This document shows positions 1 to 64,000 of a stretch of 64,000 bases of DNA, one piece after another. Where the stretch lies: positions 74,918-138,917 of the forward strand of contig MU006095.1 of the NCBI GenBank assembly GCA_010093705.1, read 5' to 3'. Position numbers and translations under genes: made by a program. Numbering within the stretch: the stretch's first letter is position 1; every line of letters begins with the position of its first letter. This stretch comes from Patellaria atrata CBS 101060. Taxonomy: Eukaryota > Ascomycota > Dothideomycetes > Patellariales > Patellariaceae. The notes beneath the pieces are model-generated. The model saw only the letters and a list, made by a program, of their open reading frames with translations, was not told the origin of the DNA and ran no database searches.

Positions 1-1033
<1,033 letters not shown>

Positions 1034-1895
1034 TTTGTACTGGACTTCAGGGACGGCGGATCGAATGCTTCAAAGAAGGGGAAGAAAGTATATATAAAAA
1101 GTAATGGGGAAACAGGAATGATCTTGGTATTGGAGTTTATCAAGCCAAATAACAAGGTTGGACCTGTCAAAATCGTCTTTGCTGTCCTTTCAATCACACT
1201 TTTTCGGTCCAAAGGTACGATTCTGGACGGTGTAGTTTGCTCAAAACAAACTCCTGTCTCCTAATTCTGGATTTGAGGATCGGGGATCCAAGATCGAATG
1301 TAAGTTATGAAGAAAGATTGGAACCCAGAAGTCACCAGGGGGGAAGGCAGTCTTTTATATACGGCAAAGATATCCCCATCCACCCATACTATACGATTTT
1401 TTTTTTCCCTGCCAGAACCACTAAAACTGACATCAAGCGGCGATTCCACCAGGGGAACGTCTGCCCGAAAGCACGTAATCCGCGTCAAATCGTCTTTCTC
1501 CGCCGAGATTCTTGTCAAAGAGCGTGGCGAGCAATTTCATCCCCTTCCCCCTTAGGGGAAAACACGTTTTATACACCACTTCTTATACACGCGTTGAAAA
1601 AGGCGCTCTTGTGATAGTCTTGTCACGGTTGGTAAGAAAGCACGCAATGTCAAGAATATTATTTTGTCACCTTCTCTCCAGCTTTCCCGTTTTGCCAATA
1701 TCTGGTGAAAATGCAAGAATATATACACAAAGGTGTCAACGCCTCCTCACCAATACAACCATGTCTCAGATGTGTGAGACTGGTATCCACTCCCTGAACG
1801 CCTTAGAATGACATCTGATCTAACGCCTATTGCTAAAAATGCAGCAGAATGCTTTACAACCCATCTCTTCTGAAGTCCCCTTGGAAAAGGGGTTA
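1034..1895. other. Intergenic stretch between two sulfur genes
   Basis: About 860 bp between the stop of PAPS reductase and the start of ATP sulfurylase. It should hold the ATP sulfurylase promoter and the PAPS reductase 3' end. Open frames here are short and have no recognisable protein. No repeat seen. Confidence 0.6.
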
Positions 1896-2847
1896 CTATC
1901 TGATCTGTACGGCATCCAATGCTTGGGATAATGCCTCCGCCTTCTTCTTGTGCTCTTGTTCCATCAGGAATTGAGCATACCTTGAACGCTTGTTGTGGAT
2001 TCCACACTCGGTTTTCGCGCGTCCCTTCCAGCGCCCTGCACGCTCGTCCTCGCCTTCTTGAATCGGCTGGGTGGAGTGCCAATCCCCGATACTCTTGTAG
2101 CCTTGATCGAGAAGTTCGTTGTACGGCACCTGGTGTCCAGAGATGTATTCCTGGACCTGCTTGAAAGACCAGTTGGCGAGCGGATTGACCTTAATCAAAC
2201 CGGCATCATCCACTTCAATGATATCAAGATCCCCTCGTTTACCACCCTGGCTCCTTCTTCGGCCTGTGAGAACAGCCTTAACCTGCAATTCCGCGTACGC
2301 TCGTTGAGCGGGTTCAACTTTCGCCACCCAATCGTACAGCTCCTCGTCCGCTTCCCAAAGATTCTCGCCGTATTTAACGTTGAATTCCTCAACGGTGTCC
2401 GTACCAGCCGGTTTATAGACGTGGAGTTTGACTTGAGGATACTTTTCTCTCACACGGTCAACTAAAGCCAACGTCTCGGAGAAGTGGTGTAATGTATCTA
2501 GGAAGATAAGATCCACTGGCGACTTGTTTGGGGAAATCTTGGATAAGAGGTCGACGGTGACAAGTCCAGTTAGACCGAAGGCTGTGGTCTGATATAGCGA
2601 GGGTAGGCTGGTCAAGCACCACCTTAGGATCTCTGATATCGTCGTGAGTAATACTTCATGGAACAAGGGTGAAAGGGGTATGCTCACCCTCTGGCTCGAG
2701 CTTAGACAATTGATGGTTGAGGAATTTAAGGTGTGGCTTGCTGAAGTAGACTTCGGGAAGGTTGTCGTCTGTGGAGCTAGCACTGGCATAGCCAGACTCA
2801 ACGTCTTGAGTCGATAGGGCCTCGCCCAAGTCTGACTTGCTGGACAT
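1896..2847 (-). CDS. MET16: Phosphoadenylyl-sulfate (PAPS) reductase
   Basis: Reduces PAPS to sulfite with thioredoxin as electron donor, in the cytosol. Two exons: 2847-2688 and 2632-1896, intron 2687-2633 (phase 1). Together they give 298 residues, a normal length for the family. Family landmarks: LYQTTAFGLTGLVTVDLL (start of the PP-loop type nucleotide-binding domain), VDLIFLDTLHHF, and near the C-terminus GRWKGRAKTECGIH, whose ECGIH cysteine is the catalytic thiol. The start MSSKSDLGEAL fits; the longer frame reaching to 3023 is the promoter read through. It is transcribed toward ATP sulfurylase, about 0.86 kb away. The same enzyme pair (sA and sC) is linked in Aspergillus nidulans, so conserved linkage and joint sulfur-repression control are likely, though I found no clear CYS3/MetR site. 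Confidence 0.95.
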
Positions 2848-4491
2848 GGCTGGTCAAAGCAATTATGGGGCTGAGAAGAAGGAATTGAAGGTTGTAGAAA
2901 TCTCTGAGATATGAAGGAGTAGAGTATTGGTAGGGAGTTATGAAGAGGAGAGAAAAAGCAATGGAGTATGGATAGAAGGCACAAAGAGGAATTGGAGGGG
3001 AAAATGATGTATATATGGGGCAAGAGGGGGGGAATGAGTGTGGGAGTGTTCGAAATCCAGTGTGGCCCTCGGGACTTGGGAGGGATAAGGGAGTGAAAGC
3101 GAGCACCTCATGAAGGCACCATAAACTTTTCAGAGCACGCAATTTTAGCGCGGCTCGAGAATGTGAAAAGAACGCGATATGTAATCAAGTTCTCACCAAT
3201 GGGTATAAAGAAAAATATATTTACGAAATGACCCATTGTAAATCACAATCCATAATATGTGGGGGATAGAAAAAGAAGAAAAGACGAATTGATGCTCTTT
3301 GATTAAAAATAATCTGGTCTCTTCGCACACTGTTCGCTCCATGTTGTCGATTTCTTTGACCTTGGGTCTCGGAAATACCCAACCACTGAAAACATCTTGA
3401 ACCCGATAGGAGGTTTCTTACAAAGCAGAACGAGCGTAGAAAGACAGAGAATGAAGTGTAAGCAATCGATGACGATACAGACTATCATAACCTTGACTTA
3501 TCTTGATGCTGTATGAGTAAGATACCTTACCTCAGTACCGATTGCGTGCTCGATCGTGAACCCTACACCCTTATTACCTAGTATGCTGTTGTAAGCTCCC
3601 TGTCAGCCGCTTGATAGATACAAGTACAATACTTTTATATCTACGGTATAAATTGTGGACTGGGTAATGTAGCGGGTGGGTGATAAATCGAACCGAAACG
3701 ATCAGAGGTCCCGAATGCCGACCCACCAGACAAAGAGGTCGGAGACTTCATCATTCCATACTGATGAGAACGTCGGCCGGGTTATACTCGCGAAGGAATG
3801 AGCGACAACGGTCGGTCTGCTGTCTCGCGTGGGCATTGAAAGGAGAAGAATAATAGCGAGGTGCGGACATTAAATGTAGCTTTGCTGGACACCAGAAAAT
3901 TCGCATCCCTTGAAAAGATATCCGTGTGGGGAAAAGTCACTTCACGTGATGACTTCCCATCCATCAGTTCAACATCTTCCTCAACTGGCACTACTACCGG
4001 TGATTCCATTCTGATATCTACCTCCCATCACTCTGCCACATAATTAGGTATATCGTCTAGAATCAATCAAATGCCTAGAGCAACTAATATTGCCCTCGTC
4101 TCTAATTCATGCGTCGTATATAATATCTGGTGCAAAAATGGCCCTTAAACTTCATCCATGTACAACGACCTTCCCCTACCTGATCGCCCCAAATATTCCC
4201 CTTCCTAAAATGTGGTGGATGATAGACGAACACCTCTACAAACGCCTTTACCCGCTCTCATCCATACGTGATGCAAATGTTGTACAAAAAACGAGAATTT
4301 GAAATGTTGCCTTGCGTATTCAATCCGTATTCCAGTCGAGGTGAATAACTCAGCTCTTATTACTGGCGGGATACAATGTCGCGGGATTAGCTAGTTTTCG
4401 CGTCCCTCGGCCGGTTATCTCGACCTGGGATGAATATGGGAATATGTCTGAAGATGAAAAGAGACTCGGAATCTCCGGTTGCTTTGAGCCA
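2848..4491. other. Intergenic: PAPS reductase promoter and Sec2 3' side
   Basis: About 1.6 kb. The first few hundred bases are purine-rich on the plus strand (pyrimidine-rich on the coding strand), as in a fungal leader. Short minus-strand frames at 3303-3488 and 3782-4009 have no family I recognise. No repeat or RNA gene seen. Confidence 0.5.
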
Positions 4492-6653
4492 TCAATCGAA
4501 AGCTCCGGGGATGCTGATGCTGAGCCTTTGCTCTTTCTTCTCTCCAGCATTGTCACCTTCTTGTACAACCTCTTTCCGCTCTACGCCATATTTCCCCTTT
4601 TCAGATATCGATTCTATGACATTATCTCGTAACTCCTGTGCAGTATGTGCCTCGATGATTTCCTCCTCTTCCACCGGAATCGAGGGAGTGCAGTCTTCGT
4701 CCTTCTCTTCTATAGTTACTTTCTCAATAACCGTTCCGTCAGTTGCCGCGTTGCTTTCATCCGCACTAATTATAGGAGTCTCTTCTTTATGGATTCCATT
4801 AGATATTGCGGCAGCCGCAGCAGCACCTTCAACTGCTCTCCTTTCCAAACTCTTCCTCACTCCACTCCCTTGGAAAGTTGGGCTCCGAGGCGATTCCCTT
4901 GTACTATGTTGTGCTATGTAAGCTGGGACCACTCCGCCTCCTATTCGAGTCCAAAACATGCGTTCCCGCAACTTCACACTTTCTTCCCAAGCGGCCTTCT
5001 GTTCCTCTTCCGTGTCAGATCTCCAATGACCGTCCCTCAACATCCTTAGAAAACTGATATAGTCGCATGTAGCTCTCACACGACCGAGACAGTAATCACA
5101 AAGCGGATATCGTTGAGCATCGTCATTCTCGCTAGTTCGGAAACGGTGTTTTCGCTTAAACGGTTCATTCTTGCGGTTCTCACCACATAACGCACAAGCA
5201 AAGACGGGGCCATGGAACCGGCTGACCGGTGGGTGAGGCTCAACAACAAGTTTTCCGTCTGTCATGCTATTGAGAACACCCCTGCGCGCCAACCATGAAA
5301 GTCCCGGCGCGATGTCGAGGCGTAAGGTAGGCTCAATATCTTCAGCGAGAGCTCGCTTATAAAACTTATTGTCCTTGAGCGGGGGTAAGGTGACTGGAGC
5401 ATCACGAGATGAGGGACTACCGTGCGCTCCCGGGAAAGCTCCAACCGAAGGGGAATGCGTCGAGGAGTTCAAGGATGTCGTTGAACCGTTGGATGGTTTA
5501 GGGGAGCCTGTTAACGCGCCTAAGCCAATACTCATCCCACCGAAATTGCCACTTGAGGCTCTACTACTAGGTGCCACAGATTTAGACACTTTAAGCAGTT
5601 CTTGAAAATCATCATATGCCGAAAGATCATGCCGTACGACTGGTGAGATGAGGTTGGAGAATCTAAGAGGATGATCGTACTGAACTTCTTCTAACCCTAC
5701 GGAAGTTGGGCTCTGGTGTGTGCCTTCAAGCAGATGTGTCACCTTATCCACAGGCATCATACCAGGAGTGGAAGGTGTTGTAGAATGATGAGTGCTAGCC
5801 TCATGCTCCTCCTTCTCTGCCTGTAGCTGGGCTATAACATCTTTTAATTGGTGCAACTGCTCCTGTTGCGACGTTAGAAGAGCTTCTGTATCTCTCAACT
5901 GACTCCTCAGTTGGTCGTTCTTGCGTTCGGTTGCTTCTGTCTCCTTTCTTGCAGCGGCCACCATCTATTAAAGAATTAGTGATATCCCAGGACGCTCTCC
6001 ATAGACCTACGTACAGTATTCGCTTCTTCAAAAAGCGCAGACGTCAAGTTCTCCAGCTCTTGTTCAATAGCCTTCTTCTCTTTCTCAAGAATCGCATTCG
6101 TTCTTCTTTCCTCTACTAGCTCCCCTCGGTACTTCTGCTCCATTTTGAAGTAGTCCTCCTTCTTAATGAGCAGTCCCCTTGCAACCAAATCCTTGAATGT
6201 CTTGTTTTCATCTACCAACAGCACAAGCCTCGCTCTAGCATTGTCGAGATCATGGCGAGCGGCTTGTAACGAATCGTCTAGTGTTGTTTGAACGTTGATC
6301 GAGTTGATGAGCTTCGTACTAAGCGTTGCGACCTCATTATTCAGATCAGGGTGTTGAATGGAGCCATTCGATTCAGATCTCGATAGCGACGATGGGCTGG
6401 GAACCCGCGGATCTGGTATGGTATTCATGTCTGCGTTGTAAACGCTAATAGGAAGAATCTGAGGGGGAGAAGCTACCGTAGCCGCCATTCTAGGGAGGTG
6501 AGGAGTAGAGGAGGACTTTGTGACCTGCTTGGTCGAAGACGGAAGCTTTGGACTTCCTGATAGTGAGCGGATGGTCGTTGATGGAGGACGAGCCGGGGCT
6601 AGACTACTAGAGCCATGGCTCCAGCGTCCGAGGACGAAGCTATAATTGCACAC
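4492..6653 (-). CDS. SEC2: Sec2-type Rab guanine nucleotide exchange factor
   Basis: Activates the Rab GTPase Sec4/Sec4-like for polarised delivery of secretory vesicles to the hyphal tip or bud. Exon 6653-6015 and exon 5964-4492 are joined over a 50-nt intron exactly inside the Sec2 signature (ELENLTSALFEEANT | MVAAARKE). Residues about 100-260 form the heptad-rich coiled coil that binds the Rab. The C-terminal half has a conserved block FACALCGENR followed by YPLCDYCLGRVRATCDYISFLR, with paired CxxC motifs, as in Sec2/Rabin8 proteins of filamentous fungi. The tail is acidic and low in complexity. The model gives 703 residues. The true start is not certain: MAATVASPPQ inside this exon, or a further exon near 6782-6827 that would splice in as DILAD-FVLGRWSH, are both possible. 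Confidence 0.85.
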
Positions 6654-8253
6654 ACATTGTCAGAAAGAAACGTGGCTAGACTCTACAATGGGGCCCGAGA
6701 CATGTGGCCGCTGCATGCGGTTGGGGTATAAGGACGGCAGACGCGTGTGAAAAGGTTCAGAATCGGAAGCTTTCAAAGACTTACTCAGCCAGGATGTCGG
6801 CGGGTTCTTTGAGAGGTGCAGGTAGAAAGTCGGCTATGTACCAACAAGGGGCGGCAAGTTTCTTTGTTTGTATTCAATAGAGTGCGCTTATTGAGAAAGG
6901 CGCCGAAATAACAAAAAGTAAGGAAAACATTGGAAGAAAAGAAAAGGAAGAAAAAGAGAGGGCAGAGAAGGAAAGGGTTGGCGGAGGCGAATGGATTGTG
7001 GAGGAGATACTTGAGAGTAAGGACGACCACAAGAGACGAGATGACGGTGACGATGAGAAGGTTTGAGAGCTGAGTGAGAGCGCAGGGCTGCCTGAGGTTG
7101 ATGGCTTGGTTATGTAATCGGGCACGGGCCAGTTGCTCAAGTTCACTTCCAGCCCAGGAGTGGAAATCGCGGAGCCTTTTGTTTTTTTCCTCACACTGTT
7201 GATCAAAGACCTCAGCGAAGAGGAAGTCGAGTACAGTGAGAAGAGTAATCTGATTTATCCATTCCACCCTGTGTACTGATTTCATTATTCTATGCTAACC
7301 CAGTAAAAGGGTTGTGATTGGCTAAGGGGTTGGGATATACCCGTTAATCTATAACCAACTTGATAAAACATTACAGTACGTACTGTACTATGCTGTGACC
7401 CCATACAACAAGAACAAGCCAGTTTAACCTACGGAGGAAACACAAACAATCCCGCCTAGGCTATCTCTGTGAAAATTTATACGAAGAAGGATACCCCCAA
7501 ATGTCGTGGAACCAACAAATCATACACAGCCATCTCTCGACCGATAAAACGGACCAACGTAAGCCCTATGTTTGCCTCCACAGTTGCACTATTCAGTTGT
7601 GGGGTTTAGGGAGAGCTGATGGGAAAATATATCCGTATGGCAATGCACTGATTTAGAACTTTGTTTCAGAAGGTAAGGTAAGAGAGGTATTGTTCATGAC
7701 CTTGATGATATTCAGTATGAGCCTGATCCGACTATCGGACACAATACAAGCAACCAGTACTTGTATACTATCAAGCTCTCCAGCTACGTAGGTAGCGAGA
7801 TGCTCTATACTCCTTCAATCCTTCCTACCCTGTTCCTTTTTCCCACTTCACTTCATCTCATACCAACATCTCTCCACCCGTATGCCATGTCGTGTTGCAA
7901 ACAAGAATACACCCCACCTAAATATACAATAAGAAAGTTTCGCTGCCGTATGGAAACTGATCTAGAGTAGTAAGCAGCGCTCATTATGCATTATACCGCC
8001 AAGGGAAATGTCGAAAAAGGCCCATGAAGGTTTCTACAAGTCCAGCCCGCGCGCCAAACTATGGTATCTGACGACAAGACGAATGCATCGACGGATAATA
8101 AAGTAAGTCTAGAGAAATCCAGTATCAGAGAATATATTTACAATGTCGGATGGTGAATGAAATCGGAGGATAAAGCATAATGCCGAGTATGAAAACCGAC
8201 GAAATGAAGGGAGCTATCCCATATCACTAAGTAGGTAGGTGGAATTATTCGTT
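6654..8253. other. Intergenic region, possible Sec2 leader exon
   Basis: About 1.6 kb between Sec2 and the EGF-domain gene. A GTAAGT donor near 6782 and an acceptor just before 6645 could define a 5' leader intron of Sec2. At 7377-7392 there is a GTAC-rich palindromic run of the kind found in several other intergenic stretches. The part 7290-8253 shows no gene. Confidence 0.4.
6785..7285 (-). CDS. Doubtful open frame upstream of Sec2
   Basis: A 166-codon frame starting MKSVHRVEWINQ. Its first 100 residues look protein-like, with a helix-rich charged part (DQQCEEKNKRLRDFHSWAG) and then a hydrophobic stretch, NLLIVTVISSLVVVLTL. The rest is a pyrimidine tract read as phenylalanine/leucine and is probably intron or leader. 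It could be the first exon of a small membrane protein, an upstream exon of Sec2, or nothing. I recognise no family. Confidence 0.15.
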   Translation of the reverse strand: MKSVHRVEWINQITLLTVLDFLFAEVFDQQCEEKNKRLRDFHSWAGSELEQLARARLHNQAINLRQPCALTQLSNLLIVTVISSLVVVLTLKYLLHNPFASANPFLLCPLFFFLFFSSNVFLTFCYFGAFLNKRTLLNTNKETCRPLLVHSRLSTCTSQRTRRHPG

Positions 8254-10950
8254 TCAATTGCGAGAATCGCCGAAAATAGTCCCATTTGGAACTCGAAATT
8301 GAAGGTCAATGAGGTTGATACCAAATCCATTGTCAAGGCTGATGTTCTTTGCACTACTCCCTAGGTTTTCGGTATTGGAGAGCAGGAATGATTGAAGTCG
8401 TGTTTGAGCCGTAACCGCTAAATCGAGATCTCGTGAGGTTTGTAGCACGAAGAGAACACCAACACGGGCAAAGTCTACAATAGTCTTGTTCATCGAAGGC
8501 ACATCAGACAAGCTTGTACTGGTAGCCTCGGTCGAAATAGAGGCTGCTGTCCTTGATGATGCTGAGATAGCTGATGTTCGAGTTGCACCTGGAACGGTAA
8601 TATCCGATGATGCTGCGAAAATGATACCGTTGCTTGTGACCGCGTCAGGGATCCCATCTTGTCTCTCCGCAAGTACAATTGTTGGTGCTGGCGTGATCAT
8701 TGGGTTAAGTTCAATTGTCGCTGATGCTGAATGTGGACTCCGCAGATCAGGATCAGCCGCGAGAAGAGGTACTGCAAATGGCTCCACAGAGCGTCCAGAC
8801 AAGCCATTGAATGTGACCAACGCATTTTCGGACTGGCAGCTTAGGCTGTTAGAAGAAAATAAGGAAAGTAGGAGTGAAGCGTTCAGCGGAATACTGAAGT
8901 TCTGCTGCGCATCTTCCAGTAGTCTAGGAATAGACGAGCCAATGGTCGCCTCGGATAGACCAGCGACGTTGGCAGTCGTACAGCCTGAATCCGGAGCAGT
9001 GGTACAACGATCTCCTGTGAACCCATTTGCACACAAACAACTGCAAGTGTTTCCTCCAAGGACTGTGCTAACACCACCATTTTGGCAGGAGACGTCTCTT
9101 TCACAAGCCGCCAGAGCACCGGCATTTCCGTTTTCTCGTTGTTTGGGAAGCACGATCAAGACGATAGGAATGACGACAGCAGCAGCAACAAGGAGGAGTA
9201 ATATAATCATGAGGAGAATAAAGGCCCACAAAGGCATACCACAACATCTGCGCTTCGATCGACTGGTCCCCTCTTCTCCTTGCTCTGAAGCACTCTGGCC
9301 AATAGCCAGACCCGATGATGGCCATCGTGATATTGGACGAGTAGGAGTCATATTCCCTGTGGGAGTAGCGAGCCCGGGTGGTGGAAACGATGCTAGGATG
9401 TCGGAAAGTGACCCCGAACGTCTCTCTGGCGTACCCCCCTGTTTCTCGAAGTTTGGATCTATGAAAAGGTCCATACCAAGACGACTCGCCGTCTTACCAC
9501 GATCTAGGTTAGCCGCGAGACGGGTTGCGCGCCGAATGAGATCGGGTAAACTTGTTAGACTTCCTCTTGCTTCGGGATCTTTAACGGCGTCGACGTCGAG
9601 CCGTGGTGGCCTACGATTACCTACGCGTTCGGCCAAAGAGCTTTGGCGTTGAGGTGACATGAAGTCCTTTGCAGTTTCGGAATCGAGCGCACCGCCTTTC
9701 TCCAACCCTCCTATGATTAGCTCAACATCTCGGTCCACAGGGGCAGCAGGCGAACGGGACCGAGAAAATGGGGCCGAATACACATCGCCTTTTAAGAACC
9801 CTGTTTCTTTCTGCATCATGTCCAGCGTTTCTGATGAGGAGCTAGATGAATCGAGAAGTCCAGTACCTCCGCTTAATGATGTGGGTGAGCTCGTGTTCTC
9901 TCTTGAGGCACCTAATCCCGCTGCAACAGCTCCACCAGCTGCGCCGATGGATACAGCAGCTTGTCCAACGATACCACCTTTCTTACGCGATGCCTTGTCC
10001 TTCTCTTGGCGCGAGAATTCTCCACTTTTGGTAGTGACTAATGATGGCTTCTGTCTTCTACCAAGACTGGCTTGTCTGACCAACCCCGACTGATCATTGT
10101 GATCACTTGCTCTTGAAAATCTTCCATCATCAGAATCTCCTGTGACTGGCGGCTCATCATCATCATCGGAACGTGGGGATTCGGCAAAACGAAAGTCAGG
10201 ATCGGCAATTGGAATGGCCATGCTCGAAGCATAAGATTGATGTGAACGGGTACCTTCCGATTCTTCAACAATAGGAGAGACAAAGGATGCCTGAGAATAA
10301 TAAGACGACGGACCTCGACGAGCTGATGGTGGAGGTCCAATGTTTGCACTTCGTCGGGCTTGGGCAATGGTCGGAACTGGAAAATCAGGTATTGATCCTA
10401 GTGAGGACGCAGTTGATCCTCGAGAGGAGGTTGTAAGTGGTCTAGAATTACTCGGGGAGAGAAGTGAAGGTGAATAGGGATCATTGTCCTGGTATATGCT
10501 CTGCGGTGATAATAGATCATCGCGTGGAGATTGCTGTTGACGTCGAGGTGAATTTGTGCTCTGGTTAGACAAGTCCAAAAGAGAGGGTACATAGTTCGGT
10601 CTAGGTGGTCGTTGAGGAGGTGGTCCTCTGTTTTGATCACGCTGGCGTGGCCGACTATTCGAACTACCCATATCTTGATCATTCGAAAGAGGCCACTGTC
10701 CGTTTGAAGGAGGTTGGGATAAGACTACATTTGGTTGACTTGAGTTTTGTTGCTGCGTGGAATACTGGGAGATGAGCTGGTTGGGACGAGATGGTAAGCC
10801 TATTCGCTGTGGGACATGGGGAGCGCTGGGTCCATTTCTGGCCGCATTCATCCGTTCCCTGGCGGCTCGAACAGAGCCTTTTGGTGGTTGAATCTCACTA
10901 TCATCTTGTATCCTGCTAGGTGCCCCCACCGGCCGCTGGGGATAACTCAT
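8254..10950 (-). CDS. Single-pass membrane protein with extracellular EGF-like domain
   Basis: Single exon, 898 residues. Residues 1 to about 580 are a long, disordered, Ser/Pro/Arg/Gln-rich cytoplasmic region with many potential phosphorylation sites. A basic stop (KRRCCGMPLW) then precedes one strongly hydrophobic helix (FILLMIILLLLVAAAVVIPI). Immediately outside is an EGF-like module, CERDVSCQNGGVSTVLGG followed by CSCLCANGFTGDRC, with six or more spaced cysteines. The last 230 residues form an N-glycosylation-rich ectodomain (for example NFSIPLNASLL). The layout suggests a type II signal-anchor protein at the plasma membrane. Proteins of this architecture occur in many filamentous ascomycetes but have no established role that I know of; a wall-sensing role is only a guess. 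Neither neighbour hints at function. Confidence 0.8.
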   Translation of the reverse strand: MSYPQRPVGAPSRIQDDSEIQPPKGSVRAARERMNAARNGPSAPHVPQRIGLPSRPNQLISQYSTQQQNSSQPNVVLSQPPSNGQWPLSNDQDMGSSNSRPRQRDQNRGPPPQRPPRPNYVPSLLDLSNQSTNSPRRQQQSPRDDLLSPQSIYQDNDPYSPSLLSPSNSRPLTTSSRGSTASSLGSIPDFPVPTIAQARRSANIGPPPSARRGPSSYYSQASFVSPIVEESEGTRSHQSYASSMAIPIADPDFRFAESPRSDDDDEPPVTGDSDDGRFSRASDHNDQSGLVRQASLGRRQKPSLVTTKSGEFSRQEKDKASRKKGGIVGQAAVSIGAAGGAVAAGLGASRENTSSPTSLSGGTGLLDSSSSSSETLDMMQKETGFLKGDVYSAPFSRSRSPAAPVDRDVELIIGGLEKGGALDSETAKDFMSPQRQSSLAERVGNRRPPRLDVDAVKDPEARGSLTSLPDLIRRATRLAANLDRGKTASRLGMDLFIDPNFEKQGGTPERRSGSLSDILASFPPPGLATPTGNMTPTRPISRWPSSGLAIGQSASEQGEEGTSRSKRRCCGMPLWAFILLMIILLLLVAAAVVIPIVLIVLPKQRENGNAGALAACERDVSCQNGGVSTVLGGNTCSCLCANGFTGDRCTTAPDSGCTTANVAGLSEATIGSSIPRLLEDAQQNFSIPLNASLLLSLFSSNSLSCQSENALVTFNGLSGRSVEPFAVPLLAADPDLRSPHSASATIELNPMITPAPTIVLAERQDGIPDAVTSNGIIFAASSDITVPGATRTSAISASSRTAASISTEATSTSLSDVPSMNKTIVDFARVGVLFVLQTSRDLDLAVTAQTRLQSFLLSNTENLGSSAKNISLDNGFGINLIDLQFRVPNGTIFGDSRN

Positions 10951-13827
10951 CTTTCTTCCGCCTCTAAATGTTGGCTCTCACGGTTATCAGCCGCCCAAAA
11001 AAGATCGACTCCACGTTCCTAACTGCCGAACGACAGGTATGGAGTCACACCATCAAAATCGCGAACCAAACTCTCGGTCGAAGTTGGTGAATTACTGTTG
11101 GGTACTGAAAGATGTTCCCCGATACGGTGATAGACCAGTCGCCGCAAATGTTCTGCAAACACCAATATGGGGCCCCAAGTTTCAAAACAGCGAGTTGATT
11201 TTCATACAACTGTTGGTGGTCCGATCGTTCCAACGTTTCTGGTCTTCGATGTACGTTACAACCAGAGAGCTATCATGGAGTGTTAGAGGATGTTGTACGG
11301 TGATATTGAACATATCAATTACATGATAGGAAACCGAACGGCTCAGCGCTCACAACGAAATATTGGGAAGTCAGAAAGCAAGCTTGAGAACTTTAGTTCA
11401 ATATAGTAATACAAACAGCCTTATGGAACCCTAAGTTCAAGCATGTTGTAGCTTGTAACAAATGGTGTTGCAGGACTCAAAAGCGGAAGAAGCAATCACT
11501 ATGGTTTCATAAGAGCTGATATACATACCCATGACTGGATCCATATCACAGGTTTTGATAGTAAGTCAAACGGATAGTGTCGGAGATGACCTTGACACTT
11601 GAATATTTCTTCGAACGTATGTAAACTTGTGCGACTTGCGCATGCTCTTCGCAGTAATCCCAGAGAGCGTCCAAGGTTTTCGTTCTGCAATAAGGGTATC
11701 CGGACCTCGGGAATGGTTCGCTTTGGACGTACGAAGTTGTAATTATAGGTACAGAAGAAATGAACGACTGGTAGGAGAGACGGGAATCTACGTCGTCCTG
11801 AAGATAGTGGGAAAATCAGGAGCGTCAAGCTCAAGATTGCAAGGAATGGCAAGTAAGTGTACGTACTGTACGCTCGGTACCGTACCAGCAGTGTATATAT
11901 CACTGAGATAAGGGAAGACAAGAATAATGGAACTGGGAGAAAGAGGAGAAAGGACAGGCCGCAAAGGTCTGGAGTTGCTAGACGGGAAAGTTACTTTTCA
12001 TGGTGTGTGGTCGACTGGTCGGTGTAGCCTGGGGAGGCGTTCGCTCACGAATTTGACGACTCAAGGCGCTGAAGTCGATTGCATACTGCACAGACACGCC
12101 AGATGGAAGCGAACAAGCCCCCTTCTCATGGTTCTAAGGCCTTTCTGCTGGAGTCAGCTGGGATCTTTTATCATCTTTTCCTGCAGTGCGGTACGACTTT
12201 GCTGTAATCAGCTCGTTTAGCGGACTTCTGCGACGCATGGCGAATTGGCGGGGTGATGAAACAAACCAGAGGTCACTGTCAAGGCCAATCACATATCGTG
12301 ATGATGATGTCCCTTATTCATTTTCCTCGTCCACTTTTGCCAAACCTCCTTAAGCTCCTTAAACCTAGTTGTTTTGGATTGAGGGGCCGCTCTGCATAAA
12401 AGATATTCGCCTCCACCCTAAGCTCACTTTGGGTATCTTTAACTTCAATTTATGGTTAGTTATAAATTGGTCAATAATATAAAATAGTCAGGTAAGGTAG
12501 CTTTACCAGATCTTTGTTGTTATGGTAGACCATGAATTCCGCTACTTCACCTCGCCTCCAAAGCCAAAAGTTTGTATGACAGAACTTGGGTCGACAGTGA
12601 CATGTTGCCTCTCACGAGAACGGGATTCATCGCTGCACAAGTGTCCCGATGCCTCCGGTGTGCGTCGTGTGCCGTGAGACTCGAGAGCAGAAACGTCTCC
12701 TGTAATCTCGCATGTTGACTGGAGCACACGTGCCACGGTTCACCACAACGTTCTGTCTCTACCAACTTTTTAAGAGGACGGTGAGAATGTAATGCATGAC
12801 ATAGAAACTTTGTAAAGACTAGAAAGTAAATCCCCTACCTTATTAGTACCGTACCGGATGAAAATCGTCTCTTTTTTTTCACTTTCGATGTGGTTTCCAC
12901 CATTTCGTTCCTGAAACCTTGACATAGGTTGACGATGCTGCGGGTCTGTTACAAGGTACTACTACTATGCTGTACTGTACTGTGTTAACCCATGTGAATC
13001 GGAAAATATCTGTCGGGTGCGATTCTGCGACGCTGGGTTTAGGAAGTAAGCAGTGCGTAATTTCTTCGCCGGCTTTGCGGCTTTGCTACTTAGATTATCC
13101 TAGTGTTAATCATGACCCTCTCGTCACCGCTATGTCGTTTCATGCTGTACCTCTTAACAGAGACAAAATAGTTGATGATGGTATTGAAGGAAAGAAAAGA
13201 CTGTTAGGGTGCTTGTTTGATGACTTCAGTCTATCGCTGTAGTACTGTACAGGACATGTACAAGTACAGTGCAATCAAAACTTCCCGTGTCCTCGCCAAG
13301 ATTGTATGCAATACGAAAATCTTTATACGAATTTCATTAGGCAGTGTCACTCATCCATAGTAGTATCTTGATATACCGTGCGTACCGCGTTGACTTCTCC
13401 GCGTCTAGGGGATGCACCGATGTCGACTCTAGATTTACTGATATGCAAGTTTCGATATTGAGAGCTGAAAGCGATTCTGATGGATGGTAGAGCAAGTGAA
13501 GTGGAGGATAATTAGGTGTAATGTAAGATGAAGGGATAGCTAGAGAGGGATTGTCTAACAGGACGGGATAAGGTATAAATCCCTGGCGAAAGAGGGAGAC
13601 GCTCAAGACTCTATCTACAGTTCCCAATAAAGAAGAAGGATTCTCATTGACTACCTTAATACTAAATGCAGTGGAAGGGCAAACTACCTTATCACAGTCT
13701 TGACTCATCTAGTCAACTAGTTACTAAGCTTCATAATATGACTTCTTCTCGAGAGACTTCAGAGTCCACACCCTGTATCTTGTGTTCGACCTCATCGTAA
13801 AGACTATGGCATTCTAGCCCTTGGTCC
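10951..13827. other. 2.9-kb gene-poor stretch
   Basis: Lies upstream of the EGF-domain gene and downstream of the Arb2 gene. It contains only short, unconvincing frames; the longest is 123 codons on the minus strand at 13337-13708 and has no family I know. GTAC-rich palindromic runs occur around 11861-11887, 12958-12980 and 13242-13270. No RNA gene or element seen. Confidence 0.5.
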
Positions 13828-15466
13828 TTAGGTTTTCTTCACAAGTCCTGCTCTCTCAGCCAGATCCCTATCAACCATCACACCTGCGATTTCAATCTTC
13901 TCCTTCGTGTTGGTCTCCGTCAACATTGTGCCTGGAAAACCATCAACACATCCTGGAACGTCTTCGACAGCTGCATCATGTTCGTCCGACTTTTGCTTTG
14001 ATCCATCTCCTTGCACTTCATGGACGTTACCCTTCGTCAAACTATTATCTTCGATAACCTCTAAGGGTGCGCGCTCCTCCAGTTCTGTCGCTTCCTCCAA
14101 TCGAGGCTCCGGGATGGTATCGGGAGCATGAGCTTCTACACGGTTCTCCATATACCTCTTCTCGCGCTCCGCTGTAACTTCTGGCGCAACTGCGAATTGC
14201 GGGTTGTGCCATTCGTCTCCTCCGCGTTCAACTTGTTCAAAGAAATCCAGTATATCGCCTTGAATTGTATGAAAGATGTTCTCGATATAAGTAGGTTCAC
14301 CGCCGCTGAAGTAAGGACAGACCGCTCGTCCAGTGAGGTCAAGATCAGCTAAGTCCAAATCCACATCATCGAGATCAAAACGGGGCTTTTCGCCATCTTT
14401 TGCGTTATTCTTCTTTTCCGCGCGATAACCACGAACAACATTTACAACAGTGTTTGCGGGAAAGTCAGAAGTGACCCAAGCTCGAGCACGGCGGCCTAGA
14501 AAGTTTACTAGACCCGGATGGTTGAAGGCACCGACGTTTGTAAAAGGCTGAGTAAATGCCACAGCAGTTAGCTGTTGCCCAATCTCATCGTCTTCCCCAG
14601 TAGTCAGTGAAAGCACAACTTAACAAATCATTTCTACTCACAATACTTTGAAGCAACACCAAGGAAGTTATCTGCTCCGTCATTTAGGCCGACAACGTAG
14701 AGTTGCGCATCCTTATTCACATAATCAGGGTTATTGATGACCCTTTGGAATACGCTGCGAATATGCTCTGATGGGCTTGTATGTCCAGGGATGTTGTTGA
14801 GATTATCATGTTGCATATCGGATGGATGATATCGACTGGGCAATCGCTTGCAATGCCATGATAGATGTGTCATTGCTGCGTTGGCTTTGTAGGAGAAGAC
14901 GAGCATGCCCGGGTTTAGGATAACAAAGCCGGGTGGGCCTTCTTGATCCGCGAGACGAGAATTGACATTCTTTATAAATCGGACAAGTGTGCCTCCTTCA
15001 AGACCCCCTTCTCGCTGCAGATATCGGTGCGACGTAATTCCTAGGTCTTGGTAGCTATGGTTGATGATCACTATAACGCGTTTCTTTGACTTCAACTCAT
15101 CATTTGGCGTGATCATAATGGGGAGATGAGGCTTATTGCGAGGTTTGTCAGTAGTCTCTTGAGGAAGATACAGCTCTTGTAATCCGGCTTCTTTCAACCG
15201 CTTGTTGACTTCTGCGCGAACGCAAATATGAAAGGCTTCCCGATTCAATTCATTGGTCCGCTCGTCAGTACAAATGCGGAACACATAGCCTTCTTTCGGA
15301 TTCTTGATTTGTCGAATTTGGCTTTTAGCGTTCACAAAGTATCTCGAGTAAACCGTTAGTAGACGCCTCAGTCTTGTACCATCACATAGTAGACATACCC
15401 AAGGCCCTCGAAAGTATCAGGGAATACGAGGTTCCTTGGAAGCCCCGATAGATGTCGACGGTACAT
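13828..15466 (-). CDS. Arb2-domain protein
   Basis: Three exons: 15466-15399, 15342-14642 and 14591-13828; exon sum 1,533 nt, 510 residues. The N-terminus MYRRHLSGLPRN, then FPDTFEGLG|YFVNAKSQIRQI, is typical of fungal Arb2-domain proteins. Later come KKRVIVIINHSYQDLGI, a glycine-rich turn GGLEGGTLVRFI, PGFVILNPGMLVFSYKANAAMT and LYVVGLNDGADNFLG, together an alpha/beta-hydrolase-like fold. The last 150 residues are acidic and disordered. In Schizosaccharomyces pombe, Arb2 is part of an Argonaute siRNA chaperone complex, and the same domain is found at the C-terminus of Hda1-type deacetylases. Whether this stand-alone protein acts in RNA silencing or chromatin here is not shown by the sequence. 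I recognise the family firmly but the function only loosely. Confidence 0.82.
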
Positions 15467-16018
15467 CTTGCCCGCTACCTTTAGATGTATCCTGTGGTAG
15501 CGGAGATGGAAGATCAGAGGAGTACTGTGGAGAAGCTCGGCTAGAAGCAAAAGAGCGTTGCAAAGAAAATTCACGAAAAGAGTGAGGCGAGAAGAAAAGC
15601 AGCAAAGATATAGGACATGACGTCCGAACTGAGATCGTTGCGCGTTTGTTGATGTGTGTCACAATTAGGGTAGGTGCAGTCGAGGTGACCGATTTCGTAC
15701 GGCAAACGCGAATGACAACTCCCTCGTGAACGTAAAGGACGGTTCTCTAAGATACTTGACTTGTAGGTTCGGAATAGGACTCTAAGAGCCCTTTCCAAGC
15801 ATTCCTTATAACACATTGCCACCAAAGAGTCTTTAAAATGACCTACGTCCCAAGGAGAATGGAATATGCGCTCCTACACTAGGATAATAATAATAATCCT
15901 TTGATTGTACATTTCTACGTGAGCTTGAATCAGAGTATAATGAACGCCACCCAATGCTTCTGTGAATTGCACGGTTGATCTTCCGCTTTTCAAGTCCCAG
16001 ATGTAATCTGAAATATGA
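15467..16018. other. Intergenic: Arb2 gene promoter
   Basis: About 550 bp between the stop of the uS14m gene and the start of the Arb2 gene, both on the minus strand. It should carry the Arb2 gene promoter. A short minus-strand frame here is only the read-through of the leader. No other feature seen. Confidence 0.5.
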
Positions 16019-16543
16019 CTACCAACTAGCCTTCTTCACACCAGGTATATTGCCGGCTAAAGCATTGATTCTAAATTGATACTAAGTTGACCGTCCGTTA
16101 GTAAATGCTTACTTTGGGGTAGTAAAAAGACATTTGGAGGTACTGCAGGAGAAATATGTTTGGATGAATATGACATACCCGTCCCATATTGAAATCTGAC
16201 ATTATACCTCGTCCCTTTCCACCCATTATGCAACGGTTCTTTATCTGGGTGGATCGCGTGTAGCAGTGCATCTGCGTTAGTTGTAGTTGCGCTTGAGCAC
16301 GAGCTCTCTGAGATAGGGATGTGTTTCGGATGATGTATCTTAAAGCTTGCCTACGCAAACAGTTAGTATCAATCCAATCACGTATGCAACCCTGTAGATG
16401 GGTATGTTCTCAAATAGACATAGTCGGATAGCTTACCGTTCTGCTTCATGTTCAGCGAAGACTTTCCGTTTCGTGTGATCGCGAATATTGCGAACGTTGA
16501 CAAAGCATCCTAAGTCAAGCTTCTTCGCTCGGAATTGAGCCAT
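16019..16543 (-). CDS. MRP2: Mitochondrial small-subunit ribosomal protein uS14m
   Basis: Component of the mitochondrial ribosome head. Three exons: 16543-16437, 16350-16179 and 16081-16019. They read MAQFRAKKLDLGCFVNVRN, then RQALRYIIRNTSL, LQLTQMHCYTRSTQIKNRC and IMGGKGRGIMSDFNMGR, and end in YQFRINALAGNIPGVKKASW. The S14 signature (the RCxxxGKGRG block and the basic, tryptophan-ending tail) is complete. The product is 113 residues, the normal size. The last exon is only 63 nt and the 97-nt intron before it contains misleading open frame. The gene is divergent from the UFL1-like gene on the plus strand with a short shared promoter. Confidence 0.93.
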
Positions 16544-16792
16544 GACGAGAAAGACGGCGATAGATTCGTTCTTCAATGAGATGCCCGATGTTGGACAACA
16601 ACTGTTCTCCCCTAACGGAGGAGAGGTTCAAAAGCCATAGATGCCAAGCTAGTTCTGAAGAATAGCAATTTTTACCGAAACAACGACAAACGACTCCAAT
16701 TTCGACCTTATTTTCTACTTCTACGGCATGAGTGAACTATTACATCGTTCAAACATCTCCGTACTCGCTGATCGACGTATGCTTAAATACCG
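16544..16792. promoter_or_regulatory. Divergent promoter, uS14m / UFL1-like
   Basis: About 250 bp between the starts of two outward-facing genes. It may also contain an upstream exon of the UFL1-like gene: an ATG at 16728 opens a frame of about 50 codons that I could not join in phase. No sequence element stands out. Confidence 0.4.
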
Positions 16793-19162
16793 ATGGGTTC
16801 CATCTTTCTTCCGGGAGACATTAGACAAATCATTCAGGATTTTCCCCCAAACTCTGCTCAACAGCAGAGTGATACCCTAATTCCGAGTACCACTGGCGAT
16901 TATTTACTAAAGTCGAATCAGATTAAGGATATTATTCGATCCGTCATTGACAATGGTACAATGATTGCTGATTGTTGGACTACGACTTCATTCTAAGCTT
17001 GCAACAGGCACCGACTTAATTCCCTTACAAACTCTTTTACTCCAAATCACCGTTGGTGAGAATGATCTTAAGGATGTATTATCTCAGATGACATCTGAGG
17101 TCATTTGGAACTTCAACAATGATCACATTTACCCACGGTATGATTTTCCTCGTCATGTAGTGTGTTTTCCCCAGACGTACAAGTCGTAAGATATGCTTTA
17201 CGCCACCGGGATTGTCTATCCTTTGGTCTATAGACTATATGTGAAGTGGTTCTATACTGCTAGCACACATAATGTGGTCTCAGACGATTACAGCATCAAT
17301 TGTGTTTAAGTTGAATATCATTAGTTTGCTAAAGTGCTCTACTGATCAAGGAAAATACGTCAGTACCCTGCGCCTGGAGCTACTGAAGTTTTTCCAAAAA
17401 GCGGTCTCTGAGGCTTTGGTGCCAATCCGGCGGTTTTGTATGCAAAAGAACATATCTCCAGCCTCTCTCCAGGAGCTAGTCCATGAAATCAATGATTCAT
17501 CTATGGGTAATGACATTCTTCACGTTACCGAAAGATATGGTGGCTCTCCAAATGAAACTTATGTTTATACAACTTTGTACTGGGAAACGATTAAATGTAG
17601 GATCGTGAATGAACTCCAGAACGCTCTTGAGAGTATCGAGTGAGTCGTTCCGATGCTCTTGGACATAACCTGCTGATGCTCCAATAGAGAAACTACCCTC
17701 ACTTGCAAATTACTTCCCGGTAATCCACCATTGGAGTTCATAAAGGCCATTATTACCAGCATAGAAAATTTCTCAGAGAGATACCGCGGACGATTGAATT
17801 TTCGAAGTAATCGTGTCGAGTTTACACCGATGGATACCTTGAAGAAGAATGCCATGCAATCCATTGAGAATATCATTGACCGCCAAAATATGCTTAGTTA
17901 CGCTACCTATGACCACTGGATAAGTAACTTTCCGGAGATATACGGAAATGAAGACGAGTTGCGCAAATCTATGATGCAAAATGGTGATCGTATCATGTTC
18001 CTTGAGAACGGTGTGCTTGAAACTGCGTGGTTCGAGAATGATGTGGAGGAGAAAATAGAAGCGTTGAGAAGAAATAAATACGTTGAATTTCCAGTAAATC
18101 TCCACTAGACTAGAGCTAAATTTATCTCTGCTGATTGTTCTAATATAGGATGTAAGAGATGAGCATGTCTACTGGAATATCAAAGGTTCCGACTGCGAGT
18201 GCTTAAATGAGCTTCAAGTTGGTAGATTAAAATCGATATACGATAATGAAAGTCAACTGGTCCGCGTAAGCTACGAACTCAGCAACAACAAATTTTATCT
18301 AGTCGATCGCCGGTGGCTAGAGGAAGTTATAGACTTCGCCGGCGAACTTGCTAAAACTATAGCGCAAGCTGACTGGGATCGAGGGCAGATAAACAAGGAA
18401 GAGGTCAAATTCATTCCAGAAACCATTTTATTCGAACAACTCCGGACGAAGTATAACATCCGCGCTGTCAACCTTGTACGTTGCCTGCTCAAATCCGATG
18501 TTGGCGCTGCAGCAGCAAGTGCGTACCGTGAGCACGTGAACAAATTGACAAAAGAATCCGAGCAAGAATTTGCTTCCTTTTGGAGGGACAGTGTCTCCTT
18601 ACGAGTCCAACTTTACACAACTGGAGTAACAGCTATACCTGATGATAAGATGCAAACACAGTTCCGAGATTTGCTCGAAAACCACATCTCTAAGGAGCTT
18701 GTTACCGAGACCTTGGCGCGGGCGGAATCGAAACACTTACTTCAGTCAAGTATTGTCCGTAAAGATGTTCAAAAGCTCAGAGCCAGTCTGGATGAACATA
18801 GACCAATTATACCTGCCCTCGATAAGTTCGCCTCAAAACGGGGTGTTCCTGCAATAGCAGTGGAAGAGCTTGGAGTGAGGAAGAAGGAGATAACTCGTGA
18901 AAGGGTCGCTAAAATGAGGAACGATAAGGATCCACCACGTCTATTTCTTACATTGGTGGTGATACTGTGGGAGATTCATAATGCGGGGCTCATATATACC
19001 ACCGGTAAGTTTTCACCAAAACTCTTGAAATCGCTTCAACCAGTGATAGCTCCCGAGATGCTGGAGAAACTAGAGGTCCTCAAAGCAGCTGTCAAGGCCG
19101 GATCGGTCACCGATACTCAGAAACAAGAGATGAGAACACTAGCCCAAGATGCTTGTCTTTAA
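16793..19162 (+). CDS. UFL1-like protein (UFM1-protein E3 ligase family)
   Basis: Five exons (16793-16955, 17008-17137, 17325-17639, 17688-18093, 18149-19162) sum to 2,028 nt, 675 residues, with every junction GT..AG and in phase. The joined protein is collinear with metazoan/plant UFL1 as I remember it: GDYLLKSNQIKDIIRSV matches the GKEYITPAQISKEM strand-helix; NGGTDLIPLQ matches GGRVNIVDLQ; YVSTLRLELLKFFQ precedes an IRRFC/ELC block; then ETYVYTTLYWETIKCRI, VKFIPETILFEQL, EFASFWRDSVSL and the C-terminal KDPPRLFLTLVVILW. UFL1, with DDRGK1 and CDK5RAP3, attaches the ubiquitin-like UFM1 to ribosomal protein uL24 (RPL26) at the ER. The lysine-rich disordered insert of animal UFL1 is absent, which explains the shorter length. 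The 5' end is the weak point: the first helix of UFL1 is not found, and an exon upstream (ATG at 16728) may supply it. The 187-nt second intron is also less certain than the rest. Identity is judged by eye, not by search. Confidence 0.7.
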
Positions 19163-19371
19163 ATAGAGCTAGAATAGATCACTTACTCCAAGACAAGCAC
19201 TCCAATAAAAGGAAGGATCGATAACCTTTGACGGGATACTTTTCGACCTTATGTGCAATGAGAAAATAAACAGCCATAGCGAAAGACCCAAGATTAATGA
19301 ACATAATATCGTCCAAGAGACACACCCACGCTGCATATCTCCACTGATATGACTTTGGCAGTCCCTTAAGC

Positions 19372-20043
19372 TCACATCAACTCCGCGGGCGACATGACTC
19401 CACCACCCTCCACCGTCCCCTCTCCCAACTGTCTACATAGGTTCCTGTCTTCTTCTCCCATCCCCCCCGCCTCCAGGATCTCCATAATAACGTCAGTCTT
19501 CGCGATCACGTACTCATCAATCGTGATCCCCCTCTTAGCTAGCTCAAACTTAACCTGCGCATATTTCTCCCTCAATTCCTCCCTCTCCCTCAACACATCC
19601 CTCACGATTCTGTTATTCCGCTCACCGATACTGCCTTCCAGGATGACGTATATATTTCTCCGCGGGTACCTTAGAGGCCGGTTCCATCGGAACGCCATGC
19701 GATCGGGTACGCCAAGGGATCCTTTACGCTCGTAGCCGGCGGTCATGAAGGCGTCGACGGCCGCGTCGAAATTCTCAGACGTGACGATCACGTTAATGTC
19801 GATGATGGGTTTGGCTGCGAGGTTGGGAACGGCGGTGCTGCCGATGTGGAGGATCTCGATGTAGGGGACGTGGGTGAGGATGAGTTCGATTTCGCTCTTG
19901 ATGTGGAGGAAGAAGGTGGGCCAGAAGTTTAGATAGGGGACCACTTCGACGAGGGACATGGTGGAGTTTGGAGAGGATCGGGTAGATGGGCTTGGAACAG
20001 TATCGATGTCAGGACTTTTCGAACTCCTAAGTCGTATGTGCAA
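19372..20043 (-). CDS. GrpB-family (UPF0157) nucleotidyltransferase-fold protein
   Basis: Single exon, 223 residues. The core reads EIELILTHVPYIEILHIGSTAVPNLAAKPIIDI, shown here as EILHIGSTAVPNLAAKPIID, the hallmark of the GrpB/UPF0157 family, which has a nucleotidyltransferase-like fold. Further family features are the strand-turn RMAFRWNRPLRYPRRNIYV and the helical block REREELREKYAQVKFELAKR. The cellular role of fungal members is unknown. The first 28 residues are Ser/Pro-rich and the start could instead be MSLVEVVPYL. It converges with the UFL1-like gene; the two stops are about 210 bp apart. Confidence 0.85.
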   Translation of the reverse strand: MHIRLRSSKSPDIDTVPSPSTRSSPNSTMSLVEVVPYLNFWPTFFLHIKSEIELILTHVPYIEILHIGSTAVPNLAAKPIIDINVIVTSENFDAAVDAFMTAGYERKGSLGVPDRMAFRWNRPLRYPRRNIYVILEGSIGERNNRIVRDVLREREELREKYAQVKFELAKRGITIDEYVIAKTDVIMEILEAGGMGEEDRNLCRQLGEGTVEGGGVMSPAELM

Positions 20044-20946
20044 TGCTCTTAGTCGTAGGTTATGGAAATAGGTTGCTTAGGTTGTGGAGATATCTCGATC
20101 AGTTGGAAAGTGTAACAGGTTGTATTAGTGGCAGGGGCTTATTTTGTATCAGTATGCGCTGCTTCTGCTTACCTACTGCAGCCTGTTGTTTGCCATTATG
20201 GCAAAATTGATGAGGTCCCCGTTGTTTGTTCGGAAGGCGACGCTCGTGATACACATAGTTGGACATTGTGACCTCTCAATTTCGAGGGAGGTATATCCCC
20301 ATAAAGGGGAAAGAGCAATGAGACGTTGGTCCTGAAATATGACTTGACTCTACAGTATATCACATAATGGAAGGGGTTATTTGCTCCACTCCTATCAAAA
20401 CTATATATATCCTTTACGGGACTGTTATTGGAGTTGTTTACGTCATCCGCGTCATATAGATCGTCAGCCTACCCGCTGCGCACAAGAAAGAAACCTCACC
20501 AGAAAAAAAATGCAAAAGAAGAGCCCCAAAGGCTCCCAGAAACCAGGGGAACTGATTTGCTGTGACGAATATCCACGGTGGTCTTTCCCGATTCCGTTTC
20601 CTTAAACTTATATGAGAGTCCTTAGGCAGCCCACAACCGGGGGATGAACCCTCATACCAGTTGCAACGCAGGAGGTTGATCTAAGCAAGTACCGCGTACT
20701 ACGTACTAAACGGGCATGTTATTCGGAAGAAGGCCGGGTGATTTGGAAATTATAAGGTGCAAGTGCAGACGCGGAATTGGAAAGGTGCGGTTGCGTTAGA
20801 ATCAAGTTTGTTTTATTTTGAGCATATTCGTGGGCACACTTTTAAGTGAAGAATGGGAGAAAAACGTGACTTTGGCCAAGAGTGAGAGTTGTGGAAGGGA
20901 GGACGGGAGAATCACTCTGATTGGACTTGGCACTCTATACTCGAAC
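20044..20946. other. Intergenic, upstream of GrpB-family gene
   Basis: About 0.9 kb, with no convincing gene. A GTAC-rich run lies near 20690-20710. The stretch leads directly into the minisatellite. Confidence 0.45.
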
Positions 20947-21235
20947 TGTAAGGTATACTGCTGCTGTAAGGTATACTGCTGCTGTAAGGTATACTGCTGC
21001 TGTAAGGTATACTGCTGCTGTAAGGTATACTGCTGCTGTANNNNNNNNNNNNNNNNNNNNNNNNNNNNNNNNNNNNNNNNNNNNNNNNNNNNNNNNNNNN
21101 NNNNNNNNNNNNNNNNNNNNNNNNNNNNNNNNNNNNNNNNCTGTAAGGTATACTGCTGCTGTAAGGTATACTGCTGCTGTAAGGTATACTGCTGCTGTAA
21201 GGTATACTGCTGCTGTAAGGTATACTGCTGCTGTA
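20947..21235. repeat. 18-bp minisatellite
   Basis: Perfect tandem copies of TGTAAGGTATACTGCTGC. About 5.2 copies are visible left of the N run and about 5.2 right of it, all identical. The unit contains the palindrome GTATAC. Because 18 is a multiple of three, open frames run through it on both strands (Cys-Lys-Val-Tyr-Cys-Cys on one), but nothing around it is coding. Confidence 0.95.
21041..21140. other. Assembly gap (100 N) inside the minisatellite
   Basis: Exactly 100 N, the usual placeholder for a gap of unknown size. Both edges are in the same repeat, so the array probably collapsed in assembly and its real copy number is unknown. Confidence 0.97.
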
Positions 21236-21679
21236 TTGTACGCGCAAATGGACTGAGTAAAACGACTTTCCTGTACGGATTGACATTATCCTACAAGATG
21301 ACTTACCCATATCAATCGACGAGATTGTTTAAGACGAGTCTACTTGTACGAATTCTCAAACTATTATAAGGGAAGAGCAGGATCCAATGGGACAGCGACT
21401 GTATGGTAAGATAGAAGTATATGACACAGCAAGGGGGCAGACAGCAATCATTTATCACCAATTACTCAATGTAAGATCCGTAGAAGGGAGCAACAGGCAT
21501 ATGGGGCGTAGGTGAGATAGGAAAGATATTGATTACTATATAGAATCGTTGTAACAGATCATGTCACAATATGCGTAGGATAGCTTGAGGTGATATAGTA
21601 CCCCAGAAAGGGCACAGTAGGACTCAAATAGACGCCATGGTACTGAGAAGGGCAAAAGAATGGTAATATACTACTGTAA
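21236..21679. other. Intergenic, 3' of DUF1330-like gene
   Basis: About 440 bp between the minisatellite and the stop of the next gene. I see nothing in it. Confidence 0.45.
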
Positions 21680-22486
21680 TCAAAGCCTTGCTTTAGCGTC
21701 CTGCTCTAAGGCAATCTCAATTGTGCACAAGATCAATGTGTCTCTCAATGCTGGAACTCTGAATCGATGATTAACTTCCTGGTAGTCATCGCTAGCGGCC
21801 ATGTCTGCGAAATGCCATATACTCGGATAGTGCGCGAGCGCAACTTCGTCCCATAGAGTTTCATCATCCAAACTTTGATCCTGATTGGAGGTCCTCTTCC
21901 TCCCATTAACTTCTACGACAGTGCCCACAATTTTGGCATTCCCTCCGCGCTTGACACCAATAGACTCCGCAAACGCCTTACCATATTGTATATATGACTC
22001 CTTCATGTTGGGCTTGAACGACAAGAGATTGAGCATAGACACCGGACTAGCACCTTCTTGCTGACTGAAGTTTTCCATCCACTCCCGTAATTCCTCTGTA
22101 AGCTCTAGGTTTTGCGCAGAATTTGCGATTCGGGGTTTCTGAAGAGCACCGGTCAACGGAGGTACGCGATCTTTGCTCATGTGTAACAGTTCTTGATTCC
22201 TTTCCCGGAATCCGCCAATGAGTCTGCTCGGTATACCTGCGCTTACGCTCCATTGCTTCCGGACGAGTTTTCGGAGAGACTTTGGTAGAGGTGACTGTGA
22301 AGCGAGTATGAGAAGGAGGTCCCATTGTTCATTGAGAAGCACGGAAGTGGAAAGTGTGGTGGGACGTATGATCCAACGGATCACTTTTGAGATGACAAGA
22401 GGAGTGACCTGCGTCGTGCGAAGAGCTGTTTGAAATGCAGAAATGGGAACATTGAGAGAAAGGAGATGTATGTTGCAGACTGGCAT
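21680..22486 (-). CDS. DUF1330-like dimeric alpha/beta-barrel protein
   Basis: Single exon, 268 residues. The C-terminal 150 residues carry the recognisable part: EGASPVSMLNLLSFKPN, then YIQYGKAFAESIGVKRGGNAKIVG, and a closing block WDEVALAHYPSIWHFADMAASDDYQEV. This pattern of strand, helix, strand and a final aspartate/tyrosine-rich helix is the DUF1330 member of the ferredoxin-like dimeric barrels. The N-terminal 110 residues have no family I know. No catalytic residues can be assigned and the function is unknown. It is divergent from COQ4, about 520 bp away. Confidence 0.7.
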   Translation of the reverse strand: MPVCNIHLLSLNVPISAFQTALRTTQVTPLVISKVIRWIIRPTTLSTSVLLNEQWDLLLILASQSPLPKSLRKLVRKQWSVSAGIPSRLIGGFRERNQELLHMSKDRVPPLTGALQKPRIANSAQNLELTEELREWMENFSQQEGASPVSMLNLLSFKPNMKESYIQYGKAFAESIGVKRGGNAKIVGTVVEVNGRKRTSNQDQSLDDETLWDEVALAHYPSIWHFADMAASDDYQEVNHRFRVPALRDTLILCTIEIALEQDAKARL

Positions 22487-23004
22487 ATTGATTCTGGGAT
22501 GATGAGGAACGTCTGTTTTGTGTGGTACAGTACTTATAATGAGAGATATAATAGACGGTACGAGGAAATGGACATATATCTAAAGCATACTGTTGAAGTA
22601 CGATTTACTTAGGGATCATTGAGGGGAGAAAAGTATGAGGTGAGGTTGTAACGTAGCCTCGGATGCACGTATCACTAGCAGGAGCCATATCTAAGATCTT
22701 GGCATAAAATGGGCTTCAAGGTATTCTTCAAAAGTCAGTGATTTTTTTGGTCATTTACTTAACGAGTAGGAATAGAACAAATTCATATAATTACCTAAGA
22801 TCTCCGCAAAAAATGTTATAGATCTGTGTGCGATATGATATTTTTAGATTAGGTGGTGAAAGTGAAGTTGACAACGTCAGTTCTAAGCGCGTTAATTCCG
22901 CGATAATCCTCAAAGCTCGGGCACGGACCATCACATAAACTCCCGTCGCAACCTTTATGCACATCAAGTAAGGACTGGACGGTGTTGTATGTTACGGTGG
23001 AAAA
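22487..23004. promoter_or_regulatory. Divergent promoter, DUF1330-like / COQ4
   Basis: 518 bp between two outward-facing starts. It is AT-rich around 22735-22860. No specific site recognised. Confidence 0.4.
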
Positions 23005-23964
23005 ATGTCTCCAATGTCGTTGAGAGATACTGTTCTCAGATCAGTTCTCCGACAACCACATACCCTGCACTCCATTATCACCCCAGGTTCCTACCGAACT
23101 TTTTCAGTCCTGAATCGTCCTCCTCCCAATTATGAGAACCATATACCACTCACGAGGATTGAAAGAATTGCTCTAGCTGTTGGATCGGCATTTTTATCGT
23201 TACGTGACCCCCGAAGAGGAGGTAAGGATATGATACGCAACCCGAGGCCCTGGGAACGTTTATCATGCATTGAAGCAATTATAGTTCAATGCTAATTTAG
23301 CTTGCTAGATCTCATAGCAGCGCTGGGCGAAGCAACTGCCCAACCATACTTCATATATCGTTTGAGGGATGCGATGCTTCTATCTACTACTGGGCGCCGT
23401 ATCCTCCGCGATCGTCCACGTATAAACTCGAAAACAATGTCACTGGAATATCTTCGCTCGCTTCCTGATAACTGCGTTGGACGTACATACGCTACATGGT
23501 TAGACCGTGAAGGTGTAACCCCCGATACAAGATCGCAAGTCCAATATATTGATGATGAGGAGTGCGCGTACGTGATGCAGAGGTATAGAGAGTGCCATGA
23601 TTTCTACCACGCAGTAACTGGCATGCCAGTATTTAGAGAAGGGGAGGTCGCACTCAAGGCATTCGAGTTTGCAAATACAGTACTGCCAATGACGGGGTTG
23701 AGCGTCTTTGCAGTCACAACCTTGAAGAAGAGGGAGAGAGAAAGATTTTGGGACACCTATCTGCCTTGGGCAGTAGAGAATGGATTGAAGAGTAAAGACA
23801 TGATCAATGTTTACTGGGAGGAAGAGTTGGAGCGGGATGTGGATGACTTGAGAAAGGAGCTAGGGATTGAGAAGCCGCCAGATTTACGGGAGGTTAGGAG
23901 AGCAGAGAGGGAAAGGAGAAAACGGGAGAAGGGACAACCTTTAGAGACCAACTTGGCCGCGTGA
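23005..23964 (+). CDS. COQ4: Ubiquinone biosynthesis protein Coq4
   Basis: Matrix-side protein of the inner mitochondrial membrane, needed for coenzyme Q synthesis, where it organises the Coq complex and acts in C1 hydroxylation/decarboxylation of the ring. Exon 23005-23221, intron of 87 nt, exon 23309-23964; 290 residues. The first 35 residues ([19 protein letters not shown]) are an arginine-rich mitochondrial presequence. Family marks: [41 protein letters not shown], the metal site [14 protein letters not shown] with the downstream glutamate in [12 protein letters not shown], and the terminal charged helix [20 protein letters not shown]. All are present, so the gene looks intact. Confidence 0.95.
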
Positions 23965-24598
23965 TTTGACTCTAAAAAGAGCGATAAGGTATGCCTTGCT
24001 TTTAGGTTATCGACATGTCTTCTCATTGCCGGCCGCGTTAAAGACCACCATTGGCAGGGTATGCCAGTACCGGATAGTGAAGGGTTTCCACTCCCTTACG
24101 GTTAGCGTTCCTGGGTTATTGTACAAATCCCGTACACGTAATAGGTACTACTACGTCCGATCCTTTTGACATTATACCGATCTGTATAGGTCAGGTCAGG
24201 AGTCTCTTCGTAATCAACGTACACATAACCAGAAATGCCAGAGCAAGGGAAGGGACTCAATTATATATCATCTTTAGTGCCCGAGAAGCCACAACACCAG
24301 AAGGACCCGGAAAACCTATCTGATGTAGCATATCTCAAGCGTCTTTACTGGTGTGCTATTAGCATTGTGGATGCTTCACCATTATTCCATAACATAGAAC
24401 GTTCTCTTCGAGGATATCTTCAGACTGTGAACGCAAGACCAAGGACATAATACTTGCATAGGTCACGAAGCCGCCGCCTCAAATATAATTCCTCAAAAGG
24501 ATCGTGAGAAATATAACTCCTAACACCGCCCACATGCCAAACCCTTGTGTCGTCCAGTTTTGTCACGATTTTTGTCCTCCGTACTGTACTCAACACGC
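23965..24598. other. Intergenic between convergent COQ4 and PDCD5 genes
   Basis: About 630 bp with a single small frame (24235-24450) of doubtful coding value. A GTAC-rich run, TACTGTACT, lies near 24583. Confidence 0.4.
24235..24450 (+). CDS. Small open frame, doubtful
   Basis: 71 codons, MPEQGKGLNYISSLVPEKPQ at the start. The composition is protein-like, but I know no family and see no splice partners. It sits between two convergent housekeeping genes. Could be a small species-specific protein or chance. Confidence 0.15.
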   Translation: MPEQGKGLNYISSLVPEKPQHQKDPENLSDVAYLKRLYWCAISIVDASPLFHNIERSLRGYLQTVNARPRT

Positions 24599-25090
24599 TC
24601 ACAAATCCAACAAATCGTCATCGTCATCATCCCACCCTCCCTTCCTCCTACTAACCACAATCTTCTCTTTCTCCCCTTGCTGCTCGCTAACCGCCCCCAA
24701 TAACTCCTTCAGTTGCTCCTCAGTGACTTTCTGCCGCAGCTGCCCGGACCGTGCCAACATAATCAGTCTGTTTTCCACGTCTTCGGCTCTAGAAGCTTTC
24801 ACGAGACGAATGCGACCGAGGCGGTCGAGGGCTTCGGGCGCGAGGATTTGGGAGAGGATCGAGGTGCGGGCTTCGGCTAGGAGATGTTAATGGGGGATAA
24901 GCTAGGAGAAGAAGGAGAAGCAGACCTTCGCGCTCACGTTGTTGATCTTCGTTGGTATTGTCGCCGCCAGAGCTGCCGCCTTGTTGACGCAGTTGCGCGA
25001 GACGGGCTTTGCGGATCTGGAGGGGAGATTACTTAAGAGACGGGAAGGTCGGATCTGGGTACTTACTTCTTCAAGGTCTGCGTCTGACAT
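24599..25090 (-). CDS. PDCD5/TFAR19 family DNA-binding protein
   Basis: Three exons: 25090-25067 (MSDADLEE only), 25016-24926 and 24876-24599; 130 residues. The joined sequence, IRKARLAQLRQQGG, then AEARTSILSQILAPEALDRLGRIRLVKASRAEDVENRLI and GQLRQKVTEEQLKELL (quoted in parts), is the three-helix core of PDCD5, known in yeast as YMR074C. Human PDCD5 promotes apoptosis and binds prefoldin/CCT and p53 partners; the yeast protein protects against oxidative apoptosis. The tail is a run of aspartates ending DDDLLDL, also typical. The very short first exon and two introns of about 50 nt hide the gene from simple frame searching. Confidence 0.92.
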
Positions 25091-25482
25091 TTTGGGATAT
25101 CAGTACGTAGGGTTTGATTTCTTGCGGTATGGTGAAAAGTTTGGAGGGGTTAACGCGAGAGAAGACGTGGTGGGGCAGTTGGGAGAGAACTCTGGCACGT
25201 CACTTATCAAACTCGAGATGGGACTCCAATTATATAGGTAAGGTTAATGTTTAGGCAGCCAGAAGACTATTGATGCCGAAATGTATGTGGAGGTGTAGGC
25301 TATTGTATCTGTCAATCGCTGAGACGAAAAAGTGACTTATTCTTCCTACAACATCTTTTTCTGTTCCACGAGTCACTGTATTTCCTCTCACACTCAACAA
25401 TGTCATAGTCTTAGCATATTTGACATTCTGATATTCTCACACAATTCAACTGAGTGTATAATTTTCACGAGTATTAGAAAGT
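25091..25482. promoter_or_regulatory. Divergent promoter, PDCD5 / SET methyltransferase
   Basis: 392 bp between two outward-facing starts. No particular motif noticed. Confidence 0.4.
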
Positions 25483-26931
25483 ATGGAGGGTCGACAACTC
25501 CTGTCGTCCATGTCAATTGGGGAAGAACATCTCGACTTCATTGAGTGGACAAAAGAGCGAGGAGTCAGAATCCATCCCAATATTATACCAGCTCAAATAC
25601 CGAACAGTGGTATTGGTATTCGAGCGTTGAAGCCGCTAAAGGTAGAGTCAATTGGATACATCTGTACCCAAGCAAGACTGATAAGTATAGAAAGGGGAAC
25701 AACTCGTTTTCATTCCAGCTTCTGCCCTCATCACAATTGACTCTGTCGGCCAGGAATTTCTGAAAGAGTGCTCTGTCCAATCGAGGATAGCGGTGCACAT
25801 AGCTCTCGATCATCTTCAACATGACAGACGTTTTTTTGAGAGATGGTCCAAAGTCTGGCCTTCGCTGGAAGATCTTAGCGTTCTACCCATGACATGGAAG
25901 GAATCGGATCACGAGCATTTGACTAACCATGCTGTCCAACTGCTTGCAAAACAACTGGCCAAATTTGAGAGAGATTGGGAGCAATTAAGAACCTCTGCTT
26001 TTACTCCCATATTGGATAAGGAAGTCTACAGTTATTACTGGATGATTGTGAACACACGGTGCTTCTTCTGGGAGTTTGCAGATATTAAGCCTAAGAACTC
26101 AGAGACGTGTCTCGCAATGTTCCCGTTCGCTGATTATTTTAACCATGCCATCCAAGCGGTTAGTTACCTTCAACATGGTGTCGAAGGGTCTAATATCCAA
26201 CTTGTAGTGCAATATCAACATCGATGAAAAAGGGGTGACTATAACTACGGATAAAGAATACGGTACTTCGAAACTTGTACCTGGTCCCATAGCATTTCGC
26301 GCTTATCATATCTCTAGGAACCGGATCTGAGATATTTGTGTGCTATGGTCAGCATAACAGCGACTTTCTACTCGTGGAGTGTAGGTTAAAATGAACAGAT
26401 CCTTCTTCATAACTATCAAACTACAGGATCTGAAAAACCGTAGATGGCTTCATCCCAGATGATAATGCGGCGGATAATTTCTGCATTGACGAGATCATCT
26501 TGCCCGAAATATCAGCGGATGCGAAGGAAGACTTGAGGGGTTCTGGTTACCTGGGGTAAGAGCTAATTCAGTTGAGATACAGGTATTTCTCGCACATTCG
26601 AGAAACTGACCTTGTAGTTAGGGAATACTATCTTAATCCTTCAGGCCTCTGTTTTCGAACTGAAGTGGCTTTGCGGCGCCATGTCCTGAATACTTCGGCT
26701 TGGAGAGAATTCCTAGCAACTGGGCTTGATTTGAATGAGGGACACACTGTGGCTATCCAGAATTTTAGTTATGATTTGGTCAAGAATTGGATGCGAACTG
26801 TAGGAGCAGAACATATAAAAGAGCTGGCCAAGGTTAAACCCAGAACCAACTCCGTTAAGTTAAGACAGAAGCGGTGGGAGCAGATTCAGGACTTGATATC
26901 TAAAATGGAGCGGCGGATGGGTGAGATCTAG
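25483..26931 (+). CDS. SET-domain protein lysine methyltransferase (SETD6/RKM/Rubisco-LSMT type)
   Basis: Six exons (25483-25663, 25719-26158, 26208-26262, 26318-26380, 26444-26555, 26583-26931) sum to 1,200 nt, 399 residues, all in phase. Domain order: N-terminal GVRIHPNIIPAQIPNSGIGI (start of SET), SALITIDSV, a helical insert (iSET) about residues 90-170, NTRCFFW, then AMFPFADYFNHA, the SET motif with the catalytic Asn-His, and GTGSEIFVCYGQHNSDFLLVEYGF (in parts), the second motif with the active-site tyrosine. The C-terminal 150 residues match the Rubisco-LSMT substrate-binding domain. The class methylates non-histone lysines, in yeast mostly on ribosomal proteins; the substrate here is unknown. 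The first intron boundary (T|CT) is the least certain. Confidence 0.85.
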
Positions 26932-27553
26932 CAGTGGGGCAATGGGGAAGTGATGACTAGCTTTGGCATAATCTGGTCTTTTGCCAGGGGATAGTTTGAG
27001 TTCTTCTTTTAAAAATGCTGACTATATGGAACATGAATCGCGACCATAGAGTTCGGCAACCAACGGTTTCGTAATTCCCAACCTCCCTCGGAGATTCTTT
27101 TTACCGCGTGATAGACAGTACACCTTCTTGGGATGTGTGGTACAGAAAAGGAGTCCAGACAAGGTTTGACGGACGATTTTCCCTCGTAGATAGAGCTTTC
27201 GAAATTTGACTTGCAGCTACGAAAGGCGAGCGTTCGTCATTAGTATGATCCATATGGAGGAAAAATTACGCTTTATAACTGAACATACCCTGATGCATTC
27301 CCCTATCTTTCCCTACTCTAGGTGGATCCTCAATTACAGTACGTTTTCTGTAACTCCCCGGTGGACACTTCAAGGCGCAATATCCCACCGGTTCAAGACA
27401 TGTACGGACCAAATATTTGTACAGCTCACAAGCTTTGTACAGCTTGACTTCGTTACGTGCATCGGAGGTGGAACTCCTTCATAAGTTCAGGCATACGGCG
27501 AGCAAGCATTGCCGTGAGAAGAAAGGAGGTAGTGATCATAAGCTCTGAAAATG
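26932..27553. other. Intergenic between convergent genes
   Basis: About 620 bp between two 3' ends (SET gene and Mgr3-like gene). I see nothing in it beyond short chance frames. Confidence 0.45.
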
Positions 27554-29290
27554 TTATATTATGAGCTTTTCAATAATATTCTGGGGACCTGTAGCGACCA
27601 TCGACTGCTGATACTTTTCCCGGTAAAAGGTTTGGATCTTCCGTTCGATGTTGATTTGCTCGCTTTTCCATCTCCCCGATCCAATGGTTTGCGTATCATC
27701 ACCTTTAGAACTAAACCAGCTGCTTAACCCATTCGACTTTGGCCTCGTGTCAACCAAGTGCTTCTCTTCCTCGGCAAAGATGTCTACCATCTTACCCCAA
27801 TTTTTCAACCCGACTTCTACGCACTCAATACACTTCTTTTTAGAAGCATCAGGCAGACTTTGCTCCCTGAGACTAGTTTCTGCTGCTTCTACAGCTTTGC
27901 GTGTCCAACCTAATCCTACTTCTCGCTGTCTACTTGAAGACGAAGACATAGAGAAAAGTATCTCGCCAATGAAGGTCATCAGAGTTGCTTCCTCACAGGG
28001 ATCGGACGGATTTCGCGTGATGGGAGTATCATAAGATGGGGGTGGAGGAGGGTAAGAAGGCTGTTTTAGAAATGCACCCACGGAACTATAGGGTGACGGT
28101 TCTTTATTTTCTGACTCATCATTTACGAGCACGACAGGTGCCGAGCGTCTTGCGCGTAAAACTGATAAATATATCGGGAGGGAGGTGGAAGTATCCCCTT
28201 TCTGCGCATAATGTGTTGCTGTTTGGGTGACAACGCGTAGCACATTTTCTGACACAGTCTTTGCCTCTGTATTTATTACGAGCGAGTCTTTCTTGAATAG
28301 AGATGACGGATCTGGTAAAGCGGAGACGGCAATGTCGAGGCTCCATTTATACATCTCTTCAGCGGTATCATGAAGACCTTTGAAATCTAACCAATCTGCG
28401 TATGCTAATGCAGCATCAACTCGCTGTCTAGTGGTGAACCCCTTGCTAGTCAATACTCGCATGTAGAATGCTTCAGGGGGTTCAAAAGCTGGTTCACAAT
28501 TTTCTTCTAACGGAGGCTCAATCCTTTTGCTGAACGGTGGTAGAGGTTTTGGATGCGGATTTGAAGGTCCTACAACATGAGCAGGATCCAGAACCCAGTG
28601 TCTTGTTGTATCCACGACCATTCCATCCAAATGTTCTGCACATTTTGCACAACCCATTATTACTTTGAAATACCCGTCCTTCCATTCGTAGTCCTTAGCT
28701 TCGATATTGTATCCTGCTCTTCCTAAACCGGGAATCAATACCGAACCCTCTTCCTGTTCAACCAAACCCTTTCCTTCGTGCTCTAGATCTTCCAATCGTC
28801 TAAGAATCGTTATCCAGTTCCCTGATAATTTAGCCCAATCGATCATCTTTGAGCCATCTGGGGCTGGTGCTTCCTCGTGATGTCCTTGGCGCCAGAGAGC
28901 CCTAGTCTTCATCCGCCATTCTGATGGGCTGGGATATTTGCGCTCCAAGATTTCATTCTTGACTCCATAGCTTAAGAGTGAGAATAGGAAGATGCATGAG
29001 AAGCTGAAGAAGGTATATTTCCCAGTTAGCCAAGCTTGCTCTTTGAAGTACCTCTTTCGTTCTGTAGTTAATAGACGCGTAAGCCGTAGCTGCCCGCCTT
29101 GAGTTGGGAATGATTGAGTTCCTGGAGAAAGAAAGGGAAGCTGGGGTCGTAACGTCGTGGGTGTTAAGAGGAGCAATCTTGTGCGTTGGGTAAAAGGTCT
29201 CAAAGAGGATAATGGCGATGCTTTGTTAGGAGGCTGAAACTTGCGTAGCAGTGGTTGTATCCGATGACGATCTAAGCGCGTAAGGGACAT
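27554..29290 (-). CDS. Mitochondrial inner-membrane TPR-like protein, Mgr3-like
   Basis: Single exon, 578 residues. The N-terminus is arginine/leucine/threonine-rich and poor in acidic residues for about 85 residues, as in a mitochondrial presequence. One hydrophobic helix follows (YTFFSFSCIFLFSLLSYGV, about residues 92-110). The rest is a soluble helical domain with tetratricopeptide-like helices (for example RQRVDAALAYADWLDFKGL with HDTAEEMYKWSLDIAV) and a CxxC pair, GCAKCAEH. The layout resembles yeast Mgr3, an adaptor of the i-AAA protease Yme1, and fungal orthologues often labelled simply as TPR proteins. Assignment to Mgr3 is tentative; mitochondrial location is better supported. It is divergent from NOP6. 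Confidence 0.6.
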   Translation of the reverse strand: MSLTRLDRHRIQPLLRKFQPPNKASPLSSLRPFTQRTRLLLLTPTTLRPQLPFLSPGTQSFPTQGGQLRLTRLLTTERKRYFKEQAWLTGKYTFFSFSCIFLFSLLSYGVKNEILERKYPSPSEWRMKTRALWRQGHHEEAPAPDGSKMIDWAKLSGNWITILRRLEDLEHEGKGLVEQEEGSVLIPGLGRAGYNIEAKDYEWKDGYFKVIMGCAKCAEHLDGMVVDTTRHWVLDPAHVVGPSNPHPKPLPPFSKRIEPPLEENCEPAFEPPEAFYMRVLTSKGFTTRQRVDAALAYADWLDFKGLHDTAEEMYKWSLDIAVSALPDPSSLFKKDSLVINTEAKTVSENVLRVVTQTATHYAQKGDTSTSLPIYLSVLRARRSAPVVLVNDESENKEPSPYSSVGAFLKQPSYPPPPPSYDTPITRNPSDPCEEATLMTFIGEILFSMSSSSSRQREVGLGWTRKAVEAAETSLREQSLPDASKKKCIECVEVGLKNWGKMVDIFAEEEKHLVDTRPKSNGLSSWFSSKGDDTQTIGSGRWKSEQINIERKIQTFYREKYQQSMVATGPQNIIEKLII

Positions 29291-29506
29291 CCTTTACTTG
29301 AACAATTGATTGATAGCAAATACATTTGGTTGTTTGCGGTTGGAGTTAGATAGAATCTTAGCTCCAACCTGACGGGAAGCAGGACGGAATGTTCCGCCAT
29401 TCGAATTTTGACTTTGTATAAAGTACCTCCAACTTCAAAAAGCGCGCCACGACTTTACCTCAACACCTCTCAGCCAGGAACACGCGGCCTTCTAGGTATC
29501 AACAAC
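29291..29506. promoter_or_regulatory. Divergent promoter, Mgr3-like / NOP6
   Basis: 216 bp separate the two starts. The NOP6 frame is open upstream to 29408, but the ATG at 29507 (MGSSGKHKKGG) fits the family's lysine-rich start better. Confidence 0.45.
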
Positions 29507-30400
29507 ATGGGCTCCTCAGGGAAGCACAAGAAAGGAGGCGATGAGAGCCGAAGCCATCAGAAAGGCTCGAAAAAGCGCAAGCACGTCGAAACCCTAGAGA
29601 AAGTATCGCCAGCAGATGAAAACGTCAATCCCGATACTACTACGGTCGAAGCCACGCCGATTCACAAGAAGAAATCCAAGAAGCACCGGAAGACTGCGAA
29701 GAGCGCGGAAGAGAACCCTGAGAATGGAAAGGAAAGTAGTGCGTTGGACGGTCAGGAATTTGGGACTGGAGAGGTTACCGCGTCCAAAGCCCAAAGGTTC
29801 ATAGTATTTGTCGGTAGGTATACAATCGAACTCATCAGAGCTATACCAACCAGGTCGTTAGGCAATTTACCGTACTCTGCGACTACAGAGTCTATTCAGA
29901 AGCATTTCGTCAAGCTACAACCTAGTGCTGTTCGACACCGTACCGATAGGACCACGGGAAAATCTAAAGGCTTTGCCTTCTTGGAGTTTGAAAGATATGA
30001 TCGTATGAAAACATGCCTGAAGCTATATCATCACACAAATTTTGATGACGGTCTTTCACCCGCACGGAAGATCAATGTCGAACTAACGTAAGCTATCATT
30101 CTGGGAACCGACCAGGGGACTTCACAGTTATGCTAACCTAATTATTCTCATAGCGCTGGTGGAGGAGGTGGCAAGAGCGAGTACCGCAAGTCGAAACTCA
30201 AAACCAAGAATGAGAAGCTGAATGAGCAACGGAAACGACGAGCCCAGGAAGAGGAAAAAGCAGAGAAAAAGAAGGCCAAGACGCAGAGTCCTAAATCTGG
30301 AGACTCTCAAGCAGAAGTATCGGGTCCGGATGCCATGGATAAAGTTGAACTTGAGGATAGCGGCATCCATCCGAGCCGGAGAGCTCAGATGCTTCGCTGA
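29507..30400 (+). CDS. NOP6: Nucleolar RNA-binding protein Nop6
   Basis: Binds pre-rRNA and helps early 40S subunit assembly in the nucleolus. Three exons, 29507-29813, 29862-30087 and 30154-30400; 259 residues. Residues 1-90 are a Lys/Ser-rich basic region with KKKSKKHRK nuclear/nucleolar signals. An RRM follows: RFIVFVG|NLPYSATTESIQKHF holds the RNP2 motif split by the first intron, and GKSKGFAFLEFERYD holds RNP1. After ELT come the glycine run AGGGGGK and a basic coiled tail (KLNEQRKRRAQEEEKAEKKK) ending RRAQMLR, the diagnostic end of this family. The gene appears intact. Confidence 0.92.
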
Positions 30401-33317
30401 AGCTTGCTCATCAAAACTTAGGACTCTAGACATTTTCTGATTCCAGTACGGATGGCTGATCTTGCGATTTACTACCTGTCGTCATTACTAAACCCTGCGA
30501 CTATCATGGTTGCGCAGAGATACACGGAGTACTACTTCTACCAGTTATACGCCTTTCGTCTTTTGCTGCGGACGTTTTCTGTTTGCTTATCTTCCACTAG
30601 GATGAAGTTTTTTTACAACTACCCTTTCCATCAACTCCCGGATCTCGACTACTCACTAAAGGAACATTGGAAACTAACTCTCCAGTGCCATGGACTTGAA
30701 TGTCTCAAAAGATATTTAGCAACTTCTCATTACCACCTAGTATCCTCCTTTGTTGCACCTCGGCCTCTACCTTAGCATCTGCTTTGCTTCCGTCGTTCCA
30801 CAATCTGTACTTGTGGTCCCCTACTTTCAGTTAGTGGCGGAATGACCTTCGCTTCCCTACGGTTTATATGTAAGACTACAGGCCGATATCAGTTGACGTG
30901 ATACTGGACACCGCATCTAGATACCTTACGTGGCGACGCCAGCCACAGGAAAATCGACAAACTCTTTCCGGTTATAGGAGCGAATCAAATTATCATGATA
31001 AACTTTCTCGTGTCTGCCGTCGACATTCTTGACATCGTTACGTGGACGGCTCTTTGAACTAATTCGGTCCCCTCGCGATGAGACGACTCTTTAACGAATC
31101 ATTTTGGATTACTGAACAGATGATGGCTATGCCATGTTGCGGGCCTCAGCAGCTAGTACTTCCAAGTCTAAGACAATGGCATGAAATGGGATGTTAAGCA
31201 TCAGTCTCGGTACCTCTTCATTTCAGAAATGCCCTCCCATCATTTCGACCCGCCGATCGCAGGTTTCAGTTTATGATTTCGAGTTCATTACTTCACACCG
31301 CAACACTCTATGCTTGTGTGATACTGATGCGAATGCTCGTCATCTGCTTCTACCAACTGTTCTTATTCCATAGACAGTTGTCCATCATTATCAGTAATGT
31401 ACTGGGAAGGTACTGATCAACAGAGATTGTGATATCTATGTGATAAAATCATACCTCTTGCTGATTCCTCTCCAAACGACCTGCAAAACAACGACTCTGC
31501 AAAGGGTGCAGCTCTTCATAAATTACTAAAGTGTTTCGCCCGCAGACAACTGTGATTACCCTTTAGTCTACCTCTCACACGAAAACCATACGCTTTTACT
31601 ACCAAATGATGCCTTTCATTACCGACTTCGATTATTCTTCATTTTTAGAATTCGGAATAACTACAAGGCAACAGAAGGGGCTACAAGTGATACCCCTGGC
31701 CACTCAATCGTGATTCCTATAGTAGGGTCCCGGCCAAAGCTTACGACAACATGGCAGACCCGAGCAACTAAGCTCTTCCACGATACCTAAGCATGAAAGG
31801 CGTGTGAAAAAGATCATATCAAAATTTCGAACGATACAAGACCTATTCGTCCAATAGCCAGTTGATTAAACTTGACCGTGACAAGGTAGGCATGATGATC
31901 GAACTTTCTTTAAGCTCATAAGTCATTAGTAGTTATGAAATGGTCCATTCCATTTGTTTGGTTATCGTCGTTCACAGCCTCTCATCCAAGTTTTGTGGTA
32001 CCTCTGCCTCCATGGCTTTCTCTTAATGTTCGCGAATTTAAAATATGTCTCAACAACTGGACGTTTTCCTAGAATTGTTAACCAATATTATGAATCTTAA
32101 CTACACTTGAAGAAAAGAACACATACGTCTTGATAAATGCAGTAGTTTAAGAAGAAGGCAATATGATCTTCGGTGATTTCTTGCTCTTTAGGTCTGTACG
32201 AAAAATGGTTGGTATAACTTATCGGCGAGATCCCCTTAGTATACTCACCGACAATAGTAAGCTTAGTCACACCACAACAACCACACCTGTATATTTAACT
32301 TCCTGTATTACTTATGAACTTTGATTTAATTTGTTGATTCAAAATGGAAACATTGTTTTGGGCCACAATTTATGGAATCCTTGTGCCTTATAACCTGTTC
32401 TGTGAACCTGTTATTTATCACTTTCGGTTTAGGGAAGTGGCGCGTGGACCCGTAATTAGATATCCTACATGAGTGCATACTTCCCCAGATTTTGAAGAAC
32501 AGCTGACGACTCTCTAATAGTACGCGTGAATTGAATATGATCATTATAACCCCCACGGGCGCGAACCATCTACATTTCTCCCTTATTACCGTATTACCAC
32601 ATATCCCTTCTGAAGCTCACCGTAAAAGATTATGATAGTGCAAAGCAAACTTATGATGGAAAAGTTCCGCTCAAGAGCAGTGTTTTATATCTCCGTGGAG
32701 TATTGTCTGAACCAGCTTTTCAACCCTACCGTGATTCGAGAGGAACATTTCCCCTGTGCAAAGGAGGCGATTAATCATTGACAATCTTCTTCCTATCCCA
32801 ATCAATGATTAGAAACTCTACGGTACTTGAAAATCTCAGTTTGTTCTGAATGAATTGTGGTGGCGTCTCAGCTGAGGAAAATATTGCTGGGGGGAACATT
32901 ATCTTTTCATCCTGGTTGCGGAATGGAGTATTGAGAAAGAGGCAGCTTACACCTTAATACCGCATCTCCTTCCAAATCAGGTAATCAAAAGTGCCATAAC
33001 CACGCGCAAAACCATTGCTTATGGACGGGATATGACAGCTGTTGTCCAAAAGAATATGAGACGCAAATGCAAAGTATCACAAGGTGATATTTACCAGGTT
33101 CGAGGTGAGATTCACCGTCCGCTAAGCGTGGACGAAGACCCTCTATCGTGGGGGTGGAAAATTTTCTCCAATCGATATTCAGATTGCGCGGTGACAATAT
33201 GTTCTCGAGCAGGTATTTAAGGCCATCCAATTCCTTCGATTTCTTGGATCAGCACAGCATAACAAGTCTTCAGTTTCTTATCAATTGACTCTCAAAAATC
33301 AATCCGTATCCATCAAC
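30401..33317. other. 2.9-kb gene-poor, AT-rich stretch
   Basis: No gene could be supported. Frames of 60-107 codons occur (30452-30775, 32326-32556, 32985-33230) but lack any family signal or splice support. No direct or inverted repeats were obvious by eye. The last 150 bp is the promoter of the expansin-like gene, with a TATA-like TATTTAA near 33217. Confidence 0.5.
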
Positions 33318-33850
33318 ATGCGTTTCTCGGTCTCTTCATTCTTGGCTTTCATGCCTTTTACTACAGTCCTTGCAGCTCCTCTTGAGGCTACGAAAACAAA
33401 TGTTTCCAATGCCACTCATGTAGAAGTTGCGCGCCAAGCTCATACACAAGGGACTGCAACCTTCTTCTTCCAAAATGGGGGTATCGGCTCCTGCGGCGAG
33501 CAGCATAGCGACAATGAGTTCCTAGTCGCTATGGCATCCAGCTTCAACAATGAGTTTTGCGGCCGCGGTATTATTGTCACCAATATCAATGGCGGGCAAG
33601 GCAATGGAAACCAGGTCTCTGCTAGGATTGTGGATACCTGTCCAAGTTGTGCTTCGAATGACCTTGGTGAGTGGTGTTGCTAGGAGTCAATTTTCCGTCA
33701 GACTGACCTGAGATCCAGATTTGAGCGTTGGCGCTTTCAGTGCGCTTACCAATGGGGATCTTGATCTCGGTGTCATTGCGATTGACTGGTAAGTTCAGCC
33801 CCATGCACAAATTGTGAGTTAAAGCTAATGTGCATAGGTTCATCCCCTAG
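33318..33850 (+). CDS. Small secreted double-psi beta-barrel (expansin/RlpA-like) protein
   Basis: Three exons, 33318-33666, 33719-33788 and 33838-33850, give 143 residues. Residues 1-20 are a signal peptide (FLAFMPFTTVLAAP). The mature part reads GTATFFFQNGGIGSCGEQHS, FLVAMASSFNNEFCGRGI, NQVSARIVDTCPSCASNDLD and LSVGAFSAL, the barwin/DPBB fold with four cysteines and the catalytic-type aspartate of VDTCPSC. Related fungal proteins are expressed during development or host contact and loosen wall polymers without clear hydrolysis. The last intron is optional in appearance: unspliced RNA stops right after IAIDW, and splicing adds only FIP. Both versions make sense, so the end is either 33792 or 33850. 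It stands alone in a gene-poor region. Confidence 0.88.
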
Positions 33851-36145
33851 TTTTTTCAGATAGACTACACCTTACGATCGTTCAAGCATTTTCATGCCAG
33901 TTGTGTGATGGAAAGTTGTATTTCTGGCTAACTCAATAAATTTGCAAAGGTTTTGTTACTCTGAGTTTGTAGGAGGTAGTACCTTGGTACAATTCGCGGT
34001 CATTGTCAATAGCAAATCTTGGCTGATAGAATAGTTAACCTGGAATATAAGTACCGGTTGCAATATGAACATGGTGAAATGCTCAAAGAGTCCCTATTAC
34101 GAAATCGAACATTACAGTATGTGTCAGTACCGTATTGTCTCAATTTATGGGATAATCCGTCGCATATAGGTTACATCAGCATGCTATATACTCACATAGA
34201 CTTGTTGTTAACTGCACAGACGGTATGCCTCAGGGCCCCGCAGCAAGAACTCTGGGTATATGAGAAAGCTTGCATGTAGAGATATCTCTGGCGCTTTGAA
34301 GTTGAAGGATGTATCCTGGAAACCAGCTAGGGTTCCGCTAAGGCGAGAAATGTGACCTGGTCCACTGTTTCATTGGCAACCTGTTGACTATCTGTTGGAG
34401 AGTATTTCGCAACGCTGAGATGTGCTTGCAGCCTCTTGTGACCTACCAAATAAACGTATACGTAAAAGATATTAATGAGACATGTCTAGCGGCATTTACT
34501 TTCCTGATGACTTTGACACCCAGGGGGGGCTTCCTTTTACTACCCGGGACTTTGGCATCTAGTGCCGTACGAATGTAATCCTGGCGTCGCCTGTGGGAAC
34601 CACGACGGATGTGACCCTTGCGAAGATCCTCCAGGCATTCGCCTTTTCTTTCCCGTAATTGAGATCATCGATAACGCACGAATTCGCTAGTTTGATTTGT
34701 ACATGCGGGGACTTTGCCGGCTTGGAATTCTACACCAACATACTAGTAGTTATGCGGCACGCCGGCACGTGTACAGTAGCTTGTGTGCTTAAGGTACGTA
34801 CCTACATGGCCGAACGGATCATTCGGTACTTTCAGAGGAGAGCCGCCTCGCATAGTTTTCTCTACATCTGAGTAGCATCTCTCCCGCTTCTTGGTTCTGC
34901 TCTGAGATTCATGAGTTGCGTCGACTATCATAGTATCAAAGGTGCCTGTGATAACTTACAGTACGGTACATATAGCATGAATGCATTGGATGGTCTAATC
35001 TCACAGTTTTCTCTTATCTGTTATTTATAGTTTAAAGTATATCGGGCGCATGTCAGTAAATGAATGGAGGTTAAGGTTGGGGTAAGATATCCGTAGTTCT
35101 AAGATGTTCGCTTAAATCGAAGGATCTAACCGTCTGAAGGCTAGCACCAAAGGGGACGCCACAAGCTTATCAGGAACCTAACCTTTATTAAACACCTGAA
35201 TCGAACCCCATACTCCAACTTATAACCATAATTCTGGCTATATTATTATCCCTCGACACGCAGGGCAGCGTTAACAACATCAGCCTGAAGAGTCGACCGA
35301 ATTCACCGAAGGTCGTCTTGGGTCCTAGACGCGAAATATTATCGGCTTCGATTCATCTCTTCTTATCGTCGAGGGCGAAATACCGGTATCAAAGATTAAG
35401 TATAGAGCTTTCCAATTTCGTTATGCAGCTTGTGATGTAGAATAATCTATATCTTAAATATCACTGCTACCAATGATAGTCAACACTTCCTTTCTATAAC
35501 TATTTTATACCTATCAGACGTGGTCTGGTAGAAATTGCCTGCAAATGAAGCTTTTCGGGAAAGCAAAGCTTAGGGATCCGTCTAACCTTGCCTATAAAAA
35601 TTTGGCTTGGGTCACAGTCCCTGACTCCCTGTTCTTTCTTAAACAAGGTCTACATACTTTCGTTGCATACCGTCCTACCTTACGCAAGTTCAAGGGTGTC
35701 AAACTCCTTTCCACATTTTACACGTCTTGGTAGGAGGTTAGGTAGCTACGGTAATTGCCAGAATTTCCGGAAATGGTTCTTCCGCCTTTCACAAGCGTTG
35801 CTGTGGAAGAGAAATCAATGACTTGGCGCATAGAGAATCAGACGCTCTACCCACGCGAGTAGCATATTTTCTAGGGTAACTGCATATACTGGCATCTAAC
35901 CCCTCGCAAGCACTATGGTTCCTGCGATTATGACAGAGGTGGCTGAAAAAAAAGTATTCTAGGAACTAAAAGAAGCGTGGTAGATATCTAGTTGACCGCA
36001 GATGGGGAGAAACTTGGAGAACCATGGCTCCGGAGCAGAATAAATAGCAGCGATGGGTAGTAAGAAAATCAATACTTTCTGGAGCAAGCCTGAACTATCA
36101 GTAAAGTCCTGTTCCAGAGCAGTCCTTCAGTGGTGATCAATCATC
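33851..36145. other. 2.3-kb gene-poor stretch
   Basis: No supported gene. GTAC-rich runs at about 34785-34805 and 34960. A tRNA-like 5' half on the minus strand near 35830-35870 and a B-box-like GGTTCGATTC near 35196 do not form a tRNA. The laccase promoter occupies the right end. Confidence 0.45.
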
Positions 36146-38296
36146 ATGTCGTTCATTGACGGTCTGACACATTCTCTCAATCTGACAAACACCCTCTCCC
36201 AGGTTGTAACAAATGGTATACAAGTAGATAGCTCTAGGCGTATCTATAACTGACATTCCTTCCAGGTCTCTCGGTCCTTGGAACACTTGATGCCCCATAC
36301 TTGCCAAAATACCTTTCTCAAATTGTACGAGACCTCTTTCCAAATCTCCAGCGCCTGTTAATGTGTATAAGCCACTTATAGGATACCCATGGGGCAACCG
36401 TAATGTCTCAAATACGAACCCTTTCGAGGAATATCCTGACACTGGAGTTGTCCGCACGTATGACTTTACCGTATCCCGCGGAAAGCTTGCACCAGATGGT
36501 GTCGAGAAAAATGTAATGCTCATCAATGGAGCATTCCCTGGCCCCTTGATTGAAGCGAATTGGGGTGATACGATCCAAGTCACCGTGCACAACAATCTGG
36601 GTGAAGAAGAGGAGGGAACATCTATGCACTGGCATGGATTAACGCAAAAGGAATCCCAGTGGTTTGACGGTGTACCCGGGGTCACGCAATGTCCTATCGC
36701 ACCGAACAAGAAAATGACCTATTCCTTCAAAGCTGATATGTATGGCACAAGCTGGTATCATAGGTATGTCCCATCACTGTGTGCGTGTTCCATCTGTTGA
36801 CAGCAAAAGTCATTACTCTGCGCAGTATGCCGATGGAATCTTTGGCCCTATGGTTATCTATGGTCCTTCAGCACTTCCGTATGACATTGATATTGGACCT
36901 GTTATGTTACATGATCATTATCACTCCGATTACTATAGCCTTGTGCAGGGGATCATGACTCCTGTCACTGGCGTGCTGCCACCACCGTCTAATAACAACC
37001 TCATCAACGGGAAAATGAATGCGGACTGCTCCGCCGTCTTAGCTCCCCTGACTTGCAGGTCCAACGCGGGTCTCTCAAAGTTCAAATTCGAAAAAGGAAA
37101 GGTCCATCGTCTGAGATTGATCAATTCTGGAGCGGAAGGTATCCAAAAGTTCTCGATCGATGGACATACCATGAAGGTCATTGCTAACGATTTTGTGCCT
37201 GTTAAACCTTATGATACGAACGTTGTTACTCTGGGCATTGGACAGCGAACCGATGTACTAGTCACTGCTAATGGGGAACGTACTGATGCAGTTTGGATGC
37301 GATCCCAGATCAATCTTCCCTGCGGTGTTAGCCTGCAAGGTACTTCATTGGCAGCCATTTACTACGACGATGCAGATACAAATAAGGCTCCTACGACGTC
37401 TTTACCTCAAGTCTTCAACCCAATTGCTTGCCAGAACGTAAGCTATACTCCTTTCCAATTATGCTATAGAATATCAAACTCATTCATCTTAGGATGACCT
37501 ATTGACAACTGAACCGTACTACGAGTTTGGAGCCCAACCGGAACCTGAGACCGTGGAAACGATCAATATAGATTTTGCTGTAAATGCCACTGGTCACGCT
37601 CTGTTCTTCATGGATGGATCTTCTTTTCGTGTCAATTATGAGTAAGATTATGTCCTTGATGTCAGGATTCTATAAATTTCTAACTTCTCTAGTCATCCTG
37701 TGCTTCTTCTTTCAAATGCGGGCAATAACAGTTACCCTCACGATCCCCAGTGGAATGTGTACAATTTTGGCTCTAATTCTTCGATCCGTATTGTCATAAA
37801 TAACCGATTCCCACTTTCTCATCCTATGGTACGTCAAGAAAATGTCGACTTACGGACACTGGGCTAACTATATTAGCACCTTCACGGCCACAACTTCTTC
37901 GTCCTCGCCGAGGGCCTTGGAGTGTGGGATGGCATTGTGAGGAGGCCAAATAACCCGCAACGACGTGATGTTCAACTAGTGCAAGGCTTAGGCTATATCG
38001 TTCTCCAAATCAATGCTGACAATCCCGGAGTCTGGCCTCTACATTGTACGTTTTCCATCCCTAAGATTGCAGTCGGATCACGTTATCTAATTGATATTCT
38101 TCAAGGTCATATTGCTTGGCATGTTAGTTCAGGATTGTACGTCAACGTCGTCGAGAGACCAGATGATATTCGAGACTTGGCGATCCCCGAGAGTGTTAGA
38201 CAAGGCTGTCGGGATTGGTGGGATTTCAGCGGTACAGAGTATGTTAACCAGATCGACTCTGGCCTTCGACGACCTCGACGGGAGATCAAACTGTAG
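36146..38296 (+). CDS. Asco-type laccase (multicopper oxidase)
   Basis: Oxidises phenolic substrates with reduction of O2 to water. Eight exons (36146-36215, 36266-36324, 36372-36763, 36810-37437, 37493-37641, 37693-37828, 37877-38045, 38106-38296) sum to 1,794 nt, 597 residues. All four copper-ligand motifs are present: MHWHG, WYHSHYSAQY (split by intron 3), HPMHLHGHNF (split by intron 6) and HCHIAWH (split by intron 7). The residue ten after the T1 cysteine is leucine, as in many asco-laccases. The C-terminus has the asco-laccase DSGL plug followed by a basic tail, RRPRREIKL. Odd: the modelled N-terminus ([15 protein letters not shown]) is not a good signal peptide, so the enzyme may be intracellular or the first exon may lie further upstream. 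A pigment or secondary-metabolite role is plausible; it converges with the SET/post-SET gene. Confidence 0.9.
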
Positions 38297-38918
38297 GCTC
38301 ACCTGAGGTTATCATTTTCATTCATAATCACTACCCCCTCGATACTCTTTAGTAAGAAGCTGTCACCTTTTATGACACGCTTCTTCTTTTGATAGTAATA
38401 TTGTATGTTTGCTTTATTTTAGCATTCTACACGTCAGATCAACTTTTCGCGATAAGTAGCACGATAAGTCTACCAGAGTACAATGAATCCAGGCCGTCGG
38501 TTTACGTATACCCCCTAATCGATACACCTATAACCCCTCTGTTTTGATACATGCGCACCCCTTCCTTAAAAATCGGGTCATGTATCGGTAATAGTCTAAT
38601 TCAGTCACACTTACAACATGCTTTACCAGCCCACCTCATTATTCATACTATCAGTCCGCTCCATGGATTGCTCGAAAGCCTAGTTCTAAGGCGGGGCTGT
38701 AATTGTACAGTTCAAGGTTTTGGCGTAGCTCTCAGCGTTATACATGACCATATTAATTAAGAGAGGCGTGTACGTATACCAAAACGGGGTGATGTATGTG
38801 TATTGATTAAGGGGTCCACACAAACTGGCGACTCAAAATCTGTTAAGGTGCTTTATTTCTTCAACTAAAGGGGGTATGTTTTCTAATGATCTGGCTAAAC
38901 CAGAAGTAGAAGCTCTGT
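38297..38918. other. Intergenic between convergent laccase and SET genes
   Basis: About 620 bp between two 3' ends. Nothing recognised. Confidence 0.45.
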
Positions 38919-39995
38919 TCACTTCTTCGTCTTTGCCTTTTTGGCTTTGCCTCCAACAGTAGGCCTTGGGTTACGAGCTCTCTTATTTCCCTTCGGTTCT
39001 GGTACCGGCTCAGCTGCTTCTCCTTCCTCAACGACGCTCTTCTCTTTCTCGGTCTCTTTCTCCGTTTCCTTGCAATTCGGGCTTCCGCACTTGCATCCAC
39101 CACCTGGGAATTTGTAATAGCGGCCGTAGTCACACCACAACTCCGTTCCAGCGGGGATGCGCTCCACCGCCTTCAAGGCTTCACTAATCCCATCACCGAC
39201 CCGTTCAACCCTGAATTCTACATTAGGATCACAGCAGTGGTTGATGAATCTGGTCCAGTTACCCTCGTACCGGGCATCAAGGCACATCAGGAAATCTCCC
39301 GGTCCGGCCTCATCGTCGCTGGAAAGAGAACGTGCTTCCCAAGCCACGGCTGGTTGCGCAGTTGCCTCTGAGGCCTTTGCAACGGCGCGAAGAGCTTTCA
39401 CCGGCCGAGTCCGCGTCCGCTTCTTTAAGATTTGAGGTTCGGGCACTGGAACCATTTTCGCACTCTTCAGGAACAACTTGATCATGAATCCGTAGTCGTT
39501 TTTTGCGTCCTTTTCTACGTCATCGTCACTGATTGGTCTAAGCTGGCCGAAATACTCCCCGAGCCAGGACCCCTTTTTGATGTCTTTTTTGGTAAAAACA
39601 CCCCAGCCGCCGAGGTCCTCGCGTTTTCGGAACTCCAGGTGTTCTTCGAACCAGGCCTCGCTGTTCTTCCCGCTCCAGACCGCTTCGGTACACGTGCACG
39701 ACATGGTTTTGGCGCTCGGGGAGGGGCATTGGAAGCCACGGCATAGTTTCGTTCTAATGGTCTCATCTTCACGACGGTAGACGGAGAGGATATCTTCGGG
39801 GAAACGGAGGGAAGAAGGCCACCAGGACGGCTTTACCATTTCGATCCATTCGGCAGAATGGGGGTAGATCTTCTGGGTGAAGATCATAGTAGGTGCAAAG
39901 CCCTTTTCTCCTTCTCCGGGAAGGGGACGGTTCCTCGCGACCTCCTCCTCATTGTTAACTTTAATTAAGAAGTGCTTGACGACGGTAATAACCAT
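38919..39995 (-). CDS. SET plus post-SET domain protein, probable histone lysine methyltransferase
   Basis: Single exon, 358 residues. SET starts at about residue 130 with GGWGVFTKKDIKKGSWLGEYFG, given here as GWGVFTKKDIKKGSWLGEYF. The S-adenosylmethionine/catalytic motif is NWTRFINHCCDPNVEFRV, a variant of RFxNHSCxPN with Cys for Ser. The tyrosine motif is GTELWCDYGRYY, and a post-SET zinc motif CKCGSPNCKE follows. Between the two SET halves is an insert of about 75 residues rich in Lys/Arg/Ala (about 200-260). The N-terminal part contains a cysteine-rich patch (CRGFQC, CTCTEAVW) that may be a rudimentary pre-SET. The C-terminus is a basic nuclear-localisation tail (KKAKTKK). Substrate unknown; the arrangement suggests a histone. 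It lies between laccase and GMC genes. Confidence 0.8.
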   Translation of the reverse strand: MVITVVKHFLIKVNNEEEVARNRPLPGEGEKGFAPTMIFTQKIYPHSAEWIEMVKPSWWPSSLRFPEDILSVYRREDETIRTKLCRGFQCPSPSAKTMSCTCTEAVWSGKNSEAWFEEHLEFRKREDLGGWGVFTKKDIKKGSWLGEYFGQLRPISDDDVEKDAKNDYGFMIKLFLKSAKMVPVPEPQILKKRTRTRPVKALRAVAKASEATAQPAVAWEARSLSSDDEAGPGDFLMCLDARYEGNWTRFINHCCDPNVEFRVERVGDGISEALKAVERIPAGTELWCDYGRYYKFPGGGCKCGSPNCKETEKETEKEKSVVEEGEAAEPVPEPKGNKRARNPRPTVGGKAKKAKTKK

Positions 39996-41357
39996 ATTGA
40001 CGTAAGGAAGAGTACATAGACCTGCTATGGAGAAAGTATTTGAAGTGATAGAATTGCAGCCGAGTTGCGAGTGAGATTCTCAGGGGAAGATAAATGATAG
40101 CGTGGAGAGGGTGGAAAATATAAAGCGGAGAATAATTACAATCGAAATCTCCTAAGATGAGATCCATGATACTGTGGTACGTACAATAGCTATTGATTGT
40201 TGAAAATATGGTTGTTCTATTGTTATCCTATCGTTGCTTCGACACTATGATATCAAAGGCAAAGAGAAACAAAGACAAAGGGAGCGGGTTTTGATAAAGG
40301 ACTGAATTAAGCGACACAACAAAGTTGTAGCGCCACCAGATTATAATAATAAGAGATGGAAAAAGAATATAAAGGGATTATATCACCGTGTATCTTAAGA
40401 TCTCTATTTTTAAGAGTATTTGGTATTCTCTTTTGTTTTTTAGGAGAAAAGTTTTTTTTTTTTTGAATTTGTCAAGTTCTTGTGTATACTTAAAAGAAAA
40501 TACCAATGTTGATATAGTACTAGCTTCACTCCTTTCCTCAGTCTTGCGTCGTACTACTGAATACAATTCTAAAAGAAATAGAGTGACAGAAACAAAAAGC
40601 AAAAGAAATCTATCTTCTCCGGAGGGATAAGAAAGATCTTTAAGATTTTCCATTGTTCGGCAGTATTCGAAGTTGACGTGGCTCTAACCTTCAATCCTAA
40701 AATGACTGAGGAAATATGACAAAGGAAATTATATGATACAATCCAGGTTATTGCCCATGCACAACTCACCTTTCCAGCCAGAACTGAGGATAGAGTAGCT
40801 GAGACGGGACATGAGAATGTATTCACCAGCGATGACAATTGTGTTGGGTTTCCCTTTGAATAGATGGTTTAGATTGCACGTGCCAAATTGAAAGACAAAC
40901 TTTGACTGTGCAAGGTGTACCACATCTAGCGAAAACTTCAAAGAAAAAGTTGAAAGACAAAGGGTGAGTATGTCGAACACACAACAATCAGACGCTGCGC
41001 GATACAACATAGCAGGAGATATAATAAAGTGTACTATGCCACACTCGGGGTTTATCCGGAGTTCTCTATCAATGAGGGTACTTATGGCTGGCTGTACGCA
41101 TTTTGATGAAAAAGCTCCGACTCAGTGGTACATGCCGACGGAATTCCGTCATGAGCAGAAGTCAACGGTTAGCGAGCGTGAGTACAGTAAATACACTAGG
41201 ACGTGCTTGTAGTCCGGAAATGAGAGACAAAATACCAGCAATATGTCCCATATATCCAGAGTTGAAGATTCCTCACCTTAAATATTGTTTACATTGTTCG
41301 AGTATCCGTTACGAAAATACTTGGCTTTGCGTCCTCGTTTTGTATCAGGGACGTCCC
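39996..41357. other. Intergenic, SET promoter and GMC 3' side
   Basis: About 1.36 kb. It is AT-rich, with long A/T homopolymers near 40440-40460. Frames on both strands up to about 170 codons are chance or the shadow of the GMC gene. No element seen. Confidence 0.45.
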
Positions 41358-43229
41358 TTACTTCCCAATCCCCAAGTCTTCCTTTATCAAATCTGCCGCT
41401 TTCTCCGCAATAGCATAAACGCTCGTCTGCGTATTACCTCTTGTATTTATCGGAATGACGCTAGCATCCACAACTCTCAGCCCCTTTACCCCATGTACCC
41501 GCAGCCTAGAGTCTACGACACCACCCATCTCCCTTGGTATCATAGCACACGTGCTCGTTGGGTGAAACGTCGTCAGTGCCGCAGACTTCACATATTCCTT
41601 TACTTCATCCAGTGACGCCTTTCGCAAGTCATTTTGCGGAACCCCGAGATTTCGCCTGCCAACACCCAAGGGTTTGAGGAGGTTGGAAAATGGAGGCGTG
41701 GAGGCGATGGTCTCGATATAGCGTACATGGCGGGCGAGCACTTCGACATCGAGAGGGTGAGCGAGGTATTGAGGGTCGATCGCTGGTGGTTCTGAGGGGT
41801 CCGCGGACTGGATGTGGACCGTTCCGCGCGAGAGAGGATGGAGCAGGGACACCGCAATGGTCACATAGTTTCCGGGTAGTTTGGTGCTTTGAGCGTCTGC
41901 GCCTGTTCCCGAGCCGCGGAAATTAGATTGGGCAGCATAGGTGAAGTAACCCGCGGATGCTTCGGCAGGGTTCCGCAGGAGCTCTTTGATAAAGGCCGTA
42001 TGGGCTCGGTCGAAGGCAGCTGCGCCAGGATCTTTGGGTGCCGGTGAACTCCATGAAGACGGTATAGTAAGTAGAGATTCCAATTCAGTTTTACCCTCAG
42101 ACGTAAGGAAATCAGGTACAGGAAGCAAGGCTGAGGAAAAGTTTCCGCCGACGGTAAAGGGACCTTTACGGTGCTTGGTATATGCTTCCATTGCTGCTCC
42201 TAATGCCGCTCTGTCTTGACGAGACATATCATCTTTAGTTGCTACGCCATCCACCACCTCAAAACTTAAGCCGCCAAGTGTATGGTCTTGCAAATGTGCG
42301 CCGACATTGGGATTGTCAACAAAGACGGGGATACCGTAAGAGCTCAAGAGCTCTGCATCACCAATACCTGAAAGTTCAAGGATCTTAGGAGAATTATATG
42401 TGCCACCTGACACGATGACCTCTCTCTTTGCTTTGGCAGTGATAGAAGTCGCATCCTTAGTATACTGAACTCCAGTTGCGATAACATTGCCGCTGTCGTC
42501 CTTCTCAAGTTCAACTTTCTCAACCAGAGCACTTGTTACTACCTTCAAGTTTGGCCTTGAGTCCTTGATAGGGGCATAGTATGCGTTAGCTGAATAACTT
42601 CGAGTTCTATCTGGGTTAATGCTAGCAGAATTGGTATACGCGCCAAAAGCGACTCCAGAGAATGGATCTCCTGAAATCGAATAGCCTAATTCTTTGAAAG
42701 TATCGAGCCATGCCTTGGGGATTGGATCATTGAGGTCGTCTGGAAAAGATGTCTGTATCGGGCCAGACGTACCCTTGATATGGTCCTCCATATAATCTAA
42801 TGCAAGTTGGGTACGGACGGCGTCGTCTTCCGGTAGGTTGACCGTGTAAGTCTTCTGGTAGTATGGAGCCATTTTTTCCCAGTCCCATCCCGGATTCCCA
42901 AGCGCCGCCCACGCATCAACATTGAGTTTAGATGTAGCTACAAATGCCATCCCGTTTAATGCGCTTGTTCCCCCGAGCATGCGACCATGTGGCTGTCCGA
43001 TTTGCTTCCCGCCCAGCGCTTCTTGCGGCACTGTCTTGTCGTTCCAGTCGCAATCCGTAGCCAGCAGTGATGGCCACAGCGCTGGTGTATTCACGCGGAA
43101 GTTGTTCAGCTGACTCTCTCCTGCTTCGAGTACTAGAACCTCCTTCGATGGGTCTTCTGACAGACGTGTAGCCAGCGCCAGTCCAGCTGTGCCGCCGCCA
43201 ACGATGATGAAGTCTGGCTCGCTCGACAT
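41358..43229 (-). CDS. GMC-family FAD oxidoreductase
   Basis: Single exon, 623 residues, full length for the glucose-methanol-choline family. The FAD-binding Rossmann motif is at the very start (IIVGGGTAGLALATRL, residues 8-23), the first GMC signature is GRMLGGTSALNGMAF, the second is SGGTYNSPKILELSGIG, and the active site has TTFHPTSTCAM (catalytic His) plus the partner Asn in NTRGNTQTSVYAI. There is no signal peptide, so it is probably cytosolic. Members oxidise alcohols; the substrate cannot be told from sequence. It lies 0.7 kb downstream of the diterpene cyclase on the same strand, so it may oxidise an alcohol or aldehyde on the diterpene skeleton. That link is inference from position. 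Confidence 0.93.
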   Translation of the reverse strand: MSSEPDFIIVGGGTAGLALATRLSEDPSKEVLVLEAGESQLNNFRVNTPALWPSLLATDCDWNDKTVPQEALGGKQIGQPHGRMLGGTSALNGMAFVATSKLNVDAWAALGNPGWDWEKMAPYYQKTYTVNLPEDDAVRTQLALDYMEDHIKGTSGPIQTSFPDDLNDPIPKAWLDTFKELGYSISGDPFSGVAFGAYTNSASINPDRTRSYSANAYYAPIKDSRPNLKVVTSALVEKVELEKDDSGNVIATGVQYTKDATSITAKAKREVIVSGGTYNSPKILELSGIGDAELLSSYGIPVFVDNPNVGAHLQDHTLGGLSFEVVDGVATKDDMSRQDRAALGAAMEAYTKHRKGPFTVGGNFSSALLPVPDFLTSEGKTELESLLTIPSSWSSPAPKDPGAAAFDRAHTAFIKELLRNPAEASAGYFTYAAQSNFRGSGTGADAQSTKLPGNYVTIAVSLLHPLSRGTVHIQSADPSEPPAIDPQYLAHPLDVEVLARHVRYIETIASTPPFSNLLKPLGVGRRNLGVPQNDLRKASLDEVKEYVKSAALTTFHPTSTCAMIPREMGGVVDSRLRVHGVKGLRVVDASVIPINTRGNTQTSVYAIAEKAADLIKEDLGIGK

Positions 43230-43924
43230 CTTTCAATAGTCCGTTTCTTTAGTTGCTTTACTTGTTTGCTGTTTGACTCTGGGAGCAGTTACACCATGGA
43301 CTCTATGAGAGGGATCAGTTTCGAAAGAGTGGTCTGGTTGGAGATATATACTAACATATGACAGGTCTAGCTTCTGTACTAGATGGGAACAGCTTCAGGT
43401 AGAAGTACTTACGCTCCATCAGTGTCTCCATAATCAATACCTTAATGAACCATCAGTATGACCTTGTAAGCAAGCATACAACTTGACGCGATGCATATAT
43501 GCATGACTGTATGCCTGCAACGTCTTACACGTATACCCACCCTGTACCATGCCGCTCGCCTGAATTGACGAAATGATCACGCTGATAAACTATCGAAGTC
43601 TCGAAGAAGTTGACGGAACTGTGCCATCTTCTGCGGAAGATTAAGTGACCCTTGTAACCTGCAACCCCGCGAGGAGAACGTGCAGATCCCGGAGCTGGAA
43701 ACGTCCATCTCCGACGAAACATTACCTTACATCTCGTATCGAATGTATTGTAGGAAAAGAATTCGGTATTATTGAAACTCTGACCAGCAGAAAGTTGCAA
43801 TGACGCGTCTATCTCTAAGTGAGTCTATCAGAACGGCTCAACACCATCTCCTGTTACGGCATCTCACCACCTCCTTAGATACAAGCGCAGTATTCCACCA
43901 CTATATACAAGGACCGCCAAAACA
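43230..43924. other. Intergenic between diterpene cyclase and GMC gene
   Basis: About 695 bp, presumably the GMC promoter. A minus-strand frame of 91 codons (43525-43800) has no recognisable content. Confidence 0.45.
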
Positions 43925-46896
43925 CTAGGATACTTGCGAGAGATTTCGTCTCTTTGCGTCGTGCTCTGTCGCGCCAGCATCCTCCTCATTCCGTTCGCGC
44001 TTCATACGCGGTGTGTGATCTTTCATCACATACATCTGACCATACATCTCCACGGCATTGAAGAAAACATTCACCCCATTTAGCACAGCTTCACTGACCA
44101 AAGGAGATAGTGACTGTTGTATGATGGAACCTATCGTCATTTTCTCATACCTGGCAAGAGATAACAGTTGCTGTTTTGGGTCGTCAGCAATGATCAATGA
44201 AGAGCCTTGATACCATTGCAGTGAGAGGAAATCCGCAGTATTGATGTTTCCTTCCTCCATGTCTCTAGTGATTGAGCCGTAATCGTTGTACAGTCTTGAC
44301 AGTATAGACATGTGATGGGCCAGATCTTCAGAGACGTATTGGGACAGTGTTGTTGCGAATGGTTCGTGTCCGTACTGAGCGTGCATCAAACATGTAAAGA
44401 AGGCAAATGCGATGTTTCCACCTGTATGCGGACCAGATGTACTACCTAACCAGCGCAGAATAGATCCATGTGTATCGTAAAGCCATTCATGGCTCTTTGT
44501 GACTTTACAATTGCCATTGTGTTGTGGTTGTGCTCGTCTTATATTGTCTTCTAACTGAGCGAGATGCCCGAGAAGATAATCAAGGAGATGAATTGTAACT
44601 TGGCGTTTCTCATGGCGACTCGCCCGTCTAACATTTGGATGGTCCCAAAGAAAGAGTATGAAGCGCTTTATCGGATCGTCAATCTTGGACTCAGCCAGAT
44701 GTTCGGAGATGTGATCCATATTCCTGAATATCGAAAGAACACTCTGGCGTATTGTGAACCGATCATCTCGCGACAATTGCATGACAACAGACTCCATGTA
44801 ATGATCCATTGCATAAAGTAAAGCTGAGAAAGTCATCATATCGAGTAGACAACTGGCACTCAATCCGGAGTTTGAGATATGGTTAGACACGGTCCAAGTA
44901 AATGGGATGAATTTCAAGTGCTTTCCTCCAACCTTACTTTCCGGTAAAATTTGTTGACATATTTCGGCAAGTTGTGTTGTAAACAAATCCCCTTCCGTTA
45001 ACGATGCGGTAAGAAGCCAACATGGAGTTTCGAAAAGCAGAGGCAAATGGCTGTACTTGCCCACTAGTTGTTTCTGAATGAGGTTACAATCATTCGATAA
45101 GCATGTTTGTGTTAATTCGCAACCTGGTGCTTTCAACGCCGCAATCGCGTATACTTGTGCAAGAATGTTTGACTTGTAGGTAACTTTCTCAATCCAAACG
45201 TAGGTGGCTTGAAACTCGTTCTCAGTCTTTGCGGTGATGAAAACTTGAGCTCCTTTAATCGCGCCATTAATCTCTCTGGATAATGTTTGGGCTGACTCTA
45301 GATATGTTAGAGACTGGAGTGCCAGAGTCGCATAAGCGGTAGGTTCCGGTGAGTCCTCCCAAGAACCGTCTTCACGTCTTGCCCTCAATAACCGAATCAA
45401 GATTTGGAAAAGAATGATGGACATTTGACCTTTTAGATTTCTGTCTAAAAGAAGCGGTCGGTTCTTGGTTCGTGATGCGTTTATGGCCTTTGTAAAAGCT
45501 TGACACAAAAGCATGATTGGATAATAAGATGATAAATTCTGGAATTGTTAGCCTCCTTCTAAAAGATGTATTTCATGGCCTCACCCATTGATCGGTAAAC
45601 TTATCGTGGTTCTTCCACACTATTCCACATAGAAACCGGATCACCTTCTCGATGTGTTGACGGTAGTGGTTTGCATCGCCAGATAGTAAAGCAAGTAAAA
45701 CGTTACAGTTTGTGCTAATTTTAGCATTTCTTTCGTGGTGAAATGTCTCGAAGGAGACTTCGCCACCGAACTCTTGAATAAGCTTGTCTGGAGTGACTCT
45801 TATGCCAAGCGCAGAGAGTGCGCAAATGCATTTTGCTGTATCATCACCATCGGGCTCAAGGTAAGATGCTATAGACATTAGCAAAGACCGGCATTTTGAT
45901 AGGTGTACTCATATTCGTACCAAATCCAATCAAGCCAGAACCTCGCTCAAGCTCGCTTTTCAGCATTGAACCTATTGTGGATGTGATGTCCATCCCTAAC
46001 TCTTCTCTCGTAAAACCAACGTCTAGGAGCGTAGTTACAACCTGGAGTATTATAAGATTAGTTTTAGTGAAATTCTGTTGGCTAGTGCATTTACTAACCC
46101 ATGATAACTCGAAAAAGTGAGACGGGAATGCGCTGGGTACACCCCCAATGCCACGGTCCTTCGCTCCCTTTACGACACGATGAAGATACATCTCAGATTC
46201 CTCGTCCCAGGTACTAGACTCCATAAGGTACGCTGCAGTCGATGAAGGAGAAGCCATCATACTTCCGAAAACCTTATGATGACGTATTCTATCGAAGTTG
46301 ATTTTCCCGATAAACGCCTCAAGGGAGTGCAACGCCGTTGTTCTTTCAGAGGAATACAAAATCTCTGGTGATAGTTTGGCAAGCTTTGCACTCCGGATCT
46401 TCATTAAAGGGTCCTTGCCTCTGAACTCGAAAGCAATACCTTCAACCTCCAAGAAATCCAACATTGCGGGTACTAATACTTCGAATCCAACATGAGTTGA
46501 CGCTGGGACATCCCAGACTTCCAATTTCTCCTGTAATGAAAGCTTTGCTTTCGTGAGACGGGACTGAAGATCTTGCACATCTAAATCTAGTTGGTGAGGA
46601 TTCTTGATATGTTTGCATAGAGACAAGAGAGCTGCGGAAGTATTCAAGATCCCATCGGTTTGCGAAGCGTATGTCGGCCATGCTCCTGAAGTTTCTTGTG
46701 TATCTAGCAAATAGTTGAAGCTTTCCGGAAAGAGCCATTGTGGGGACCCATCTATAGTCTTTATGATCAAAGAGATCCAAGCTGTGTCGTAAACAGACGC
46801 TGACATGGAACTACCTCCGAGAACCTCGTCATAGCTGTTTAACATCCCTTCCAGAAGGTTAGTCGCTCGCGTGGTAAGGCTATCCTTAGTCTCCAT
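43925..46896 (-). CDS. Bifunctional diterpene cyclase (copalyl-diphosphate/kaurene-synthase type)
   Basis: Four exons, 46896-46099, 46041-45921, 45868-45585 and 45538-43925, total 2,817 nt, 938 residues, the normal size of fungal CPS/KS. Class II half: SSMSASVYDTAWISLI at the start, WPTYASQTDGILNT, and the protonating motif at residues 313-316, read as YLEPDGDDTAK (DxDD). The intron before it was placed so that GLIGF joins ASYLEPD as in relatives. Then RREDGSWEDSPEPTAYATLA. Class I half: residues 646-650 DHYME stand where fungal enzymes have the metal-binding DExxD/E, and NDYGSITRDMEE (819 on) is the NSE/DTE motif. So GGPP should be cyclised to a copalyl diphosphate and then ionised to a tetracyclic or similar labdane-related diterpene. 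The exact product (ent-kaurene, pimarane, aphidicolane) cannot be read. The start METKDS was chosen by family; an upstream ATG at 47079 is in frame. Confidence 0.9.
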
Positions 46897-48697
46897 CTTA
46901 TCACTGGGCGCGAGTAAAGTTACTTTATCCACTCCCCCCGTACGATACATTGACGGACATAATGAGGAGAAACGTCTATCGGAATAAGGAAGCAATTGGA
47001 GATTGTAAGGGACAGAGATGCTTGAATGTGGCCCTTGTCCGAATATCGATTTTGATTGAGATCCGTTGTCTAACTGCATAGCGGACTATGTCGTTATGTA
47101 CCCTAGGTACCTCACTTAAGCATGGGAAGAAGAATAGGTTTGCGTGCGGCGTCTTGTCCTTAAAGTCAAGTGGACTTCTGCGCCTAACCAGAGCTACCAA
47201 GAGCGATAGCCAGACATGGAAGCCTGGAAGGCCTTTTAGGCCTGGCTCCATTATTAGTACTTTTAGTGTTGATGGTTTGGAGTAGAGGTGCTTGGATGTT
47301 GAAAAAGCTAGTGAGGGGATGATGAAAATTGATATCAAGTAAAAATAACCGTTGTAAGCCGAACGTAACAGGTTTGACAATCCTGATCCATCCGTGTAAC
47401 CGTAACGTAAGCTGAAAAGAGGCCCCATAAGCCCCAACACCAGCTGAACAGGAAGGGGGTAAAGGGGGGGGGTGTTACTTCTCGGATTTCGGTGAATATC
47501 GTAGCTGTGTTATCCATTGCATTACGGTAGTCTTCTAAGCCTCCCAAAGGTAAGGATACGGTAGGCTGAAGAACCGAGCAGTCCCGTTACCACCACCGTA
47601 TGCAACTGGAATCCTTCAAAACAATTCACCGAGAAACTTACTTTTAACCCCCGCAGTCTTATAACGAATGTTAGCACCAACACCGCCGCTCATCTTTCAA
47701 TTGTCCTTCCGGCTAAGATTCTAAGGATGAATATTGTTGTACAGCGGCGTAAAGGCTGAATTCGAGGTCTTAGCCCTACCAGTCTAGTTCTAGTGTCTGT
47801 GTTGGCAACCTCAAAAAATGTTCCACGCCTCCAAGTTCACCTTGGTCTCTAACATCCAGGCCCACCTAAACGACATTACATCAGGAAAAGGTCTTCTGAT
47901 TGTCCTATTAAAGAGCTAGGAACATGTTTGCGTATAATTCCTTTTGGCCCAAATCACAGATTTCGCAAGGAAATTTTTCATTGATAATTGATCAAGTGCA
48001 GTCCGTTACAGTAGCAGGTACATAAGAGGAAAATGGGCCAATTGCATTCCCATAGCCAAGTTCTCGATCCGAATGCCAATTTTGATATTTCTAGAATTAT
48101 GAGCATTTAAATCATGCAGGTCACTCGGCACATGGATGTGATCTCCACCCCAGCACACATCAGTTATGTCTCTCATCAATTCATGATATCCATGATACCT
48201 TTCACACTGTAATTCCTTGATCCAGCCTTCCGACCATCACTCAGCCCTGAAGCCTTGAGGGAGGAGTTGGTAAAAGTTGGGTTCGTGACAGCATATCCGA
48301 GCATTCACTGGTTCGGCTTACCATTTTAGCGTCCAAGGAGTCCAACCGCAGCCCCTAAACTCACAATTTATATTATCCTTCCAGGCACCTACTACCTATC
48401 AATATTCCAACATCGTGATAAGTCGGACTAAAATATCGTTCACCGTTTTTAATATGTGTGTTCCCGGCGATTTTCCTTGCATGATGATCCGTTGACAGGC
48501 CGATCCTAGCCTAACCAATTATGTATAGAATGACGATATATGCTGTGAGTCTCATCGTACCACGAGGATTTGAAATGAACTGCTTAAAACACAGACTGAC
48601 TATACGAATAGCTGTGAGTCTTTGAACTGAAAGAGCTCGAGGTTCCCACCCTTTAGCGTACAATTCCTCTGACCAAGATTCGGTACAGCACTTCAAG
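46897..48697. promoter_or_regulatory. Bidirectional intergenic region, diterpene cyclase / P450
   Basis: 1.8 kb between two outward-facing starts, so it should hold the promoters of both genes. A G-run lies at 47456-47471. Several short frames (for example 48511-48750 minus) carry no family signal. No regulatory site identified. Confidence 0.45.
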
Positions 48698-50323
48698 ATG
48701 TTCAATTCACTATTGGATAGGGTCCCTATATCGTTCTCGGAATTGTTCATAGTGTGTTGCTTTTCTACGTTCTTAGTAAGTTGATATTTCCATACTTCAA
48801 AATATGTTGCAATAACTAACTAAAGCAGTACTTCATCATCTCCTCAACCTACAATGTCTATTTTCATCCACTTGCCCGATTCCCAGGGCCGCGGTTGTGG
48901 ATTTTTACACGTCTGTGTTATGCAAACTCGCTTCGACGCGGCGATCTGCATCTGAAGATCCTCGAGTTTCATGAGAAATATGGGGAAATCGTAAGAGTAG
49001 CACCGAATGAACTATCGTTCACCAGCCCATCGGCGTGGAAAGACATGTGCACTGGCTCAACAAAGAATAAGGGACTACCACGTAACACTATCGTTTTCGG
49101 TGCACAAGGATTCAAAAGCTTCCTCGATGGTTCAGATGAGCAACATACTATGTTCCGTAGAATGCTCGCTCCCTCATTCTCTGTATCTGCTATGAACAGA
49201 GCCGAGCCCACAATTCAAAGCTACATTAGCTTGTTGATTACTCAACTCAACAAAGAAGTTACAGAAAAGCAGCCTGTTAATATATGCGAATGGTATAACT
49301 ACTTTACATTCGATATCACAGGAGAACTGGCTTTCAGCGAGTCTTTTGGACAACTCGAACGCAAGGCTTACCATCAATGGGTAAAATTGATCTTCAGCCA
49401 TTTAAAATATTCCGCATTGAGCATCTGTCTTCGGTTCTGGCCACCTCTCGATGTACTCATGCCAAAACTGGCACCCGCCAGCCTTCATAAACTCAAGCAT
49501 CTGTTCTGTCAATTATCTCGTCAGAAGGTTGCCTACCGAATCAATCGTCCTGATGCTTCCCAGCTACAGGACTGGGTGAGTCCGTGCTTGACTACCAAAG
49601 ATCCAAGGGAAAAGATGGAACTCGAGGAGATCATGGATACCTTTACGATTTTTATCATCGCAGGTTCGGAGACAACCGCTACGCTTCTATCAGGCCTGAC
49701 GAATCATCTCTGCCAAAACAAGCGCGTATTGAAGCTTCTTTCAGATGAAATTCGTGGAACGTTCAAGAGTGAAGATGAGATCACACAAGCTGCTGCAGCG
49801 AAGCTCCCATATCTAAATGCTGTGTTGAATGAGGCACTCAGAATGTGCACCCCAATACCATGCGCGCTGGGCCGGATTGTACCGAAAGGTGGTTCGGTAA
49901 TTAGCGGAGAACATATTCCTACCAATGTGAGTGACTTCTTCCTTCCCGTCCCGTCTTCTACTAATCATTTCCGTGCAGACATACGTCGGAATCCCCCATT
50001 TTGCGGCTTACCATGACGCAACACATTTCGCGTCACCGTTTCGGTTCACTCCGGAGCGTTGGTTAGGTGATGCAGCATTTGAGAAGGATCTGCACCCCGT
50101 TTTCCAACCATTCTCCATGGGCGGGCGTAATTGTATAGGACAAGCGCTAGCTTGGGTTGAAATGAGACTCGTCATTGCACGACTGATCTATAACTTCGAT
50201 ATGAAAAAGGCGGAGGGTCCAGATTGGATCGAACAAAGGACGTACATGCTGTGGGAGAAGCAGCCTTTCAGCGTACACTTAACGCCGGTACAGCGGGATG
50301 AGGCCGTTGAGCTCCCATCTTAG
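48698..50323 (+). CDS. Cytochrome P450 monooxygenase
   Basis: Three exons, 48698-48775, 48829-49926 and 49979-50323, give 506 residues. The first exon supplies a membrane anchor (FSELFIVCCFSTFLYFIISS) that runs into the proline-rich hinge YNVYFHPLARFPGPRLW. The oxygen-binding I-helix reads AGSETTAT near residue 300, the K-helix ExxR is NEALR, the PERF-type block is FTPERWLG, and the heme loop FSMGGRNCIG has its cysteine near residue 444. This is the ER-anchored class II type common in fungal secondary metabolism, close in look to the isotrichodermin/benzoate hydroxylase-like families. Divergent placement from the diterpene cyclase suggests it hydroxylates that enzyme's product. No reductase gene is nearby; the general one would serve. 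Confidence 0.93.
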
Positions 50324-52749
50324 GATCACCTAGGATATCGGTTTGCCATAGATTTCTGGATATGTGATAAGTCCAACATTGGTGTCTTCAATCGCTTGCA
50401 TTTTCTTCTTTTGTCTTTCTTTTGAGTTCGTACGGATTCTGGGGCTCGGGATATGATTCGGTTTAGCACAAGATACCCTCCCCGAAAGTTCTGTCGTAAT
50501 GGTAGCGTTTCAGCGTTGAGCGGGCGTTCTGGACAAACCTTCAGGAAGCCAGATATCTATTGTGCGAGTTCCTGGTGTTATATATGGACAGAGTACCTTG
50601 GACCATAAGCATCACCGCTTTTTCACAATCGAATATGTACAAGTACATGTACTTTGTATTGTAGTCTGTGCCGTACTCGTACAGAGACAGCACAACAGAT
50701 CTCTACCTTTAAAATGAGACCAATGTGTCGGTAGTTTGATTATTACACGACTTGAAGGGACCCCACGACAATTTTAGCCCCCACTGGATAATCCCCGGAT
50801 CATCTCCAAAATCGGAATCCTGATTTAGCGATAGAGTTATTTATCGCGGCGCCACGGCCCGTTCCCGTTCCTTAAATTTATCCTCCCTCGTTAGATTTGG
50901 CTAGAAGCTTGCGTGGAGTTCCTCGGAACTTCCGTTCACTAAATCGTGGAAAGAATCGATAGATGCAATATCTATCCTGACTTTTTTTTCTGTATCCACT
51001 GCATCACCGTCGTTCTTTTTGTCTCAGCACCATGCCACAAGATAAGCGGACTGTGGTGCTTGGAAGCAGTGCATACAGCCCACAGATCTTTCACTACTAT
51101 ATGCTGCAGGATTGTGGATCGATACCATGAACTGGGAAGCTTGGAGGATTCAACGTCGTTAGAACTATCCCTTGGACTGTACCCTGATCCCTCCTACTAC
51201 AGTACTCGTACGAGATGTAACATTCTGATCTCCAGTTCTACACAGTAAACCCAAAACTGCCACTCCCACACGTCGGTTCCGATCACATGACTACCCTTTG
51301 TTTAGGTCTATACTGTACTTCTCGATGTTCGGAATCCGTGAGGGCCGAAAATATCTCCCCTCTATATCGGCTCAAAAGACGCAATAGAAATCAATGCGCG
51401 TTCCAGCCGCAAAGTGGTCTGAACAGCTCGTAATATTAATCAATCGCAATATAATGTCAATCTATCAGTCCGACACTAACCAATCATGACTAACAACCGG
51501 TCTCTAGTGCTCTAATTGCCGAGTTCCCGAGACTCTTGACGTGCATATTGAGGGGTTTTTGATGGACCTTTCCCATACATAGGCTTGTTTCTCTTACCCG
51601 CCATCAAACACCACCTTTTGAACCTTTTCTGCTTTTTCTTTCCAACTCTCTGGCCCTTGCGCGTCCCATGGCGTCTTTGGAATCCTGCGCTCCGTTCAAG
51701 GTGTGATCGCAGGAATTAGAGCCAACAAATGGGGATACTGCGGCACGGAGTTTGGGTAAAGCGATCCCTGTTGTCATATATGCCATCCTTGACCACAAAC
51801 CTTTCTCTACCACACCCTTCGCCATTCTCTCCGTGTTCTTCCACCTTTCTCATCAACTTCATATGCGCCGCTCTGCGGTTCAGATGCAGCTTACTCGATT
51901 CTGAAGGGAATCCTTCGTGATCCGAGTTTCTGGCCTGGAAAAGCGAAAGCTTTCGGCCTATTGTCAGATATATTTTCCAATACACGACCAATCAACTCAC
52001 TGCTGGTCTTGCTTGTCATTCTGTCAATGTTACCAAGAAACTTCTTTGTTCTTAAAGGTATGGTCCGTAGCTATGAGTGTCGTGATGTCCCCCGATCCCT
52101 CCCCTCTTTGCATCCATGCTCTCCGGTATATACGGGAATGGTGTAGTATCCGTCCCGGGACGTCAGATTTCAAAGAAGTCTTGTCTGATTTTCGATATCC
52201 CTTGCTTGCCATTTCTTTGCCTGTCTTTCACTCCATCTTCATTTCACATCTGCGATACCCGTCCATGCAAGTCGCTCCAGCACACTGGAACACTGATATC
52301 CGCCGGAATCTTGTCTTGGGATCTTTTACCTAAGCGAGTTCACTTTCATTCTACGATAGGAGTGTCTACCAAATCCAGCTTTATTCCCATTTCTGCAGTA
52401 CTGTGCCGCAAAAAAACAAGAACCCCGCAAGTTCTCAAGTCGTACAATTTGAGCTTCGTATCCCCACGTGGAGTGGCGCCTCCACCTCGCCTTTCTGCAT
52501 CTCTAACCCGAAGACGGCGATCTCTCTTTTATTTCGCCCTTTCCATTTCTTTCCCGTGCTGTCCTCCTCACTGTCCTTTCTTGTGATACCGTCTCATCGT
52601 TCCTGGAGTTTTATGGTGCTACGACCGTCCGATTGAGCACAGTCGGGCCATATTGTTTACCTCGACTCTTTCACGATTCAGTCGCATGGTTGTATAATAC
52701 TACTTTTTTTTTTTCGAGACTTTGATTGATTCTGTATCGGACTGCAACG
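50324..52749. other. 2.4-kb intergenic stretch
   Basis: Contains GTAC-rich runs at 50635-50690 and 51199-51210. The last 650 bp is pyrimidine-rich on the plus strand and ends in a T-run just before the next start, as in many fungal leaders. Frames up to 156 codons in this part are Phe/Ser/Pro/Leu-rich reading of the pyrimidine tract, not genes. Confidence 0.5.
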
Positions 52750-54090
52750 ATGTCTCTCCCGCCAGGGGTCGATCTGAGCAAAATCCCAATCGGAAAGCCG
52801 CCGCCAGGCGTGACGCCGAATTTCGTCGACCCGGAAGACAAGGCGTACCAGTACTATATCGTCGGCGGTATAGGAACGACATTGATGGTGATCTTCGTGT
52901 TACTGAGGTTCCATGTACGATTTGTCAAGACTAGGACCGGTTGGTGGGATGATGGTATGTTGGACTATCTGATTTTTAGCGGTTGAATACAAAGCTAATT
53001 GTATATCAATAGCTGCTTGTTTACTAGCACTGGTGAGAACATACAAGTAAAGGGGTAGTTAAAACCCATTACTCACACGGAATCTAGTTATCTCAAGCTG
53101 CCTACACAGGTGTAATCATGCGATGTACGTCTATCACACCCCCAAACTCCCCTTATATCCCACTAATCCCCTCCAGTATGTAAAATCGCAATCGGCCGAC
53201 ACGCCTGGGACGTCTCAGCGATCATAGCCTCCGAATTCAAAACCCTCGCCAAAACCTCCGCCATCCTCACGGCACCAGCAATCTACTTCACCAAACTCGC
53301 CCTCCTCCTCCTCTACATGAAGCTCTTCACGCAGAACCGTCTCGTCAACAACCTCATCTGGGCCGCCATCGTCGTCTGCACAATCTACTACACCGCCGTG
53401 ATGTTCCTCTACATCTTCCTCAAAGCCGTCTCAGCCCAATACACCCTCACCGAGTCCGTCGCCGCCTTCGGCGTCGTCTCTGACGTCTACATCATCTGCC
53501 TGCCCCTGCTCGCCATCTCGCGACTAAACCTAACCCGCAAGAAGAAGTGGGCACTCCTCGCCGTCTTCCTCACCGGTGCCGTGGCCGTCGTGATGTCCTT
53601 CGTCGGCTGCGCTTACCGCTTCCACTTCGTCGAAGACTCCAAGCGCGACAACACCCGCGCCCTCCTCCGCGTCTACCTTGTCAACACCGTCGAGGTCGAC
53701 ATAGGGGTTATATGCGCCTGTCTCCCGCTCCTCGCGAAGCTCATCCGCCCTACCTCCCGCGGAGACGAGGATCGCCCCTGGTGGCTCAGCACGCTGCGCT
53801 CCATCGGCGCCCACCTGCTGGATACGCTGCGCTCGCTGTCGCCCACGTCATCGAGGCATAGTGCCGAGTCGAGGCGCAAGGGGGATAAGTTCAACGAGAA
53901 GGCGCTGGGCAGCGATACCGTGGAGTTGGAGCGGGAGAGGGATGTCGAGGTTGGACGCGCGGGCGCCATGAGGGGCAAGGGCGGGGATGTCACGGTCGAT
54001 ACGCTGGATACCGTTGATAGGGCCTATATGGCGCAGGACCTCGCGAGGGAGGAGCGCGAGGCGAGGAGTAGCGGGTCGGGGACGAAGTGA
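52750..54090 (+). CDS. Rhodopsin-domain seven-helix fungal membrane protein
   Basis: Four exons, 52750-52954, 53013-53032, 53088-53124 and 53177-54090, sum to 1,176 nt, 391 residues. Two of the middle exons are only 20 and 37 nt. The sequence has the family pattern: FVDPEDKAYQYYIVGGIGTT (helix 1), then TGWWDDAACLLAL, GRHAWDVSAI, IYFTKLALLLLYMKLF, VAAFGVVSDVYIICLPLLAI and KKKWALLAVFLTGAVAVVMS. The charged cytoplasmic tail (residues 270-391) is rich in Arg, Asp and Glu. Related proteins are called PTH11-like or satratoxin SC1-like; their ligands are unknown. Codons in the last exon are strongly C-ending, unlike most neighbours. Its place beside the P450 may be chance or may make it the cluster's edge gene. 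Confidence 0.85.
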
Positions 54091-54401
54091 GGGGGATAAA
54101 GAATAGCGGGAGTCGGGGTGTTGTTTCGGGGGGATCGGGCAGATACCATGGGCTAAGGAGTTTTTCATTTTTTTTTTTTGGGAGGCGGTGGATTTTTACG
54201 AAAGATATGATGGTCAAAAAGTGTGCTGGGACATGCACATGTTTCCTTAATGTGGTGTAGGATACCCGGGTCCGACTCTTAAACTGCAATGCTGCTTGTT
54301 CTTAATTTCCGTATAGATTCGGAGTATCATATTAGCTACGAGAGTTTGATTCTCTTCATACCCAGTTACCAGTATACAGTCATAAGACACATCCGATCCG
54401 A
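54091..54401. other. Short intergenic between convergent genes
   Basis: 311 bp between the rhodopsin-like gene and APC5 stops. A T-run lies near 54170. Nothing else seen. Confidence 0.45.
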
Positions 54402-56968
54402 TCAGATCCTCATACCCGCCTCGCCCCTGTCCTCCCCAAACTCCTCCTCAGCCTTCCTCCTCGTGTCCAGATACCTCTGCGCCCAGTCCTCACTGACGCC
54501 CTCGTCCCCCCTCACCCTCGCCACAATACTCTTCTTCATCAAACACTCACATTGCCCCTCCACATCCTCCAGATGCGTATAACACTCCAGCGCATTATCA
54601 AGGAAGAATTCCGCGCGGGAGAGGTGCGTAAGGACCGGCGGGGAAAAATCAGGAGTCGTGGCTCTAGACGGAGTGGAGGGAGAAGATGAAGGGATGGATA
54701 TGTATTTGCCGGCGAGGCCGATATGCGCGGTAGCCATATGCCCATGCAAATGCGCGACGAGGGCGAGATCTCCGCACTCGATGGCGTGCGGAATCGTACT
54801 GGCTAATATGCCCCTGGCGGCCTCGCACTCGCCCATCTCGTTCAGTATCCCCACTACCAGACCCAGCGCCTCCCATAGCGCGGGGAGGATCCTGCTTCGC
54901 CAGCTCAGCGCTGCGGCTCGCATGGCGAGGCTGAAGCCTAGCTCTGGTCTGTCGACTTTGGCCCAGAGCTGGGCTTTGAGGATCAGCAGGTGGATGCGCT
55001 GGTAGATGTCTGTATCTGCGTTTTCGAGGTCTGCGTTCACGTCTTCTATTTTCCGTAGCGCAAGGGGGAAGTCCTGTTGACGGAGGCGGTGTTCTATTTC
55101 TAGGAGTGAGAACTGGAATAAAAGATCAGGGTCTGAGGCGCAGCCGGCGCGGAGGGAGAGTAGGAGATGCGATATGGCGGTGATGTCGGAGCGGCGGAGT
55201 GCACGGCGAAGCTTGAGGAGGCCGGAAAAGGAGATGAGGTATTGGTGAAATTTGAGTGTGCGGTGAACATCCGGGTCTATGGATTGGAAGATGGACATGG
55301 CTTGAGTGAACCGGCCAGCTTGGGCGGCTGTGAAGGCATTTCTGCAAATGGCTCGGAGGGCTTCTTCGACAGGGGAGTGATCTCTGTAGCAGTCGAGAAT
55401 GAGATCACAATAGGAGGTTGAGAGATGTTGGAGTCCTATGTCTGCATTAGTGGATTAGGGTCAAGGTATTGGCTTCACCTAACTAACCAATTCGACCATA
55501 GAGTGCAGAAAGCATCAATAGTTGGGTACCAAAATTGTTCGTTATTCGGTGCGTGATGTTAAGATGGGAAGACTGGAACAGTTGTTCAAGAGCTTTCGGA
55601 GCTGTGTCCCCCTGAAACCAGTTAGAGTTATCAAGTGTATGAGGGAAATTGCGTACATTTGATAGCCTCAATTTTGCCTCACTTAAGAGGGTCGAGCTGA
55701 GTAGAGCGTAATTTTTGCTCTCCCGTGCTTTCGCTTTCAGGAACGCAATTCCCTCCCGTTCCGAACCTATCATGCCGCCATACTCAGTGCCCTTCATCCT
55801 CTTCGGGTAAGCCTTATTCAGGTGATTTAGCCAGCTTAGACTGAAGTTCAGACAGTTCAAGTCTTGATTCTCTCGAGCGGTGGCTATAGTCTCACTCATT
55901 GTAGCGATTGCTTCATCGAAGCATCCAAAATCTGCATGAAGAATAGCCATATGGAGTAGTGCGTAATGATAGTACGACTTGTCACGGTTATGCATTGTGT
56001 AATCAAAGTAACGATGCAAGTTATCGAACGCTGAGGTATAGTCTCCAGCTCGCCATGCATCGAAGAAACTATGCTGGTCAGGCAATTGTCTTATAATGGT
56101 TGGCTCCAACTTACCGGACGAAATGTAGTAGACTCGGTGTAGCAACAGAAGGTGTTAGCATCTTACGGAACTGAGACTTCATCTCGTCTGGTATTCTGTT
56201 CCCAAGTCCTAGAGACATTTTAGAATTCCTTCAACGAGAGTAAAGGAGAAGAATCGTACTCTGTAACCGCTGTACCTGAAAATCCAATATAGCTTCGATA
56301 TCGTCTGCAGCAACCAGTCCAGTCTGATCATCATCAATATCAAGATTCGCCATTGCAATGGAGAATAGATCATGACTATTATCCAGATCTTGGATGCTGG
56401 CATCATTTACTGAAGTACGAGTGCCAGGATGTCTCCTTTTCCAGGCTGTCGTTGTTGGCTCCCTATATTTGAAGAATGCGGCCCACAACTTGATTGCGTC
56501 ATCGAATTGAAGGCGGGTGAATTCTAACTGCGCTCTTCGAACATAAGCACCGCAAGGTGATGTCCGTGACAGTAGTATCCGATCTCTGTTCGATAACTCG
56601 CTATTATCAACATCGTGAGGTACATTCCTACCTTTCGCAAGGTATTGTTCGAGATCGTCGAAAAAACTGTGTAAAGAATCAAGAGAGTTGATGGACCATA
56701 ACTTATTTAAAAATAAATCGAAGAGAGTTCGACCAGGAACACTGGAAGAATGAGCCATCGTGAGATTTTCGAAATCTCGTATCGGAATGAAGAATCCATA
56801 TCCTATTACGCGTTCCTTGCTCTTTCCGCTCGAAAACTGCGCGACTTCAAGATGGGAGAGAATAAAAGAGAGTACTGGAATGACAGAAACACTAGGTACT
56901 ACTCCATCACAATATAGACTGATCAAGCAAAGCAGTCCTATCTTTTGAGGTGTCAGATATCGCGTCAT
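54402..56968 (-). CDS. APC5: Anaphase-promoting complex subunit 5
   Basis: Scaffold subunit of the APC/C ubiquitin ligase that drives mitotic exit. Four exons, 56968-56260, 56208-56115, 56068-55488 and 55435-54402, sum to 2,418 nt, 805 residues. The joints restore family sequence: DFQVQRLQ|RLGNRIPDEMKSQF, then LLHFV|RFFDAWRAGDYTSAFDN, then HRYFDYTMHNRDKSYYHYAL, LHMAILHADFGCFDEAIATM and ENQDLNCLNFSLSWL. These are the TPR blocks characteristic of Apc5. The N-terminal MTRYLTPQKIGLLCLISLYC is also typical. The last exon is noticeably GC-richer than the first three. Complete. Confidence 0.92.
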
Positions 56969-57373
56969 GATTTCAGCGATACGTAAAACACGCGCATCTC
57001 AACGCGTTTTTTCGTAGTTCGAAGTTCTAGTGTGGGAGAAATGTTGAAGTTTATGTTGTAGACGGGAATTATAAGTCTCTTACTATTTCATCAGGCAAGT
57101 AAGAAACGAAGCAAAGTGGGGTGTGAATTCTTAGGAGATAATCAACTTTCTCGTGGAGTTCTCGAGATGCAATCATAGTTCATTATTTTCCATCTTAAAA
57201 TGGAAACCTAGGGTTTAATAGTTACAATGCGAGATACCAGCTATCTACAGACGCTCCATGCTTTGGTCCCCACTCGTGAAGCAGACCAGCTAAACGCGCA
57301 TTTTAATCCGTAGAAGAATCACGAACTCAATGGTTCAAACCGACACATAACACAAAACCTTTCTTCCTCTGCT
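56969..57373. other. Intergenic, APC5 promoter
   Basis: 405 bp between APC5 start and the CIA30 stop, both on the minus strand. Nothing specific seen. Confidence 0.45.
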
Positions 57374-58188
57374 CTAGTGCTTCTCAGGCTTGAGACTTTT
57401 GCTCGAGCTGGGAAAATCTTTCGACCAATCATCCTCCTGCGCATCCTGTTCCGATAGTCCATTTGTAGCCCATATCCGACTGACACTCAAGTCGAACGCG
57501 CCCGGTGTGCGATCAATTAGGCTGACGCCTATTGTTCGTACTCTTTGCCGCAGCAGTTCCATCTGTGGTTCTACAACTTCCCCGTGATTCGTACGTACGA
57601 AATCATTCCAGTTGATAAGGATAGTTTCCCATTCTCCGGGTTTTCTAGTATACAATCGATGTTGATGTAAGTCTGTGGGTACAATTGACTCCGTCTGTAG
57701 GTTGACAAAGTATTTACGACCATCGGATTTTATTCTCATAGCGAGATATGTGTAAGGGTCAATATCCCATAAGGATCTACCAAATACAGTGGATCCACGG
57801 TACAGTGTTCGCCATCCTGCATAGCCACTCCTCTGTAAATTCGGGCGGTTTTTGGGTAGTTCAATTGAGATGTTTCCGTGAAATCGCAGATGAGGTGGCT
57901 CGGTTTCTGAACCTGATACATAATCGATTTGGGCGTGCGAGAAACCACCAATATCGGCGTCTGACATTGCCTTACATCTCGTTATCGAATCGGGATCGGA
58001 GAAGGTAATAAGCTGGTAGGGCCTGGTCGGAATTGAGACCGTCTCGAACCGCAAAGCTATTGGCAATCAGAAAAGTGTGGAATGAGAGGGAGAGCAGCGG
58101 TCTATGTACCTGTGCCAGATAGTCTCTTGAACTCTTCTAGACTCCGTTTCAAAAAGCCGGGAGCGAAGCATCTTGCTGTACAGTGCAT
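57374..58188 (-). CDS. CIA30: Complex I intermediate-associated protein 30 (NDUFAF1 homologue)
   Basis: Mitochondrial assembly factor for the membrane arm of NADH dehydrogenase. Two exons, 58188-58110 and 58056-57374; 253 residues. The short first exon (MHCTARCFAPGFLKRSLEEF) gives a basic presequence. The CIA30 domain covers most of the rest: LITFSDPDSITRCKAMSDAD, IGGFSHAQIDY, then HLRFHGNISIELP, GYAGWRTLYRGSTVFGRSLW, and WETILINWNDFVRTNHGEV with the end block IGVSLIDRTPGAFDLSVSRI. Normal length for fungi. It is divergent from the RIM2 carrier gene across 535 bp, both encoding mitochondrial proteins. Confidence 0.93.
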
Positions 58189-58723
58189 CTTCGTATCCCC
58201 AAGTTAATGTGAGGTATGCTGGGAGATGATGTAATGTTCAATGCGTCCCTCGTGTCTTGTACCTTTCAATTGAATGCGGAGGGGTGAAAAGGCTGTCAGG
58301 ATGACAGCTATGGTAAGGGTTGAATTGTCTTCAAATAGAGTTGGGTCAAGAGATAATACAAAATTCTGATCTATCAAGTATCACGAAAGCAAGCCGTGAG
58401 TGACGGCAGCTTGAGATCAAGGGGACGTCCCGCGGCCCGCTTGTGCAGGCCCTTTGCCGTCACCGCCCAAGGACTCCCGGAAGTGGTGGCAGAAAATCAC
58501 GGCTTCGGCGTGACTGCGCGAAACTCAGGGTTCTTTTCTGTATAATCTTTCCAGAACCTTTTCGTCATCGTATACTCTTCAACTATTCATCTCTGCATAC
58601 ACAAACACATTACACCCTTAGGTCTATTGATGCTTAGAGTTTTTACCTTTGTTAATTTATTCCTTAGTTGATTGTAGCTCTCAGGAGATCCCAATCGCCA
58701 CAGAGCGATTACAACACCATTAC
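58189..58723. promoter_or_regulatory. Divergent promoter, CIA30 / RIM2
   Basis: 535 bp between two nuclear genes for mitochondrial proteins facing away from each other. No shared element identified by eye. Confidence 0.4.
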
Positions 58724-59977
58724 ATGACCTTCACATCCGCATCCACATCAGCCTCAGATGCCCGACGGCTAGCTGAACAGCAGTCCTATCTACAGAATCG
58801 CTTACCACAGTCGCGAGAACTCGGAGATGCAACACCAGAATCAGGCCGCAATGCGGTAGCGACGAAGCAGTCGCCGTTCGCGAAGTCATGGGCTCATTTC
58901 ATCGCGGGAGCGTACGCAATACCAGACGATTCAAACCATCCCTTCACATTATGCTGATCGTAACAGCGCCGGAGGAATGACGTCGTCTGTTCTAACAGCC
59001 CCCTTGGATGTCCTAAAGACGCGGCTTCAGTCAGATTTCTATCAGGCTCAACTCATAGCCTCGCGCAAAGCACGAGGAATCCCACCCCCTTCCACTATGT
59101 CAATACCTCGAAGCGCCCTTCTTCACGTCCGAGAAACGTTCCAGATTCTAGCGTCCGTACCTCGAATGGAAGGTTGGCGCGCCCTATTCAAGGGTGTTGG
59201 TCCAACTCTCGTTGGCGTCGTTCCAGCCCGCGCCATCAACTTCTACACGTACGGCAACGGCAAAAGGCTTATCAGCACATACTTCAATAACGGGCATGAA
59301 GCTGCCTGGGTACATTTGTACGCAGCAGCTTGTGCTGGTATAGCCACAGGCACAGCGACAAACCCGATCTGGGTAGTAAAGACTCGATTACAGCTAGACA
59401 AGTCGCACTCGCACAATCCAGCTGAAAGACAGTACAAGAATGCTTTCGATTGTACGATGCAGATTTTGAGGCAGGAAGGTGTCAAGGGGCTCTATAGAGG
59501 ATTAAGCGCAAGCTACCTCGGGGTCACTGAAAGTACATTGCAGTGGGTGATGTATGAGCAGATGAAGGGCGCACTCGCACGACGAGAGGAAAGAGTTGCA
59601 CTTTCCGGACGAGCACCAACAACATGGGATGTCGCAATTTCGTGGACTGGGAAACTTTTCGCAGCGGGCAGCGCCAAATTCGTCGCTGCTCTACTTACAT
59701 ATCCGCATGAGGTGAGCTCATTCTCGGCGTGTTCGAAACTGAAACTTACAAATTCTAGGTTGTACGAACACGATTACGACTGGGTCCTGCCGAGAACGGT
59801 CGGCTCAAATATACCGGTCTGCTACAATGTTTCAAGCTCATCTGGAAAGAGGAGAGACTTATCGGCCTCTATGGAGGCCTAACACCGCATATGATGAGAG
59901 TCGTCCCAAGCGCAGCTATCATGTTCGGAACGTACGAGGTAGTCCTAAAGATGCTCGGTGCTTCCTCGAACATGTAG
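58724..59977 (+). CDS. RIM2: Mitochondrial pyrimidine nucleotide carrier
   Basis: Inner-membrane carrier exchanging cytosolic pyrimidine (deoxy)nucleotides for matrix ones, needed for mtDNA upkeep. Three exons, 58724-58911, 58967-59711 and 59759-59977; 383 residues. Three mitochondrial carrier repeats are present. PLDVLKTRLQSDFYQ in repeat 1, with the Rim2-specific long loop after it, NPIWVVKTRLQLDKS in repeat 2, and YPHE|VVRTRLR in repeat 3 (split by the second intron). Each repeat also has its closing glycine-rich part (WRALFKGVGPTLVGVVPARA, GLYRGLSASYLGV, GLYGGLTPHMMRVVPSAAI). The first 55 residues are a soluble Ser/Ala/Gln-rich lead. Intact. Confidence 0.93.
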
Positions 59978-60719
59978 CTGAACGATGGAGGAGTGTGATT
60001 GTATGATACGGGTTTTGCGTAGTAGAGGTGTCAACAATAGCATAATAAGGAAGGCGCTGGGGTTGTAAAATGTACTATACGCGGGCGTCTTAATATCAGT
60101 CACGGTCTGTATCATGTTAGGCATAACTCTGCTCTGGCGGAATGCCGCTTGCAGTTGATCATAGTTCACTGTACTATATTCAAGGAAGACTTGTTACACT
60201 TCATTCCCCTTCTATTTTATGCTACACCTACCATACACTGACGTTTAACCCGACCTCGAACTCAAGCATAGAAGTCAAGGGGACCACAGCACGCATTCAG
60301 CCGGAAGATCAATCGTTATATGTACTGCAAGTGAACATCATCCAAGCAACACGCGGCCATTACGTCCATTCACATAACACTCTCGTTGGGGGAGACGTTG
60401 GGACGGGATGGAGTCGAGGTTTCGCTGGTGTCGACACGGGTCCAACTTGACCAGGGGTTCAAGACATAGTATATATACTGTACACACTAAACGAAACAGA
60501 AACGTACTTTCAGATTCTACTACCAAAAAGGGAAGATGAGAAGGATTAGATATACCGACTTCCACCTGGTACGAATCTCAATATCGTTTTCAAGATCTCA
60601 ACTGTCAACATCCCCACCCTTTTCACCCACCGCGGTCATCCCCCCTTCCCCCTTTCCCTCCTATCTCACCTCTACTCTCTCGCAAAACTCCTCATCCATT
60701 ACCTCCTGCATAACGCATT
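59978..60719. other. Intergenic between convergent RIM2 and symporter genes
   Basis: About 740 bp between two 3' ends. Nothing beyond chance frames; the right part is pyrimidine-rich on the plus strand. Confidence 0.45.
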
Positions 60720-63174
60720 TCAAAAGAACTTCCCCGCCTTTCCGTCCCCGGCAACCTGCTCACGCCCGACAAAACTCTGATCATCATCCCGATCCTGATG
60801 TGCAAAACTAACCGTATGCACCGGACGATCGAAAACATTGAACCTGCGTCCCCTCGTTCGAGAAAGGACGTACAATACCGCAACACGCGTACCGAAAGCA
60901 GCAAATGCCCATAGGAGACCGCCAATAGGAGCGGCTACGAAAGCGCCTGGAGGAATGTTAATAGTGGTTAGGGGGTTGAGCCAAGGGGCGGGGGGAAACA
61001 AGATAGGGGACTTACCAAAGGCGCTCCAATCATTCGCGTATAACCCGCCCTCGAGGATGATAAGATTTCCTGCTTTTCTCGCATCGCCGTCGAAGTACAC
61101 GAGCCCGAACAGAAAGACCGTGAAGATACCCCCGAGGCCACCGACGACGACCTCGAAGCCGCGCCACCAGTAGAAGCGGTTCCATAGGCCGAGGACTAGC
61201 ACTGGTATTAATGCAGCGCTGACTAAGTCGCTGATGAGGTAGATCTGGAGGATATCCGGACTCTTCAGCGCCACGACGACTACAGGGACAATAATCACCA
61301 CAACCGCTGCTCTGATCCACCATAGGCCTAGCTTATTTCTGAAAATGTCGTTACTACCAGTGCTCACCATCGCCGACTGAAAGCTATCGAAAGCGGCAGT
61401 GCTCAAGCTGACAACCATACAAAGCACAATCCCCACAACCCACGCCGGCATCTGTCCCAACAGGAGAAAGAAAGAGAGATAGCCCGTATACGGATCCGTC
61501 TCCGGATTCCACGCGCCAGACCAAGTCGCCAACAACCCCGTGGTACCGACAAATGTCAAGATAATCGCAACAACCACGCACGCAATCGTAGTACCGATAC
61601 GGAGATCAGCGTCTGTGCGGGAGGCAAAGGTGCGGAGCCAGAAGCCGGAGATGAAGAAGGCGTTTGTGAAGATGGCGACGGGGAAGATGTAGATGAGTTG
61701 CCAGCCGAGAAGGGAGGAATCCAGGAGTCCGGAGGGATCTACAAGACTTTTGTCGATTTTGGTCTCGACGCCCACGGTTATGATTCCTACCATGATGAGA
61801 AGGAGGACCATTGCGGCTTGAATGTTGTCGGTCAGGAAGGAGACTTTGAAACCGCCAAGTGCTATACAACATAATCAGTATATGCAGAGTCTACAGTTCG
61901 GGAATCGAGTTCATGGAACAAATGATTGTCGTAGTGTTACTCACAGGTATATATGGTAGTTACTACACCTTGAACTATAATCGCTGGAAGTCCATCGAGT
62001 CCGGTGAGGGCATTAATGATCTGCTGCATGGCAGACAGTTCGGCAACCATGTAAAGGAAAAGCGTAATCAACCTATCGCTGTGAGTATTATATTTAAGGG
62101 TTACTGGCCGGAGGCCGCATATCTCACGTACGTCATGATACTGAGATACAAAGCAGTCACCGCACCATATCTCTGCCGGGTCCATTCAGTCAACACGAAA
62201 CCCTCAGGACATCTCTTCCGAATCTTAGGTCCCAAGAACCCGAAGATCAAGAGTGGAAGAGCGGAGGAGAGCGCATAGATTATGAGACCCTGTACACCCG
62301 CGATGGTAGCGATCTCTGGATAAGAAAAGAGTATTCCTGAACCAAGAGCTAATAGTGATTGAACTGAGTTAGCAATAGCCTGGATATATAGGGGAAGGGG
62401 GAAGAGCGGCAGCACATTCCCCACGCAAGCATTATCTTGATCGAGTATTTACGGTTCTTCTCAGCTTCGTCTCTCACATGCAGATTCTCTAGTCAGGCAC
62501 AGATACAATGTGCAGCCTGAGCGAGAAATGTTCTGGAAGTGAGTGACTCGGCGCCCGTAGTGAAGCCGCGCAGTGGCATCTCCTTATTGTCATCAAACAA
62601 GACTAATGGACTTGTCGAGCCAGATAAGGAGAGCCGAACCTGCGGAATTTCTTTCATATACGAACCTCGATAACTGCTTAAGATGCTTTCAACACCTCTG
62701 AAATTCTGTGCAAACGACCAGCTCTCAACCATCCTCAGGGAACCGATAAACATCGCGTCAGATAAAAGAAAGCGTGCTGCCGTCTCTCGTAATCTATCGT
62801 CCTATTACACTCACCCGACGCTATAAAGTTTAGGGCAAGCGGAATACCTAGTTCGAAGTCAGTTCAGTCATCGACGGTTACAGTATCGCAAGAACATCTT
62901 CATAAGATGGCAGAAGTAGTCGTGAGAGGTGTATGTTTGCAGATAATATGTTTCTAACCCTTCTGTGTGCCATTGCTCGAAAGCCATTCAGTCTTCGATT
63001 GACGTCGAAGACGCCATGCTATGTATAAACCAATAGCCCTGCAGTTAATTAGCTATGATCGGAACCCAGTAAACATATTAATCGTATATGCGGCGCTACT
63101 GCGTCAACCTACAAGAAGGCTCCATATGTCAAATAGATGATAGCGTTCGACGCGGCGAATGATGGAACACCCAT
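60720..63174 (-). CDS. Sodium:solute symporter family transporter (urea transporter-like)
   Basis: Seven exons: 63174-63113, 63038-62959, 62847-62815, 62348-62132, 62072-61945, 61861-61016 and 60946-60720. They sum to 1,593 nt, 530 residues, every join in phase. The protein starts MGVPSFAASNAIIYLTYGAF, then IAWRLRR, WLSSNGTQKGIPLALNFIAS|ALGSGILFSYPEI (in parts), GPKIRKRCPEGFVLTEWTRQ, LITLFLYMVAELSAMQQ and GGFKVSFLTDNIQAAMV. It has about 13 hydrophobic helices and the SSS fold. Fungal relatives are grouped with Dur3-type urea/polyamine transporters but this branch's substrate is not established. Exon 3 is a 33-nt micro-exon and the intron after it is 466 nt, far longer than all others in the gene. 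The C-terminal tail is polar and Arg/Asp-rich. Confidence 0.85.
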
Positions 63175-64000
63175 GTTCAGTAGAACTATGTACCGCACAA
63201 TACTGCAGGAAAGTCTTGTAAGGTGCAATAGTTTCGTAGGAGATGCGGTTATGAATTGAAGTTTAAGGAAGTTTTTGCAAAGAAAAAAAAACTGATGAAA
63301 AGCGGGATGACTTCTTGGTTATACCACTAGTTAATAATGGTATTTCCTCCGTTCTACAGAGTGAGGTGGGGGTGAAAAGTGGCAAGAAGCTTTCTTAACT
63401 TAACATCTACAGCGAGAATATTCGCCGGAAATTGTATTTGATGCACCGGCATTGGGGAAATACAATGCGCTTAAATTGTATGGGTATAGATACGTGTAAG
63501 TTAGTGCCTATACTCTATAGTACTACTAGTTCTACGCTTACACCATAAATAGTTGAATACTTGGGAGACTTTGTCTAGAAGTTATATACATCTGGATACG
63601 ATCCGCAGTAGGTCTAATTTCCGTCTTCGTAAGGTCATTTCTTTCCAAAGACGATTCTTCTCATTCAAAATCAATTTCTTTATAGTATGTTCTTCGACGA
63701 GCAAAGAAGCACCGGTGCATTCAGGCCAATACGGATGGGGTTGTGATGTAACCTCTGTAGAGAAGAGATACAGTGGAAGAGAAGAGGAGAATGGAAAAGG
63801 AAGGGAAAAAAAAGGATTATAAAGTATTTCTGAACCGATGTACAGTACATCCTGCGCTTCTGACTTACCATATGGCCCCATTCATCGACGACGACTCCGA
63901 GACCGGTTGAAGATAAGACTCGTAACAACATCGTAGCGACTACGGAAAAGCATTTGCCATGTGGACTTCTGGTTTGAACATATTTCGAGTTAAATAGTAC
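63175..64000. other. Right-edge intergenic region
   Basis: About 825 bp upstream of the symporter. A minus-strand ATG at 63931 opens 21 codons that end in a good GTAAGT donor near 63869, but no partner exon was found. A GTAC palindrome lies at 63839-63849. Confidence 0.4.

What the first reader, a model, noticed from the sequence alone, without database searches (positions are those of the whole stretch)
16793..19162. A UFL1-type UFM1 E3 ligase homologue in a filamentous ascomycete
The five-exon product is collinear over its whole length with UFL1. UFMylation is absent from Saccharomyces and Schizosaccharomyces and is usually described as lost in most fungi, so an intact, multi-exon UFL1-like gene with clean splice phases is unexpected. 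It either marks a lineage that kept the pathway or a UFL1 relative working without UFM1.
Basis: partly seen in the sequence, partly recalled or inferred. Interest (0 to 1): 0.82.

Follow-up and report, generated by a model that had tools for sequence, protein, structure and literature searches.

The report
UFL1 relative in a UFM1-less fungus
A mould gene encodes a worn-down relative of UFL1, the protein that attaches the small tag UFM1 to ribosomes, in a genome where the tag and its enzymes were not found, so the protein probably kept an older, tag-free job.

Summary

Corrections: intron 2 best ends at 17363, giving 662 aa, not 675 (359.7 against 343.1 bits); the deposited 595-aa model lacks the first 98 residues.

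Added here: no UFM1, UFC1, CDK5RAP3 or UBA5 was found, although ATG12, URM1 and eight other E1-type loci were. The family appears to lack human UFL1's UFC1-docking N-terminal helix and its 88-residue PTC loop, while the end of the C-terminal region is best conserved. Most likely it is a UFM1-independent 60S binder; that function is inferred. DDRGK1 was not found; that test is inconclusive.

The parts
16793..16955 (+). exon 1 (start codon; partial winged helix, pWH)
   Evidence: the reading frame opens only at 16787; 29 relatives begin within 3 residues of the matching place
16956..17007 (+). intron 1, 52 bp, GT-AG
17008..17137 (+). exon 2 (rest of the N-terminal 98 residues)
   Evidence: residues 1-98 score 30.9 bits against the family profile, best of 999 shuffles 3.6
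   Evidence: 359.7 bits with this acceptor, 343.1 with 17324, 337.5 with 17246
17364..17639 (+). exon 3 (winged-helix part)
   Evidence: the deposited protein instead starts at the ATG at 17272 inside intron 2
17640..17687 (+). intron 3, 48 bp, GT-AG
   Evidence: same junction as deposited protein P0001
17688..18093 (+). exon 4 (winged-helix part)
18094..18148 (+). intron 4, 55 bp, GT-AG
   Evidence: same junction as P0001
18149..19162 (+). exon 5 with stop codon (end of the winged-helix part and the C-terminal helical region)
   Evidence: 18497-19147 is matched by Pyrenophora P0003 at E 9.6e-35, the only match in the genome at E<=10

Best explanation
The gene encodes a divergent UFL1 homologue, probably the orthologue, that no longer takes part in UFM1 conjugation. 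Shown: UFL1 fold; one copy by one relative's query; no UFM1, UFC1, CDK5RAP3 or UBA5 found. Shown by comparison, with a caveat on the helix: no N-terminal UFC1-docking helix and no PTC loop in the family. Inferred: the conserved C-terminal region still lies in the tRNA groove of free 60S subunits, as in human UREL, and the retained partial winged helix docks a DDRGK1-like partner, so that the protein acts as a UFM1-free 60S-binding scaffold, perhaps at the ER. This may resemble the UFM1-independent role that Picchianti et al. suggest for UFL1/DDRGK1 before UFM1 arose and where it was lost.
Against: No functional or ribosome-binding data. DDRGK1 was not found: the only PF09756 match is Rpn6 and the DDRGKF pattern has 0 hits; but PF09743 and PF25041 missed the gene itself too, so such misses are weak. 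No genome known to hold UFM1, UFC1 or CDK5RAP3 was searched as a positive control. Patellaria lacks K/R at 6 of 19 C-terminal columns that are >=90% K/R in the other 40 members, and shares the commonest residue at 44 of 77 conserved C-terminal columns. The ribosome-bound UFL1 chains may simply not resolve residues before 27; which of the two human N-terminal helices the short fungal helix (P0003 residues 4-11) stands for rests on the structural alignment alone.
Confidence: 0.6

Rival explanations
1. The UFL1 fold was kept but given a new, non-ribosomal job, for instance as a winged-helix scaffold in another complex.
For: Sequence has drifted so far that the window protein matches no Pfam family; the PTC loop is gone; the winged-helix part is weakly conserved and acidic; 6 of 19 conserved basic columns of the C-terminal region are not basic in Patellaria.
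Against: The best conserved stretch is the end of the C-terminal region, and the C-terminal domain is what sits on the 60S subunit in human UREL.
Confidence: 0.25
2. A complete but fast-evolving UFM1 pathway exists here and was missed, so the protein is a working UFM1 E3.
For: The same six-frame search missed this UFL1 with its own Pfam models, and searches had no positive control genome.
Against: UFM1, UFC1 and CDK5RAP3 gave nothing at E<=10 while ATG12, URM1 and eight E1-type loci were found; the UFC1-docking helix appears to be missing; Picchianti et al. report UFM1 loss in fungi.
Confidence: 0.08
3. The gene is decaying and not functional in Patellaria.
For: The deposited gene model lacks the 5' part; intron 2 is long (226 bp) next to the others (48-55 bp); Patellaria is only 22-28% identical to the other 39 members of A4.
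Against: All five exons are open with GT-AG junctions, and 12 of the 14 positions invariant in the 40 other members of A3 are kept.
Confidence: 0.05

Closest known systems
Human UFL1 in the UREL complex (8ohd, 8qfc, 9gy4, 8oj8)
   Different: No counterpart seen for the N-terminal UFC1-docking helix or the PTC loop; 11-14% identity; no UFM1, UFC1, UBA5 or CDK5RAP3 found in the genome
UFL1-like proteins of Pyrenophora, Bipolaris, Alternaria and other fungi (P0002-P0068)
   Same: Same start in 29 of the 32 rows that reach the N terminus and the same short segment in place of the PTC loop
   Different: Patellaria is only 22-28% identical to them (39 compared)
UFL1/DDRGK1 kept in UFM1-less eukaryotes (Picchianti et al. 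2023, PMC10183829)
   Same: UFL1 without UFM1, suggested UFM1-independent role
   Different: The main text has no 'Ascomycota', and no held paper has both 'UFL1' and 'Dothideomycetes'; section 6 does not describe a missing helix or loop; figures and supplements were not seen
ZUFSP/ZUP1 (same genome, L020)
   Same: Peptidase family C78 domain, the family that also holds UfSP (recalled)
   Different: Closest solved relatives are ZUFSP, named a Lys63 deubiquitinase, and Mug105; it is no evidence of UFMylation

Membership tests
UFL1 family (by homology) | Fold: winged-helix repeats and C-terminal helical region as in UFL1 | tested here: met
   P0003; P0001, the deposited protein; the spliced 662-aa product itself was not folded
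UFL1 family (by homology) | Sequence homology to the Pfam UFL1 domains | tested here: met
   Through relatives: over the cut-off; 37 (UFL1_C) and 14 (E3_UFM1_ligase) of 41 members at E<=0.01. Below the cut-off: for example P0002, P0003, P0062, P0068. The window protein itself: 0 families at E<=10; it is tied to six relatives at E 2.6e-36 to 4.6e-31
UFM1 E3 ligase (by function) | N-terminal helix that docks UFC1 (human residues 8, 15, 19) | tested here: not met
   P0003 begins at the position of UFL1 residue 27-30; 29 of the 32 rows with an N terminus start at the same residue, the others 1, 3 (the window) and 20 residues earlier. Automatic gene models; the helix could be mis-assigned
UFM1 E3 ligase (by function) | UFM1, UFC1 and UBA5 in the genome | tested here: not met
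   with in-genome controls 67, 68; six-frame search without a positive control genome, so absence is likely and not proven
UFM1 E3 ligase (by function) | CDK5RAP3 adaptor | tested here: inconclusive
   0 at E<=10, but no positive control and a fast-evolving protein could be missed
UFM1 E3 ligase (by function) | DDRGK1/UFBP1 partner | tested here: inconclusive
   Pfam models also miss the UFL1 gene
UREL 60S clamp (by mechanism) | PTC loop (UFL1 388-476, GGN) | tested here: not met
   24-36 residues with flanks and 0 of 41 with GGN
UREL 60S clamp (by mechanism) | C-terminal domain binds the tRNA groove of 60S | not testable with these tools
   Fold and conservation agree; binding not tested

The most novel reading that the evidence does not exclude
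Dothideomycetes keep a ligase-dead UFL1 that has shed the parts serving the UFM1 cascade and the peptidyl-transferase probe and kept a tag-free 60S-binding scaffold, a return to the pre-UFM1 role of this protein.
Probability: 0.4. Interest if true: 0.68.

Novelty: new variant of a known kind. Interest (0 to 1): 0.47.

Why it matters
Why UFL1 and DDRGK1 outlive UFM1 in many lineages is open. A family in filamentous fungi with no UFM1 found in the genome examined, without the E2-docking helix and without the PTC loop, would separate the ribosome-binding role of UFL1 from its ligase role and make a UFM1-independent function directly testable. It also corrects the deposited gene model.

Tried and rejected
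DDRGK1: the PF09756 match on contig C19 (E 9.3e-5) was rejected because the same ORF carries RPN6_N, PCI and RPN6_C_helix domains. UfSP: the C78 peptidase was rejected as a UFMylation enzyme because its best solved relatives are ZUFSP and Mug105 and zinc-finger matches lie in the overlapping ORF before it. UBA5: of the 17 ThiF matches, 14 fall into eight loci, all assigned elsewhere (for ULA1 the assigned ORF is the one next to the ThiF match); the other three, L017, L018 and L019 (E 0.06-0.3), were set aside by eye from their ORFs as other dinucleotide-binding proteins, without a search. TCD (L004) has UBA5 structures among weaker hits (best 1.1e-10) but tRNA threonylcarbamoyladenosine dehydratase 1 at 1.3e-84.

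Led nowhere: PF09743 and PF25041 in the own genome (nothing rang in the control genomes either); protein search with alignment A1 (only the deposited protein); A3 profile against PDB sequences (UFL1 chains on top but E 0.16-0.22, not significant); scan of prokaryote genomes with A3 in the hope of Asgard relatives (76 pattern matches, none confirmed). The viral fold library was not used. RPL26 lysines, which Picchianti et al. [quoted passage not shown]

Literature searches behind the statement that I found no report on UFL1 in Dothideomycetes or on the missing parts. Papers: PMC10183829 (passages, and section 6 in full), PMC9627666 (passages), PMC10937380 (passages); all others only in search listings; PMC10702826 is not held. 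Human UFL1 beyond what these passages state, the grouping of relatives other than Patellaria and Candelina, and the names TCD, ULA1 and AOS1 for the matched structures are recalled.

Full report
What is there. The window is contig C7:74918-138917 of a 28.3-Mb genome in 46 contigs. A protein search with the 675-aa product returns, identical over 85% of it, a deposited protein of Patellaria atrata CBS 101060 (P0001, 595 aa), a Dothideomycete. The gene is open over five exons with GT-AG introns.

Gene model. Acceptors 17246, 17324 and 17363 for intron 2 were compared with other open donor and acceptor choices and with the deposited protein: 33 rows, 30 distinct, scored against a profile of 40 relatives without Patellaria, the other exons held fixed. 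Acceptor 17363 (662 aa) is best at 359.7 bits; the 675-aa choice has 343.1 and acceptor 17246 has 337.5, the deposited model 313.8. The runner-up, a different donor with acceptor 17334, has 351.5, so the splice is favoured and not proven. In the best model the first 100 or so aligned residues run without gaps. The 98 N-terminal residues alone score 30.9 bits, against 3.6 for the best of 999 shuffles. The deposited model begins at the ATG at 17272, inside intron 2, and so misses these 98 residues.

Spread. One search lists 66 proteins, the query included; only the 7996 candidates sharing most words were scored. The named ones are, from recall of their taxonomy, Dothideomycetes, apart from a lichen fungus, Candelina submexicana (Candelariomycetes). 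A source already calls some 'E3 UFM1-protein ligase' (P0011, P0012, P0029). The search favours close relatives, so a wider spread is not excluded. Within the Patellaria genome a Pyrenophora query finds this gene alone.

The rest of the pathway. No UFM1, UFC1 or CDK5RAP3 match at E<=10. As in-genome controls for the method, ATG12 and the split URM1 are found; a genome known to hold UFM1 was not available. Of 17 ThiF matches 14 go to UBA1, UBA2 (44), UBA3 (41), AOS1 (42), ULA1 (86), UBA4 and ATG7 (40) and TCD (43); three weak ones were set aside by eye; none is UBA5. The one C78 peptidase found is ZUFSP-like. DDRGK1 was not detected, but the UFL1 gene was not detected by its own Pfam models either, so this is inconclusive. 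Picchianti et al. [quoted passage not shown]

What was lost and what was kept. In human UREL the UFL1 N-terminal helix contacts UFC1, and changes at I8, F15 and Q19 abolish complex formation; the PTC loop (388-476) reaches the peptidyl transferase centre, and the C-terminal domain fills the tRNA sites and is engaged by 28S rRNA helices (PMC10937380 passages). The partial winged helix of UFL1 is completed by UFBP1/DDRGK1 (PMC9627666 passages). Residue 1 of the P0003 model aligns with UFL1 27-30 in three ribosome-bound chains and with 27 in the UFC1-bound 8c0d_A; the ribosome-bound chains may not resolve earlier residues. Of 41 aligned rows (40 relatives and the window product), 9 are fragments or do not align at the N terminus; of the other 32, 29 start at the same residue, P0063 1 residue earlier, the window 3 earlier and P0031 20 earlier. 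So the UFC1-docking helix appears to be absent; that the remaining short helix is the pWH helix and not the docking helix rests on the structural alignment. The PTC-loop region is 24-36 residues including flanks, with no GGN anywhere in 41 of 41 rows. Mean column information is 2.90 bits at the end of the C-terminal region, 2.65 in the pWH, 2.47 in the first part of the C-terminal region and 1.82-2.31 in WH1-5; the region borders are mine, from the predicted structure. Of 108 columns at >=85% identity 76 lie after residue 380, among them 13 K and 5 R; net charge of the C-terminal part is -1 to +8 (41 rows) and of the winged-helix part -29 to -10 (the 33 rows with a long enough N part). Counted without Patellaria, it shares the commonest residue at 44 of 77 conserved C-terminal columns and 16 of 35 before, and keeps K or R at 13 of 19 C-terminal columns that are >=90% K/R (the deposited protein lacks some N-terminal columns).

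Reading. A UFL1 that seems to have lost the E2 dock in a genome where the E2 was not found, but kept the half-domain that faces DDRGK1 and, best of all, the ribosome-facing end, is best explained as a UFM1-free 60S-binding scaffold. The losses are shown by comparison; the mechanism is inferred. Working like part of UREL and being a UFM1 E3 ligase are separate claims: the first is plausible, the second is contradicted by the missing helix and the partners not found.

Verdict. The surprise is reduced by the 2023 survey and by the wide occurrence, but the pattern of missing parts is a useful addition that I did not find in print (searches listed under Tried and rejected).

Noticed in passing
window 19375-20076 (-): A GrpB-family ORF (E 4.7e-37) lies directly downstream in the opposite direction.
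   Followed up: no
window 13831-15416 (-): Upstream neighbour with an Arb2 domain split over two ORFs (E 8.2e-41 and 6.9e-4), probably by an intron.
   Followed up: no
window 36718-54087: Multicopper oxidase, SET-domain, GMC oxidoreductase, cytochrome P450 and fungal rhodopsin-domain ORFs; possibly part of a metabolic cluster.
   Followed up: no
window 8257-10977 (-), 21683-22579 (-), 27557-29293 (-), 43928-45547 (-), 45859-47085 (-), 54405-55454 (-), 56234-56998 (-), 60723-61874 (-): 8 of the 20 window ORFs scanned have no Pfam match at E<=0.001 (255-907 aa); some may be exons or chance ORFs.
   Followed up: no
L020 645-2289: ZUFSP-like gene with zinc-finger matches and a C78 peptidase domain.
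   Followed up: partly
window 17272-17363: The deposited Patellaria protein M501DRAFT_1016106 starts inside intron 2 of the best model and lacks two 5' exons.
   Followed up: yes
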